Positions 1 to 64,000 of a DNA stretch of 64,000 nt are shown here, piece by piece. The position numbers were made by a program, and so were the translations under genes. The stretch is from Thelephora terrestris (lineage: Eukaryota > Basidiomycota > Agaricomycetes > Thelephorales > Thelephoraceae), in the NCBI GenBank assembly GCA_015956445.1, contig WIUZ02000023.1, positions 124,001-188,000 of the forward strand. The letters run 5' to 3'. Below the pieces are notes generated by a model, which saw nothing but the letters and a program-made list of their open reading frames with translations, did not search any database and was not told the origin of the DNA. Within the stretch, counting starts at the first letter, position 1. Every line of letters begins with the position of its first letter.

Positions 1-2990
1 TCGTTGCGCATAGCAACACGTGAAGCCGAAGACCCGGGAACCTTGGCAGCCACGAGATTGACCTCTTTCATCAACCTCAGCACTTTACGCTCTTCATTGG
101 TGTGCGCAACCGCTCCTTCTCCCTTCTCGATCCTTTCTAACACCGTGCTCACAGCCGCGGATGATACGCTGGAAAATGTCCGCGCAAACTGAGTGAATGA
201 TGCCCTTTTCACTTTCAGCGCGCTGCCCAACAACAGAGCTCGTCGCTGCAAGATATTGAACACTATGAACAGAAACGAATAGTGCGTTTGAAACCTCTTA
301 TCACCCAAGGAGAAAAAATACTTAGCTTGTTCTTTCATCGATATAGCCTTACTCCGGGTTCGATCGTCAAAACCGCCGCATCCGTATGGGAAGAGCGTGG
401 GGTACAATGTGGGGAACAGGTCCACGTTGTTGAACTCGTTCACAGGTGAAGGCCCATGCGCTACCTGTACAAAAGGTTTACCATTGGTCTTGGCGTGATG
501 AACGGCAGCCGCCTGTAGCTGTCTCGCCGGTGTGTGAACATCGACATCTGCAACGACCACTGTCTCAAAATGCGTGGAGGAGGGGGTAGAGACACCCTCG
601 GACGTGTTGTCGTACCCTGACGTCAAAGACTCCTGCGCATCATCACTCGGTACACATTCGACATGATACGGCAGGACGTCGTGAACAGGCAATGAGTTCA
701 CGTTAGCGTCGGATATCTCCACATTTTGGTATAGCGGGTTGTTATCCTTTAGCCATCGCAAGGCGTTCCTCACCTTCTCACGACGAACAATTAGCGGCTT
801 GGCTTTTTCTCGTAACCATTCACCCGTCAGTTGAGAGCTCCCTACAAAAATGATGCAAATGAAGGTCAGGGTTTCGCCGACTGGGGGCGGGAGCAATGTG
901 GCAAGCTTGTCAGGCTGTTGAGGATAAATAATTGTATGCCCTTTCAATCCCCTCTGGGACGTAGGAGAAGCCACCTCCGCATTGTTCTCTTGCAATTTAA
1001 CGATCCACGATTTTGCGCGCGCACGGGCAATCATGGATTCCTCCACCATGGTCAGATCGTCCAACTCACGCGGAACTGGACCAACATACAACTTGTTAGC
1101 GAGCGCATGTTTTGGTAAACTGTTTTTTCTCAAGCATTGCGAACAAGAGTTGCACAGATCCAAAGAGGTCGCCTCTCCAGCACCTGTGACACCTCGCTCG
1201 TCTACAAGTACGTTTTTCAGCGGACCTGCTGAGAAGGGAGTAGGGGGAGGCGGAAAGGACGCATCGTTCCAGTGGGATGAGGGCCCCTCCAACAACTTCA
1301 AGTTCACCTCTTCGAGCAATTTTCGGATACGTTCTTGGATGGGTTGCTGGCATCCGCAGCAGGCGCATACGAAAGTCGCCAATGCCTCCAACGATGTCAC
1401 AGCGCGAAACTCTCTCACCACCTTCTCCTTCATTTCCATAGGAACTAGTTTAGGCCAAGATTTCCGAATACCGTCGAGCCGGCGCAACCTCTCCATAACG
1501 GCATCTTCAGCTTTCGCTTCTTTCACTTTACCTCGCTCAATGGTGGATATGTACCTCTTCAGTTTGCCGCGCAGTTTCTTGACAGTTTCCGCAGAGTCAT
1601 AAGCAATCTCGTGCAAATCCAGAACAACCTGCAGCTGCTTCCTCGAAGCGACTTCCAAGACGTGTTGAAGCACCGCCACTTGTAGATAAACCGCACGCTG
1701 CGCGTTTATAGTAGGGTCACCTTGCACATTAACACAGCCCGGGCGTTCTCGACCAGAATTCACGCATCTGCCCTCCGTAATGTGAGCTAAGATTTTCGCT
1801 GTATTATCCTCCTTCGAAGCCTCCTCCGAAACTTCGATGCCATGTGCATCACAAATAGCTCTGAGCGGTTTAGCAGCAGATTGACAGCCCAATTTTGCGA
1901 AAAGGTCTACCACCTGTAGGGCGGCGGCGTCTGACATATCAAGGAGTTTTCGCCGACGTTCCACAAGCTTGGATGAGAGAGACCTGAGCCTCTGTTTAGC
2001 TTGTGAAGTTATGCCAAGTGCCTCACACACACGAGCCAATTCCGTGGCACTCAACGCGCCTTCTTGAACCCATTGTATGGCGTCATCAATCAGGTGGATT
2101 CCCATAGAATGTGGCCATTTTTCGCAAGAGACAACTTGCGCGCATTCCGCACCTTTGTGTAACACACAATCACCATCGAATATGTGACGGATGAATCCCG
2201 ATCGCAGCGCCTCCACACTCGTCAAGGCCACTGAGAATTGGTGTTGGCATTGAATTGTGGCCCAAAACTCCACACCATTTTCATGCAAACACTTTTTTAA
2301 CAAAGTCAACACGAGATTCATATTGTATTCAGGATGGTCACGGTCTTTCGCATTGTCCTCCGATATTGAGGCGGACGGATGCGAAAGAAGCTGCGAACAA
2401 TTCGGGTCAAGTATCACCTGATCATGGTGACCTGGCATAGCATGGGGGTTTCCGCGTACGCCGCTGGTGGTCTTGAAGCGCGGGTAGGTGGGGGGGGGGG
2501 ATCCCCCCGCCGCTAGTGGCGCAGGTCGGCGAGAACAAACGCTGGTCTTCACAAGAATGCAGCAGCGAAAAGGGCATAAATGTGTCTGTGTACATTGAGC
2601 GAAGAGAAAACGTCCATGCGCAGGCCACCTACCATCCGCCAGCCACACATGACCTTCAGGTAGAACCACAGAGACTCCTTCATAGGGTGACAGGAGTATG
2701 TTACTCGCGGCCGATACACGGCAACATCGCAACCAATCAGCCCCAAGGATGATATCTGCTTTGCGGGTTGGAGACAGAAGGAGGAGAAACTCTGAGGAAG
2801 AATAATACCCCCCCTGAGAGGGAACAGAGATAGTCAGCCGAGCCGAATGCACGCCCCCGACTTCCAGATGCGCGTGGAGGGAGTTTTCAAACAAAAAAGC
2901 AGGTGACGCCATTGAACGAGGATAGCTGGCGTCCAGCAGATAGGTGCAGGGATGCGCCTCCGCATAGCCGAGGACTTGGATAGAAGTCAT
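1..2990 (-). CDS. Helitron Rep/helicase-type transposase, N-terminal ~996 residues (runs off left edge)
   Basis: Reading the minus strand from ATG at 2990 gives one frame open to base 1, about 996 codons without a stop and without introns. Around residues 540-620 there are zinc-knuckle-like clusters (CACCGCQ and CNSCSQC). These are followed by NKLYVGPVPRELDDLT and a stretch like the DUF6570 region that precedes Helitron helicase-like domains. From about residue 855 the protein reads FPTLYPTLFPYGCGGFDD, the usual start of the Helitron-like N-terminal (HUH Rep) domain. The Rep catalytic motifs and helicase would lie left of the window. Helitrons move by rolling-circle replication. The first ~200 residues (with ILGADWL near residue 80) are not a part I recognise. 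A run of 11 G at 2490-2500 stays in frame. The start was chosen as the first ATG of the open stretch; the frame stays open a little further upstream. Confidence 0.82.
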   Translation of the reverse strand, partial: MTSIQVLGYAEAHPCTYLLDASYPRSMASPAFLFENSLHAHLEVGGVHSARLTISVPSQGGYYSSSEFLLLLSPTRKADIILGADWLRCCRVSAASNILLSPYEGVSVVLPEGHVWLADGRWPAHGRFLFAQCTQTHLCPFRCCILVKTSVCSRRPAPLAAGGSPPPTYPRFKTTSGVRGNPHAMPGHHDQVILDPNCSQLLSHPSASISEDNAKDRDHPEYNMNLVLTLLKKCLHENGVEFWATIQCQHQFSVALTSVEALRSGFIRHIFDGDCVLHKGAECAQVVSCEKWPHSMGIHLIDDAIQWVQEGALSATELARVCEALGITSQAKQRLRSLSSKLVERRRKLLDMSDAAALQVVDLFAKLGCQSAAKPLRAICDAHGIEVSEEASKEDNTAKILAHITEGRCVNSGRERPGCVNVQGDPTINAQRAVYLQVAVLQHVLEVASRKQLQVVLDLHEIAYDSAETVKKLRGKLKRYISTIERGKVKEAKAEDAVMERLRRLDGIRKSWPKLVPMEMKEKVVREFRAVTSLEALATFVCACCGCQQPIQERIRKLLEEVNLKLLEGPSSHWNDASFPPPPTPFSAGPLKNVLVDERGVTGAGEATSLDLCNSCSQCLRKNSLPKHALANKLYVGPVPRELDDLTMVEESMIARARAKSWIVKLQENNAEVASPTSQRGLKGHTIIYPQQPDKLATLLPPPVGETLTFICIIFVGSSQLTGEWLREKAKPLIVRREKVRNALRWLKDNNPLYQNVEISDANVNSLPVHDVLPYHVECVPSDDAQESLTSGYDNTSEGVSTPSSTHFETVVVADVDVHTPARQLQAAAVHHAKTNGKPFVQVAHGPSPVNEFNNVDLFPTLYPTLFPYGCGGFDDRTRSKAISMKEQAKYFFSLGDKRFQTHYSFLFIVFNILQRRALLLGSALKVKRASFTQFARTFSSVSSAAVSTVLERIEKGEGAVAHTNEERKVLRLMKEVNLVAAKVPGSSASRVAMRN

Positions 2991-3356
2991 GGTGACAGTG
3001 AGCAACTGAGCAACAAACGATGGCGAAGCGCGGGGAGGACGACGACGAAGCGCAAGTACAGCAATGGCAAAGCGCAAGCGTGGAAAGGAGGCAGCACAGC
3101 CCTTGGCTGCATATGGAAATCTTTTCCCTGGGAGGCGGTGCAGCCCTTTACCACATATGGCAATAATTTCCCTCGGAAGGAGCCCAAAGGAGCGGCAATT
3201 TCAAAATCCCACGATTTTCGAGTCGTTCAGCCAAATCGAAAACATTAAAACAACACGACCCCCTCCCTATCGGTCGTGGGGATGAACACCGAATTTGTTC
3301 TCCTTGAGCATGAAACGACACTATCCCTAATCTAGAAGGTCCGGCCGAGAACCGCT
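2991..3356. other. Spacer between Helitron gene and transposase A, with a 44-bp imperfect tandem repeat
   Basis: No gene is seen. Bases 3097-3184 hold two imperfect copies of a 44-bp unit that begins CAGCCCTT and contains CATATGG and TTTCCCT. The spacer must hold the promoters of two divergent genes (the Helitron gene on minus, transposase A on plus), but no clear TATA box was found. I looked here for the terminal inverted repeat of transposon A and found no convincing match. Confidence 0.4.
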
Positions 3357-4479
3357 GTGACAATTGTCACCCACTGCGCCTCTCGTCCCACAACTCTAAT
3401 GACCTTCTCCGAAGATCTGAAGGCCAGAGTGGCCAACCTTTACTCCCAAGGTGACATGACCATGCGCGAGGTCGCAGAAACATTCAACGTCTCACTTGGA
3501 TTTGTCCACAACATAGTCACTTATCACGGACAGTTTGGACAGGTTACCAATCCACACACCTCAGGCTCGCATGGGCGGCAGCGAACACTCGACACAATCG
3601 ACATGATTTTCATTCGAGAGGTGATCAAGGCTGAACCCTCTCTCTACCTGGACGAAATCCAACACAAGTTGATGATCGCCCGTGATGTCTATGTGTCGAT
3701 TGCAACAATCAGCCGCACCCTATCGCGCATGGGGTTGACACGGAAGGCGGTATCGCGGCACGCAAGCGAACGTAACGAGACCGTGCGAGTGCTGTGGGAA
3801 CTGCAGATGGCACAGTACACCGACCCCGACATGTTTGTGTTCCTCGACGAGAGCGCGGTTGACAGCCTGACGGGTTTGCGGGCAAATGGCTGGTCCCCTG
3901 CCAATATCCGGGCTGTTGAAAGAAGTACATTCTTTCGGGGTGTCCGTCACTCAATCCTTCCCGCCCTGACATCACAGGGAATGATTGCTCTCGAAATCTA
4001 TGAAGGCTCCGTAAACAAGGATCGTTTTGTTCGGTTTTTACGTGAGAGTATAGTACGCTCTGTCCTCAATTTCTGGTCATACCCTGTATTCACTGGAAGC
4101 AGGCACCGCAATTAAACCCATTCCCTGGGAAATTCAGCATCGTTGTGATGGATAACTGTTCCATTCATCACGATCAAGAAATTCGGGACTTGATTGAAGG
4201 CGAGTGTGGTATGTGCCCTGAACTTAGCAGCAAAAAGGGTTTCAATGACAACGTCTGATAGGTGCACGGTTGATCTACCTCCCTGCCTACTCGCCTGACT
4301 TCAATCCCATTGAAGAGGCATTCTCGTTCATCAAGGCATGGTTGCGAAGACATGAGGGTCACTACATTGGCCCAGAGCAGCTACCAGCCCTTATTCATCA
4401 GGCAATTTCTGAAATCACGCCAGAGCTTGCAACGGCGTGGATGCAAGACTGTGGTTACATCGAGTATTCTTCTCACTGA
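3357..4479 (+). CDS. Tc1/mariner-type (DDE_3) transposase A, three exons, intact
   Basis: Exons are 3357-4052, 4103-4208 and 4262-4479, with introns 4053-4102 (GTACGC...CAG) and 4209-4261 (GTATGT...TAG). The spliced product is 339 residues. The N-terminal third is a helix-turn-helix region (MREVAETFNVSLGFVHNIV) and a second HTH. The catalytic triad is visible: D in FLDESAVD, D in VVMDNCSIHH, and E in SPDFNPIEEAF, 35 residues after the second D. This is the DDE_3 layout of Tc1/mariner transposases, which cut and paste DNA at TA sites. Length is normal for the family and no break is seen. The gene ends 173 bp from the stop codon of the convergent Cys/His-SAM gene. The same pairing recurs at 49-52 kb, so the two genes are probably one transposon. 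Confidence 0.88.
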
Positions 4480-4652
4480 CTTGCTCATCTTGTCGGTTTT
4501 TGTGAGAGGGGGTTGTATTTGGTGATTTAATTATTACAAAATTTGTGGCAGAAACTGAGGGGTACGTGTTGAGAATTAAAAACATACTTTGCTCCGGAGA
4601 GACAAATACAAGAACAATATTGTGAATACTTCCAACTTCACTACCCTACCTG

Positions 4653-6739
4653 TTAGACCCGAGCACGCTTCGAAGTTTGCCTATCAACCCATTCACTAGA
4701 AAAAATCTGTAGTCCTATAACAACACCCTCGGGAAGGTTAGTCAACTTGCAAATGCGGTCAACATCCAACTTGTCACTGCAAAGCTCATTTGGAGTGTAC
4801 CCCTTTGCCTTAAGAGCCACAATGGCCGCAGAAACAACATCATCCATCAATCCTCTTTCTTCCCCGAACGAACGAAGGCAGAGGTGGAGCCAATCCTTAA
4901 CATCGGGGAGGGGAGAGGCAGGTCGCTTTGTAGGAGGTTTCTGTTGACTTCCTGAGGCGTGGGAACTTTGCAGCATATTGTTTAGCATGACGGTCGTAGA
5001 TGCCGCCAACACTGCAACAAGGGATTCCATGGTTGAAGTGGTCGTATTAGAGGGATTGATGATTGGAGCAGTTGTAACTGGGGGAGAATAGGGGCCTCCT
5101 CGACCACGCGGCTTTGGGGTGGGGACTTGTTCCCACTCGGCAAGTAGATACTGAGGCGGCTTTGGTTTCTCCTTGACGGAAATATCGCTTTGTGTTGCGA
5201 GCTGGCAACGAGGTTAGACGTTCTTCGGTATGGCATATGCCAGCAACGTACAATGTAGGCTGCCCATTCATTCATCCTAAACCTGTTTATCGGGATATGC
5301 TTGCCTGTACCCCCATCAATGAAGCAGGTTTTGTGGGTCTCATCAAGCTCGCACTTCCAATGACCTGCAATCCCCTCTCCAATCACCCCAAGAATGCGCT
5401 CTTTCTCAGAGAAATCGGTGACTTGTGGGGCCTAGGTGGTGTCAGCAAAACAGGTGTAGGGAATGGGTGAGGGTGGCGTACTGATGAGGTTGTCTGATTC
5501 GCATGTTCAGTTGCAGAAAACTATTGGACAAGTAATTGAGGAGATGGACAACACAATGACTGAACCAACGTACTCGTGATTGGTGACTGCGGCGGTACGG
5601 CACCAATGTATCCATATCGAGTGAGACAAACACAGTCTTGTCCTTGCGTCGTGTAGTGAGCAGTCTCCTTTGGAACTCTTCCCAATTTACATCAGATTCA
5701 ATGGTACCGGCCCTTTCCTTCCCACCGCTGCAGATGCACATAAGTTCCAATATAAGAGGCGTGCGAACGCAGAAACTTACTCCATACCGGTAAACCAGGC
5801 CTTGAAGGCTGGCCCATTTTCAACTCCAACAAGATATTCAGTTTCCATACCAAACTCGGTGTAGATACGCTTAACCATGTCTGCCTGTGTAAATGCAGGA
5901 GATGCGAATGGGAATCGACCGGTACAGAAAAAAGTGGCTGATTTGCACTTGGCAGCTCCCTTTCCTATGGGCTTCTCAACGTACGTCTTGATTACTGTCA
6001 AGGGGAAAAGTTGATCTAATAACGAAATCAGTTTTAGTCTTCCAGACGTGACAGTAGCCTCACCACAAGGGTCACCAACTGGCAGCTGTTGACTTTGTTG
6101 CAGCTCGGGGGTGATGGGCTCCAATTGGGTAGCGGCATTGTTGGTAGGTGGTGGTGGGTCTTGCCTCGGGGGTAGCATGGGGGTGGACTCAAGCCTGGCT
6201 GTACGTTGGGCAGGAGAGGGAGACCTTGTAAATTCACGGTCGGGGGAAGGGGAGGGATGTGGCTGAGAACTTTGGAGGCTCTCTATTTCGACCCGTGTTA
6301 GTAATACAAGTATCAAAAAAGCAAGAGTCCAAACCTTGTGCATTTTGCAGACTTTGTAGGCCTGTCTGCACCCAGGGAGCCCGGTTCAAACTGCTTGCTC
6401 CTGGTTGAAGCCCTGGCCATACATAAGGGCGAGCTGCTTTGGGCATCAGGGTTGGGATGACCACGAGCTCATGGAATGCAGAGCCTGGGCGTGTGTCGCG
6501 AGAGGCCCACCTCTGAGAAGCAGTGCGATCCTGCATCGAAATAGTTTATGCGATGAGAGGAGGGTCGGTGAACACGAATGACGGACCTGCACTCCGTCTT
6601 TTTGCCACAATATATACCTTCGAGCACTTCCAGGTGAGACATCTGGGTCCAGGGTTCCGACGACGGAGGCCTCGTGAACGGCCGCCTCAAACAACGGCAA
6701 TCTTGAATGACAGCGGCCACAGCTAGGTGCCTGGCACAT
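4653..6739 (-). CDS. Transposon accessory protein A: Cys/His motif plus SAM-like C terminus, eight exons
   Basis: The exons on minus are 6587-6739, 6335-6530, 6064-6282, 5781-5994, 5574-5727, 5482-5520, 5252-5431 and 4653-5201. They sum to 1704 nt, an open 567-residue protein. All introns are GT-AG and 50-69 nt long. The N-terminus has a small Cys cluster (MCQAPSCGRC). Residues ~100-190 are Pro/Ser-rich. Near residue 340 there is a motif WKCELDETHKTCF...GKHIPINRF...WAAYI. The last ~90 residues (WLHLCLRSFGEE to LQIFSSEW) look like a SAM-like helical domain. I do not recognise a named family. The layout, length, CxnC...H...W motif and SAM tail match the gene at 49345-51212, which also faces a DDE_3 transposase. 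I infer an element-encoded partner of transposase A, perhaps for DNA binding or target choice. An exon further upstream, beyond the foldback insertion, cannot be excluded. Confidence 0.72.
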
Positions 6740-7054
6740 GGGGAGCTTGTTGTAAGGTACAGAGTGAAAGCAACCTAGAAGATAGAGTTTTATTCGGCTT
6801 GAGGACACCGCTCATCTGCGAACGGAAGTTGCACTGACGTTTAAACATCGGCCATATTAGCGGAGCGGCACTCGGAGCCCCTTCAGCTATCTTTTCTCCA
6901 TGGGTCATGGACCATACATTGTGACAATTCTCCATGGGTCATGGGCCATGCAACGTTGTACAACGCGTTGTACAACCCATGACCCATGGAGAAAAGATAC
7001 CATTGTACAACCCATGACCCATGGGTAATGGAATAGTATACGTTGCCCATGCCC

Positions 7055-8850
7055 CATGGGTTGTACAACACTATCCCTTCCCCATGCCTCATGGGTTGTA
7101 CAATGCTATCCTTTCCCCATGGGGCATGGGTTGTACAACGCTATCCAATTTCCATGCCCCATGGGTTGTACAATGCTATCTGTTCCCCATGGGTCATGGG
7201 TTGTACAACACTATCCATTCTCCATGGGGCATGGGTTGTACAACGCTATCCTTTCTCCATGGGGCATGGGTTGTACAACGCTATCCATTTCCCATGGGTC
7301 ATGGGTTGTACAACGCTATCCATTTCCCATGCCCCATGGGTTGTACAACGCTATCCAATTCCCATGCCCCATGGGTTGTACAACGCTATCTGTTCCCCAT
7401 GGGTCATGGGTTGTACAACACTATCCGTTCTCCATGGGGCATGGGTTGTACAACGCTATCCGATTCTCATGCCCCATGGGTTGTACAACACTATCCAATT
7501 CCCATGCCCCATGGGTTGTACAACACTATCCATTCCCCATGGGGCATGGGTTGTACAACACTATCCATTTCCCATGGGTCATGGGTTGTACAACGCTATC
7601 CATTTCCCATGCCCCATGGGTTGTACAATGCTATCTGTTCCCCATGGGTCATGGGTTGTACAACGCTATCTGTTCCCCATGGGTCATGGGTTGTACAATG
7701 CTATCCTTTCTCCATGGGGCATGGGTTGTACAACACTATCTGCTCCCCATGGGGCATGGGTTATACAACGCTATCCATTTCCCATGGGTCATGGGTTGTA
7801 CAACACTATCCATTTCCCATGCCCCATGGGTTGTACAACGCTATCTGTTCCCCATGGGGCATGGATTGTACAACGCTATCCGTTCCCCATGCCTCATGGG
7901 TTGTACAATGCTATCCGTTCCCCATGGGTCATGGGTTGTACAACACTATCCATTTCCCATGCCCCATGGGTTGTACAACACTATCTGCTCCCCATGGGGC
8001 ATGGGTTGTACAACGCTATCCATTTCCCATGGGTCATGGGTTATACAACACTATCCATTTCCCATGCCCCATGGGTTGTACAACGCTATCTGTTCCCCAT
8101 GGGGCATGGATTGTACAACGCTATCCGTTCCCCATGCCTCATGGGTTGTACAATGCTATCCGTTCCCCATGGGTCATGGGTTGTACAACACTATCCATTT
8201 CCCATGCCCCATGGGTTGTACAACACTATCCATTCCCCATGGGGCATGGGTTGTACAACACTATCCATTTCCCATGGGTCATGGGTTGTACAACGCTATC
8301 CATTTCCCATGGGTCATGGGTTATACAACACTATCCATTTCCCATGCCCCATGGGTTGTACAACGCTATCTGTTCCCCATGGGGCATGGATTGTACAACG
8401 CTATCCGTTCCCCATGCCTCATGGGTTGTACAATGCTATCCGTTCCCCATGGGTCATGGGTTGTACAACACTATCAGTTCCCCATGGGTCATGGGTTGTA
8501 CAACGCTATCCTTTCTCCATGGGGCATGGGTTGTACAACGCTATCCATTTCCCATGCCCCATGGGTTGTACAACACTATCCGTTTCCCATGGGGCATGGG
8601 TTGTACAACACTACCCATTCTCCATGCCCCATGGGTTGTACAACACTATCTGTTCCCCATGGGTCATGGGTTGTACAACACTATCCATTTCCCATGCCCC
8701 ATGGGTTGTACAACACTATCTGTTCCCCATGCCCCATGGGTTGTACAACACTATCCTTTCCCCATGGGGCATGGGTTGTACAACACTACCTCATTCTCCA
8801 TGCCCCATGGGTTGTACAACACTATCTGCTCCCCATGGGTCATGTGCCCA
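7055..8850 (+). repeat. Left-arm array of 35-bp units (~50 copies)
   Basis: Each unit carries TTGTACAA, CTATCC and CCATGGG next to GCATGGG or TCATGGG, with a spacing of 35 bp between TTGTACAA sites. The units vary at a few positions (CAACACTATC against CAACGCTATC, GGGGCATGGG against GGGTCATGGG). Because 35 is not a multiple of three and the unit has no stop in any forward frame, all three forward frames stay open for about 630-650 codons. These frames are a by-product of the repeat, not genes. Confidence 0.93.
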
Positions 8851-9012
8851 TGGGGCATCAGTTGCAGAATGGTGTCCTTTCTCCATGTCCCGTGGATTAT
8901 ATCACTATTCCAGGAAAGGAGATACTTTATAAATCAACCATTAGCTGTGTGAATTTGAAAAAATTAGACTCTGTTTGTATGCATGATAGACCATATATCA
9001 GTTTGTGGCTCT

Positions 9013-9270
9013 AACCTAATGGAAACTAAACTTAACCTGATAATAGCCACAACCTAATCCTCAATCTAACCTGAGCCAATGTAAACTTGACCCATGAACC
9101 TAAGCCTAACCTAATCCTAAACCTGGTCTAATCCTAAATCTAACCCTAACCTGACCTAACCTAACCTAACCTGACCTAACCTAACCTAACCTGACCTAAC
9201 CTAACCTAACCTAACCTAACCTAACCTAACCTAACCTAACCTAACCTATACCTAACCTAACCTGGTATGG
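9013..9270 (+). repeat. CCTAA/TTAGG pentamer array, left arm
   Basis: Tandem CCTAA units, regular between about 9130 and 9250 and degenerate outside that range. The complement TTAGG is the arthropod-type telomere pentamer, whereas most basidiomycete telomeres are TTAGGG. Its mirror image lies at about 9900-10110 in the right arm, so it is an internal part of the foldback element and not a chromosome end. Confidence 0.88.
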
Positions 9271-9899
9271 GCAAACCTAACCTACCTATCATGACCTATT
9301 TTAGCCTAATGTCATGTATGCCAGCCAAGACTAACTTCACCCAGTTGCAAACATATGACTTGGGTCACAGGACCATAAAGCAAACTGCAGTCCCCTCACT
9401 CTGTGCCCAACCATCCCATAAGCCCACAGACGCACATATATATCATCAGCAACCCAGCATCATGCTTATCACCCATGTTCAACCACAAACCACTCTCACC
9501 CTTTGTTCTGTGCTATCTCAAAGCCTAACCATAACTCTAGCTCACCCACCCATATTAATCTTTGTGTGGAATATGTTATAAGTCTATAAACCATATGTTT
9601 GTAGGCCACTTGCTTGTGGGCCCAAGGAGGTGGATGAACTTGAGTTGTGGTTTGTCTGTGAGATGGCACAGAACAAAGGGTGAGAGTGGTTTGTGGTTGA
9701 ACATGGGTGATAAGCATGATGCTGGGTTGCTGATGATATATATGTGCGTCTGTGGGCTTATGGGATGGTTGGGCACAGAGTGAGGGGACTGCAGTTTGCT
9801 TTATGGTCCTGTGACCCAAGTCATATGTTTGCAACTGGGTGAAGTTAGTCTTGGCTGGCATATATGACATTAGGCTAAAATAGGTCATGATAGGTAGGT

Positions 9900-10110
9900 T
9901 AGGTTTGCCCATACCAGGTTAGGTTAGGTATAGGTTAGGTTAGGTTAGGTTAGGTTAGGTCAGGTCAGGTTAGGGTTAGATTTGGGATTAGACCAGGTTT
10001 AGGATTAGGTTAGGCTTAGGTTCATGGGTCAAGTTTACATTGGCTCAGGTTAGATTGAGGATTAGGTTGTGGCTATTATCAGGTTAAGTTTAGTTTCCAT
10101 TAGGTTAGAG
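9900..10110 (-). repeat. TTAGG pentamer array, right arm
   Basis: Mirror copy of the left-arm CCTAA array. The regular part (about 9910-9972) is shorter than in the left arm, so the arms have changed length independently. Confidence 0.85.
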
Positions 10111-10261
10111 CCACAAACTGATATATGGTCTATCATGCATACAAACAGAGTCTAATTTTTTCAAATTCACACAGCTAATGGTTGATTTATAAAGTATCTC
10201 CTTTCCTGGAATAGTGATATAATCCATGGGACATGGAGAAAGGACACCATTCTGCAACTGA

Positions 10262-11290
10262 TGCCCCATGGGCACAAGATGCTGTTGTACAACCCATGGT
10301 GCATGGGAATTGGATAGTGATGTACAACCCATGGGGCATGGGAATTGGATAGCATTGTACAACCCATGGGGCATGGAAAATAGATAGTGTTGTACAACCC
10401 ATGCCCCATGGAGAAAGGATAGCGTTGTACAACCCATGCCCCATGGAGAATGGATAGCGTTGTACAACCCATGACCCATGGGGAACGGATAGTGTTGTAC
10501 AACCCATGACCCATGGGGAACAGATAGCATTGTACAACCCATGGGGCATGGGAATTGGATAGCGTTGTACAACCCATGCCCCATGGAGAATGGATAGCGT
10601 TGTACAACCCATGACCCATGGGGAACAGATAGTGTTGTACAACCCATGGGGCATGGAAAATAGATAGTGTTGTACAACCCATGCACCATGGAGAATGGAT
10701 AGTGTTGTACAACCCATGCCCCATGGGGAAAGGATAGTGTTGTACAACCCATGGGGCATGGAAAATGGATAGTGTTGTACAACCCATGACCCATGGGGAA
10801 CGGATAGCGTTGTACAACCCATGGGGCATGGGAATTGGATAGTGTTGTACAACCCATGACCCATGGGAAATGGATAGTGTTGTACAACCCATGCCCCATG
10901 GGAAATGGATAGTGTTGTACAACCCATGCCCCATGGAGAAAGGATAGCATTGTACAACCCATGCCCCATGGAGAATGGATAGCGTTGTACAACCCATGAC
11001 CCATGGGGAACGGATAGTGTTGTACAACCCATGACCCATGGGGAACAGATAGCATTGTACAACCCATGGGGCATGGGAATTAGATAGCGTTGTACAACCC
11101 ATGCCCCATGGAGAATGGATAGCGTTGTACAACCCATGACCCATGGGGAACAGATAGTGTTGTACAACCCATGGGGCATGGGAATTGGATAGCGTTGTAC
11201 AACCCATGCCCCATGGGGAAAGGATAGCATTGTACAACCCATGAGGCATGGGCAAGGGATAGTGTTGTACAACCCATGGGGCATGGGCAA
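10262..11290 (-). repeat. Right-arm array of 35-bp units (~29 copies)
   Basis: Inverted relative to the left array, with the same unit. It is about 750 bp shorter than the left array, which points to unequal exchange or slippage after the element formed or inserted. Confidence 0.92.
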
Positions 11291-11466
11291 CGGATACTAT
11301 TCCATTACCCATGGGTCATGGGTTGTACAATGGTATCTTTTCTCCATGGGTCATGGGTTGTACAACGCGTTGTACAACGTTGCATGACCCATGACCCATG
11401 GAGAATTGTCACGATGTATGGTCCATGACCCATGGAGAAAAGATAGCTGAACCCTGTGGCACTCGG

Positions 11467-11711
11467 CCATGAATCCTGTCGATGACAAACGGCGGCCATA
11501 CAGCCACCTCCAGTAACCCTCTCGACAATGCGGGGTCTTGAAGTATCTGTTCCACTGTGAGTGGTAACGGTGGGGCCCAGATGGGCGTGGATGTTGAACG
11601 CGCGGAACGGTGTTGGGAGAGCGTGACGGGGATAGCTGTTACGCTATTACCGCCGACACTATACCTTATTGAGTTGGTCGGTGATCGGACCGACAAAAAA
11701 CGACCAGGTCC
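11467..11711. other. Flank of foldback element, no gene assigned
   Basis: This is the continuation of the DNA that was adjacent to 6867 before the foldback element inserted. A minus-strand open stretch crosses from here into the foldback (11409-11795), but I see no family in it. Confidence 0.3.
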
Positions 11712-12000
11712 ATGTTCACGTTTATATGCAAACGGCTGTACTACAGCGAGCAAAGGGAAGAATATGTAAGGGTGTTCGTGAACGATGCCAGACAACGATT
11801 AGAGTTCTGCGGTGCCGGTGAAAACGGCATGTGCAAGCTAGATGAGTTTGTGAAAAGCCAGCGGTACGCCAAGAACAACGGATTTCAGGATTTCGAAAAG
11901 CGAAATTGGCACAGCAGATGTTGAACGAGTTCCTAACGAGTTTTCATGGCGCTGTGCTGCTTTTGACGTAAGCATATCATCTCTAAATTGTACAATGGAC
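11712..12000 (+). pseudogene. Histidine acid phosphatase (phytase-like) C-terminal remnant, copy 1
   Basis: The frame at 11712-11924 reads REEYVRVFVNDARQRLEFCG and GMCKLDEFV, then QRYAKNNGFQDFEK. This fits the C-terminal end of fungal histidine acid phosphatases (a VRVLVND...L.FC..G.C.LDEF type pattern). The catalytic RHG and HD motifs, which sit further N-terminal, are absent. The remnant is one end of a tandemly duplicated segment; the second copy is at 14205-14700. The DNA after it matches copy 2 to about 12050. Confidence 0.62.
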
Positions 12001-12160
12001 AGAACCGACCCTCTTGTTGTACCATCTTAATTTTCTCACCACCTATATAATTCACTCGACGTTTCAAGACACCGTCAGGGAAATGCGAAAATCCTTGCTG
12101 GGGTTGATGCGATGTCTGGAAAACAAGGATTACAGATTCGCCAAAAACACTCACTGACGA

Positions 12161-13827
12161 TCATCCATCGACAGGTGTCATCGTCATCGTCAGCTCCCCA
12201 ACCATTCCCCTGATCTTCTCCTCCACACTTGGATCGATATGGTAAGAACCGTCAAGCTCCAGTTTGTCGAGTCTGTGCCCAGAGGACATGAGGTGGTCGA
12301 GGAAGGTCGTAAAGGGACCCCAATCGCTGCCGCCGGTTTTGAACTGCCAGCCCGAAGTTATGCGGAGGTGTTGGAGGTGAAGGAACATCTCGTCCCGATC
12401 GAAGTCCCGGAAGATAAAGTCAGAACGTGTGTTCTTGAAATGTATGGCTCTCAGGTACGGGAGTTTGGCGGACAAGTCTGCCGCGAGTATGAGCTCTTTG
12501 TGTATTCGAACGTGGGTAATGTCTTCCCGAGGGAGGTATGCGATAAGGTCAAAGACGAAACCCCTCGCCAGGAGACCCCGACCCAGGCGGACGACAGTGA
12601 TAGTCACATATGTGTCCATCCATTCTGGCGCAGAGGGAGAAAAACCGGCTCGACCTGGGCCTCCGACAAAGACGATGAGGGTACCATAGAAGGAAAGGGA
12701 AAACCCAAGTCCCAGCCCACTTTCGAGGCTTCTGCGACGTTGGACGTAGTCCCGGACGTTTGGCCCGATTATCTCGGGAACATCGCCGGCTGTAACGTCC
12801 GATAGCCTGACGGTTAGATCATCCATGTTCCTGGGACAGTCTAGTTGGTGAAGGAGCGTAAAGACCCCCTGCGGGCGTCCCGCCAAGTCGAGTTTCCTCA
12901 GGTGGGCGAGTGGTACCCGAAAGGAGCTACCGTCATCGTCGTCTGGGATCGAATTCCCAGCAAGTGTGACTTCCTGGAGAGAAGGGTTGGAGCGAAGCAT
13001 GGAGAGTATTTGGTGCAAAGTTATCATGGGTGTGGGGGATGGATTGTCGAGGGTTAAGGCTGTGAGTACAGATGTGTTTGACGTGATGGGGTCCCACGAT
13101 GAGATTGTGAGGTTTTCGAGCTCGAGCCGTCGCAGCTTCGGGAAACGATAACAGGCGAAGAAGTCCGAGACGTCTGGTGGATCTTCCAAATCCTCAGCCC
13201 ATACGACAACCGACTCCACGCTACTAGTCCGAATCCCATCGCAGCAGGCTAGCGAAGAGAGTATAAACCCCAGAAACTCTGAACCTCTGGTACGGAAATG
13301 AACCAGCCGTATGGTGTCCCGCGCGGCTCGATCCTGGAGTGCATTTAGCAAGGCTGTCGTCGAACCTATAGTCTTTGAGGTCTCCGTTGAACACAAGATT
13401 GAGTGGGACTGTTGGGTGTAGAAGGTGTCGTCTTGTCCAATCTTCCAGGTCGCTACCCCAGAAACTCCAAACTTCTGGGGTGCGTGAGGCGACCTCGAAC
13501 CAGTGATGGCAAACAAACAGGAAGTTATGAGATCTCTTCTCCGACGGGCCAAACTCTTTCTTGAGAGTGGTGTTCCAGCGGAAAATATCCCCGAGGATTT
13601 CTGCCGGAAGTTTGGACACGTTCAGCAGTGAGTTCCGGGCGCGTTTGAGTTGGATGATCGCTGTCTCGTGCTCCCTGATTTGCTCTTCTATAGCCCGTAT
13701 GGATTTGATGTTACTTTCCCTGCTTAGCCTGGATTAGTTCTCGATTGGACTTGGATGACATGTGCACTCACACTGGGCGATCTTGTTGAGATAGCTTATC
13801 GCTGTTGGGGTAATCTGAAGGCGGCAT
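12161..13827 (-). pseudogene. F-box protein gene, copy 1, frameshifted
   Basis: Exon 1 is 13772-13827, starting MPPSDYPNSDK. The intron is 13720-13771 (GTGAGT...CAG) and exon 2 runs 12161-13719. A short coiled coil (IREHETAIIQLKRARNSLLN) leads into an F-box-like LPAEILGDIFRWNTTL. The remainder resembles the LRR-like tail of basidiomycete F-box proteins, which recruit substrates to SCF ubiquitin ligases. Compared with copy 2 (14981-16610), one extra base near 13350, after the codons for DDSL, shifts the frame. The F-box part and the long C-terminal part are therefore in different frames; the spliced length is 1615 nt, not a multiple of three. Downstream the frame is open to 12161, which suggests recent decay, or a sequencing error. 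Confidence 0.72.
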
Positions 13828-14079
13828 TGTGCCCTGATCGTAGCTCATGGAGAGGGGGAGCTGCGATTGAGAAAAAAGGCGGGGGTCAGGCGAAGCTGAC
13901 TATTATGTCGCAGGTGCAGTGATGAACAGTGATGGGTAGATGGGAGCGCACGTTGAGATCTGACCTCTGCCTGCTGAACGGTATTTTCCGGGCGGCCCGT
14001 GCCTTGTTGCCGTCCGCGCTTCCCACCGCTCTGACCATCTCTACGTAACATTGGCACCTCGTCGAAACTTTTGGGGGAG

Positions 14080-14204
14080 CTTCATCCTCTACCCCGAACC
14101 TCGGACGCATATATCACACCGAAAGCTTAGTTTTTTTGCATCACTCAATCGGTGCAACCGTCCTCGACGACCGCTTCGGACCAGAACTCGCCTCATCCCC
14201 ATCC
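14080..14204 (+). pseudogene. OHCU decarboxylase 5' fragment (promoter and first codons)
   Basis: About 14080-14130 matches the upstream region of the intact OHCU gene (the CTTCAT.CTCTACC and GCATATATC blocks, compare 16845-16880). Bases 14150-14204 match its codons for VLDEHLVPNLASSSST, here reading VLDDRFGPELASSPST. The match then stops and histidine acid phosphatase sequence begins. This is the junction of a tandem duplication, with the OHCU copy cut short. Confidence 0.55.
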
Positions 14205-14700
14205 ACGAGGATAGAACGTGGATGGTTTTCGAGACTTTCCTCATTTCTGGCCGGATGACCGTCGAAAGGCTGACTTGTGCACAACCCGAGTCGTCGCCTC
14301 GATCTCCCGACTGATGAGGTGGTGGAACTGGGTGACTGTGGATGGGGTAGCCGACTACTACCGCGAGCCAAGGGAAGAGTACATGAGGGTATTCGTGAAC
14401 TATGCCAGACAACGATTAGTGTTCTGCGGTGCCGGTGAAGATGGCATGTGCAAGCTAGATGAGCTTTTGAAAAACCAGCGGTATGCCAGGAACGACGGAT
14501 TTCGGGATTTCAAAAAGTGCAATCATACCGGCGGTGAACAGGCTCCTACCTGCTCCTATCCCCGACTGGGTTTTGGGCTTTTATGCACTCTAATGGCGCT
14601 CATGGTCACCACCCTGTTCTACTTTAAAGGCAAGCATATCACCTCTAAATTGTACAATGGACAGAACCGACCCTCTTGTTGTATCATCTTGGTTTTCCCA
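14205..14700 (+). pseudogene. Histidine acid phosphatase C-terminal remnant, copy 2, with hydrophobic tail
   Basis: Bases 14205-14290 read RTWMVFETFLISGRMTVERL, like the segment before the conserved C-terminal block of histidine acid phosphatases. Bases 14373-14523 then read REEYMRVFVNYARQRLVFCG, GMCKLDELL and RNDGFRDFKKC in another frame. A hydrophobic stretch (FGLLCTLMALMVTTLFYF) follows and could be a C-terminal membrane anchor. The catalytic N-terminal motifs are absent and the frame changes at least once. It is the second copy of the remnant at 11712. Confidence 0.6.
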
Positions 14701-14980
14701 TCACCCCACACGACTTGTAGACACCGCTATCAACAAGTCTCGGTTATTGATCCTACGCGCTACTAAGTGTCTTAAATCGCCCACAGGTTTTTCTGTACAG
14801 TTTCAAAAATTCTCATTGGAGATGCAGAAGGTGTGGAGGTAAAGGGTACAGGTTTTGGCGGTAACGCTAGCGTAACCCAAAACAAGAATTAACTAGGAGG
14901 ACGTTGATGGAAACTGGGAAAAATGCTCGCTGACAACTGCGGTGGGAAAAGAGATGAGGAGCAACGAACGAATCGCAAGT

Positions 14981-16610
14981 TCACAATATCAACTCCCGAA
15001 CCATTCCCCTGATCTCCTCCTTCACCGTGTAGCTGATATGGTCAGACTCGCAAAGCTCGAGTCGGTCCAGTCTGTTCCCAAAGGATTTGAGGTGGTCAAG
15101 GAAGGCTTTCAATAGACACCCATCGTTGTGGTGTTTGTCGTCCTCGTGAAAGGTGATGCAGAGGCATTGGAGGTGAGGGAAAATCTTGTCCTGACCGAGG
15201 TTCGAGAAGCGGACGTGAAGAGGTGCATCCAGGAAGTGTATTTCCCTTACGTATGGGAATTTGGCGGACAAGACTGCCGTGGATATGGACACATGGTGTA
15301 CTCGAAGGTGGGTAATCTCTTCCCGAGGGACGTATGTAGCAAGGTCGAGGAGGAAATGGTTCTCCAGGCCCCCGATGACGATCGTTATCCAGTCTGGTGC
15401 CCATTCCGTTGCAGAGGAAGGAACGTCGCCTCGGCCTGGGTCTCCGACAGTGAATCTGGGGTAACCACGGCAGTGGGAAAGCTCAAGTCCCAGCCCACTT
15501 TCGGGGCTTCTTTGACGTTGAAGGTAATCCCGAAGGTATGGTCCGATGATCACGGAAATATCGTCGACTGTGACGTCCGATAGGTGGAGGAACAAATCGT
15601 TCATGTTCCTGGGATAATCTAGATGATGAAGGAGCACAAAGCCACCCCGCGTGCGTCCGAACAACTTGAGTGTCCTCAGGTGGGCGAGTGGTACCCGAGA
15701 TGAGGTACCGTCATCATCATCTGGGATCGAACTCCCAGCAAGTGTGACTTCCTGGAGAGAGGGGTTGGAGCGAAGTATGGAGAGTATTTGGGGCAAAGTT
15801 ATCATGGGTGGGGGGAATGAATTGTCGAGGGTTAAGGCTGTGAGTACAGATGTGTTTGACGTAATGAGGTCCCAGGATGAGATCGTGAGGTTTATAAGCT
15901 GGAGCTGTCGCAGCTTCGGGAAACGATAGCAGGCGAGGAAGTCCGAGACCTCTGCTGGATCTTCCCAATCATTAACCCGTAAGACGACCGACTCGACGCT
16001 ACTGGTCCGAATCCCGTCGCGGCTGGCCAGCGAAGAGAGTATAGAGCCCATGAACCTTGAATTCCTGGTACGGAGATGAACCCGCCGTATGGTGTCCCTC
16101 GCGGCTCGATTCTGGAGTGCATTTGACAGGCTGTCATTGAGTCTAGATCCCCAGCCTTGGTAGTCACCGTTGAACACAAGGTCGAGTGGGACTGTTGCGT
16201 GTCGAAGGTGTCGTCGTGTCCAATCTTCCAAGTGGGTACCCCAGCAACTCCAAACTTCTGGGGTGCGCGAGGCGACCTCGAACCAGTGATGGCAAACAAG
16301 CAGGAAGTTGTGAGATCTCTCCTCCAACGGGCCAAAATCCCCCTTGAGAGTGGCGTTCCAACGGAAGATCTCCCCGAGTACTTCTGGCGGAAGTTTGGAC
16401 ACGTTCAACAATGAGTTTCGGGCGCGTTTGAGTTGGATAATCGCCGTCTCGTGCTCCCTGATTTGTTCTTCCAAAGCCCGTATGTAATCGATGTTGACTT
16501 CCCTGCTTAGAGTGGATTAGTCCGCGATTTGACATGGGTGACATCTCTGCTCACATTGAGCAGTCTTGCTGGGGTAGCATTTTGCCGTTGGTAGAAGGGG
16601 AAGGCGGCAT
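14981..16610 (-). CDS. F-box protein, copy 2, intact (two exons)
   Basis: Exon 1 is 16555-16610 (MPPSPSTNGKMLPQQDCS), the intron is 16503-16554 (GTGAGC...CAG) and exon 2 is 14981-16502. The product is 525 residues. Residues ~20-50 form a short coiled coil (ALEEQIREHETAIIQLKRAR). The F-box-like motif follows (LPPEVLGEIFRWNATL ... CHHWFEVASRTPEVWS). The rest, to the end, has scattered Leu-rich blocks (FPKLRQLQLINLTISSWD, NPSLQEVTLAGSSI) like the irregular LRR tails of basidiomycete F-box proteins. The expected role is substrate choice for an SCF ubiquitin ligase; the substrate is unknown. Transcription is divergent from the OHCU decarboxylase gene, ~275 bp apart, so the two may share a promoter region. 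Confidence 0.82.
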
Positions 16611-16885
16611 TGTGTCTTTACGGAGCTCGTGCAAAGGGGGATTGAAATTCAGTGGGTCAGCGCAGCGGTTGGGACGCGGGAACCCGTACAGTCGCGCGCC
16701 CGGGTGGCCCAGCCATATCGGGATCTTCCGAGGCACGTGCGGCTCAGAACCACGGCCGCACTTGCAGCTGAGCGCTTGAGCCTTCCGTCCGAGTTTCCCG
16801 CCGTCTCCTGTATCGAAGCAGAACTCATTGCACTTATAGAACGGCTTCATTCTCTACCTCTCCCCCGAGCGCATATATCGTCTTC

Positions 16886-17539
16886 ATGGCTTGTTCCGCT
16901 TCCATGGCCTCTTCGACCCTGGTGCAACTTCCATCTCTCGACGAAATCCAAACCGGTACTTCAGAACCAGACGGCGGACGGGACGCACTAAATAAAGTCG
17001 TGTCCACCCTATTCGAGCACTCACCCGTCCTCGACGAACACCTCGTCCCAAACCTCGCCTCGTCCTCGTCCACAATCACATCCTACATCGACCTCGTCGA
17101 CCGATCTGCGGCGATAATCCGATCATGGACACCTGCCCTCCAATCCTCTTTCATATCGGGACACCCTCGGATCGGCGAACAGAACCCTGCGCAACTCTCG
17201 GCTCTTAGCACATCGGAGCAAGCGAGGTATCACACGCCACCGTGGGTGATTGAGAGGCTTGGGTGGTTGAACGGGGTGTACGAAGAGAGGTATGAGGGGT
17301 TGAGGTATATCACGTTCGTGAATGGAAGGACGAGAACGGAGGTTTTGGAGGAGATGGAGAGTGCGTTGGGTGTTGAGAAAGCTCGGGGGCCTGGATGGGG
17401 GGGAGAAGGCGGAGAGAATTCCTCGGCTGTGGTGAAGGTCGAGGTAGGTGGGGAAGAGTGGTTGAAAGAGTTGGAGAGAGCGGTCGGGGAGGTCATCTTG
17501 ATCGCGAAGGATCGAGTGAGGAAACTCGGGCTTGCTTGA
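16886..17539 (+). CDS. 2-oxo-4-hydroxy-4-carboxy-5-ureidoimidazoline (OHCU) decarboxylase
   Basis: Single-exon frame of 217 codons. Family hallmarks in order: LPSLDEI near the N-terminus, LFEHSPVLDEHL (~residue 43), SYIDLVDRS, SGHPRIGEQN (~residue 92), LSALSTSEQ, RLGWLNGVYEERYEGLRYI and TFVNGRTRTEVLEEMESAL (~residue 150). OHCU decarboxylase performs the third step of urate breakdown, giving S-allantoin from OHCU; in many fungi it is peroxisomal or cytosolic. Fungal forms are about 200-230 residues, so this one is full length. No clear PTS1 is seen, since the protein ends KLGLA. Two ATGs (16886 and 16904) are possible starts. The gene is divergent from the F-box gene, and a partial copy of its 5' end lies at 14080-14204. 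Confidence 0.88.
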   Translation: MACSASMASSTLVQLPSLDEIQTGTSEPDGGRDALNKVVSTLFEHSPVLDEHLVPNLASSSSTITSYIDLVDRSAAIIRSWTPALQSSFISGHPRIGEQNPAQLSALSTSEQARYHTPPWVIERLGWLNGVYEERYEGLRYITFVNGRTRTEVLEEMESALGVEKARGPGWGGEGGENSSAVVKVEVGGEEWLKELERAVGEVILIAKDRVRKLGLA

Positions 17540-17696
17540 ACATGAAGTCGACGACGCGCACAAACTGTCTGGACAAACTCTGTGCGTAATTTACACCGGC
17601 ACACTCGACTACGAACATCTTTGTGGAACGAATCATCAATTACAGCCGGTCGAAAGCCGGGAGGAACTTCTCCGAGACGAAGATCGGAGGGATACT

Positions 17697-19984
17697 CTAT
17701 TTGAACGGTTTCTTGCAACCCTGGCAAGACGTGTGACACCAGCTCATTCTGGAAAACTCACAACCGGCGCACTCCAGATAGGGTCTCGCCGAATGATGTG
17801 CCAGTGGGCAAGTTGCGACCTGTCCAAACGAACGATAAGGAGCAGTATTGTTGTGCATACTGCAGCCAAGGTTGGGACAGCGCAGGAAGACGCGATTGAG
17901 AAGGCCCTCTTTGAGTACAATCTTCAACGCCCCGGCGCGATGTGCTAGATTACCGCCTGGGACGCTTTCAATGAATTTGATTCCTTCAGCGGTGGTGATT
18001 TCATCGTTATACTTGTCGTACATTAGTTCACATTGCATCCTCGCGATGGCTTCGTGTCTATTGTCGATTCACATGTCATTGAACGGCTACACCTCGGATT
18101 AGCAATGACACACACCGAGAGGCGAAACGGGAGAAGAGTTCTGAAATCAGGTTCTTGGGGGTGATTTTGGACCGTATGTCGTTTAACGCGAGATCTCGAA
18201 GAGGTTCGATCTCTAGCTGAAAGGGGTCACGGGAAAGGGCAACACATGGGGGTGAGAACTTACCGCGGTTGCAAGAGAGTAGATGACCCTTGGTGAACAT
18301 CCCGCGCCGTGCTGTGCGCGCACCTCGACACCTTGGGATTTTATGGGTGCGAAATGTATCACGTTTGTGCACGAATAGAAGAACAACGATTTCCAGCTGT
18401 TGGTGAAGTCAGCAACTCCAGCACAGACACCAAAGCGCGATAGGCTACCAGGAAAATGGTCCCATGGTGAGAACTGGCTCTTGATTGCTTTCTTCTTTCC
18501 TCTTTGCCTGTTCTACCGGTGCAGCTTCATTAGCATACACTGAACTGCTCTCCAAGTTTTCGTCCTCGGATGCGTCATCCATGTCGAAGCACTCGTCCCC
18601 CGGGTGCAGTTTCGCGACTGCCCACCAGTGAGCACGAAACGCTAGGATCAGCAAATTCACCGTCACTCACGGCTGTCGATACGTTTGAGTTTGTCACGAG
18701 CCACGATGCTCGATATGTAGATGGGGCGTAGAACCCTCGAAGTTGTCGAGCGTCTTGCCCAATACTTTCTGTCAAAGAGTACGCCTTTGCGGATCGATTT
18801 TATCAACGCGACGTCAACGCTCGTCCAATCTCTGGGACCAGAAGGTTTTTTTTCCTATAGATGGATTGAGCCTAGGAAAGGGGTGAAGCTATGGAGCTCA
18901 CGGAGCTTGCCGCAGCCAGAGTAACCGGGGGGCAGTTCACATTCCCTTTGGAAAGTTTCCACAGGAGGGTGGTCGCGTCCATCGCATGGTCCAAGTTTCC
19001 GCTGATATAACGGTCGATCTTTTCGTCAACTTTGACCCAAAGTTCCTGGGCGGACTTCTCTTCTGCGCGAGTCAAAACCGATGCCAGGTGGGTAGCATAC
19101 ATGGTCCGGACTTCCTCATGGCTGTACATGTCTGCCAGTCAGTGCGCTGCCCCTAGCCCCGGCCAGCATTGACAACTCGCCTTGAGGAATACTTGTTAAA
19201 CACTTCTTCCACGATATCACATCGCTCTAGTCCATTCCTGATGCTGTCCAAGGCGAGCCGTTTTAAAGGAGGGACGTCGTACTCGATAAACTGTCAGCCA
19301 GGATTCACCGTCGAAACCAAGGGAGATACTTTATCCGCGAGCCGATAGATCGATTTTGGTGACGGTCGAGGTATCGAATCCTCTGACAGGGAAACGATCT
19401 CCTTACTCCTTGACCTCCGGTTCTCCTTCGATCCATATGGCGCAAACTCGATATGACCGGTGTACAGATACATCAAAAAGGCCTGAAATCTGGAAAGGCA
19501 TTAGCGATGTGGCGATATCTATCTTCTGAGACGCACGTGATGAGGGCGATATCGTGAATCTTAATGACCGCTCCTTTCCCAGAAGATTCGTTCGACTCTG
19601 CGTAAGGGGGCACAGCCCTTCCCACGTCCACCGCATCCTCGTCATCTTCGAGATCGCTGTCGGAGCAGTCTCCGTAATTCTTGGCCTGCTCATCCTCGTC
19701 GATGGGCTCGGAGAAATCCTTTGGCTCTGATTCTGCGAGTTTTTCTATAGGGAGACCTTTTCAATCGCCTGGTCCGCGAGGAAGCGGAAAAGTCGATACT
19801 CACGGTTGCCGAAATACGGCACTGATCTCAACACGTGTCCGTTTGCATACAACGTCTTCGGCTTAATGATGGTGCCGGAAGCGCTATCTCTTCGCGAATA
19901 TAAGATGATTTTCGTATCCGCGAACAGTCCAGAAGAGATTGAGTCGTTTAGGGCCTCTTGCAAGGGGGGCGTGCAGGAAGCCAT
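17697..19984 (-). CDS. Dual BTB/POZ-like protein with C-terminal zinc ribbon, copy A
   Basis: Multi-exon gene read from MASCTPPLQEALNDSISSG (19984). The first BTB-like half holds DTKIILYSRRDS and LYANGHVLRSVPYF, an acidic insert with SEPIDEDEQ, then FQAFLMYLYTGHIEFAPYGS and EVRTMYATHLASV. A second BTB-like half starts near 18830 (ALIKSIRKGVLFDRKYWARR, RPIYISSIV). It has its own acidic insert (18445-18666), a FFYSCTNVIHFAPIKSQG stretch and LEIEPLRDLALNDIRSK. The last exon (17697-18057) ends in a Cys-rich block: CPNLGC, CPLAHH, CAGC, CQGCKKPFK. BTB domains mediate protein pairing and cullin-3 adaptor roles; this subfamily is uncharacterised. No break seen. The start was set by alignment with copies B-D; an in-frame ATG lies upstream at 20101. 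Whether one or two proteins are made needs transcripts. Confidence 0.7.
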
Positions 19985-20367
19985 GGTATCGACGATGGTG
20001 GTTGAAGCCAATTTGTCGCCACTCGAAAAGGAGGAAGGGGGTGAGGGCAAGCGCAGTGGATCCAACAGCGTGGGAACCACCTCATCCGCGAAGGTTTGCA
20101 ACGGCTAGGAACGATTATGGCCCTAGGCTCACTGCCAGTGATAACAAGCACACGAGACTGCAGGTGGAATCATCACGCGTCGTACATCTTATGAGCTGAG
20201 GACCCACCAGAATATATACGGGGACTTGGAAAATCGAACAAGATAATGAGACACAAATTGCATGGGTTTTCCATTTTCACGTTTACAGCTTAGCCATCAC
20301 TGGCGGGTACAGGAGAATGTAGAAACGAGACATTTCGTAGCACGACGGGGGCGCACACGCTCAGCGC

Positions 20368-20522
20368 TTAGCACTTGCACTCGGTGTCACCAGGCTTGCA
20401 CTCGCAGCTGTGGATGCAGGTCAGTATAAATCCCACACGGCGAGCACAACCAGGGGTGTGGCGAACCTCTTTGCGCATTCGCAGGGTCCGGTGCAGGCAC
20501 ATTTGCAGGCGCAGTCAGCCAT
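20368..20522 (-). CDS. Metallothionein, 31 residues, two exons
   Basis: Exon 1 is 20467-20522 (MADCACKCACTGPCECAK plus two bases), the intron is 20408-20466 (GTTCGC...CAG) and exon 2 is 20368-20407, ending CKC and stop. The product has 10 cysteines in 31 residues, at 4, 6, 8, 10, 14, 16, 20, 22, 29 and 31, mostly as CxC pairs, with no aromatic residue. That is the pattern of short fungal metallothioneins, which bind Cu(I), Zn or Cd in the cytosol. The gene is too short for ordinary ORF finding. A TATAAA box (20681-20686, minus strand) lies ~160 bp upstream of the ATG, and a 25-bp tandem repeat lies ~300 bp upstream. The donor GTTCGC is unusual but is the only one that keeps the CxC pattern. 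Confidence 0.78.
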
Positions 20523-20680
20523 GTTATCAAATGAGAATGAGGTGGTTTGCTGGTAAGGAGAAGGGAGATCAGAATAATAAGTCGTGCAGATACGAGGATG
20601 TGCAGACCGTTGTTAGAAGGTTGGGTGAAAAGTAAGAAGCAGTGGGGAACTGAGGAGACTTGGAGGGTTTCTGGTGAGCC

Positions 20681-20686
20681 TTTATA
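20681..20686 (-). promoter_or_regulatory. TATA box of the metallothionein gene
   Basis: GGCTATAAAGG on the minus strand, 160 bp before the start codon, which leaves room for a 5' UTR of about 130 nt. Confidence 0.5.
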
Positions 20687-20816
20687 GCCTTCGCTGCTCT
20701 GGTTTTCCACGCCGAGCGGTGGCTGGCGGTGGCTGAAGGAATGAATGGTGGCGCCTAGGGTGGCTCGGGGGCGGACCCTCTGTCCCTTTCCAGTAGGCGC
20801 AGGAGTTCACACGGCC

Positions 20817-20935
20817 TTTGAAAAAGATTTTACTTCGTTCCATTGTAAAAGATTTTACTCCGTTCCATTGAAAAAGATTTTTTTCCGTTCCATTGTGATC
20901 GGTGGCTGATGCAGATGCCTTCGTTCCATTACGGC
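20817..20935 (-). repeat. 25-bp tandem repeat upstream of metallothionein
   Basis: Three copies of a 25-bp unit (AAAAGATTTT followed by CTCCGTTCCATTG) at about 20817-20898, and a partial fourth with GTTCCATT near 20930. The array is ~300-400 bp upstream of the metallothionein start and could be a regulatory array; no known metal-response core was seen inside it. Confidence 0.6.
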
Positions 20936-20939
20936 TAAC

Positions 20940-22054
20940 CCAGCGGCCATCAGCCTCCCCTCCAGCGAAAGCCCTGGTGTCCAGCCGTGCACAAGGGAGG
21001 CGATCCGAGGTCTTTGCTCGACCGCTCTTTAGATATCGCGAACTTTGACCACAGACCTTCAACGACGGGTGCACGGATATCACTTGCCAGTCTCTATCTC
21101 CGCCCCTCGCCTGGAGCACGTTTGTGAGGTCACAAGGCCTTTCCTGTTTCAATAGGGCGTTTAATAAGACACCGCCTAGCTTTTATTGGTGATCGTGGAG
21201 ATCATTGCAGGCTTCACAGGCCTTCAAAATAATACGTACGTGATCGGCGCTGAGCTCAATTCCACCTTGACTGAACAACATCACACATTCAGTTCAACCC
21301 CTTCCTTGCTTTCTTATCGGTGGGGTTGCTATCTTTCCACTCGGCAACACTTTGAGGTCACTTCCGAATTCTCCGGGACCCACTTATCGCTTGGCCACTA
21401 CAATTCCCCGAGAATAAGTGGGGTGCTCACTCTCGCCACGCGCTGTCACTTGAGTCCCTCAAACGCCCCACAACAATGGCCCGGATCTTGGTGGTGTTAT
21501 CAACTGCGGTCACAACGTCAAGGAAGCCGAAGACCAAACAGGAGATACGACGATTTGTAAGCTTCCTGGTCTGGGACAACACCATCGTCAGTGGGGAGTC
21601 ACCGCCGTCTAGAACCTTCTGGTATCCTGAAACCATCTGTTCACATACCGTACCAAGATCTTTCGGACCATACGGTGATCCGCGTCTGAACGTCCATCAT
21701 TTTTCCTCGGGGGGCGGGCCCACGGGGTTGCCTGGGATTGCCCGGGAAATACCGATTGAGTCGGCGGCAGCGCAACGTGTGGGGGACGCATCGATCTCAA
21801 CGTGCGCTGCTAGCTATCCACCACTCTCCACCACCGCGCGTGCGTTGGCTCTGCCTGTCCCCCGCCTTCTTATCTGGATTCCAGCTCCCCCTCTCCACGA
21901 ACTACGATCAAGAAACAATGCCGCCTTCAACTCACGCAATCAGCGACAATCTAACCCAACAGGATTTCCCAGTGTGCGTGGACCTCTCACCCAAGCAAAA
22001 TCACGAACTAATTCAAACTAAGCAGGAAATCGATTCCGAACCCATGCGGGCTTG
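20940..22054. other. Unassigned stretch
   Basis: Several open stretches up to 181 codons occur on both strands (for example 21476-22021 plus and 21427-21636 minus), but none carries a motif I recognise and they overlap each other. No repeat or RNA gene was seen. Confidence 0.3.
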
Positions 22055-22190
22055 AGAGGAGCGTTTCAACAGAAGATCTCCCCGAGTATTTCTGACAAGT
22101 TCGGACACGTTCAGCAGCGCGTTTGAGTTTAATGACCGCCGTCACGTCTCGTCCTCCCTGATTTGCTCTTCCAAAGACAAACTTTGGCTG
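22055..22190 (-). pseudogene. F-box gene relic, N-terminal part, inverted
   Basis: This matches the minus-strand start of the F-box genes (compare 16350-16480 plus strand): the blocks GAAGATCTCCCCGAGTA, GGACACGTTCA and CTCCCTGATTTG are shared. The strand is opposite to the adjoining part of the relic. Confidence 0.5.
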
Positions 22191-22690
22191 CCCGAGTGAG
22201 TTATCTCACAACTTCCTATTTGTTTGTCTCCACTGGTTCGAGGTCGCCTCGAACACCCCAGAGCTTTAAAGTTTCTGGGGTAGCCACCTAGAACATCGGA
22301 CAAGACAACACCTTCGGTACCTAACGGCCCCACTCGATCTTGTACTCCGCGGGGGACTCACCGTCGCCGAACCGGATACCTTCGACGATAGCCTGCGGAA
22401 CACACTCCACAATCGAGCCGCGTGGGACACCTTACGTTGCATTCATCTCAGTGCCCCAGGAATCCAAGGTTCTGAACCTCGCTGACCGCCTGCGGCGGAA
22501 TTCGGTCCAACAATGTCGAGTCGGTCATCGTATGGGCCGAGGACTCGGAAGATCTATCAGACGTCTCGGACTTCCTCGCCTGCTATCGTTTCCCGAAGCT
22601 GCGACCGCCCGCTCCAACACTGCATAATCTCACCGAGGGACCTCATTACGTCAAGCACGTCTGTACTCACAACACTGTCCCTCGACCGCG
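22190..22690 (+). pseudogene. F-box gene relic, middle part
   Basis: Plus-strand reading gives CLHWFEVASNTPEL, NTLHNRAAWDTLRCIHLS and DVSDFLACYRFPKL-like DNA in changing frames, matching residues ~75-200 of the F-box protein at 14981-16610. Several frame changes and stops are present. With 22055-22190 it forms a head-to-head broken copy, so an inversion or two separate insertions occurred. Confidence 0.5.
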
Positions 22691-22805
22691 AACAATCACA
22701 AAGGGGAAGATAGTTGAAGGCGCACATACGAAAGTAGCAAATAGAGCACACTTGGAGAAGTAGGACGAGGGGATACGCGACGAGCGACAGAGGTGTGATA
22801 AGGGT

Positions 22806-25269
22806 CTACTTGAACCACTCCCCGCACCCCCGACATCCGGATCGAACCTCTGCTAGCGACTCCCCACAATCCGCGCATTCCATGACGGTTTTCGGCCGGT
22901 GGTTTACCGGACACATTCGGTTTGGGCCGATATCACGACAGGAAATCGGGTTACCCCTATGAGAGCAGTGGAGAAGGGGACAACGCAAGAGCACTCCTTT
23001 CGAACAGCCGTTCCTCAGGGCAAGCTTCAACGGACCAGCACGAAACGCCGCTTTACCACCTTTCATGCCTTTGACCAACTCAGTCACTGTGGCGGTGGTG
23101 CTCTCATTGAAATCGCCGCCCAACGTCTCGCAGAGCATTTCCATCACGCCGTTCTCCCTGTGGCCCAACCGACGATACGTTATGATGGCAATGATCTCAA
23201 CAAACGTGGATACCTACCGAGAAGCAAAACCCGAAAAGAGTTCGATCGTGACATTCTCAGAGGTGACTTTCGACCGTATATCGTCGAACGCAATATCCCG
23301 AAGGGCTTTGATCTCAAGCTAAATAGGAGTATTGAGGAACCTGGGACTCGCGACGCGCATAGACGTACAAACTCACCCTGGTCGCGATGGAATAGATCGT
23401 TTTGGGTGAACAGGGCGGAGGCTTGTCCGGTGTTGTCGGCTCTCGCAGATATTGCGCACGCGCATTGGCACCTTGAGACTTGAGGGGTGCAAACTGTATC
23501 GAGTCTGTATACAGATAGAAAAACAAAGATCTCCAGCTGTTGGGAAAGTCAACAACTCCAGCCCCACTACTACAATGTGTTGCGCATACTTAACGAACGA
23601 TCCCATGGTGAGAACCTGGAGGCGCCACGTCATTTCCTTTCTGGTGACTGGCTCTTCCGGCACAGATTCACTGGTATTCTCTGGCCCATCCTCGCAGTCG
23701 CTATCCTCAAATCCGTCACCTGGATTAGAGAACTCGGCCTTGGGCCAATCCACCCATATCACTACTTACTCATCAGCGCAAAAGTCTGGAACCGGTAAGA
23801 CCACCTCACTCACGAGCATAGATTTTCCGCAGGTTTTCACCACCGGCAATTCTCGAGATGTAGATAGGCCGTAACGCCCTAGTGCTTTCAGAGTCTCTCG
23901 TCCAATAGGTTGTGTCGAGAAACGCGGCCTCGCGGATCGATTTGATCAATGCAATTTTTAAAGGCCTCCATCTCTGCGATCGCTATAGGTCAGCTGTGGG
24001 AAGAAACCGGGGGAATGGACAGACGGAGGTGTTTGCATCTGAGGGCGGGAAAGGGACGGCAGTCTGTGATCCCTAGCAGAGGGTAGGAGGATGCAATGAT
24101 TAGAACGCGTTAAGAGTAGCAGATGACCAAGGTGGCTCACGGTTTCTTCAGAATTCCTGAAAGCATCTCCCTTTTCCCTCGAAAGTCTCCACAAGAGAGC
24201 CATCGCATCCTCTGCGTGATCCAACCGTCCGTTGGCGTAGCTGTCGATTTTTTCATCAACCCTTTCACCTATTCTGTTTGCAGATTCTTCATCGCCACGA
24301 AACCAGGAAAACGCTAAATGATTGACTTGGGCGATCCTGATCTCTTGATGCCTGTTCTCCTGTCAGGTCAAAGAAAATTAACACGGGCGGATGATTTACT
24401 TTGATGCAAACTCGCTGAACGCCTCTTCTACGATATCACACCGCGTGAGACCGTCTCCGACGCTATCCCAGGCGAGTTTTTTCAAAGCGGGGACATCATA
24501 CTGAATGAAAGATTATTCGAATGGTCCTCCAGAAAACGACGAGGCCGAACCTTATCTGCAAGTCGGTAGATAGATTTGGGGGACGGCCGAGGGATTGTGA
24601 CCTCTGAGACGGAAAAGATCTCCGCCACTCTAGACTTGCGGTTCTCCTCAGAGCCGTAAGGCGCAAACTCGATGTGGTCGGTGCACAGATAGAGTAAAAA
24701 TGCCTGGAATCTGCCAATTCGTCAGCGGCATGATGGTATGGTTTTTGAGAAGGCGTACGTAATGAAGGCAATATCTTGAATTTTGATGATTTTTCCTTGC
24801 CGAGGGCGTTTGCTGAGCTCGTCGTGGACACGTGGTGACTTGTTAGTTGTAGGGGATGAACTAGAGGGGTCTTCATCCAGAGGAGCTACTATTTCGGGTG
24901 GTTCTGTAGGGTTCGCGACACGATCGTCATCCTCAAGATCGCTGTCGGAGTAATAACCGTAATCTTCGGCAATCTCTTCATCGTCGATGGCCTCTGAGAA
25001 ATCCTTCAATTCTGCCTCTGCAAAAGTCCCAGAAAGGACTCCAAAGGCATTATTTACTGCGTAGTTTGTGAAAGGATCGTGTGTGGGGACTCACGATCGT
25101 TGAAATACGGCACGCTCTTCAACACGTGGCTGCTGGCGTATAGTGCCCTAGGTCTACAGATGTCGCCGAAGGAGTCCCTTCGCGAGTAAAGGATCACCTT
25201 TGTGTCTTCAAACCGTCCGGAGGAGATGGATTCATTGAGAGCCTCACGCAAGGAAAGTGTGGCGGCCAT
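22806..25269 (-). CDS. Dual BTB/POZ-like protein with C-terminal zinc ribbon, copy B
   Basis: Starts MAATLSLREALNESISSGRF (25269). The order is the same as in copy A: DTKVILYSRRDS and ASSHVLKSVPYFN, the acidic exon 24722-25020 (KDFSEAIDDEEIAEDYG), FQAFLLYLCTDHIEFAPYGS (~24700) and EIRIAQVNHLAFS (~24340). The second half begins ALIKSIREAAFLDTTYWTRD (~23950) with RPIYISRIAGG. It has an acidic exon (23600-23790), WRSLFFYLYTDSIQFAPLKS (~23540), KALRDIAFDDIRSK (~23310) and the last exon to 22806. The Cys-rich end reads CPLLHC, CPVNH, CADCG and CRGCGEWFK. No clear break is seen. Copies A and B are both on minus, ~2.8 kb apart, with the metallothionein gene and an F-box relic between them. Confidence 0.66.
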
Positions 25270-25599
25270 CGTATCGGCTTTGATTTGTGGGTGTAAGTCA
25301 CCATTCGGACCCAACGATAAAGGCGCCGTGCAAAGGTTAGGCCGGTTTTGGATTTGTGTGGCTGGCTACATGGCTGGATCAACACGTTATAATGGAACGC
25401 CTCCAATCGGAGAGCGACACCCACCTGGGATTACTGAGAACGATAAACCAGGGCGCCCACTAGGATAGGCCCACCACCCTGGGCGAGAATAAACGGATAG
25501 ACGCATCTGAAGAGGGAGGTTTTCCGCGGTGCCACTGAGCGCACCGGTCAATGTGGTAGAATCGTAAGTAACGGCCAGGATATTTCCAAGTCCGATCAA

Positions 25600-27035
25600 G
25601 TTCCATCCCGATGATGATTTCGAACACCATGACGGATCCAAGTCCGCTTGCGTAGACTCCCTACATCTCCATTTCTCATTGCACGAGAGAGCACCTGTCA
25701 AACTACCGGCACGAAGATTACAGGGAATACCTCCGAGTTTCAAAGTCTCGCAATCTATGTCACCTATGATCTCCAATATTTTATCCACGGCTGCCCCCTT
25801 CCCTCCAGCCTTCCTGCACAGCTCCCCAATCTCTTGCGCTCGTGTCCTAAACCCCTCTGACTCCCTCCCTGGCTTGACGAGCCTCGCGATCGCAGTGCCA
25901 AACTCAACAGTCTCGAAGCCAGGTGCGACTTTCTTGTTTCCGAATATACCAATCCTCGGTATTCTGCCCGAGTGGCCATTTCGTACAAGTCAAACCATTG
26001 TGCGAGGATGATTTGGGGTATACCGGCGCTTCCAGGAGAACTTCAGCCACGACAAATTCCCGTACGTGCACCCTGACACTCACCGAGCGGCTTCGTAATA
26101 CGAGTTTGCGCCCCCGTGGTGGATTGATTCAGTCACGTTCGGATGATTCATGACGGCCGCTGGGTCAGCGTGGATCCAATCTACCATTTTGAACCTTTCT
26201 TGGTTTTTGGGGTTGGCCAACAACTCCTCAATCACACCCTCAAACCTCTCCCTCCCGGCCAGAAAAACTGAACCCCGGAGTCGTGGTCGACCGCACCGAG
26301 GAACCCATTGATGACCGCTTGGACTTGTGATTCGGTGTAGTGGCAATGAGCACCCATGCACATCATCACCGTTTTCCCTCGGTCGAGCCATTGCGTCAGT
26401 TCGGGATCTGCAACCTCGACTGGTGTGGTATCCAAGACCACTGGACCATACAGGCCCATGTTATCAGGGGTGAACAGAGGATAATCAAGCTCGGGGATCC
26501 CGGGTGAGATTATATGCAGGGTGCGAGATTTTGCAGTGACCATGGGCAACCCACCGGGAAGGCCGCGCTCGTTCCTGTACTTGATGAAGTTCCTCGATTC
26601 GGGGGAGGTCACGACTGTATGGATTTAGCATAACATTGATCCAAATGTTCAACAGGAATAAGGACCAAGGGAACGGGAATGGGATTGCGCTCGCTAGCCT
26701 GAAAGGGAGTGTAAGCATGTGGAGAAGTTTAGGGGGAGATACGTACGCCGGGTAGTGCCAGAGACTTTTCAGCCATGATTGAAGTGCCCTTGTGGTCTCC
26801 AGGGACGCGCTTGGGCTACTCAGCCCGGGTACGAGCAATCGTTCGTATAAGTCCCAGCTCTTCGGGGAGATGCTTGATAGATGGTCAAGGCCATGTACGC
26901 GACGGGAAAGAGTTGGGAAGGACGCGACTCAGTGTGCACTTGAACATTTTGACGTGTCTCGAGTTCAAGCGCGAGAGCCAGGATGGAGTTTGCTTGACCG
27001 TTTTCTGCGTGGGTGAAAAAATGGACTTTCCCCAC
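25600..27035 (-). pseudogene. UDP-glycosyltransferase (GT1 family), broken
   Basis: Begins MGKVHFFTHAENGQANSILA (27035), the usual N-terminal Rossmann start of GT1 enzymes. Further pieces read LDHLSSISPKSWDLYERLLV, then WLDRGKTVMMCMGAHCHYTE (26330-26400), and DWIHADPAAVMNHPNVTESI followed by HHGGANSYYEAA (26100-26190), the nucleotide-sugar binding region. AGIPQIILAQWFDLYEMA follows, then FGNKKVAPGFETVEFGTA. These lie in different frames, with frame changes near 26930, 26260 and 25945 that no intron with normal borders explains. GT1 enzymes of fungi move glucose to sterols or small molecules. The frame changes suggest a pseudogene. Confidence 0.62.
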
Positions 27036-27581
27036 CGCGGCGTTTTGGGCAAGGCATCCGGCAGCTTCGAGTGTTATAGAAAATCACTAAACCAGGACGT
27101 CATGACATGATTATTGTAGGCTGTCTGTGACTGTGGGTGTCAGTCACAAGCTGGTCTGCGGCTTTTTCCCCCCCTCGAAGCTACACCGACCTCATTTAGT
27201 CTCCTTCTATATATGCAACGATGCGTTCGGGAAGCCTGGTGCCAGTGGTGACTGTCCTGCCGCGCCAGAAGCTGAGACGATCAAGTTACGCGGGATGGGC
27301 AATTCCTACTGAAGTGCGCGTCGCTTGTCCTCTTCCACCGGTCAGTGATGTTATGCGGTTGGCTTGAGGAGAATATGCAAACAAAATATGAGTGAGTGTT
27401 GTCGGCCTCCAGTCGGGTCCCTTGGCGCCGATTCACTTTTGCACTGATTAATCATTGAATATCACCAGCCACATATACCCCGCCACGCAATCACCACGAG
27501 GCAGCACTTAGGGCAGGAGGCTTCTATCGTAGGTAGATGCCCGCAATCAGTAACCAGCGCACACCAACTCCCAACAGCCTG
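27036..27581. other. Intergenic, no gene seen
   Basis: Lies between the glycosyltransferase pseudogene and BTB copy C and must hold the promoter of copy C. No repeat or motif stands out. Confidence 0.3.
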
Positions 27582-29901
27582 ATGATCGCCTGTACACCCC
27601 CGTTACTCGAGGTTTTGAATGACTCCATATCCTCCGGGAAGTTCGTCGACACCAAGATCATCCTATTCTCGCGCAGGAACTCCTCTGGAACCGTTTGCAA
27701 ACCTAGGGCGCTCTACGCAAATAGCAGTGTCTTGAGAACTGTACCCTACTTCAACGACCGTGAGCTCCCTCCAGCACACACCAACGAAACAAAGCTAACA
27801 CCCATCAAGTGCTCTTTGGGAAATTTGGAGAGGCGGAGTCAAAGAGCTTCTCGGAGCCACTCGAAGATACCGAATCCGCCGACGATTACGGATATTGCTC
27901 CGACAGCGATCTCGAGGAGGACGAGGATGGTTCTACTAGTTCGAAAGTGGCACAGGGGCAAACGACCCTTGCTAGGGGCAACGGTTCCGACCCTTTCAAT
28001 TTCCCCCCCATCGAAAACAAACCTCCGCCTACCTGTGGCGAATACCAAGAACATCCAGAGAAAGGAAAGGTCATCAAGATTCAAGACATGGCATTCATCA
28101 CGTACTTCTCCTTCGGCCCTACCTAATGACGCTTCTGACGACTTGAAAGATTCCAGGCGTTCGTGCTCTATCTCTACACCAATTCAATCGAGTTTGCACC
28201 ATACGGAACGGAGGATAATCGAAAGCCGAGGAGTGCCGAAATCATTTCCGTGTCAGAGAACTCAATCCCTCGGCCATCTCCAAAGTCAATTTACAGACTC
28301 GCAGATAAGGTCGTTGGCCTTCCTGCTTTACCGAAGGAAAATCTGATTAAAAAATTCTAGTACGATGTTCCTGCCTTGAAGAAACTTGCTTCGGAAAGCA
28401 TCAGGGATAACCTCAAGCACTGCGATATTGTAGGGGAGATATTCAGCAAGTTCACTTCCAGGTAAGTCGACCATCGCACATCTCATTTAGTAATGCGGGC
28501 TAACATGCGAGCACGTTGGCAAGGTACGACGAAGTCAGGGCTATGCAGATCAACCATCTTGCATCTGTCCGGTTTGGTGGGGATGGGGCAGTTAAGAAAA
28601 AACTATGCGACGAGATTGACGAAAAGGTGGACGCATATGTCGCCGGCGACCTGAAACATGCAGCGGAGGCCGTGTCACTCCTGTGGGAAGCTTCGAAGGA
28701 TAGACGCCCAATCGCGGTTCCTCAAAACACCAGCATCTTCGTCCGTCCTGCACCATTCTACCATCTTGCCACTAATACCTTTCGTAGGCACCGTCGGCAA
28801 CAAGTCCTGCGAACTGGGAATGTTTGAAACCTGCTCTAATTAGGTCAATCCGTGAGGGGTTTTTTGCCAACCGAAAGTATTGGACACGGCACTCGAGAGC
28901 GGGGAAGGTTTTACGGCCTGTATTTTTCTCGAGTGTCGTAGCAGGCAAAAGATTGCCACAAATTGACAAGCGTGAGTAACTCGATCTGGTTGAACCTGGA
29001 TACGTGAACTAATGATCGGACAGTCGTGAAACAGTACAGTGGAAGTGATGAGTACTTCGAGAAGGATGACAGATTCGAAGATAGCGACTGCGAGGGTGGC
29101 CCTGACCGCTCTGGGGATTCTGTATCGGAGGTGGGAATTGGCGATGACGGACAACCAGACCAAGGGACTCTCTCAATCCTCACCATCGGATCCTTTGCTA
29201 GGTAAGTCTGGAATCTTGTAAACAACAAGTGCGCAGTTTATTTTCCCATAGTTGGAGGTCCCTGTTCTTCTACTTGTGTTCAGGGTCGATCAAATTTGCG
29301 CCCCTCAAGTCTGAAGGTTTAGACAGGCGGGCTGGCTACTTACAGGAAGCAGCAGACAAAGAACCGCACGTACCTCCTCCATGCTCACCCAAAGTCATCC
29401 ACGCGCTTGCAGTTATTGTAAGTTTGTTCCTATACCCCTATTGTTTTTCCGTGTTTCCCATTTCCGTGCGGCTAGCTCGACATGAAACCCCTCCGAGACC
29501 TCGCCTTGAAGGAAATCCGGTCAAAAATAACCTCGGCGAACGTTGTCAACGAGTTCTTCGCGAGCCCTACATCACGGTGGGTATTTTATTCTCCGATAGA
29601 AAGCATCACTGCAATGACACTTTTACAACTGAAAAGACGAACGGAAGTCATGGAGATGCAGTATGAGCTTCTTAGCGATAAGTTTGATGACCACAACACA
29701 AATTCCTCCACGGTTGACCTCATCAAAAGCCTGGCGAACGGCACTCGTACGCAGCACGGCAATGCATTGAAGTTTGGGCTGAGGCAAGGCTTTTCTCGCA
29801 CAAGGCTGGCGCCTGTAGAACAGGTTCCACAGCCTTCCCTATCCGGGGCGTGGTTACCCTTCGAGAAGAAGCCGACAGGCCGTTCGACCGTCCGGAGGTG
29901 A
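27582..29901 (+). CDS. Dual BTB/POZ-like protein, copy C, without the zinc-ribbon end
   Basis: Starts MIACTPPLLEVLNDSISSGK at 27582 (an in-frame ATG at 27537 is also possible). The parts are DTKIILFSRRNS and ANSSVLRTVPYF, then the acidic exon ~27810-28100 with SEPLEDTESADDYG. Next come FQAFVLYLYTNSIEFAPYGT (28155), YDVPALKKLASESIRDN and EVRAMQINHLASV. The second half is ALIRSIREGFFANRKYWTRH (~28850) with RPVFFSSVVAGKR. An acidic exon to 29202 is followed by WRSLFFYLCSGSIKFAPLKS and KPLRDLALKEIRSK. Exons are separated by ~50-nt introns. The last exon ends FSRTRLAPVEQVPQPSLSG and about 20 more residues without any Cys, so the Cys-rich tail found in copies A, B and D is gone. It is head to head with copy B across the glycosyltransferase relic. 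Confidence 0.66.
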
Positions 29902-30412
29902 ATGTCGTTGGGTTAGGGTCCCTCGGGACAGCGGTTGGACAGGTTAACGCCGAAACACTTTGTCAGTTAGTTCTTGGAACAAGAGTTTTCATTTCTTGCG
30001 AAGGCACTTTGTGTTCAATATTATGAATTCCACTTCTGATGGTGCTACGCTCACCTACCCAGACTGTCTCTCATGATCATCTATCCCCACAACCGAAAGG
30101 GAGGGGGTCTTGACGTTTTGTTGTTCCTTACACAGAACTGGTATGCTCCCGGGCAGGTGCACACGGACTTTATTAGACGTAAATGACCTTACCTTACAAA
30201 AAAAGTGTTTCTGTGCCATGTTCACCGGGTCGACTGTCCCGGGCTTTGCCGCGGGTCCAGAACTAGAAGTCCACCCCTTGTATCACGTTTACCGCTATAC
30301 CTTATTGATCAAAACTTATGACCAGCCACACAATCCACGCGAGTCGAATTGCAGCGCTGAGCACACGTAAAAGTCCCAGCTTCGGTGACCTGCGCATGCC
30401 ACCACAGATACC
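29902..30412. other. Intergenic between BTB copies C and D
   Basis: No gene seen. Holds the 3' end of copy C and the promoter of copy D. Confidence 0.35.
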
Positions 30413-32833
30413 ATGGCCGCTTGCACAGCCCCCTTGCGAGAGGCTCTGAACGACTCCATCGCTTCTGGACGGTTCGTAGACACAAAGATCATCTTATATT
30501 CACGAAGAGACTCTTCCGGGGTCATCACAAAACCCAAGGCGCTGTACGCAAACAGCCATGTGTTAAAATCCGTGCCATACTTCAGCAATCGTGAGTCCGC
30601 TCTCTCTCACTCCAGGAATACAATTGAAAGACCTCCTTTAAGTGCTTTCTGGAACGTATTCAGAGTCAGAGCCGAAGGACTTTTTCGAACCCATCGACGA
30701 GGATGAGCAGGCAGAGAACTACGGGCATTACTCTGATAGCGATCTCGAGGACGACGATGATGCCGTGAACGCCACGGGAAGGGCAGTGAAGAAGGCTGCC
30801 CCCCCAAAGGGCAACTCCCTCGACCGCTTTTGCTCTCCTGCCAACGACAACAGGGCCCAGACGCCTCTCTATGGGGAGTGGAACGAATGTTCTGAGAGAG
30901 GGTCAATCATAAAGGTCCACGATATTGCTCTAATCACGTAAGATTTCTGAAATGTATATCACCACGCAGCTAACGACTTTGCAGGTTTCAGGCCTTTTTA
31001 ATATATCTATACACCGGTCAGGTAGAATTTGCGCCTTATGGATCAGAAGAAAACCGCAGGTCAAGGAGCACTGAGATTGTTTCCTTGTCGGAAGATTCGA
31101 TACCTCGACCGTCACCGAAGTCGATCTACCGACTCGCACATAAGGTATATCCCTTGGTTGCCACAATGATGATGTTGGACTGATAGTTCTCCAAGTATGA
31201 TATCCCTGCTCTACAACGACTGGCCTGGGACAGTATCAGAAATGGAATCGAGCGATGTGATACTGTGGAAGAAGTGTTCAGCGAGTTCTCGTCAAAGTGA
31301 GGAGTCGTCAACAAAGGTTTATAATCAGATCCGTGTGCTGACGGGTGGTCACAAATAGATATGAAGACGTCCGAACCCTGCACGTTAACCACCTGGTATC
31401 GGTTTTGCTCCATGCTGATGAAAATTCTGCGGGGCTCCTGTACGAAAAAATTGACGAAAAGGTTGACTGCTATGCTAGCGGATCCCTGGACCATGCAGCG
31501 GATGCGATCACCCAGTTGTGGAAACTTTCGAAGGGGGGTGAATGCTCTCCTCCGGTTCCTCCGGATGAGGTGCCTCCTGTCAGTCTCTGGGTCCCATTTT
31601 CTTATCAAAACTAATCTCTAAACCATTTGCAGATGGAACCAATTTCCAGCCCGGCGAATTGGATGCGAGTCGAGGTAGCGTTGATCAAGTCGATCCGCCA
31701 AGGTATATTTTTCGATAGAAAGTATTGGGCGAGGCACTCGAAGACCGCAACTCAACCACGACCTATCTACATCTCGAGCATTGTGACTAGTGAAAGAATT
31801 TGCCACATTGATTTCTGTGCGTGAATTATTCAACTGATTCTGTGTTTCTGTGTTAACGAGTCAGGCAGTGGTGAAGATGTATCGGGATGACAAATGCCCT
31901 GACACAGGCACATACGAAGATTCCGAGGACAGCGACTGTGAGGGCATTCCTGAGCCAGTTAGTGTATCTTCACAAAGAGCGCAAGCCGACAAAAAGGAAA
32001 AGAGAGAGCCCGAGCTCCCCCAGTTCTCACGGTGGGATCATTCACAAGGTATGCACAAAATCCGCGACGGGGCTCGGGTTTTTGACCATTTTTGGCAGTT
32101 GGAGATCGTTGTTCTTCTACATGTGCACGGACATTATACGGTTTGCGCCCCTGAAATCTCAAGGCATTGACGTGCGTGCACGACACATACAAGAGCAGAC
32201 AATGCAGGACAAGCCCCCTCCTTGTTCACCCAAGGCAATCTACTCCCTTGCAACAGCTGTGAGTTTTGATGCCATATGTATTGGTTTCCGGGGTAACCCT
32301 ACGCTTCAAATTCAGCTTCGGATTCCGGCTCTCCGCGATCTTGCATTCAAAGACATACGGTTGAAGATCACCGACGCGAATGTGGTCACTGAGCTCTTTT
32401 CTGGTCACACCTCTCGGTTAGTGTCCACATTGACCCCGCCGGTGCTATGCTAAAGAGACTCTCGCTTGACAACAGGCAATGTGATATCGCGAAAATGGAA
32501 TGTGAGCTACTATACGACAAATTCAACAACGAGGCCAGCACCGCTAAAGGGGTAGAACTCATTGAAAGCATGATTGGTGGGAACTCAGCACATCGCTCGA
32601 GGGTGATGAAACTGGGACTCAGACGAGGCCTTTCGGCCAGTGTCTTCCTGCGCTGCTCTCGTTCTTACTGCAATTTGCACACCAGCCCTCCATCTTTTTT
32701 TACGCTTGGATCAAATGTAATGTGCCCAAGGGGTCATACCACACCTGCACATCTGGAGTGCGCTGGTTGTGGGACCTCTCGAACCTCTTCAGATAACACC
32801 GCCTGCCAGGGTTGCAAGAAAAGGTTCAAGTAG
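30413..32833 (+). CDS. Dual BTB/POZ-like protein with C-terminal zinc ribbon, copy D
   Basis: Best-preserved member of the cluster. Exon 1 (30413-30590) begins MAACTAPLREALNDSIASGR and ends SVPYFSN before GTGAGT. Exon 2 (to ~30938) is acidic, with FFEPIDEDEQAENYGHYSDS. Then FQAFLIYLYTGQVEFAPYGS, YDIPALQRLAWDSIRN, and EDVRTLHVNHLVSVLL with the helical end QLWKLSKGG. After an intron (GTCAGT...GCAG, ~31570-31631) the second BTB-like half reads ALIKSIRQGIFFDRKYWARH and RPIYISSIVTSE. An acidic exon (31860-32040), RSLFFYMCTDIIRFAPLKSQ and PALRDLAFKDIRLK follow. The last exon ends with CSRSYC, CPRGH, CAGC and CQGCKKRFK. Function unknown; BTB domains suggest an adaptor role. The two halves may be one protein or two genes. 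Confidence 0.7.
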
Positions 32834-33570
32834 GCCACCATCCCACGTCATCTCTTCCTTTCGAGGTCATTCTACCACTCGGCGAGGTGTGACCACCTGT
32901 ATTTGTTGCACTATGTATGTTTGTGTAGATTTGACAACGTATGTTATGCCCAAAATTGTATCACCCGTAGATTTCACGCTGTTATGGTCAAAAATACTGT
33001 TCAGACAAACCAAGACCTGGGAACCTCTTGGGGTATTGTTCTTCGGCCCGAGGTGGAAGGGGGGTCATTACAACAGAGTTGCCGATAAGGTCAGTGTACT
33101 GTGTGGCGAACGTGGGTGTCAATGGACCATTTGCGTTCAACAAGAACGAGAGGAATTCTGGTGTTGGTGGTTGCCTGAGCGGTTTAGTTGATATAGCCTG
33201 TGACTTTGGAAAACTTAGAATTGGTTTGATTGCCCCGCCGCGCCCGGAAATGACTTCCAAGAATTTGGATCACCGGTCCTCACAAAGATGATTTTGCGTT
33301 GATCTTTCAACGTCAACATCAGCAAAAGGGAAATCAACTTATTTTTCCCACCAGCCAAATCTGACAGATTTTGCGGTATAAATGGCAGGGCGCTTAGGAC
33401 ATAAACTTATAGAAGTTAGAAAATAAGTCTAAAGGTTACGGAAAAGGCAAAAAAAGTCGGAAAAGGCTGAAAAAAGTCTGAAATAAGTAGAATTCCATGT
33501 TGCTGATGCAACATGTACTCACGAAAGGCCCAATGATTGGTAGGAGTCCATGCATACCAACTTCCACCAG
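32834..33570. other. Intergenic downstream of BTB copy D
   Basis: Overlapping open stretches on both strands around 32990-33290, none with a recognisable motif. A run of A-rich, low-complexity DNA lies at 33400-33490. Confidence 0.3.
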
Positions 33571-33752
33571 GATGGTCGCCTGTGCGCCCCCATTACTCGA
33601 GGCTTTGAACGAGTCCATACCTTCCGGGAAGTTCGTTGACACCAAGATCATCTGATTCTCACGCAGGGACTCTTCCGGAACTGTTTGCAAACCCAGGGCA
33701 CTATACGCCAGTAGCCATGTCTTGAAGACTGTACCCTACTTCAACGACTGTG
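33571..33752 (+). pseudogene. BTB family remnant, first exon only (copy E)
   Basis: Reads MVACAPPLLEALNESIPSGK, FVDTKII, then a TGA stop, then FSRRDSSGTVCKPRALYASS and HVLKTVPYF. It matches exon 1 of copies C and D and ends near the exon border. The stop and the absence of any later exon show a truncated copy. Confidence 0.7.
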
Positions 33753-33759
33753 AGCTCCC

Positions 33760-34229
33760 TTCAGCTCACCTTGGAGACATTCAACGAAGAGGCTAACACC
33801 TGTTGTCGTGACGTCAAATCTCCCATTCTCCGATTCCTTCCTATTGGTCGCTCGACTCCATCATGTTCCAGACTCTTCCCAGCCTCATGACTGCCTCGAG
33901 GCAACCTTCATCCTGGTCACCAGACCGCTTCTATTGTTCCTCGGACGTTCTTCCCTGCTTCACATCTCCTCCTGGGAACCCTGTTTCGAATCCTTGCGTT
34001 CTGCCATCTGCCACCCGCTACTCGACCCTCCGGAACTTTGATGTCCCCAACACCTCGTTCCCCTCGCCTTTCACCATCGTTTCGACCCTCGTTCTAGCTC
34101 TTTGCTATCACCATCTATCGCTATCGACTCCTCCTGCCATTGATCTCCGGTTATCTCATCAATCTACGCTCTCGTTCCCGCAATTCCTTATCAATTGGAA
34201 CTTTCCGGTCGATCGATTAGTTCCATTCC
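33760..34229. other. Unassigned stretch before the element nest
   Basis: A Ser/Pro-rich open stretch (33863-34270 plus) is present, without a motif I recognise. The LTR-like nest starts at 34230. Confidence 0.3.
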
Positions 34230-34509
34230 TGTCAGGGTTGAAGGCCTGCTTACTGTTTGTGGGGCGCTAGAGGATTAGCGGGGTAGGGGGTGTCTGGGCG
34301 GTGTTTGAGGTGGGGAGTTCCTGGAGTGGAAACAAGAGGAGGAGGAATATCGAGGGCGAGTGGAGACTCAAATTGGTAAGGGTGAATGGGTGAGTTGTAA
34401 TCACTGCAGAATTCAACCAGATGTTGAATGAACAGTTCAAAGTCTTGACCGCTGAGTTGTTCGAAACCGTTAAGGTATTCTATGACAGGGAGAGGCAAAT
34501 CAGTAGGGA
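34230..34509 (-). mobile_element. LTR-like unit 0 (family I), fragment, first part
   Basis: Starts TGTCAGGGTTGAAGGCCTGC, the complement of the end of units 1 and 6, so this unit lies in the opposite orientation to unit 1. It carries the C-terminal part of the ~205-residue family I reading frame on minus. It is interrupted at 34510 by unit 1 (duplicated AGGGA) and continues at 40536-40658. Its far end is not in the window. Oldest layer of the nest; broken. Confidence 0.7.
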
Positions 34510-35270
34510 TGTCACGAACACGTGACATAGTGCGGAAAATCACACAAGTAATCCAAGATATCGTTTCTATTTGGCGCAATAATAAAAGTACAAAAAAAGA
34601 TCACAGTAAAAAATATGGTGCGCGTCACTTAGTCACCACTACTTTTTGACAGTGGCCAATCTGGCCGAGAGTTTGTAGGCACCATAAAAAAAATCCCCGC
34701 TGCATCAGCGGCGCCGCTCCTTGGGAGTTAATGCTTGCAAGTGGGTATAATCACCTGTATTTCACCCTTTTTGTGCGTTGTAGGACTATTTGGGGAGCAA
34801 CAAAGATCCCTCGTTAACCCGGGTAGTGGGCGCTTAACGTGGGAATCCTTGCCTATTATGGAAGGTGGCCAATTTTGAGGGTGACCGAAAATAATATCTT
34901 GGCAACAAAGCACTTTCAAGAAAATTTGTCTGACAGATCCCTTCTACAGACAAAAAGGAGATGATCTGTCAGATTAGATTGTCCATAGGGTGCTTGTGTG
35001 TTGTGGAATTTTCGCCCACGATCATTGTCACAAAGTGGTGGTGACTAAGTGACGCGCACCATAGACTAAGAGAAAAGGAGGCTCCTGACAAGCACAGTCA
35101 GAAGTGGAGATGCACCAATGTGTGAAGTGGAGGGCATGGTATACACTCTGAGGACAATATGTATACTTCCTCGCAATCGGATCCACCCAACACTCCCGGC
35201 AGCCCAACACGTCATGATCCAATCCCATCCTCATTTCCTGTCGCACACTCCCAACCCGTCATTCACCAAC

Positions 35271-36074
35271 TCAGACCCATACTTGTCCTGAAGCTTCACT
35301 ATCTCCAGCTTCAGCTGCATGCGAACTTGGTGAGCCTGGCTCGATGGGTGACACTGCTGTCCAGAACGAGTCATTGGACTCTTGCGCGGCTTCTTCAACG
35401 ACCTCTCCACCATCTGAGGAACTGGAGCAGGACTCCAGGGAGGGGATTGAGGGAGAGGAACCCCCCGATCCCAGCGGAGTCGGAGGGACAACAGGGGAGG
35501 ACTGAGGGGGGTCGGTGCAGTATGCTCCCTGACACTGGTGACCGAAATATCTGAAGAGAGATGCCTGGAAGGGTCCCCAATGTTCCAAGGCAAAGTGAGA
35601 GAAGTCTTCGTTGAGACTGTTGACAATCACGTACATGAGGTCCACTCATTGCTCTAACTTCATGATTCGACGCTCCCTCTCTCTCTCCATGGCATCCAGC
35701 AAAAGGGAGGCACCGGGAGGTTGCGTAACGGTACGATTGGGGTCATCGTATCCCACCTGCTCCCAGAACTGCGGGGGAGCCTGATGGGCAGTCAAGAACT
35801 CCACGGCAACCCTGTTGTCATGAGCAATGTTGGCAGGGGTGTCGTACAGATGCTGTTCGACGTTGTAGGGGGTATCGGCCTCATAAGGAGAGGTGGAGAT
35901 GAAGGGAGTAGTGGTGCCGTTGAGAGACATAACCTTGAAGATTGGTTGGGAAGGTATGGTGGTAGATTGGTGGGAGTGAAAAAGAGACGATGAAGGAAAA
36001 GACCAAGGAACCCACAGCTTAAATATGTTTAGATCAATGGGGCGCCCAAAAGGGTAACAACAATGCACCATCAT
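35271..36074 (-). pseudogene. Family I gag-like coding remnant in unit 1
   Basis: The minus-strand reading contains TPYNVEQHLYDTPANIAHDN, APPQFWEQVGYDDPNRT and VIVNSLNEDFSHFALEHWGP, with a CQGAYC pair and a Ser-rich acidic end. It is related to the coding stretch 58021-58914 of unit 6. No known domain; fossil, broken. Confidence 0.55.
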
Positions 36075-36800
36075 TCATTGTTATCCCAAAAGGGATAAAC
36101 AAACCCTCAGCCCCAATCGACCTCATCAAATTCTGGGAGAAATCCCCACCGATCATGAGAAATCCCCATCACTCTTCTATTACTACCATGAAACCTGAGA
36201 ATTCCCCATCGATCATGGGAAATCCCCACTATCCCTCTATTGCTACCACGAAACACGAGAAATCCCCATTATACTCCGATTGATTCATCCCCTATGGTTC
36301 CCCTAATTGTATTTACCATCGATCGCCCTAGGTCCCACTTCTCTGACTCCAATACCCTGCCCTAAACTACGCACAGACCATGTTGACTCGCATTTGACTC
36401 ACTGTATGATTACTAATCATGTAGAGGATTGGGTATATAAGGAAGAGTGTTTGCTCCTTTCTTTTCCCAATTCTCAATCTCTTCTGTACTTCTCTACCAA
36501 CTCGCAATAAACAAAGTAAGCTGAGGAATTCTCCTCACGCCTTACTCCTTATCTGACTCATTTAAGCAGGAATCTTCCTGCCAGTGTATGTTCAGCGCCC
36601 CTAACCCCTTCCCCTCTACTAGTCCTATTCAGCGTCCGGTCATACCTGATGCTCGTTGCTCCATTTGGGAATACAAGCTCATCAGGAGCCTTCAGGTTAA
36701 TAGATCCTCTGAACTATTAATCCACTTCCCCTATTACCGTCCATTCTCTGCTCTCGACGCCGGAGTCATCACTCCTCCTTTCCTCATTGGAGCTGATCAT

Positions 36801-39800
36801 TGTCAGGGCCACTCTACCCTAACAACTACCAGTGCACTGAGCCGACTCCGCAGAGTACTCACTAGTCCAACTAGTTTGTGAGAGAACGATCACGTCTCTA
36901 TTCTTCCGGTAGGTTGTCCGAGGTCACTACAAGTCAGGTCGAAATCCTAAAGAGAAACCCAACCTAAACCGTACTTCGTTCGGTTTAACAAGCAAGGGTT
37001 TATCCCTACAACAGGATTGATGACTCCACCAGTTGATCGACTGGACGCTCGAGGTGTTCTAATATGACTGCTGGGAGTCTATAGTTACGAGGCGCAGTTG
37101 ACGCGCAGAGCGGGAGGGAGAGCAGATGGGGGTGTCTTGGATCAAACAAGAAACTCTGACTTGTCCTTAACTGCAACTGGGCTGAGAAGGGCAGAGGATT
37201 TCCTGAGGTAACAAAACTAAGGTACTACGATACAGCCACAGTTGCTACTTATACTAAAGGAGTGGCCATGACGTCAATACCCTAATATACCCTTATCAAG
37301 CCAGAACAAAGGGAGATAAGGAGTGTGAGAACGCTAAGTAAGGGAAGCGAACAAAGGTGACGCGTGGGAGAATAAAAGACAAAGGGCCTTACTAGCGTGT
37401 GAAGGATTGCATAAAAGATAAGAAATGTCCGCATGAAACATAGGGGTAAAGATAACACTAGTCCAAATGGAAATAGGAGCATGGGGTCGTGAAAGTTCGT
37501 ACCTGGGGATCTCACCCAAGGGCCAGGTGTCAATCTCCCTTTACATGGCCTCTGCCAGCTGGATTCGGGAGTAGAGACATTCAACATCCCTTGTTGTCTG
37601 TAGGCGGTAACAGCATCACGGACAAGTGGCAACCTCAACGTACGTCCGAACATGAGGAGGTCGGGCCTAGACTCATGGGACATGAGGGATTACAGATTCG
37701 CCGGCGTTTCACGCTAACGGCTACTCCACATGCGCTGGGCTAACCAGAAGGATCCTAAGGCGATGCTTCCGAATAACGGCGAGTCCTTCCTCCGGTTAGG
37801 AGACTGTGATGTGACTGTCCACGTGTGTGATCAGGGTCCAGGGTTGTTCGTAATCGTAAAGTCATGAGGGGTCGTAAAAGGGGTTCGTGATGTCATAAAG
37901 GAGTCATCAGGGTCTTGAGACCTAATTTTAGTGCGCGCGCGTTCTAGGTGTTCCGGAACGAAGTTCTTCCAAGGCCGTCCCGCGGGCCGAGGTGTCAGCT
38001 TGATGTAGTAAGCCAACGATGATGGTACAGGGGCGGAAGTTGATGTGACCCGGACCAATGAGGTTCGTCGAGGTAGGTCACGTGAAGGATCACCGATCTA
38101 GGCTATAAGAAGGACGTCTTCTTGGAGCCATCCTTGATCAGCAACACCAGCAACTTCCCCATTATCTTACCAAAACATGTCCTTCCCCAACAACCATACC
38201 TACAAAGTCGCCAATGGTATCTCCACCATCTCTCGCATCGACCGTCGTGCCGCCGCTCGCAAGACCTACGCCTGTGCGGCGGGGACTCCCTATACCACGG
38301 ATGACCAGGTATGGGGGAGACCTAGAGCTTTGTGTGCTAGCACTAACGCCTTCCTCTAGGTAGAGGTTACGTTCTTTTGGGCGTTGATGTCCAGCTAACG
38401 GCTTCTAGATCTTGGAGGTCGTCACGGAAGTGGACGCCGAACGTCTCAGGGAGACGATGCCTCATTTGATGGGGTTGACCTGGGACGATGAGCTCTGGGT
38501 CCGCACGATTATCGCTGAGAAGGTAGCCTTCCGAATGAGGGGTAGGTTCGGGGAGCTGGAGCATCCGGTCAAGAAGGAGCTCTGGTACACCCTGCAGAGG
38601 GGAATCTACGATCAGGACCTATTGGAGCATGGAGCAACCGTTCCTCGAGCCGTCCGCCAGGCCACTGTTGCCACGTCATTGTTATGGTCGCTCGTTCGGG
38701 AGGGGGAGAGCAAGGTAGGTTCTCCGTTTGAATATTCGAGTATGACTCTCGATTAATCAAACTGCCTAGGTTGAGCGTTTGGAGCGCGAGGTGAAGGAGG
38801 CGAAAGCAGACGTCCTTCGTCTATCAGCCGAGGGTCTTCAATTGAAGGAGACCTTGGCCGCCTTCCAACAGGGGACAAACGAGGCGTTAGAGGCAATGGT
38901 CGCCAACCATCAAGAGTTGATCGCCGGGTTGAAGGTTAGGGATAACAACATTAAGGGGGCGTTGGCTAGAAGGGATGAAAAGGTAATGCCGCTTTCATCA
39001 TTGCTTAAAATGATGGAAGCTGACATTTCCTAGACTGAAGAACTCGAGAACGTAGTGGCAGTATTGACGGCGCAGGTCGAGTCCTTGCAGGACAAGACCT
39101 GTAACTGCAAGGAGGGTCCCAAATTGGTTGGTCAGGGGACCGCCGATGTTCCATTCGAGCTGGAGTACGCCGACGAGGTGGTACTCCCATCGCCTAATCC
39201 CTCGTCTTATGCGACGCCTCCGATCGAGAACGCGGTTCCCGTTCCGACACCAGGTCCGGCTTCCACCTTGGCCGCTTCCGACAAGGAGAACTGTGGGCGC
39301 TGCGTCTTGCAGCCGATCCATCAGTTGGTGAAGATCGAGGATGAGGTCATGGAGGTTGACCGAGCTGAAGATGCTCCGAGGGTCGCCGAGGTACGTCCGG
39401 TGACTAAGGGGCAACGTTGCAAGCGCTCTCGACGCCGTCCTGCTCATTGCATGGTTCCGTCGGCTAATCCCTATCCTCGACCAGTTGAGTCGGATGGTGA
39501 CCAGTCTGGTCGAGGTGGAGGACGAGAGTTCCGCTATCGGGTCCACCGTCCCTACCGACAGGTCGAGTCGGAGATCCAGCTTCGCCACCAGCTACGACTC
39601 GCAAGACAGGATCCCACCCAGGGGTCCGACGAGGGAGACGGAGGGTCGCTTGCCGACTTCGTCGATAGTGCTGTCGAGCAGTCACCCAGTGATGGCGATG
39701 TGGGACCAGGTGTTCCAGAGTTCAGTGACATCTGGGAGGCTGATCGGTCCGCTCGAAGGAGTCTCTTCCTATCGGCTTGAACTAATCGTTCAGCTGAGTG

Positions 39801-40100
39801 CCGAAGATGGCGACGCCATGTTCGGGGAGGTTCTTGCAAGGAGGGGCCAGCACTACGATCTCCGGGATGGACGTTTGGTGACCTTCAGGCCTGCCGTAGA
39901 TAGAGTCGACTTTTGATGGGGTTAGGATAGCACTTGTATAGCTCGTTGTGGCTTCGCGGGGAATAGTACGCGCGTGTGTGTGTTTCGAATGATTGGTGTG
40001 AAGGATAAGGAGTGTGAAGCATTCAAAACATAGGAGGTGATAAGAAGAGTTCGAAGAAAGAGCGTGTTATAAAAAGTTTAAAAATACCATGTTCCTGACA
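36801..40100 (+). mobile_element. LTR-like unit 2 (family II), 3.3 kb, looks whole-length
   Basis: Starts TGTCAGGGCCACTCTACCC and ends CATGTTCCTGACA. The 5-bp duplication ATCAT lies at 36796-36800 and 40101-40105, inside unit 1. The plus-strand coding stretch (38179-39916) has a coiled coil and an acidic, Pro-rich tail. An antisense hydrophobic stretch (37282-37683) is shared with unit 3. No polymerase and no repeated ends within the unit were seen. With the same TG...CA ends and 5-bp duplications, it is treated as an LTR-like fossil. Same length as unit 3 once later insertions are subtracted. Confidence 0.78.
38179..39916 (+). pseudogene. Family II coiled-coil coding stretch in unit 2
   Basis: Several open stretches in a row on plus: MSFPNNHTYKVANGISTISR (38179), then MEVVTEVDAERLRETMPHLM with GLTWDDELWVRTIIAEKV (38412). 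A coiled-coil stretch (VKEAKADVLRLSAEGLQLKE) and a Pro/acidic tail with CNCKEG and KENCGRC pairs follow. Borders between them look like short introns. The same stretch recurs in unit 3 (45935-46566 and 52676-53816), and a more distant one in unit 4. No known domain; possibly gag-like. Confidence 0.5.
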
Positions 40101-40535
40101 ATCATCAATTTCTGTGGAAATCTGATCTTACTGATAGCGTACTCGCCACTGTCTATTTCAGTATCAGTCTGTCTCTCTATTTTCCCACCCCTGTATTCAC
40201 CTCACTACCAACGTCCACACTCATAGTCCGGCTATCATTGTTCTTTGGTGGGACATCCCTACTGACTTACCTCTCCCTGTCATAGAATACCTCAACGGTT
40301 TCGAACAACTCAGCGGCCAAGACTTTGACCCGTTTATTCAACATCTAGTTGAATTCTGCAGCGATTACAACTCGCCTGTTCACCCCTATCAATTCGAGTC
40401 CCCACTCACTCTTGATATTCCTCCTCCTCTTGTTTCTACTCCAGGAACTCCCTTCCCTAAACATCGCCCAGACACCCCGTACCCCGCTAATCCTCTAGCG
40501 TCCCATAAACAGTAAGCAGGCCTTCAACCCTGACA

Positions 40536-40658
40536 AGGGATATCCCACCAGAGGACAATGATAGCCAGACAGTGAGTGTGAACGTTGGTGGTAAGATGAA
40601 TACGGGGAGTGGGAAAATAGAAAGACGGGCTGATACTAAAGTAAACGGTGGCGAGTAC
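40536..40658 (-). mobile_element. LTR-like unit 0 (family I), fragment, second part
   Basis: Complementary to 40130-40260 of unit 1 at roughly 80-85 % by eye, so it is the continuation of the minus-oriented unit 0. It stops at 40659, where unit 3 begins; the rest of unit 0 is not found in the window. Confidence 0.65.
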
Positions 40659-41795
40659 TGTCAGGGCCACTCTACCCTAACAACTACCAGTGCACTGAGC
40701 CGACTCCGCAGAGTACTCACTAGTCCAACTAGCTGTGAGAGAAAGATCACTTCTCTATTCTTCCGGTAGGTTGTCCAAGGTCACTACAAGTCAGGTTGAA
40801 ATCCTAAAGGGAAACCCAACCTAAACCATACTTCGTTCGGTTTAACAAGCAAGGGTTTATCCCTACAACAGGATTGATGACTCCACCAGGTGATTGACTG
40901 GACGCTTGAGGTATTCTATATGATGAACGCTGGGGTTCTATAGTTACAAGGCACAGTTGATGCGCAGAGCGGGAGGGAGAGCAGATGTGGGAATGCCTTG
41001 TGTTCAAACAAGAAACTCTGACTTGTCCTTGACTGCAACTGGGCTGAGAAGGGCAGAGGATTTCCTGAGGTAACAAAACTAAGGTACTACGATACAGCCA
41101 CAGTTGCTACTTATACTAAAGGAGTGGCCATGACGTCAGTAACCCTAATATACCCTTATCAAGTCCGAACAAAGGGAGATAAGGAGTGTGGGAACACTAA
41201 GTAAGGGAAGCAAACAAATATGATGCGTGGGAGAATAAAGGACAAAGGGCCTTACTAGCGTGTGAAGGATTGCATAAAAGATAACAAATGTCCACATGAA
41301 ACATAGGGGTAAAGATAACACTAGTCCTAAAAGAAATAGGGGCATGGGGTCATGAAATTTTGTACCTGGGGATCACACCCAAGGGTCAGGTGAGAATCTT
41401 CTTGTATGCTTCCTTTGGAGAGGCCAAAGATAGAGACCATTCATCATCCCTTGTTGTCTGTAGGCGGTAACAGCATCACAGACTAGTGGCAACCTCAACG
41501 TACGTCCAAACATGAGGAGGTCGGGCCTAGACTCATGGGACATTGTCAGTGTGCTGAATTTTATTCCCTTTTTTGAACCATTTTTACACCCAACTTTCGC
41601 CCACTTTCTTTTACCTATACCCCTTTCTTATCTTATCATCTCCCTTATCACGACTCACACATCATCAAGGAACACAGACAAGGACACTGATGATATTACA
41701 CGCGGCGCGCAGCAAAGACACAAGACTACCAAACCGACGGAGTTGAATCCGCCCGGACTCTATGAACGAGGACCAAGGCGTACAAACCCTAGTCG

Positions 41796-43570
41796 TCAAG
41801 ACCTAGTCTGCCAGTACTCCTCAGCACTGGCAATCTCCTCCTCCGTCCCCTCCGAGGCATTCTCGCCGACTTCCTCGTCGACCATCTCGACGACCCGAGC
41901 TTCCTCCAGACGATGAGCGACGGCCAACTGAACCTCGGCGCGCAGGCGGTTCCTCGCTGAATCGACCATAGTCTGATCCAGAGTCCTCTGGACTGACCAA
42001 CCCTCCACTCTCTTGGTCAGTTGAGCCACCAGGCGAACGGCCTCCGCTGCACGCTGGACCGACAAGAGCGTAAGGTCGGTTAAGCCGTTCACGTCGACGG
42101 ACTCCACCGGAATCAGCTCGCCGCGATCCAAGCGACACTGTAGCATCGTCGCATCGGAATAGGACGGTGGATTCGATGTCTCCACCCTGACGGATGACGT
42201 TGGGATTACTGGGACGCATACGGTGCGCTGGACGAAGTGCCCCGCGATAAGGAACCCAACGACGAGCACGGATAGAACGTTGACCACGCACCAGCGAGAT
42301 CGAAGGAGGCGGAATCAGAACGGCCACCTCGTTCTCCCCCGCGTACTCCAACTCGGGAGAACTGCTAACTGGATTCACGGCCGTCTCCTCGGACGTCTCG
42401 CGAATGACCTCCTCCCCGCCATCGGTGTGCGCAGGTGTGCGATACGACCCATCGGAAGCTAAAAAGGGATGTCAGTGGACAAGTCAAATATGTCAACCGA
42501 CATCCCACCTATGGGAGAAGCCATCCAATCCGGTATCGACTCATCTTCGGACTCGTCGCGAACCGCAGCTACCGAACGAGTACGGCAGTGACACAACCGC
42601 TCACTCATCGATTCAACCCGAGCGCCCAACAAGGGCAAAGCGTCGTCCAACGTATCAACCTAGGAGTGGCATGAGCTCTCTTGGACAAAGACCAGGAGAA
42701 GTCGCACCAACCTTGGTGTCGAGCTCATTCAGAGCCCTTCTATGACGGTTGAGCCGTCGGTCGACCTCGATCAGGTCTCGCTGGATGGTGTCATCCCGTT
42801 CCTTCAAGGACTCGACCAACCGGTTGTGTTCTTCGCGCATCGCCAGCATCTCGCTCTCAAACGTGACGCGGAGCGTGTCGTTCATCAGGAGCAGCGTCTT
42901 CTTCGTGTCCAACGCTTCCGAGTACATCCTACAGGCATCATCCTTCACTTCCTTCACTTCACGCTTCAGCCGCTCATTCTACAAGCCTGTCAGTGTTATC
43001 CCACAAGCGGGATGCACAGACCGACTCACCACTTTCTGTTCCGTCCTCAAAAGGAACCAAAGGCGGTGACCAACGGCTGCTGTATAGTGTTGCGAACGAG
43101 TCGCCCCCGGCCACCTTCCTTCGCCGTTTCCCAGATTGTAGATTCCCATCTTCAGAAGACCCCACAACGATGACGCCACCGGAGTCTCCCATGGCATACG
43201 CAACTTGGTGTCGAACGTGACCCCGCGCATAGACTCTTGTAACTTGTGGTCAATCAAGTTGTGGTACCACAGCTCGTCGTCTATGGTCAAGTAGTTGGGA
43301 GGCTTGGCTATCGTTGCCTCTAGTTGTTGAGCGTCCACCTTGTCGGCAACCGCGAAGATCTACGATGCGATGTCAGTGGTTGCCAGCAAATGGCGACACG
43401 TGACGTCGCACCTCGCGATAACTAGGGTACGCTACATTGGCGTTCGGAAGGAAGTAGCTCTTGTTCTGCACGGAGCGTGGATCCGCAGACTCGATGGTAG
43501 CGGTGCTGTTCTCAGCACGAAAAACTCGATCGGAGATCATGGGCATAGTGGATGACACTGGGGGCAAGGG
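41796..43570 (-). pseudogene. Coiled-coil coding stretch of unit 4
   Basis: The minus-strand stretches include MPMISDRVFRAENSTATIES (~43545), MDAQQLEATIAKPPNYLTID and DELWYHNLIDHK (43338), a coiled coil (MKEVKDDACRMYSEALDTKK, 42957), and an Arg/Gly/Ser-rich acidic end. Order and motifs (DDELW...) parallel the unit 2 stretch, so they are diverged members of one family. Function unknown. Confidence 0.5.
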
Positions 43571-44508
43571 GTCAAATACCCAGTGGGTACATGCTGAATA
43601 CATTGTGATCACAGTCAAAAAGTGATCACAATGTGCCCAGTGGGGAAAATTTGAATACATTCAAAATGTACCTGGCCATGTGAACCCAATGTGCCAAGTG
43701 GGCACATTTTGATTGCGATCACAATGTACCCATCAATGTGATCTCAATGTGCCCACTGGGGACATTTTGATTGCGATCACAATGTACACATCAATGTGAT
43801 CTCAATGTGCCTGCTGTGCACATTTTAATTTCTTTCACAATGTCCCCATCAATGTGTTCCCAATGTACCCAGCTCATTACATAATAGTTTCTTTCACAAT
43901 GTTGTCCATAATGTGTCCAGCATGTGGCTGAGCCACTCATTCAAAATTCTTTCAAAGATTATTCAGTGATGTGTCCATAATGTCCCCAGGGGGTTCTTTT
44001 TGAAGTAATCACAATGTAATCACAATATTGTTCAATTTCATCATGAACTTTCAAAGAAATCACTATGTGTATGGCTGTACACATTCTAGACACATCACTG
44101 GATACTTTGTGAAAGAATTTTGAATGAGTGGCTCAGCCACATGCTGGACACATTGTGGACAACATTGTGAAAGAAACTATTATGTAATGAGCTGGGTACA
44201 TTGGGAACACATTGATGGGGACATTGTGAAAGAAATTAAAATGTGCACAGCAGGCACATTGAGATCACATTGATGTGTACATTGTGATCGCAATCAAAAT
44301 GTCCCCAGTGGGCACATTGAGATCACATTGATGGGTACATTGTGATCGCAATCAAAATGTGCCCACTGGGCACATTGGGTTCACATGGCCAGGTACATTT
44401 TGAATGTATTCAAATTTTCCCCACTGGGCACATTGTGATCACTTTTTGACTGTGATCACAATGTATTCAGCATGTACCCACTGGGTATTTGACCCCTTGC
44501 CCCCAGTG
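43556..44508. mobile_element. CACTA-type palindromic MITE, 953 bp
   Basis: The element is a nearly complete inverted repeat centred near 44032. It starts CACTGGGGGCAAGGGGTCAA and ends with the complement, flanked by the 3-bp repeat TGA (43553-43555 and 44509-44511). CACT(A/G) ends and a 3-bp duplication fit the CACTA/EnSpm superfamily. Inside are many short repeats of AATGTG, GATCACAATGT and CCCACTGGG. No coding capacity. It sits just upstream of the coding stretch in unit 4. Confidence 0.82.
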
Positions 44509-45934
44509 TGAGTAGTTGGTTGGTGGGATTGTTGATTTGGGAAGAAGGGAGTTTGATGGATCCAATGGCCGGTTCACACTACGCTTTATTCGATCCTCGA
44601 CAGCGCCCGCGCCCTATTCGCCATTGGCTCGGCCCATCGTTTCACCGGTCCAGACTCCTCATACATTTGCCCTCAACATTCAAGCCCCACTCGGTCCTTT
44701 GTTGTCCCGATCGGACGAGCTGACGCGTCGTCCTCTCATTGGTTTGTCTTCACATGTGATATTACCCTTTGTCATTCCTTTCCCACACGACGTCATGACC
44801 CCTTTCTCATTCTCTCACGAACCCTGACCCATTAGTCATTCCTTTATCATTTCTATTCTACATCCCGGGCCGCTTACTGTTCCAGCTTACTCTCGGCCCT
44901 TCTTTGCTCCGAGTTATTATTAGATAGGGTGATCTATGTCCCAGCCACTCTCCTATATAGGTACCAGTAGAGTAGCTGAGGATTCCCCATCTTTGATATC
45001 TCGGGAAGTCCTCTTCTCCTTGCAGCATCAGTGTATTTGCTGTAGGCCACTGAAGAGCTTATCGAGTAACTCCTTGAACCGTTCGCTCTCCTCTCTCACT
45101 CAGTCTTGATCCTTAACCGGTGTTTGAAGCGAGCTCGGACACAACATCGAGTTCCGCACTGCTCTTTGGATCAAGTCATCAGTTTGAGGCGCCATCCTCG
45201 GGCTCTTGTATCTGCCCTCAGAAGATGATAGGGATTTACCCGATAGAGGCTTGGCACTCCTGCTGTGAATTCGGACAACTTACCGGAGAACGCTCGTCCA
45301 TCACGTTTTGGACCACGTAGACTTTGGGTGGATATAGGGAAGTCGTTCCCCCTTTGCCCCATTGTTTCTTGTTGGTTGGAGTTGCGACTCACCAACAGCA
45401 CTGGTACCTGAAGGGCGAAGAGTGGCCCTGACAGACATGAGGGATTACAGATTTGCCGGTGTTTCATGCTAACGGCTACTTCCACATTGGCTGAGCTAAC
45501 CAGAAGGATCCTAAGGCAATGCTCCCGAATGGCGGCGATTCCTTCCTCCGGTTAGGAGACTGTGATATGACTGTCCACGTGTGTGATCAGGATCCAGGGT
45601 TGGTCGTTATTGTGATGTCACAAATGAGTCATCAGGGTTGTAAAAGGGGTCGTAACAGGGTTGTCAAGGTCATGAGACCTATTTTTAGTGCGCGTGTGTT
45701 CTAGGTGTTCCAGAACAAAGTTCTTCCAAGGCCATCCCGCAGGCTGAGGTGTCAGCTTGATGTAGTAAGTCAACCATGATGGTACAGGTGGCGGAAGTTG
45801 ATGCGACCCGGACCAATGAGGTGCGTCGAGGTAGGTCACGTGAAGGATCACCGATCTAGGCTATAAGAAGGACGTCTTCTTGGAGCCATCCTTGATCAGC
45901 AACACCAGCAACTTCCCCATCATCTTACCAAAAC

Positions 45935-46566
45935 ATGTCCTTCCCCAACAACCACACCTACAAAGTCGCCAACGGCATCTCCACCATTTCCCGTATTGAC
46001 CGCCGTGCCGCTACTCGCAAGGCCTACGCCTGTGCGGCGGGGACTCCCTATACCACGGATGACCAGGTATGGGGGAGACCTAGAGCTTTGTGTGTTTGCA
46101 CTAACGCCTTCCTCTAGGTAGAGGTTCGTTCTTTCGGCGTTGATGTCAAACTAACGGCTTCTAGATCTTGGAGGTCGTCACAGAGGTGGATGCCGAACGT
46201 CTCAGGGAGACAATCCCACATTTGATGGGGTTGACCTGGGACGATGAGCTCTGGGTCCGAACGATGATCGCCGAGAAGGTGAACTTTCAGATGAGGGGTA
46301 GGTTCGGGGAGCTGGAGCATCCGATAAAGAAGGAGCTCTGGTACACCCTGCAGAGGGGGATCTACGATCAGGGTCTGTTGGAGCATGGAGCGACTGTTCC
46401 TCGGGCTGTCCGCCATGCCACCGCTTCCACTAGTCTTGTGTGGTCGCTCGTTCTGGAAGGAGAGAGCCGGGTAGGTTCTCTGTTTGAATATTCGAGTATG
46501 ACTCTCGACTACTGTGGGTTTCGAAACACTTGGCACAAACAACTCCGACGCGCCCCGAAAAAATAG
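45935..46566 (+). pseudogene. Family II coding stretch in unit 3, first part
   Basis: Related to the start of the unit 2 coding stretch (MSFPNNHTYKVANGISTISR and WDDELWVRTMIAEKV). Transposon B interrupts it at 46512, and related sequence resumes at 52652. Confidence 0.6.
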
Positions 46567-46591
46567 AGACCTTGCACAGTGAGGATCTTGC

Positions 46592-49009
46592 TGTGATGAT
46601 TTCGCCGTTTACCCCCTTTCATTTCCCTTATTTAACGCCTCATCACCACTAAGTCAGTTGGTGCCCTGCCCTAAACACGGCGGAAAACTGTTTATTATGC
46701 AGTATGCTCTATGCTTAACGACTCAAAGTCCAATACGTGGAACGTGCTACTAGTCAAGATACCCCAGAAGACCCGAGGTATAATACGTGAACATGTACCG
46801 GCGAACCTTCGTACGAAGATTCCCCCTACCTGGCCCTCCGTTGCCCCTGGACGACTAGTAGATATTCAGGCTACCGACAACAAGGGATGTATTAATAAGT
46901 GTCGCGCGCTGACCTCTCGCAGAAGTCAACCGACTTATTAATCTGACCCTTGGATTGGACTTATGAAAACCATTATGCTTTACGACTCATGGATCACACG
47001 CAATAGACAATATAGAAGATTCATTGGAAGCCAACAGTACAAAAGAGTTATTTAATCAATATCTCTTCGGATCCTTTGTACTACTTCCAATGCCGATCTC
47101 ACCAACTCCTCGTTCAACCAATTCTGTTCCCGGATCTCGTTCGGGTCCACGTCCGACAAGTCATCGTAATCTGGAAGCTCCGTATCAGAGTTTGGTTCAC
47201 TATCGGGAACGAACTCGGCGTACGGATCATACTCCAGAGCAGGCCATTGACGGCGACTACCCCAAGGAGTAGAAACGAACCCAGGACGAGGAGTGTCCCT
47301 ACGGACGACTCCTACGTTCTGGTAGAATTCGTCGCTCCCAATCTCGATGACCTCATCATCAACGGGAACCAACCTGTTCTCGTGACGGACCAACAGACGA
47401 GCGGGCGGCGACTCAGCCCGGTTAGGGATGATCGGCGACCCGGCCCGATGCAGAACCTCCTCTCCCTCCTCTTCTTCGACTCGGACCTCCGGCTCGTTGC
47501 ACCTCCTCTGGAGATCCCGGACTTCTCCGGTCAACTCGGAGACACGACGAGTAAGGCGAACCTAAAGGAATAGGGTTAGAAGAGATCAATTATCTTCAAC
47601 CCCTACCCCTTACCTTATCGTCCTCCAATTCTCCGGTTTTGGTAACCAGAGCCCGGACCAAGTCCTTGAGAGTGGTCACCTCTCCCTAAAAGAAAGTTTG
47701 AGTTAGAAAGGTCAATTACTCCTGACCCAAACTTTCTTACCTTCAACAAATCGATATCGGCCCCCTGCCGAACAACGCTATCCTCTTGCCCATGAATGAC
47801 TCCCTGCATATCTTCCTTCCAGTTCTCCAAGGCTTCTATTTCCTCACGACGACCATCAATGCGCTCGTTGACGTGAGCCACTTCGTCCATAAGCATGGAC
47901 CCAACGTTCCCCGTATGGAGAACGCTGGCCTCCAACACGGAGTTGAAGGTCTCGTTGGATTCGGTCATAAACTCGACACCCCTGTTAAGGAGTTCGGTCG
48001 CGTAGGGGTTTGTCTCAATACGCGCCAACTTGCGCCGAGACACCCTACGAGCGGCCTGGAGAAAGTCCCTGAAACCTAAAAGGAGTTAGCTTGAATTCCT
48101 AAATCGGAATGCGCAAGCAGGGCCCCCACCTAAATCAGAGAAACCCTCATTAGGGTCGGCGGTGGCGGTCCTATCCATAACAGCCCCCAAAGTAGGATAA
48201 GGGCGGGATGGATCACGGCGGGCATGGGAGAAACGGTCGATGTTGTAGTTGTTCTCCTGTACAGGAGAGTAGGAGGAAGAGCGACGGGTAGGATTACGAG
48301 TAGAGGCACGAGGCATGTTGTGAGTGTGTAACAAAGGTGGGTTTGTTGGAAGACCAGTCATCCAACCCCCTTTGGTTATATACCAAATGCCACGCCCCTT
48401 CCACGACTCAGGAGTTGAGTCATCATTTCTATTGTTTACTGCGCATGACCCACATGACATCATATGCCCCTATCTTTAGTCATATGCTCCCCTTTTGCCA
48501 TTGGCTGTTAGTCAGCCATACCCACATTCCTTCCGAACATTCTCAGGATACGTCATGCTTTGTAATTGCTCTGTAATGCTCTCAAATTGCTATTGGCCGC
48601 CACACTTTCGTTTATCAGCTGATAATTTGTAGCATTAGTCACCACGTAACGCACAGACCATGCAGTGCTGCGCACGGACCATGTTTGTCTGTGTTTGTAT
48701 CCATAGTATAGTTACATGTGACGGTCACATCACAAATCTAAGTAGTATATATACTCGGAGTAGTTTAGCCTGTACTCCTTAGATTTGTTATCATCAGACT
48801 CTCCGTGACCTCTACTGCTGTGTGCTTAGAGCAAGAGTGCCTGAAGACCCTTGTCTCCTTCTTTCTCCTCTTCTCCAATCTAGTCTGTGAAGAGACTTCC
48901 GATATCCCTGGGTTTGCAACAGGGTTATAACTGTGTGTTTGCCCCCTGCGTGTGATAGGTTTGGATAGCAAGAGTGCTATTGAACTGTAGAGGTCGCGTC
49001 GGCCTGACA
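46592..49009 (-). mobile_element. LTR-like unit 5 (family III), 2.4 kb
   Basis: Starts TGTGATGATTTCGCC and ends GTCGGCCTGACA on plus. The 5-bp duplication CTTGC lies at 46587-46591 and 49010-49014, inside transposon B. The minus-strand coding stretch (47052-48318) has a coiled coil and a long acidic tail. Possible TATATA promoter boxes lie near 48370 and 48745. No polymerase. One of the youngest layers of the nest; length looks whole. Confidence 0.75.
47052..48318 (-). pseudogene. Coiled-coil coding stretch of unit 5
   Basis: The minus-strand stretches begin MPRASTRNPTRRSSSYSPVQ (48318). A helical part follows (MSRRKLARIETNPYATELLN, 48043), then a coiled coil and an acidic tail (SDTELPDYDDLSDVDPNEIR) to 47052. 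The pattern is a basic N-terminus, a coiled coil and an acidic end, as in units 2 and 4. No known domain. Confidence 0.5.
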
Positions 49010-49344
49010 CTTGCCCGAACGTCCCCTCCGCAACAAAGCAATGGCAGTTCTTAAATCCCTGCCTAAACTGATCGTTTACAAGGCGGTCCTAATTTTTGAA
49101 GCATCCCTGTGACCAGGGGGAATTCTCACTGATCCATACAGTCGTCGATTATTTATTGTATTTTGTATTACTTATACATGCCGTTAACAAAATTTCACCT
49201 GCCAAGGGTGCTCCATGCTCCAGGGGATACCACGAACTGAGCTGGTTCTCATAGTACCGAGCCTGAAGCCTCTCACCGCGTTGCGATCGAAGGTGATCTC
49301 AAAGTCTCTCGCACATCCATCACCATCCATCGGCACTTCTCACG

Positions 49345-51212
49345 ATGAACAAAAAGCCAAACACGGCGAGCCATGCTGTCCGCCGTAGCACACGCCACAC
49401 AGAGACCGGCACAAAAGAAAACATTCCTGATGACCCTGGAGGGCATTCAATATCAGTAACCCCTATGTTGTCAGGGAGTTCAAGCCCTGGCCTTCGAGAC
49501 GAGCCTGGAAAACATACCGAGCTCGGAGAGGCTGACTCCATGGAGGATGAAGATGATTTCATGCCCACTGTACAAGAAGTGGCAAAGACGTTGACGGCGA
49601 TGAGATCAAGGCAACCCGATGAGAACCTCACTCACCAGGTGGGTTTTGCCCGATTCGGTAAATCGGTCCAGAGCTTCAACATTCGATAGCAGGGGACTTG
49701 CGGTCCAGCCCTTCGAGCATTGGGAACTGAAGGTCAGATCCCAACACGTGTCGTTGTGGACACAGACTTACCGGACTAGTAAATAAACCCGTCTCCCCGC
49801 TTTTTGCATTCCCGACCGGAAAGAATGTGCTTTCCGAGACCTACCTCAGTGAAGATGTCACCTGGTCAAGATTTATTAAGGTGGCTTCTGGAGAGATGCG
49901 TTTGCGAGAGGGTTTCGTACCTCGCCTCGCATGGAAATTCAGTAGCGGTTCGGGTTCGAAGATGTGGACCACGCTGTCAGACGAACGTGCGTACAAACGT
50001 ATGATGGAGGCGGGAGCCAAACGAATTCGGGCCCGTGCAAAGAGGGAGAGTAACCTGAAGGATGCTGATCTTGCCTCAGGGTGGAGGATTGATCTCCAGG
50101 TCCTGAACAAAGTAGAGCGGATAAGGGACAAAGACGACGAAGACGAAGGTGAGCTGTCGAAAGAAAAGAAGGTGAAGGCAAAGGCAAAGAAGAAGCCAAA
50201 GAAGAAATCGTCCGCGGTGAAGCGAAAACGCGGTGCGCCAAAAAAGGTATCCATCGTTCCATCAATATCCCATCAAAACTTACATACAGTCTCGTAAAAA
50301 GGCCAAGCAAGTTCGAGACCCTGACCTGACACCGAGTGCCGGGTCGAAAACATCGGACTCAGACGTCAATGACGCTTCAGAGTCAGAGAGCACTGACGAC
50401 TCCGAGGAGGTAATTATTGAAAAAATTAGAAGGGAAAACAACTGCGCCCGCTGTAACGCTCCGTGCGCATTGTTGACCAACTCCGATCACCATCGTTACT
50501 CGATGGAGGAGCTTTCCCTGTGGGTGACGATGATAGTAAGATCTTCATTACATTCTGAAGCGGTCATGTTTTTACCATTCACTTATGTTACCAGAATCAT
50601 GGCGAGTGGGAAAGTCACAGACGTCCTCCAAAGGAGGTACTTGAGAGAGTTTACAAAAATCACCCTCGAGTCTCGCTCCCCACAGATCTTACAGGCCAAC
50701 AAGTTATCTCACCCAAAGGCCGGAGACCCCCTGCCTCTGACGCCCAATATGTTTATCCGCCCAACCCATTTGTGGGATGGAACCCATATCTGACAGCAGG
50801 GCCCTCGAATGTGCCACCGGGCCCTTTGTACCCTACCCCTGGACTCTTGAATCCCCCCTTCTACCCTCCATATCCTCCTACTTCCCATGCGAACAATTTT
50901 TCTGACACTCCCGCAGACAAGAGGAGGCACCGATCACCAAGCGTTGATGATCAACACATCGAATATCCCTCTGTTTCCGAATTTCTTGCCGAGCTCGAAG
51001 CCGCTGACCGTGGTCATCATTATTTCACAAACTACACGGATTTCTTCCATGAACAAGGCTATTTTCATCTTAACGAGCTTGCGGATGCCTCTCTCACCAC
51101 AGAACACATGATGGACATCATCCCTGATATGAAGGATGGAACAGCGCACGCAATAAAAAACAGTGCATTGGCAAGGGTCAAAAAACTCAAAGGTAAGGGG
51201 GGAAGCAAGTAG
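49345..51212 (+). CDS. Transposon accessory protein B: Cys/His motif plus SAM-like C terminus, four exons
   Basis: Exons are 49345-49657, 49780-50246, 50290-50535 and 50595-51212, with GT-AG introns. They sum to 1644 nt and an open 547-residue protein. Residues ~1-100 are polar. Next is VNKPVSPLFAFPTGKNVLSE, then a basic region with many Lys (KKVKAKAKKKPKKKSSAVKR), a likely nuclear localisation signal. Near residue 330 the motif CARCNAPCALLTNSDHHRYS followed by LWVTMI parallels the WKCELDETHKTCF...H...WAAYI motif of protein A. A Pro-rich linker leads to a SAM-like C terminus (SVSEFLAELEAADRGHHYF ... LTTEHMMDIIPDMKDGTAHA ... VKKLKG). It lies within the inverted ends of transposon B, convergent with its transposase. 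I infer an element-encoded partner of the transposase. Unit 5 inserted 335 bp upstream of the start. Confidence 0.75.
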
Positions 51213-51258
51213 TAGTAGCACATATGTGTACTTGTATTTCGAAAAAAAATCCTTTTCG

Positions 51259-52441
51259 TCAGTAACCGCAACGACGGAACCACCCACACGCATCTTCGGA
51301 TGTTATGGAAAATACCGAGTCGTGAATAGAAACGAGGACCTCGCGTTGGATGTCAGTCATCGTACCACGCTCGAGGGCTGGCAGGTGATGGCGGAAGTCG
51401 GCCTTGATTGCCGAGAAGGCTAGCTCAATGGGATTGTAATCCGGGGAATATGGGGGAAGAAACTCGCAGCGCATGCCCCTAAACATGTCCATGTTAGCAA
51501 TGACAGAATGCTTGGACATGTAGGTTATCACCGCTCGTAAATCATTTTGATGATGTCTTGGGATTTGTGAACTCGGCAGTTGTCCACCACTATGACAGAG
51601 TTGGGACCAGGAAAAACATTCATCTCGTCGAGGAGGCCGCGAATAAACTTTTTGAAGCGCTCTGTGTCGTAAGATCCCTGGACGATGTCCAATGCGATGA
51701 TTCCATCAAGAGATAACACGGGGAGGACCGAGTACCTGCGGAGATGTCAACCGAACATTCAAAAAGTGGTTGGCGAGTGGCTTGCCTCTTGCCCCTGCAG
51801 AGTAACACCTTTTTTGACACTCGTTGTCCCTTGACCGCCCAAGCATATTTGCGGCGTGCAACACGTCGATCGAAGGAGGTCTCGTCCGCAAAGACCAACT
51901 GGTCTTTCGTGTATCGGCTTGAAATACGAAGCATGTACTCGGCGCGTTTGAAGGCCGATCGTTCTGCTGCAACATGTGAAGCCTAAAAATCTTCGGTTTC
52001 ATCCACAGATATTTGATAGAAATTATCCTGATCACCTTTTTCATGGTGAGGCCATTTCGTCGGAGGGTCGTCCAAATCAATTTGCGCGAGACCGCGACTC
52101 CTAGATTGGCTTCAATTTGTGTTTGAAGGTCTTCGAGGAAGATGTCAGGCGTTCTTCGTACACTTTCAACAACATACTGAAGTCAGATGTCATTAGTAGT
52201 TCATTCATGAAAGAAAGAAGAGACTGACTGCTTCCTCATCCTGCGAGAGGAAACGAGGTCTCCCGGTCTTCCTACCCATACACTCGGGCTCAAGGCGTCC
52301 CGTCGTCTCCCAAGTTTTTCGGATACGGTAGATTTGACGGCAGCTGACGGTTGTCAAGGCTTCAATTTCGGATACTGAATGTAGGCTGCCCAAGGCCAGT
52401 ATAGTCGATTTGAGGTCTGTTGATATCTTCTTGCCTCTCAT
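51259..52441 (-). CDS. Tc1/mariner-type (DDE_3) transposase B, five exons, intact
   Basis: The exons on minus are 52229-52441, 52036-52176, 51786-51982, 51532-51735 and 51259-51478. They sum to 975 nt and 324 residues, with no stop. Introns are ~50 nt. The third (51736-51785) has a GC-AG border (GCAAGC...GCAG), chosen because it restores the usual RGKRYSVLPVLSLDGI motif. The HTH part reads LKSTILALGSLHSVSEIEAL and SCRQIYRIRKTWE. The catalytic acids are D in FADETSFD, D in VVDNCRVHKS and E in SPDYNPIELAF. An ATG upstream at 52582 is in frame; 52441 is preferred because the HTH begins there. It is similar in length and motifs to transposase A and ends 46 bp from the convergent accessory gene. 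Confidence 0.85.
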
Positions 52442-52675
52442 GGTGCGATCCCGTTGAAGGGTGGTTTCAAGATCTTGAGGTTGGCGCCGTTCTGCACACT
52501 CTTGCCCTGAAGTAGTGTGCGATGAGGAATGGGCCGGGGAAGTTGTGCTGTCGTCGAAGAAGAGCGTGAGCGAAGTCCTCACTGTTTGAGGTCCCTATTT
52601 CTCACGACGCGGTGGAGTTCGCACGTGCCAACTATTTCGAAACGTGCAATAATCAAACTGCCTAGGTTGAACGAT

Positions 52676-53816
52676 TGGAGTGGGAGGTGAAGGAGGCGAA
52701 GGCAGACGTCCTTCGTCTGTCAGCGGAGGGTCTTCAAATGAAAGAAACCTTGGCCGCCTTCCAGCAGGGAACGAACGAAGCGTTGGAGGCAATGGTCGCC
52801 AACCATCAAGAGTTGATCGCCGGGTTGAAAGTTAGGGATAACAACATCAAGGGTGCGCTTGCCAGGAGGGATGAAAAGGTAGCTTTCCTCATCTCGAAGA
52901 CGAAATGAGGGAGGCTGACACTTCTTCTAGACGGAAGAACTCGAGAACGTGGTGGCCGTGTTGACAGCACAGGTCGAGTCCTTGCAGAACAAGACCTGCA
53001 ACTGCAAGGAGGGTCCCGTGTTGGTTGGGCAGGGGACTGCCGAGGTCCCGTTTGAGTTGGAGTACGCCAATGAGGTGGTACTCCCATCGCCTAACCTGTC
53101 ATCCTATGCGACACCTCCGATCGAGAACGCGGTTCCCGTTCCAACTCCGGCTCCGGCTTACACTCTGGCTGCATCTGACAAGGAGAACTGTGGGTGTTGC
53201 GCCTTGCAGCCGATTCATCAGTTGGTGAAGATCGAGGATGAGGTCATGGAGGTTGACCGAGCTGAAGATGCTCCAAGGGTCACCGAGGTACGTCCGGTGA
53301 CTAAGGGGCAACGTTGCAAACGCTCTCAACGCCATCCTGCTCATCGTATGACTGCGTCGGCTAATCCTTACCCTCAACCAGTTGAGTCAGATGGTGACCA
53401 GTCTGGTCGAGGTGAGGAGCGAGGATTCCGATATCGGGTCAACCGTCCTTACCGACAGGTCAAGTCAGAGATCCAACTCCGACACCAGCTTCGCCTCGCA
53501 AGACAGGATCCCACCCAGGGGTCCGATGAGGGAGACGGAGGGTCGCTTGCCAACTACGTCGATAGTGCTGCCGAGCAGTCACCTGGTGATGGAGATGTGC
53601 GACCAGGTGTTCCGCAGTTCGGTGACATCTGGGAGGCTGATCGGTCCGCTCGAAGGCATCTCTTCCTATCGGCTTGAACTAGTTGTTCAGCTGAGTGCCA
53701 AAGATGGTGACGCCATGTTCGGGGAGGTCCTTGCGAGGAGGGGCCAGCACTACGATCTCCGGGATGGACAGTTGATGACCTTTAGGCCTGCCGTAGATAG
53801 AGTCGATTTCTGATGG
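52676..53816 (+). pseudogene. Family II coding stretch in unit 3, second part
   Basis: Related to the coiled-coil and acidic parts of the unit 2 stretch (VKEAKADVLRLSAEGLQMKE, CNCKEG, KENCGCC). It follows the right end of transposon B. Confidence 0.6.
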
Positions 53817-56800
53817 GACGATGATAGCACCGTATATAGCTCATTGTGGATTCACTGGGAATAGTACGCGTGTGTGTGTGTTTTGAATGATTGGTGTGAA
53901 GGATAAGGAGTGTGAAGCATTCAAACATAAGAAAGGGTAAGAAGAGTTTGAAGAAAGAGCGTGTTATAAATTTTTTTTAAAATAACATGTTCCTGACACC
54001 CTTCTCAAAGCAATCAAGAAGGAGTATGGAAAGCCAGGTATCATCGGTATCTACCTGGAGTTCAAACATGCGATGGAAGTCAGAATCCTTGAAGGACAAG
54101 ACCCCACACCCGCCTTAGACAAATTCGCCTCCCACATCAGCCGACTCGAGAGCAACAGGAAAGACGCCGTCATCCCACCTTTCATCAAAACAATGATGCT
54201 CATGTCGAAGCTACCTCCGTCATACAATAATATCCCTCAGGCAATATGCCAGACGGAGGACCTTGCCAAGCTTGATACGGATGGTCTTCGACGGTCAATC
54301 ATCCTCGCATGGGAACAAACGTCCAATGGTAGGGGAAAGCAACAGGCCCACAGGCTGTCCAACGTGCAGCGCGCCCCTGGAAACCCCAATTTCCAGCAGC
54401 AGCAGCAGCAGCAGCACGACGGGAGCCAACCCCAGGGACAAGGAGGTCGAGGACGTAACCGTTGAGGACAAAGAGGTGGACGAGGGAAATTCCAGCAAGC
54501 TCAGCAGACAGAAGAGTTCTCGCCTATGCCTGCTCCCCCCCCTCCACAAACTCCGGTCCCCTCCTCCAGCATGTCGCCCACCAACTACGGCTTTGCCTCC
54601 ATGGCAGCATTCCCTCTACGCTCCCTCCCGGTCCATCGTGAAGGTGCAGGGACTCCCTCCTTCTACCCCTCCGTTCAGAAGGCAAGGGATCTCTCGGCTC
54701 GAATAGGTGTACAGCCCACAATCGAGACCCTCAAGAGGCTGGAACGCTCCTACGAGCAGACGGTCGATCCTCGCCCCCGCAAAAGGCGCGTACCCTGCTG
54801 AGCGAGGATGAGGTGAGCCTGGGATGGTCGGGTGATGAAATGGTTGTTGGGTCCCCTGCGTCGGTTGCCAGTCCGTCTGGCGGAAGGTACGAAACGAGTA
54901 TTCAGGTGTTGAGTAACAATACTAACGACTCCACAGCGGCTGAAGATAAACGTAATTCTTCAGTAGTAGCTTCTGAATACACTTGTTTGACCTTGTCCGC
55001 CCTGAGTGAAACTGAGGCTGTATGGATGCTCGATTCCGGCGCATCCCGGCACTTTACCTTCGATATGAATGATTTTGTTGAATACAAGGCAATCGAACCC
55101 ATTCCTCTAAGGACTGCGACCAGTTTCACAACAATCATCGGTAAAGGAACAGTGATCCTCTACATAGACGAGAAAGCCGTTAGGCTACACCCCGTCTACT
55201 TTGTCCCAGAAATATCCCATAGGCTGTTATCTCTTGGTCAGTTCCTTAAAAGCGGACTCTTCTCGAGGGAGAGTGCTCGCGAAATCTCACTTTACGAAGA
55301 AGAGACAGAGTTTCTCACCTTCCACCCTCGAACCGAGGATGACAGTATTTACGTCATCAGGACTCTCCTCAGAGCACAACTCACTGCTGCTAAAATTGAG
55401 ACCATATACAGTGCTGATTTTGAGATCATGCACCGCCGACTGGCTCACCCCTCCAAAGAAGTGATCCAAAAGGCCGGGAAACATGTCAAGGATTTTCCTC
55501 ATGTCGAAATCCCAAAAGAGCACCTCTGCACTGGATGCACGCAAGGTAAGATGACCAATAAAACCTTTCCCCCATCCAGCACCAGAGCAACTGCCCCTTT
55601 CGAGCTGATCCACTCGGATCTAAAGACCTTCCCCATTGAATCCTATCGCAAATACAAATACTCAATCATCTTCTATGACGACTATACCTCACATGCCTGG
55701 ACCATGAATTTGCGCACTAAAGACGCTGCACTCGTGGCTACCAGGCACTTCCTGGCTATGGTTGAGACCAAGTACCAGAAGAGAGTACGCCGATGGATGT
55801 CCGATGCCAGGGGGGAATACACATCCCTAACATTTATGACAATGCTCAAGGAAAAGGGAATCGAGATCCTCCAATCTATCCCGCATGCACACCAACAAAA
55901 TGGCCGCGCGGAAAGGATCATTCGAACATTGATGGATAAAGCGGAATCCATGAGATTGCAGGCTTGCCTCCCGCAATCCTGGTGGGAATTCACCATTGAC
56001 CACACAACTCACGTTTACAATCGAACACCAAACCGTCGCCTGAACTGGCAGACCCCATTCCAGCTATTGAATGGAAGTAAGCCATTGATTGATCATCTTC
56101 GGGTCCTTGGTTACGGAGCATACGTCTTCATCCCGGAAGAAGTACGAATAAACAAGCTCGCACCTCGATCGGAGTTGATGATCTACCTAGGTACCCACCC
56201 GGGAGGAAAAGGATGGATCTTCATGCGCGGACCGAATAATATCATCTTCTCCGCCGCACAAGCCACCTTCGATGAGTTGCACTTTCCAAAGTGCCCAACT
56301 GCCAGTACACGGCGCAACACACGGCTGCAATCTACTGCGCCACCCCTACCCAGTCATCACTGTCACAAAGACGGTGACTGCCAGTGTCCCCTTCCAGGAG
56401 AACAAGAGGAAAATGGCGCAACACCCTCAGCGCGTCCCAAACCTACCCCCAAGCCTTCCTCAAAGGGCAAGGAACGTGCTATTGAGCCCGCACCGCAACC
56501 GCAGACGATGGTGCAATCTAGAGTGCCCAGTTCGGAGCCGCCGAGATCACCTACCCCCAGCTCTAGCTCTGATTCCGGCCCTGAGGATGCGCCACCCGCT
56601 CCGCCAATGGTTGTGCCTCCGTCACCCGCCAAGGCTCGGAGGCCCCAGCGTGAACGAAAGGTCCCGGTCAAGCCCAGCAATGTTTACGGAAGTAAACATC
56701 CGGTAGAAATAATAAAGTCTACGCGGCGTATGAAGGATTGGAAGAAGGTTGTTGGGGATTTTTCCGCAGCACCTAGGTGCGGGCGAAGTTCAGGAGCAGT

Positions 56801-58020
56801 TCCCAGACCTAGCATGCAGCCACTTCCTGAGAGAGAATCCTCTGCTGAGGAAGAGGCTGAAGTGGCATCAGGATCCGAGGAGGAGGTTGAAAAGTCTGTT
56901 GAACCATCCGGATTTACCACCCCTGAAGAAGACACGGATGCCCTTCTAGCTAGGCTATGCTGGGAAGGGGGAGTAGAACTCCAGAACCTCTTAATTTCAA
57001 AGGCTGTCTCACCAACCGCCAGCGAAAAAACTCCAAAAGAATGGAAATACCGAGACATCACCACACTACCACAGGCTGAGCTCAAGGAATGGAGGACAGC
57101 TTGCAACGAAGAGTTGGAAGCTCTTCGCAAGCGTAACATATACGACCTGGTAGAGCGCCCCCGAGGCCGCAAGGTTATTAAAAACCACTGGGTATTCGAC
57201 CAGAAACCAGATGGTCGTAAGAAAGCCCGCCTAGTAGCGAAAGGCTTCTCACAGGTTGAGGGAATGGACTATGATGCCGTACTCTCCCCCGTTGTCCGAT
57301 TCGAGACAGTGCGCCTAATATTTGCAATGGCTGCTCTTGGAGGATGGGTCCTCAAAGGACTTGATGTTCGCAACGCATACCTATATGGCGAACTCGACGA
57401 GGAGATCTATATGGAACAACCAGAGGGGTTCGTAGCTCCAGGAAAAGAGACCCATGTTCTCCGCTTAAAGCGTGCCCTCTACGGACTGAAACAAGCCGGG
57501 CTCGCATGGTGGCGAGCCCTGAAACGGTCCATGGAAAAGCGGGGATTCAAATCCTTGAGCTCAGATGCCGGGATCTTCATCTACCAGGATAAAGATGGAA
57601 GATTCGTAATTGCGTTAATCTACGTAGACGACGCCATCTTTACTGGACCCCACACAGCGCTTACGGAGCAGCTCAAGGGGGAGTTCATGAAGATATGGGA
57701 AACCAGGGATTTAGGGGACCTAACCGATTTCCTCCACATGAGGATCACCTGTCACAAACGTGTGACATAGTAGCCAAGATCACACAGGTAATTCAAGACA
57801 TTGGTCTTATTCGCAGTAGTAAAAGTACAAAAGCGGCCAATAAAAACTACAAACTTAAACAAGGACAAAAGGGTCCACATCACAAGCACAGTCCTGAGCA
57901 AACGGACAATGATGAGCGAAGTGGTGAGGGTTATGTACGCTCTGAGGACAGTACGAGTACACTCGCGTTACCGGATCCTGCCAGCACTCCCTGCACCCCA
58001 ACACATCATGGAACAGACTA

Positions 58021-58914
58021 TCATGCATCTCCCGCTTCACGTCCGTCAACGCCGCGCTCACCAATGCGAACCCATAACGGTCCTGGAGACCCGCTACCTC
58101 CACCTTCAACTTCATTCGAACCTGTCGTGACTTGTCGGAGGGACGACAACGTTATCCAGTACAAGTCATCGGACTCTTGCGACTTTTCTTCTCGGTCCTC
58201 TTCACCAACTGACGACTCAGAACAGGACTCCAAGGAGGGGACTGAGGAAGAGGAACTCCTCGGTCCTGGAGATGACGGAGGGACGGCAGGGGAGTGGGGA
58301 GCTGTGTCGGTGCAATACGCTCCATGGCATCGATGACCGAAGTACCGGAGGAGAGATTCCTGGAAAGGTTTCCAATGTTCCAAGGCAAAGTGAGAGAAGT
58401 CTTCATTAAGACTGTTAACAACGACATACATGACATCCATCCTCTTCTCCAACTTCAAGATCCTATCCTCCCTCTCCTGCTCCATCGCATCTTGCATGGG
58501 AGTAACCCCAGGAGCCCACCTTCGAGTCCTGTTGGGGTCTTCGTATCCAGCTTGTTCCCAGAATTCAGCAGGAGCGTTGTGAGCGGTCAAGAAATCTACC
58601 ACCACTTGGTTATCATGGGCGATGTTGGCGGGGGTGCCGTAGAGGTGTTGCTCCACGTTGAGGGGAGCGTCCGTCTCAAAGGACGGGGAGAAGTCAAAGG
58701 GGGTGGCCGCAGTGTTGAGCAAGGCGTTGTTGGCGACGTAGGCAGACATAGTAGTAGAGGCTGTTTTAAGAGGGGAGAGTGGTACTGGTAATGGTGGGAA
58801 GAGGAAAGAGGCGATGAGAGGAAAAGACCCATAATCCCCCTGGATTATATACGTCTGACTCAATAAGATACCAGAAAGGGAAAACAAAGAACTATTATCC
58901 ATTTTAACCCTCAA
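58021..58914 (-). CDS. Family I unit 6 reading frame, 297 codons, unknown function
   Basis: Open minus-strand frame in a fossil element. MSAYVANNALLNTAATPFDF (a likely internal start) is followed by PLNVEQHLYGTPANIAHDNQ, APAEFWEQAGYEDPNRT and EREDRILKLEKRMDVMYVVV, with short helical or coiled-coil segments. FGHRCHGAYCTD (a Cys pair) and an acidic Ser-rich end come next. A related stretch is in unit 1. No domain recognised; gag-like by composition only. Confidence 0.5.
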   Translation of the reverse strand: MRVKMDNSSLFSLSGILLSQTYIIQGDYGSFPLIASFLFPPLPVPLSPLKTASTTMSAYVANNALLNTAATPFDFSPSFETDAPLNVEQHLYGTPANIAHDNQVVVDFLTAHNAPAEFWEQAGYEDPNRTRRWAPGVTPMQDAMEQEREDRILKLEKRMDVMYVVVNSLNEDFSHFALEHWKPFQESLLRYFGHRCHGAYCTDTAPHSPAVPPSSPGPRSSSSSVPSLESCSESSVGEEDREEKSQESDDLYWITLSSLRQVTTGSNEVEGGGSGSPGPLWVRIGERGVDGREAGDA

Positions 58915-59282
58915 TTAGGATAAACAAGCCCTTAACCCCAATCACGATCCCATCAAATCCAGAGAAATTCCCATCATGCTTCTATTGCTACCATGAAACG
59001 AGAGAAATCCCCATCGATCAAGAGAAATCCCCACCAGACCCTAAATGACTCATTCGCTATTGTTCCCCTGGTTCGTACCCGCTACCAGTTGTCCTAAGTT
59101 CCACTTCTCCGACTCATCTACCCTACCCTAAAGTACGCACAGACCACGTTGACTCCTGTAGAGGATTGGGTATATAAGGAAGAGCGTTCGCTCCTTTCTT
59201 TTCCCCATTCTCAATCTCTTCTGTACTCTCCTACCAATACTCTCAATAAAACAAGTAAGCTGAGGAATCCTCCTGCTAGTGT

Positions 59283-59900
59283 ATGTTCAGTGCTCCTAAC
59301 CCATTCCCCTCTACCAGTCCTATCCAACGTCCGGTCATACCTGACGCCAGAAGGTCTATCTGGGAGTATAAACTCATCAGGAGCCTTCAAGTAAATCGAA
59401 CTAACGGTCTACTAACTCATTTCCCTTACTATCGCCCTTTTGTGGCCCTCGACGCCGGAGTCACTACTCCTCCTTTCCTCTTAGGAGCTGATCATCAATT
59501 CCTCTGGAATTCCGATCTCACTGGTAGCGTTCTAGCCACCGTTTACTTCAGCATAAGCCCGGCCTTCTATTTTCCTAACCCTCGCATTCATCTTACCACT
59601 AACACTCATACCCATTCCCCTGCCATCATTGTCTTGTGGTGGGAAATTCCAACTGAATTACCTTATTCGGTCTTAGAATACCTCGTCAGTTTTGAACGTC
59701 TCAGCGATCAAAACTTCGACCCATTCGTTCAGCAACTGAGTCAGTTCTGTCAAGACTACCACTCACCCGTCTACCCTTATCAAACCAAGTCGCCGCTCGC
59801 TCTTGATACTCCCCCTCTCCTCGTCCCCACACCTGGAACCCCCTTCAAAGTTCGACCAGATACTCCCTACCCGTCCTCTAATCCTCTAGCGCCCCTTTAA
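59283..59900 (+). CDS. Family I unit 6 reading frame, 205 codons, unknown function
   Basis: Open plus-strand frame starting MFSAPNPFPSTSPIQRPVIP. It has FPYYRPFVALDAGVTTPPFL, IIVLWWEIPTELPYSVLEYL and FERLSDQNFDPFVQQLSQFC, then a Pro-rich end (PYPSSNPLAPL). Related stretches occur in units 0 and 1. TATATAAGG lies ~110 bp upstream. No known domain; it runs antisense to the other reading frame of the unit. Confidence 0.5.
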   Translation: MFSAPNPFPSTSPIQRPVIPDARRSIWEYKLIRSLQVNRTNGLLTHFPYYRPFVALDAGVTTPPFLLGADHQFLWNSDLTGSVLATVYFSISPAFYFPNPRIHLTTNTHTHSPAIIVLWWEIPTELPYSVLEYLVSFERLSDQNFDPFVQQLSQFCQDYHSPVYPYQTKSPLALDTPPLLVPTPGTPFKVRPDTPYPSSNPLAPL

Positions 59901-60827
59901 ACAGTAAGCAGGCCTACAACCCTGACATCACCCGACATGGCAGCAAGATCTCCATAGATCAATGCGCCTACCTCCAAACGGTCCTTGAGCGATGTGGGAT
60001 GCAGAATGCTAAAGTTGCAGCAACCCCTCTCCCGGCCGGGTATGTGCCGACTCCGTCGACAGAGGTAGCATGCCCGGAAAGACAAAGCAGGTACCAAACC
60101 ATAATTGGTTCCTTACTATACCTCATGCTGGGTACCCGACCAGATATCGCCTTCACGGTTACTAAACTTGCGCAATATGCTGCAAACCCGTCAAAAGAGC
60201 ACGTTGAGAAAGCGCTGTATATCTGCCGCTACTTAATCGGAACTTCAAAATACCAATTGACCTACGACAGAGATTCACGGGAAGGTATCTCAGCCTGTAC
60301 CGACTCAGACTGGGCTTCAGACCCCACTCAGAGACAATCCCAAAGTGGATACTTTGTCCGGATGGCAAAAGGACTCATCTCATGGACCTCAAGAGCGCAG
60401 AAAACCATTGCACTGTCGTCCACTGAGGCTGAATACATGGCGCTCTCTGATTGTAGCCGCCAAGTAGTCTGGATGCATACCCTTCTGGGGGAGCTTGGCT
60501 ATGACCTTAAAGCCATCCCAATCTGCGGAGATAATCAAGGCTCGATCTTTATCGCCTCGAACCCGGTCACTGAAAAGAGGTCAAAGCATATCGACATTCG
60601 CTACCACTACATCCGAGAAGTCATCAATGACGGATGAGTGGTCGTGTATTTCATTCCCGGAGATGACAATCCCACGGATCTTCTAACAAAAAACCTTGGG
60701 GTCGTCAAGCTTAGAAAATTCAGAGATGCCCTTGGCCTCGAATTCTTCTGAGCATATACCTCCAACTTACTACAGTCCAATTCCCGCCAATGAAGTTATA
60801 CAGGGAGTTGTACTTAGTAAGGGGGAG

Positions 60828-61181
60828 TGTTGAACTGGAGGTCTATGCCCGGCAACGGGTCAACCGGCTCCACCGCTTCAAGCGAGAGCCGATGCCGGAG
60901 AGCGCTGATCAAGCGACCCGAAGGGACGGTATCACATCAGTGATCCGATCGATTGGTATGACGTGCGCGTGCCTTGAAGCCGCCGCACGGACCCTGCATC
61001 AGTCACACTGTATAGATGTGACACCAATAGAGTAGATAGATATATACCCCTCATGTGTAGATAGATCAATCAATCGCTTCTCTCTCTCTCTCACCCACTA
61101 GCAACTATAAAGCCTCTCCCCTTCAGGTAAGACTTAGAGTACCCATGTAGTAGTATAGTATTATACTCTACGTGCTCAACA
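60828..61181 (+). repeat. Copia 3' LTR, 354 bp
   Basis: Starts TGTTGAACTGG and ends GTGCTCAACA, with short inverted ends TGTTGA/TCAACA. The purine tract TAAGGGGGAG lies directly before it. CT-rich and TATATA stretches inside may be promoter parts. No second copy was found in the window. Confidence 0.85.
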
Positions 61182-62290
61182 ATTTTGTTTGTCTGCAGGG
61201 TCAAGGAGTTGATGTGTTTTACTCTCCGGCATCCCATGCAACTCCACAAGAAAGCGAGACAGTTGATGGCGATTGCAAACACCAGTCCAGACCTGAGACC
61301 CATCGCGCACATGTATCTGTGTTGCGAAACCTAGCATAAATCCAGTGAGTTATGCAATTTTCATTCAGGAACAGGCACATACGTTTGAAAGTGTGCTTGT
61401 AGTCTGTGGTCATCGTGACATCCCCAGGACCTGTGTGAAGGTTCATTCCACTCAGACGAGATAGCTTTAACCCAAGCGAGGAAGACTTCTTGACCTCGCG
61501 ATCCATGCACAATCGGAAGCGGCTATTCCGGAGGGAGGCTTCTCCGTCACTTGCAACTGACCAGATTGGACCGTTGTATTTTTCGCCATATTCGTTAGAC
61601 TGCCATGCGGTGATGACTGTCCCTAACCAGCTTGCACAGTCCTCACCGGTCCCCGTGCCACACTTGGTTGAGACGACAAGCGGTATTGCTTGATAATTGT
61701 CCTCCCTGTGGGCTGCAATTGCCACAACAGATGCCTCGGAACCAAAGTGGAGGTCTCCCTCGTAAATCAGGTCTGCGAGGTACTCGACTGTTGCCATTCC
61801 AATGACGAGCCGATCCACCCCAACACTGTGTTCACGACAAAAGCCAACAACCTCGTTCGTTTCCCGAACATAGCACCCTCTCTCATCAACTGCAACCCCA
61901 TCAATCAGCAACAAATGGCCACACCTGGGAAGTTGAGGCCGCTGTTCTTGGCAAAAAAACGAAGCAATGTTTGATGAGATCTCATCTGCGGTTGGGACAG
62001 ATCCAGAAGGGGTGAGACGAGGGACTGTACGGTGGGTTGTGATTGTTCGATAAGCGGGGAGGCCATGAGAGCAGCAGAGCGCGTAGAGAAGTTTTGGGCC
62101 ACCAAGGGACTTGGCAAGGAAGGTGACATCGAGTTCACGTTTGGAGTAGTTGCTGCGGGCAGTGTAAAAGCCATTGATGGCCTGTTCGACATGCATGATG
62201 ATGGCAGACACGCTGCAGCCACGTTTGAGTGAAACTCCAAGAATGCATTTGAGTCGCTTGACATCATTTGATGCAAGGATCTTGAGTAAA
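61182..62290 (-). pseudogene. Basidiomycete orphan gene, 3' end cut by copia
   Basis: The minus-strand exon, open from about 62290 to 61378, reads SNDVKRLKCILGVSLKRGCS and NGFYTARSNYSKRELDVTFL. AKSLGGPKLLYALCCSHGLP, GHLLLIDGVAVDERGCYV, CGTGTGEDCASWLGTVITAW and WSVASDGEASLRNSRFRLCM follow, then TGPGDVTMTTDYKHTFKR before GTATGT. I recognise this as a family often seen, unnamed, in Agaricomycete genomes. After the intron, LSRFLVELHGMPESKTHQLL and DPADKQN appear, and the copia LTR abuts that codon. The downstream part is therefore lost from this strand, and one frame change is present before it. Function unknown. Confidence 0.6.
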
Positions 62291-62600
62291 CACTGGTAGT
62301 CGTTTACATTACATTAGCTTGTGAAAAGTTTGTGGGATAATGCTACGTTCTGCAGGAGGTATTAGTGCGAGAAATTCGTGTCTCAGTCATTCTAATCAAG
62401 TACCTTTAAACGGGCTTCATCTAGCATTTTCCTAAGATTTTTTGGAATGGCAGCAAGTTGGAAAAATGTGAGAAGGTGATGCGGGGTGTGAGGTGCGGCA
62501 TTATGTGCGCGTTTCTCAATTGTCTTGAAAGTGTCACGCTGCAGGATCCAGGAACAGCTATTACAAGCATGCCCGTAACCCAACTGTCCTTATGATTTTA
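62291..62600 (-). other. Probable upstream exon(s) of the orphan gene
   Basis: Minus-strand 62392-62583 reads PHHLLTFFQLAAIPKNLRKM, which fits an earlier exon of the same family; the exact splice borders are unclear and the 5' end was not found. Confidence 0.35.
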
Positions 62601-62940
62601 GTATTACTAATTACGAGTTTCTTCGAACACGAGTAATAAGAACTCCCATATGAAGAGTAAAAAGACTCCTGCTGCCCTCCCTTGGCTGAGGACGAGTTTT
62701 ACTACTCCCTACAGCCGGGTATGGTTGATGGGTGGTTCCCACAAGGGGTTCCCATTCGGGCAGGCGGGTTTTTGGCTGATTGGCAATAACCCTCGGCTGA
62801 TCTGGTGCTCCCAGGTGTTGCAACCGTGTGAATTGTCCATCACACGGCAACCCCTCGTTTCCCCTCGCTTCCCTTGCCCTCCCTCCCATCAAAACAACCT
62901 CCCCTGGCCGTTGCAACCGTGCGAATTCTCATGACGTGGC
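62601..62940. other. Unassigned stretch
   Basis: No gene seen. GCAACCGTG(T/C)GAATT occurs twice (about 62820 and 62915). Confidence 0.3.
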
Positions 62941-63195
62941 AGCCTCGTCGGCTATCCTCCCTTCCCCTTTGTCGGCTATTCTGCCTTTCCCCCTCGTCAG
63001 CTATCCTCCCTTCCCCTTTGTCGGCTATTCTGCCTTCCCCCTTTGTCGGCTATCCTGCTGTTACCCCTTGTCGGCTTTTCCCTCTCATCGGCTATTCCCA
63101 GCTTTTACCCTCCCTCAGCTTTTCCCCCTCGTCGGCTATTCCCCTGCTCGGCTATTCCCAGCATTTCTACCTCCTCGGCTATTCCGCTCCCCGGC
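62941..63195. repeat. Minisatellite TCGGCTATYC-CCTTCCCC
   Basis: About ten degenerate units of 20-27 bp, each with TCGGCTATTC or TCGGCTATCC followed by a pyrimidine run (CTCCCTTCCCC). Open frames through it are a by-product. Confidence 0.75.
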
Positions 63196-64000
63196 AATTA
63201 CATTCCCGGATACCATCCTGGGTCCCCTTCAATATTTACATTTTATAGTGTATTTATGTATGTTGTAAATACATTATATAACAAATATACGGGGTTTTTT
63301 ATGCAACAGAAATTTTATTCGGCAAAAAAACACGAAATACATATATAATATATATATCTAAATAGCGCAAGGTAAACGCAGTTCATCCCGCTAAAAACTA
63401 TTCAGTTCCGTGCTGAATTGAACCGTCCAGACCCCAGCAAAGTTGATCACACGGTTCGGGAGATCCCGCTGAAGAAGTGGGATCATTTCCTTTTTGGATG
63501 GCTTGGTGGGGGGATTTTGCGGGTTGCGGGCAGGTTGCAGGCTCCCGGGTTCTGGACGACACACGTGTATTTATTTTTAGTGCTAAATTTCGACAATGTG
63601 GGACACCCTCTCCGTGGCCTTCCAAACCTCACCTTTCTAAAAATAGACGTTGCAAGCGCCCGAAGAAAACGAGTGAGATTTCACAAGTCCTAAGCGCTCG
63701 TAGGGCAAAAGCACAACTTACCCAAGTGCGGCGCTTATTAGATATTTTCCCACGTTTGCTCATCCGGCCGGTGTCAAGTCAAGAACAAGAAGATTTCATT
63801 CAGACCTCTACCGGAGGTCGTGGTACTCAAGAAATAGTAAACAGGCAATTGTGGTAGTAGGTAATGTAGTGCGTATATTAATTCAGGGTCTCCAAAAGCT
63901 TACGACTCGGCTTGGACTGGCGCTTTCCAGTTGAACGCGCCTGCCACGTTGCCGCTGCCACTGCAGAGACAGACTTCTCAGCTAGGGTCGAGGGAGGACC
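63196..64000. other. Unassigned right end
   Basis: AT-rich DNA at 63235-63365 is followed by an open plus stretch (63477-63857) with a basic segment (RRCKRPKKTSE). I cannot assign it to a family and it may be a fragment of an element that continues to the right. Confidence 0.3.

Follow-up and report, generated by a model that had tools for sequence, protein, structure and literature searches.

A second intact gene within a Tc1/mariner-type insertion, and a similarly arranged gene pair, in Thelephora terrestris

Sleeping Beauty and other Tc1/mariner transposases serve as one-protein tools, and the locus described here raises the question whether a fungal element of this superfamily can own a second gene. 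The initial annotation of the window (the whole stretch of DNA analysed, 64,000 nucleotides) assumed that Tc1/mariner elements normally encode a transposase only. This is broadly right, but the ciliate Tc1/mariner elements TBE and Tec have three ORFs each according to the available part of PMC7325037, so that a Tc1/mariner element with several genes would not be the first of its kind.

Element B is a 6138-bp insertion (46512-52649), with limits set by a paralogous empty site detected on comparison of the window with itself. This site (37679-40100, forward strand), identified by self-comparison and reading of the junctions, is a copy of the target repeat without element B. The left part (37679-38752) matches 45434-46508 at 89.5%, and the right part (38754-40100) matches 52650-53998 at 88.3%. 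As the uninterrupted copy matches both flanks, the 6138 bp between the flanks represent an insertion. When the junctions were read directly against the empty site, a TA was found at either side (46510-46511 on the left, 52650-52651 on the right), and the empty copy has a single TA. The element ends in degenerate terminal inverted repeats (TIRs) of 82 bp (left, 46512-46593, forward strand; right, 52568-52649, reverse strand), which are identical at 58 of 81 aligned positions. The local inverted match between the ends scored 47, where the best of 100 shuffles scored 28, and under a different scoring 64, where the best of 300 shuffles scored 40. However, 4 of the 6 outermost bases differ between left and right, and element B may for this reason not be mobile now.

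The transposase gene, tpB (51259-52441, reverse strand), is supported by the gene model, Pfam and codon score, and predicts a protein of 324 aa. It consists of 5 exons (52441-52229, 52176-52036, 51982-51786, 51735-51532 and 51478-51259) with 4 predicted introns and no internal stop; one intron is GC-AG, the GC donor following exon 51982-51786. TpB belongs to Pfam DDE_3 (E 3.6e-27), with catalytic residues D151, D235 and E270, the last two 34 residues apart (DD34E). Its best match among solved structures is Sleeping Beauty, which is weak (E 0.033, PDB sequence search). The Tc1/mariner features looked for, namely a DDE_3 domain, a TA duplication and TIRs, were all found in element B, the TIRs being degenerate.

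The second gene, accB (49345-51212, forward strand), was defined by gene model and codon score. It is not a single ORF and is modelled with 5 exons (49345-49638, 49690-49732, 49780-50246, 50290-50535 and 50595-51212) that predict a 555 aa protein, ending in a stop codon at 51210-51212. The codon-usage score of this frame, 16.1, is the highest of the six frames, the next being 7.0. AccB and tpB are convergent with 46 bp between their stop codons, and self-comparison and shuffle tests of inverted and direct pairs gave no strong repeat boundary within element B. That element B is an insertion of the Tc1/mariner type and encloses a second intact gene is well supported. The annotated arrangement, inverted ends and TA sites enclosing a transposase and a second intact gene, is borne out for element B by the empty site and the TIR shuffle tests.

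A gene pair with the same tail-to-tail layout, pair A (3399-6739), is located approximately 45 kb away. The transposase gene, tpA (3399-4479, forward strand; exons 3399-4052, 4103-4208 and 4262-4479; gene model, Pfam and codon score), has 2 predicted introns in 3 exons and predicts a 325 aa DDE_3 protein (E 5.4e-28) of the DD35E type, with 35 residues from D235 to E271. TpA and TpB are 33% identical over 332 columns (BLASTP E 1e-54; hhalign probability 99.9%), and the codon-usage scores of the genes are 11.4 and 14.6, respectively. The accessory gene, accA (4653-6739, reverse strand; gene model and codon score), is modelled with 7 exons (6739-6587, 6530-6335, 6282-6064, 5994-5781, 5727-5574, 5431-5252 and 5201-4653), of which the start exon is the least certain. 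It predicts 554 aa, its codon-usage score of 12.8 is the highest of the six frames, and its stop codon is 173 bp from that of tpA. Accessory proteins of 547 (B) and 567 aa (A) had been proposed; the B gene is intact as stated, but the present models give 555 and 554 aa.

The pair had also been annotated at 3357-6739 as a second instance of the element B arrangement. The convergent order is confirmed, but inverted ends and TA sites were found for element B and not for pair A. No inverted repeat joins the two flanks of pair A and no TA sites were found there; none of 4 flank pairs scored above the shuffles (scores 16, 19, 27 and 21; shuffle maxima 22, 29, 29 and 31), and TIRs were not found beyond the adjacent palindromic insertion either. 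The palindromic insertion, 4.6 kb long, occupies the right flank, the left flank has a Helitron-like frame, and the ends of pair A may thus have been lost.

Sequence similarity between AccA and AccB was not detected by BLASTP (E 9.5) or hhalign (probability 0.2%), and among 2000 shuffles 238, 1207 and 549 scored at least as well as the local alignments of the three parts compared. Motif search revealed a common motif, C-x(6,8)-C-x8-H-x(9,10)-W-x3-I, that starts at residue 339 of 554 in AccA and 320 of 555 in AccB. In AccB it reads C-x2-C-x3-C-x7-H-H-x9-W-x3-I (50443-50535, forward strand) and in AccA C-x5-H-x2-C-x8-H-x10-W-x3-I (5252-5353, reverse strand), and in both the end falls exactly at a phase-0 intron. 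The shared C-x7-8-C...H...W motif noted initially is therefore present, though its spacing measures C-x8-C in AccA and C-x6-C in AccB. A six-frame search of the 64 kb gave two occurrences of a loose form, both within the accessory genes, and 1 of 20 shuffled windows contained one. Among 100000 shuffled proteins, the motif up to W was seen in 98 (AccA) and 9 (AccB), and up to I in 5 and 0, for a motif defined post hoc after inspection of the sequences. In accA and accB alike the best-scoring frame-keeping donor is directly after W-x3-I in phase 0, with splice sites chosen by the analyst; simple arithmetic (6 introns, 1662 coding bases) puts the chance of an accA intron at that exact base at ~0.4%. 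The accB intron at this position has no branch point recognised by a simple pattern. AccA and AccB are probably homologous, and the case for this, which can be made with considerable confidence, draws on the motif, the intron position and the layout, not on sequence similarity. The same three features support the earlier view that one kind of gene accompanies both transposases, although similarity of sequence is absent. Proteins with an H...W...I...PP motif give the impression of being a common family in mushroom genomes.

Both accessory proteins are basic (pI 8.8 for AccA and 9.0 for AccB). AccB has 12 K/R within one 20-residue stretch, and AccA has no comparable stretch, with at most 6 K/R of 20, as in TpA. 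TpB is itself very basic (pI 9.6, 9 K/R in one 20-residue stretch) and so may need no helper to reach the nucleus or DNA. Pfam searches of AccA and AccB matched no DNA-binding family and no Myb/SANT domain, and no TET/JBP dioxygenase or other enzyme domain above cut-off. Matches of AccB to HK97-gp10_like (E 0.0081) and of an AccA fragment to a prion N-terminal peptide (E 0.028) are below the Pfam cut-offs and were taken as chance. No accessory-protein match was found at E 10 in a PDB sequence search, no relative of AccB in bacterial and archaeal genomes, and no relative of any of the four proteins (AccA, AccB, TpA, TpB) in single-sequence scans of IMG/VR. A search of IMG/VR with the TpA and TpB alignment recovered 18 loci, 26-51% identical in the best segment, which are probably of the kind expected of prokaryotic IS630; at E 0.01, neither the accessory proteins nor gene C (see below) matched anything in these loci.

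The SAM-like C terminus annotated for both accessory proteins was not established. Pfam gave no SAM family match in AccA or AccB, either whole or with the C terminus alone. Single-sequence AlphaFold models of the C termini (AccB, 50943-51209, forward strand, pLDDT 57.5; AccA, 4656-4928, reverse strand, pLDDT 62.5) each have five helices, the last one long, at low confidence, and Foldseek comparison of these with the PDB gave no match at E 0.001. The weak matches of the AccA model (E >= 0.2) include NusA, RuvA, RAD51 complexes and aIF2-alpha, which we take to be of the SCOP 'SAM-like' fold class, among many others that are not. MAFFT did not align the two C termini credibly.

The left third of element B contains a third intact spliced gene. 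Gene C (47052-48316, reverse strand), identified as an open spliced frame with a codon score of 21.0, the highest of the six frames, has 4 exons and predicts a 367 aa acidic coiled-coil protein; its Pfam matches, many to coiled-coil families, are all below cut-offs. BLASTP found no significant second copy within the window. That gene C duplicates the coiled-coil gene in the target repeat was considered and set aside, the similarity being weak at most (BLASTP E 0.05 over 34 residues; hhalign probability 0.6%). Immediately outside gene C there is a weak inverted pair (46990-47020 and 48422-48452, 31 columns), with a score that 6, 9 or 63 of 300 shuffles reach under three scorings, and a direct pair was equalled by 147, 135 or 285 of 300. 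Gene C may be a native third gene or a nested insertion.

Element B is like the DD34E Tc1 type of Tc1/mariner in its DDE_3 domain, D-D-34-E spacing, TA target and inverted ends, and differs from it in a length of 6.1 kb, a second intact gene, strongly degenerate ends and transposase genes split by predicted introns (4 in tpB, 2 in tpA). As described in the available excerpts of the papers cited, TBE and Tec are likewise Tc1/mariner-type elements with additional genes, one of which is reversed, and the TBE TIRs of ~80 bp are comparable to the 82 bp of element B (PMC7325037, PMC4724952). The extra proteins, a 22-kD protein of no assigned kind and a 57-kD zinc-finger/kinase in TBE and a site-specific recombinase in Tec, are likened to those of element B by description, not sequence. 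Extra genes in Tc1/mariner relatives are already known from ciliates, and element B adds a fungal variant.

Other superfamilies offer further parallels in the excerpts available. PIF/Harbinger and PHIS elements also combine a transposase with a separate, far more divergent second protein (PMC9179366, PMC4482050), but this is a Myb/SANT protein, of a kind not found in AccA or AccB, and the transposase superfamily is different. The Harbinger Myb-like protein binds both the transposase and the TIRs, permits joint nuclear import and is far more divergent than its transposase (PMC9179366); an older paper described the extra PHIS/Harbinger ORFs as being of unknown function (PMC4482050). In KolobokP an accessory gene lies downstream of the transposase, on the opposite strand (PMC9587614), but this element belongs to another superfamily, and its accessory protein is a nuclease of the His-Me finger type. 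In a mushroom, Marasmius oreades, the Mariner-type MarorTcMar-18 has 3,972 bp, more than a single transposase gene requires (PMC9674265); linked to element B by length and family, it is a lead only. Among the literature matches listed, no title or abstract start names an accessory gene in a fungal Tc1/mariner element, which does not establish absence from print.

The explanation preferred here, which as a whole is given an even chance, is that element B has its own second gene, that the same family is found at pair A and that the accessory protein serves as a DNA-binding partner of the transposase. The second gene would be owned by the element, and its family would also accompany the distantly related tpA, tail-to-tail. 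By analogy with the Harbinger Myb-like protein, the accessory protein is most likely a fast-evolving DNA-binding partner. Its Cys/His motif would bind metal and contact the element ends, in AccB together with the very basic stretch, its helical C terminus would make protein contacts, and the protein would bring the transposase and the element ends together in the nucleus. From what is known of the family, the transposase would cut and paste at TA in the usual DD34E manner. An extension of this, somewhat less probable than an even chance, is that fungal Tc1/mariner elements are two-component systems, in which the DD34-35E transposase is conserved, the Cys/His-W partner is obligatory and evolves very fast, and the two have been inherited together tail-to-tail since before the split of the two transposase lineages.

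It is rather unlikely that the accessory protein, though element-owned, counters host silencing instead of acting in transposition. Several fungal DNA transposon lineages bear TET/JBP dioxygenases, thought to evade methylation-based silencing, and these genes have passed between transposon lineages (PMC12730594, in the part available), a precedent that the divergence of the accessory proteins beside a conserved transposase would match if it reflected an arms race. However, the accessible text of that paper contains the word 'mariner' 0 times, and no TET/JBP or other enzyme domain was above cut-off in AccA or AccB. It is similarly improbable that the accessory gene was captured from the host and travels along by chance, with pair A an unrelated neighbour. 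The lack of sequence similarity between AccA and AccB and of TIRs around pair A would fit this, as would gene C, which indicates that element B tolerates extra sequence, but the same convergent layout, the near-equal modelled lengths, the absence of the motif elsewhere in the window and the identical phase-0 intron site do not. Least probable is that element B is an old copy with decayed TIRs and that accB or the block with gene C entered it as separate nested insertions. TIR identity is only 58/81, the left third with its coiled-coil gene lies in a region full of nested repeats such as the target repeat, the weak inverted pair brackets gene C, and the weak stretch at E 0.05 connects gene C with the coiled-coil gene of that repeat. 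Against this, accB and tpB are intact and merely 46 bp apart, no strong internal repeat boundary was found, and a nested gene C block would leave accB unexplained.

The intact second gene in element B, together with the recurrence of its hallmarks beside tpA, suggests that a dedicated partner protein may help some Tc1/mariner elements to move. A lineage that keeps such a second protein would show that transposition in the Tc1/mariner superfamily can come to depend on a partner, as it did in Harbinger, and would also give a handle on unnamed fungal proteins.

The Tc1/mariner-type insertion at 46512-52649 (element B) lies in a window that, judged by its short introns and its Copia, Helitron-like and DDE_3 genes, appears to be eukaryotic and fungal. 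Self-comparison of the window revealed an empty site, a copy of the target repeat at 37679-40100 that aligns unbroken to 45434-46508 (89.5%) and 52650-53998 (88.3%) and carries a single TA where element B has one on each side; the intervening 6138 bp block is therefore an insertion. The inverted ends and TA sites reported in the initial annotation are thus fixed by the empty site. The ends are inverted repeats of ∼82 bp that agree at 58 of 81 aligned positions, with a match score of 47 against a maximum of 28 in 100 shuffles. Four of the outermost six bases differ between the two ends, making present mobility of the element doubtful. The empty-site repeat unit is itself contained in a further insertion, 36801-40100, with a 5-bp repeat, ATCAT, judged against uninterrupted host sequence at 59491-59495. 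This insertion starts with an 883-bp LTR-like stretch that is repeated at 40659-41543. A self-complementary stretch of ∼950 bp with 58-bp tandem repeats is located at 43555-44509.

The transposase gene, tpB, occupies the right part of element B (51259-52441, minus strand; 5 exons) and predicts a 324 aa protein with a DDE_3 domain (E 3.6e-27) and catalytic residues D151, D235 and E270, the last two separated by 34 residues. In our gene model one of its four introns, the third (51736-51785, GCAAGC...CAG), is GC-AG, with a donor picked for keeping the frame. The accessory gene, accB (49345-51212, plus strand; 5 exons), is tail to tail with tpB, the stop codons being 46 bp apart. It is intact and convergent with the transposase gene, as initially described, but its product is 555 aa rather than 547 aa, a length that depends on the splice model.

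The left third of element B contains an intact third gene, absent from the initial annotation. Gene C (47052-48316, minus strand; 4 exons) predicts an acidic 367 aa protein with a coiled coil and may be native to element B or nested in it. A tblastn search of the window gave no further copy at a significant level (E 0.066 for the strongest other match). Just outside it, a weak inverted pair of 31 columns (46990-47020 and 48422-48452), equalled by 6, 9 or 63 of 300 shuffles under three scorings, could represent the termini of a nested element. Of the introns of gene C, the second and third form strong hairpins (z -4.2 and -3.5, compared with -1.8 for the first), resembling introner-type introns.

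A second pair, pair A, consists of tpA (3399-4479, plus strand; 325 aa, 3 exons) and accA (4653-6739, minus strand; 554 aa, 7 exons), with 173 bp between the stops. The convergent layout described initially for 3357-6739 holds, but searches of its flanks found no TIR or TA boundary, and pair A is a gene pair not proven to be an element. The two transposases are only 33% identical (E 1e-54) and are therefore old relatives, not recent copies. Left of pair A, an open frame of 1066 codons (3-3200, minus strand) matches DUF6570 (E 1.8e-41) and, under that model's cut-off, Helitron_like_N (E 2.3e-5); its N-terminal part reads, we presume, like a retropepsin domain, an unusual fusion if real. To the right, a palindromic insertion of ∼4.6 kb (6876-11457) is flanked by direct repeats of 9 bp, GGCACTCGG (6867-6875 and 11458-11466). 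Its arms are composed of AACCT/AGGTT arrays and a 35-bp minisatellite, present in ∼51 copies in one arm and ∼30 in the other, and it may be a gene-less foldback element of Mutator type. The region 12164-16516 (minus strand) holds two diverged copies (∼80%) of a stretch, the second with F-box and LRR matches, both under their cut-offs.

Codon usage, trained on a further four open frames in the window and scored in six frames per gene, ranked the read frame top in all five genes (tpA 11.4, accA 12.8, accB 16.1, tpB 14.6, gene C 21.0). The accessory genes give the clearest result (next-best frames 4.4 for accA and 7.0 for accB), because the best antisense frames of tpA, tpB and gene C also score highly (10.7, 10.7 and 11.2).

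No sequence similarity between accA and accB was detectable by BLASTP (E 9.5) or hhalign (probability 0.2%, against 99.9% for the two transposases), and three local alignments were not significantly above shuffles (equalled by 238, 1207 and 549 of 2000). Both contain a motif, C-x(6,8)-C-x(7,8)-H-x(9,10)-W-x3-I, which begins at position 339 in the 554-residue accA and at position 320 in the 555-residue accB. A slightly looser form, the motif being defined post hoc, occurs exactly twice in the six unspliced frames of the window, both times in the accessory genes; 20 shuffled windows together yielded one occurrence. A phase-0 intron closes the motif after the same residue in both genes and its donor scores best among the frame-keeping combinations (24 combinations for accB, 12 for accA) in gene models that we built ourselves; the accB intron is without a branch point by simple pattern. 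Taken together, motif, intron site, layout and length, rather than sequence similarity, make common descent quite probable. The motif offers four candidate ligands in each protein (C, H, C, H in accA; C, C, C, H in accB), which suggests a putative metal site. Single-sequence models of both C termini (pLDDT 57.5 for accB and 62.5 for accA) contain five helices, the last of them long, and a shared helical C terminus is plausible. The SAM-like C terminus proposed initially was not borne out, as no Pfam model scored above cut-off for either protein and Foldseek with the C-terminal models gave no match at E 0.001.

The accessory protein is most likely a partner of the transposase that would act in the nucleus, by parallel with the two-protein system of Harbinger, whose Myb-like protein is described as binding the transposase, joining its nuclear entry and binding the TIRs, and as showing much lower conservation than its transposase partner (PMC9179366). 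Both accessory proteins are basic, and K/R make up 12 of 20 residues in one stretch of accB; the most basic stretch of accA has 6 of 20 and tpB is itself very basic (pI 9.6), both of which count against a partner role. The protein may instead be an anti-silencing factor, a role proposed for the TET/JBP genes of fungal transposons (PMC12730594), or the gene may be chance cargo.

Two-gene elements whose accessory gene lies on the strand opposite the transposase are described in Kolobok (PMC9587614), and Tc1/mariner relatives with several genes per element are described from ciliates (PMC7325037, PMC4724952). Among the literature matches listed, few examined in full, none named a fungal Tc1/mariner lineage with such a second gene.
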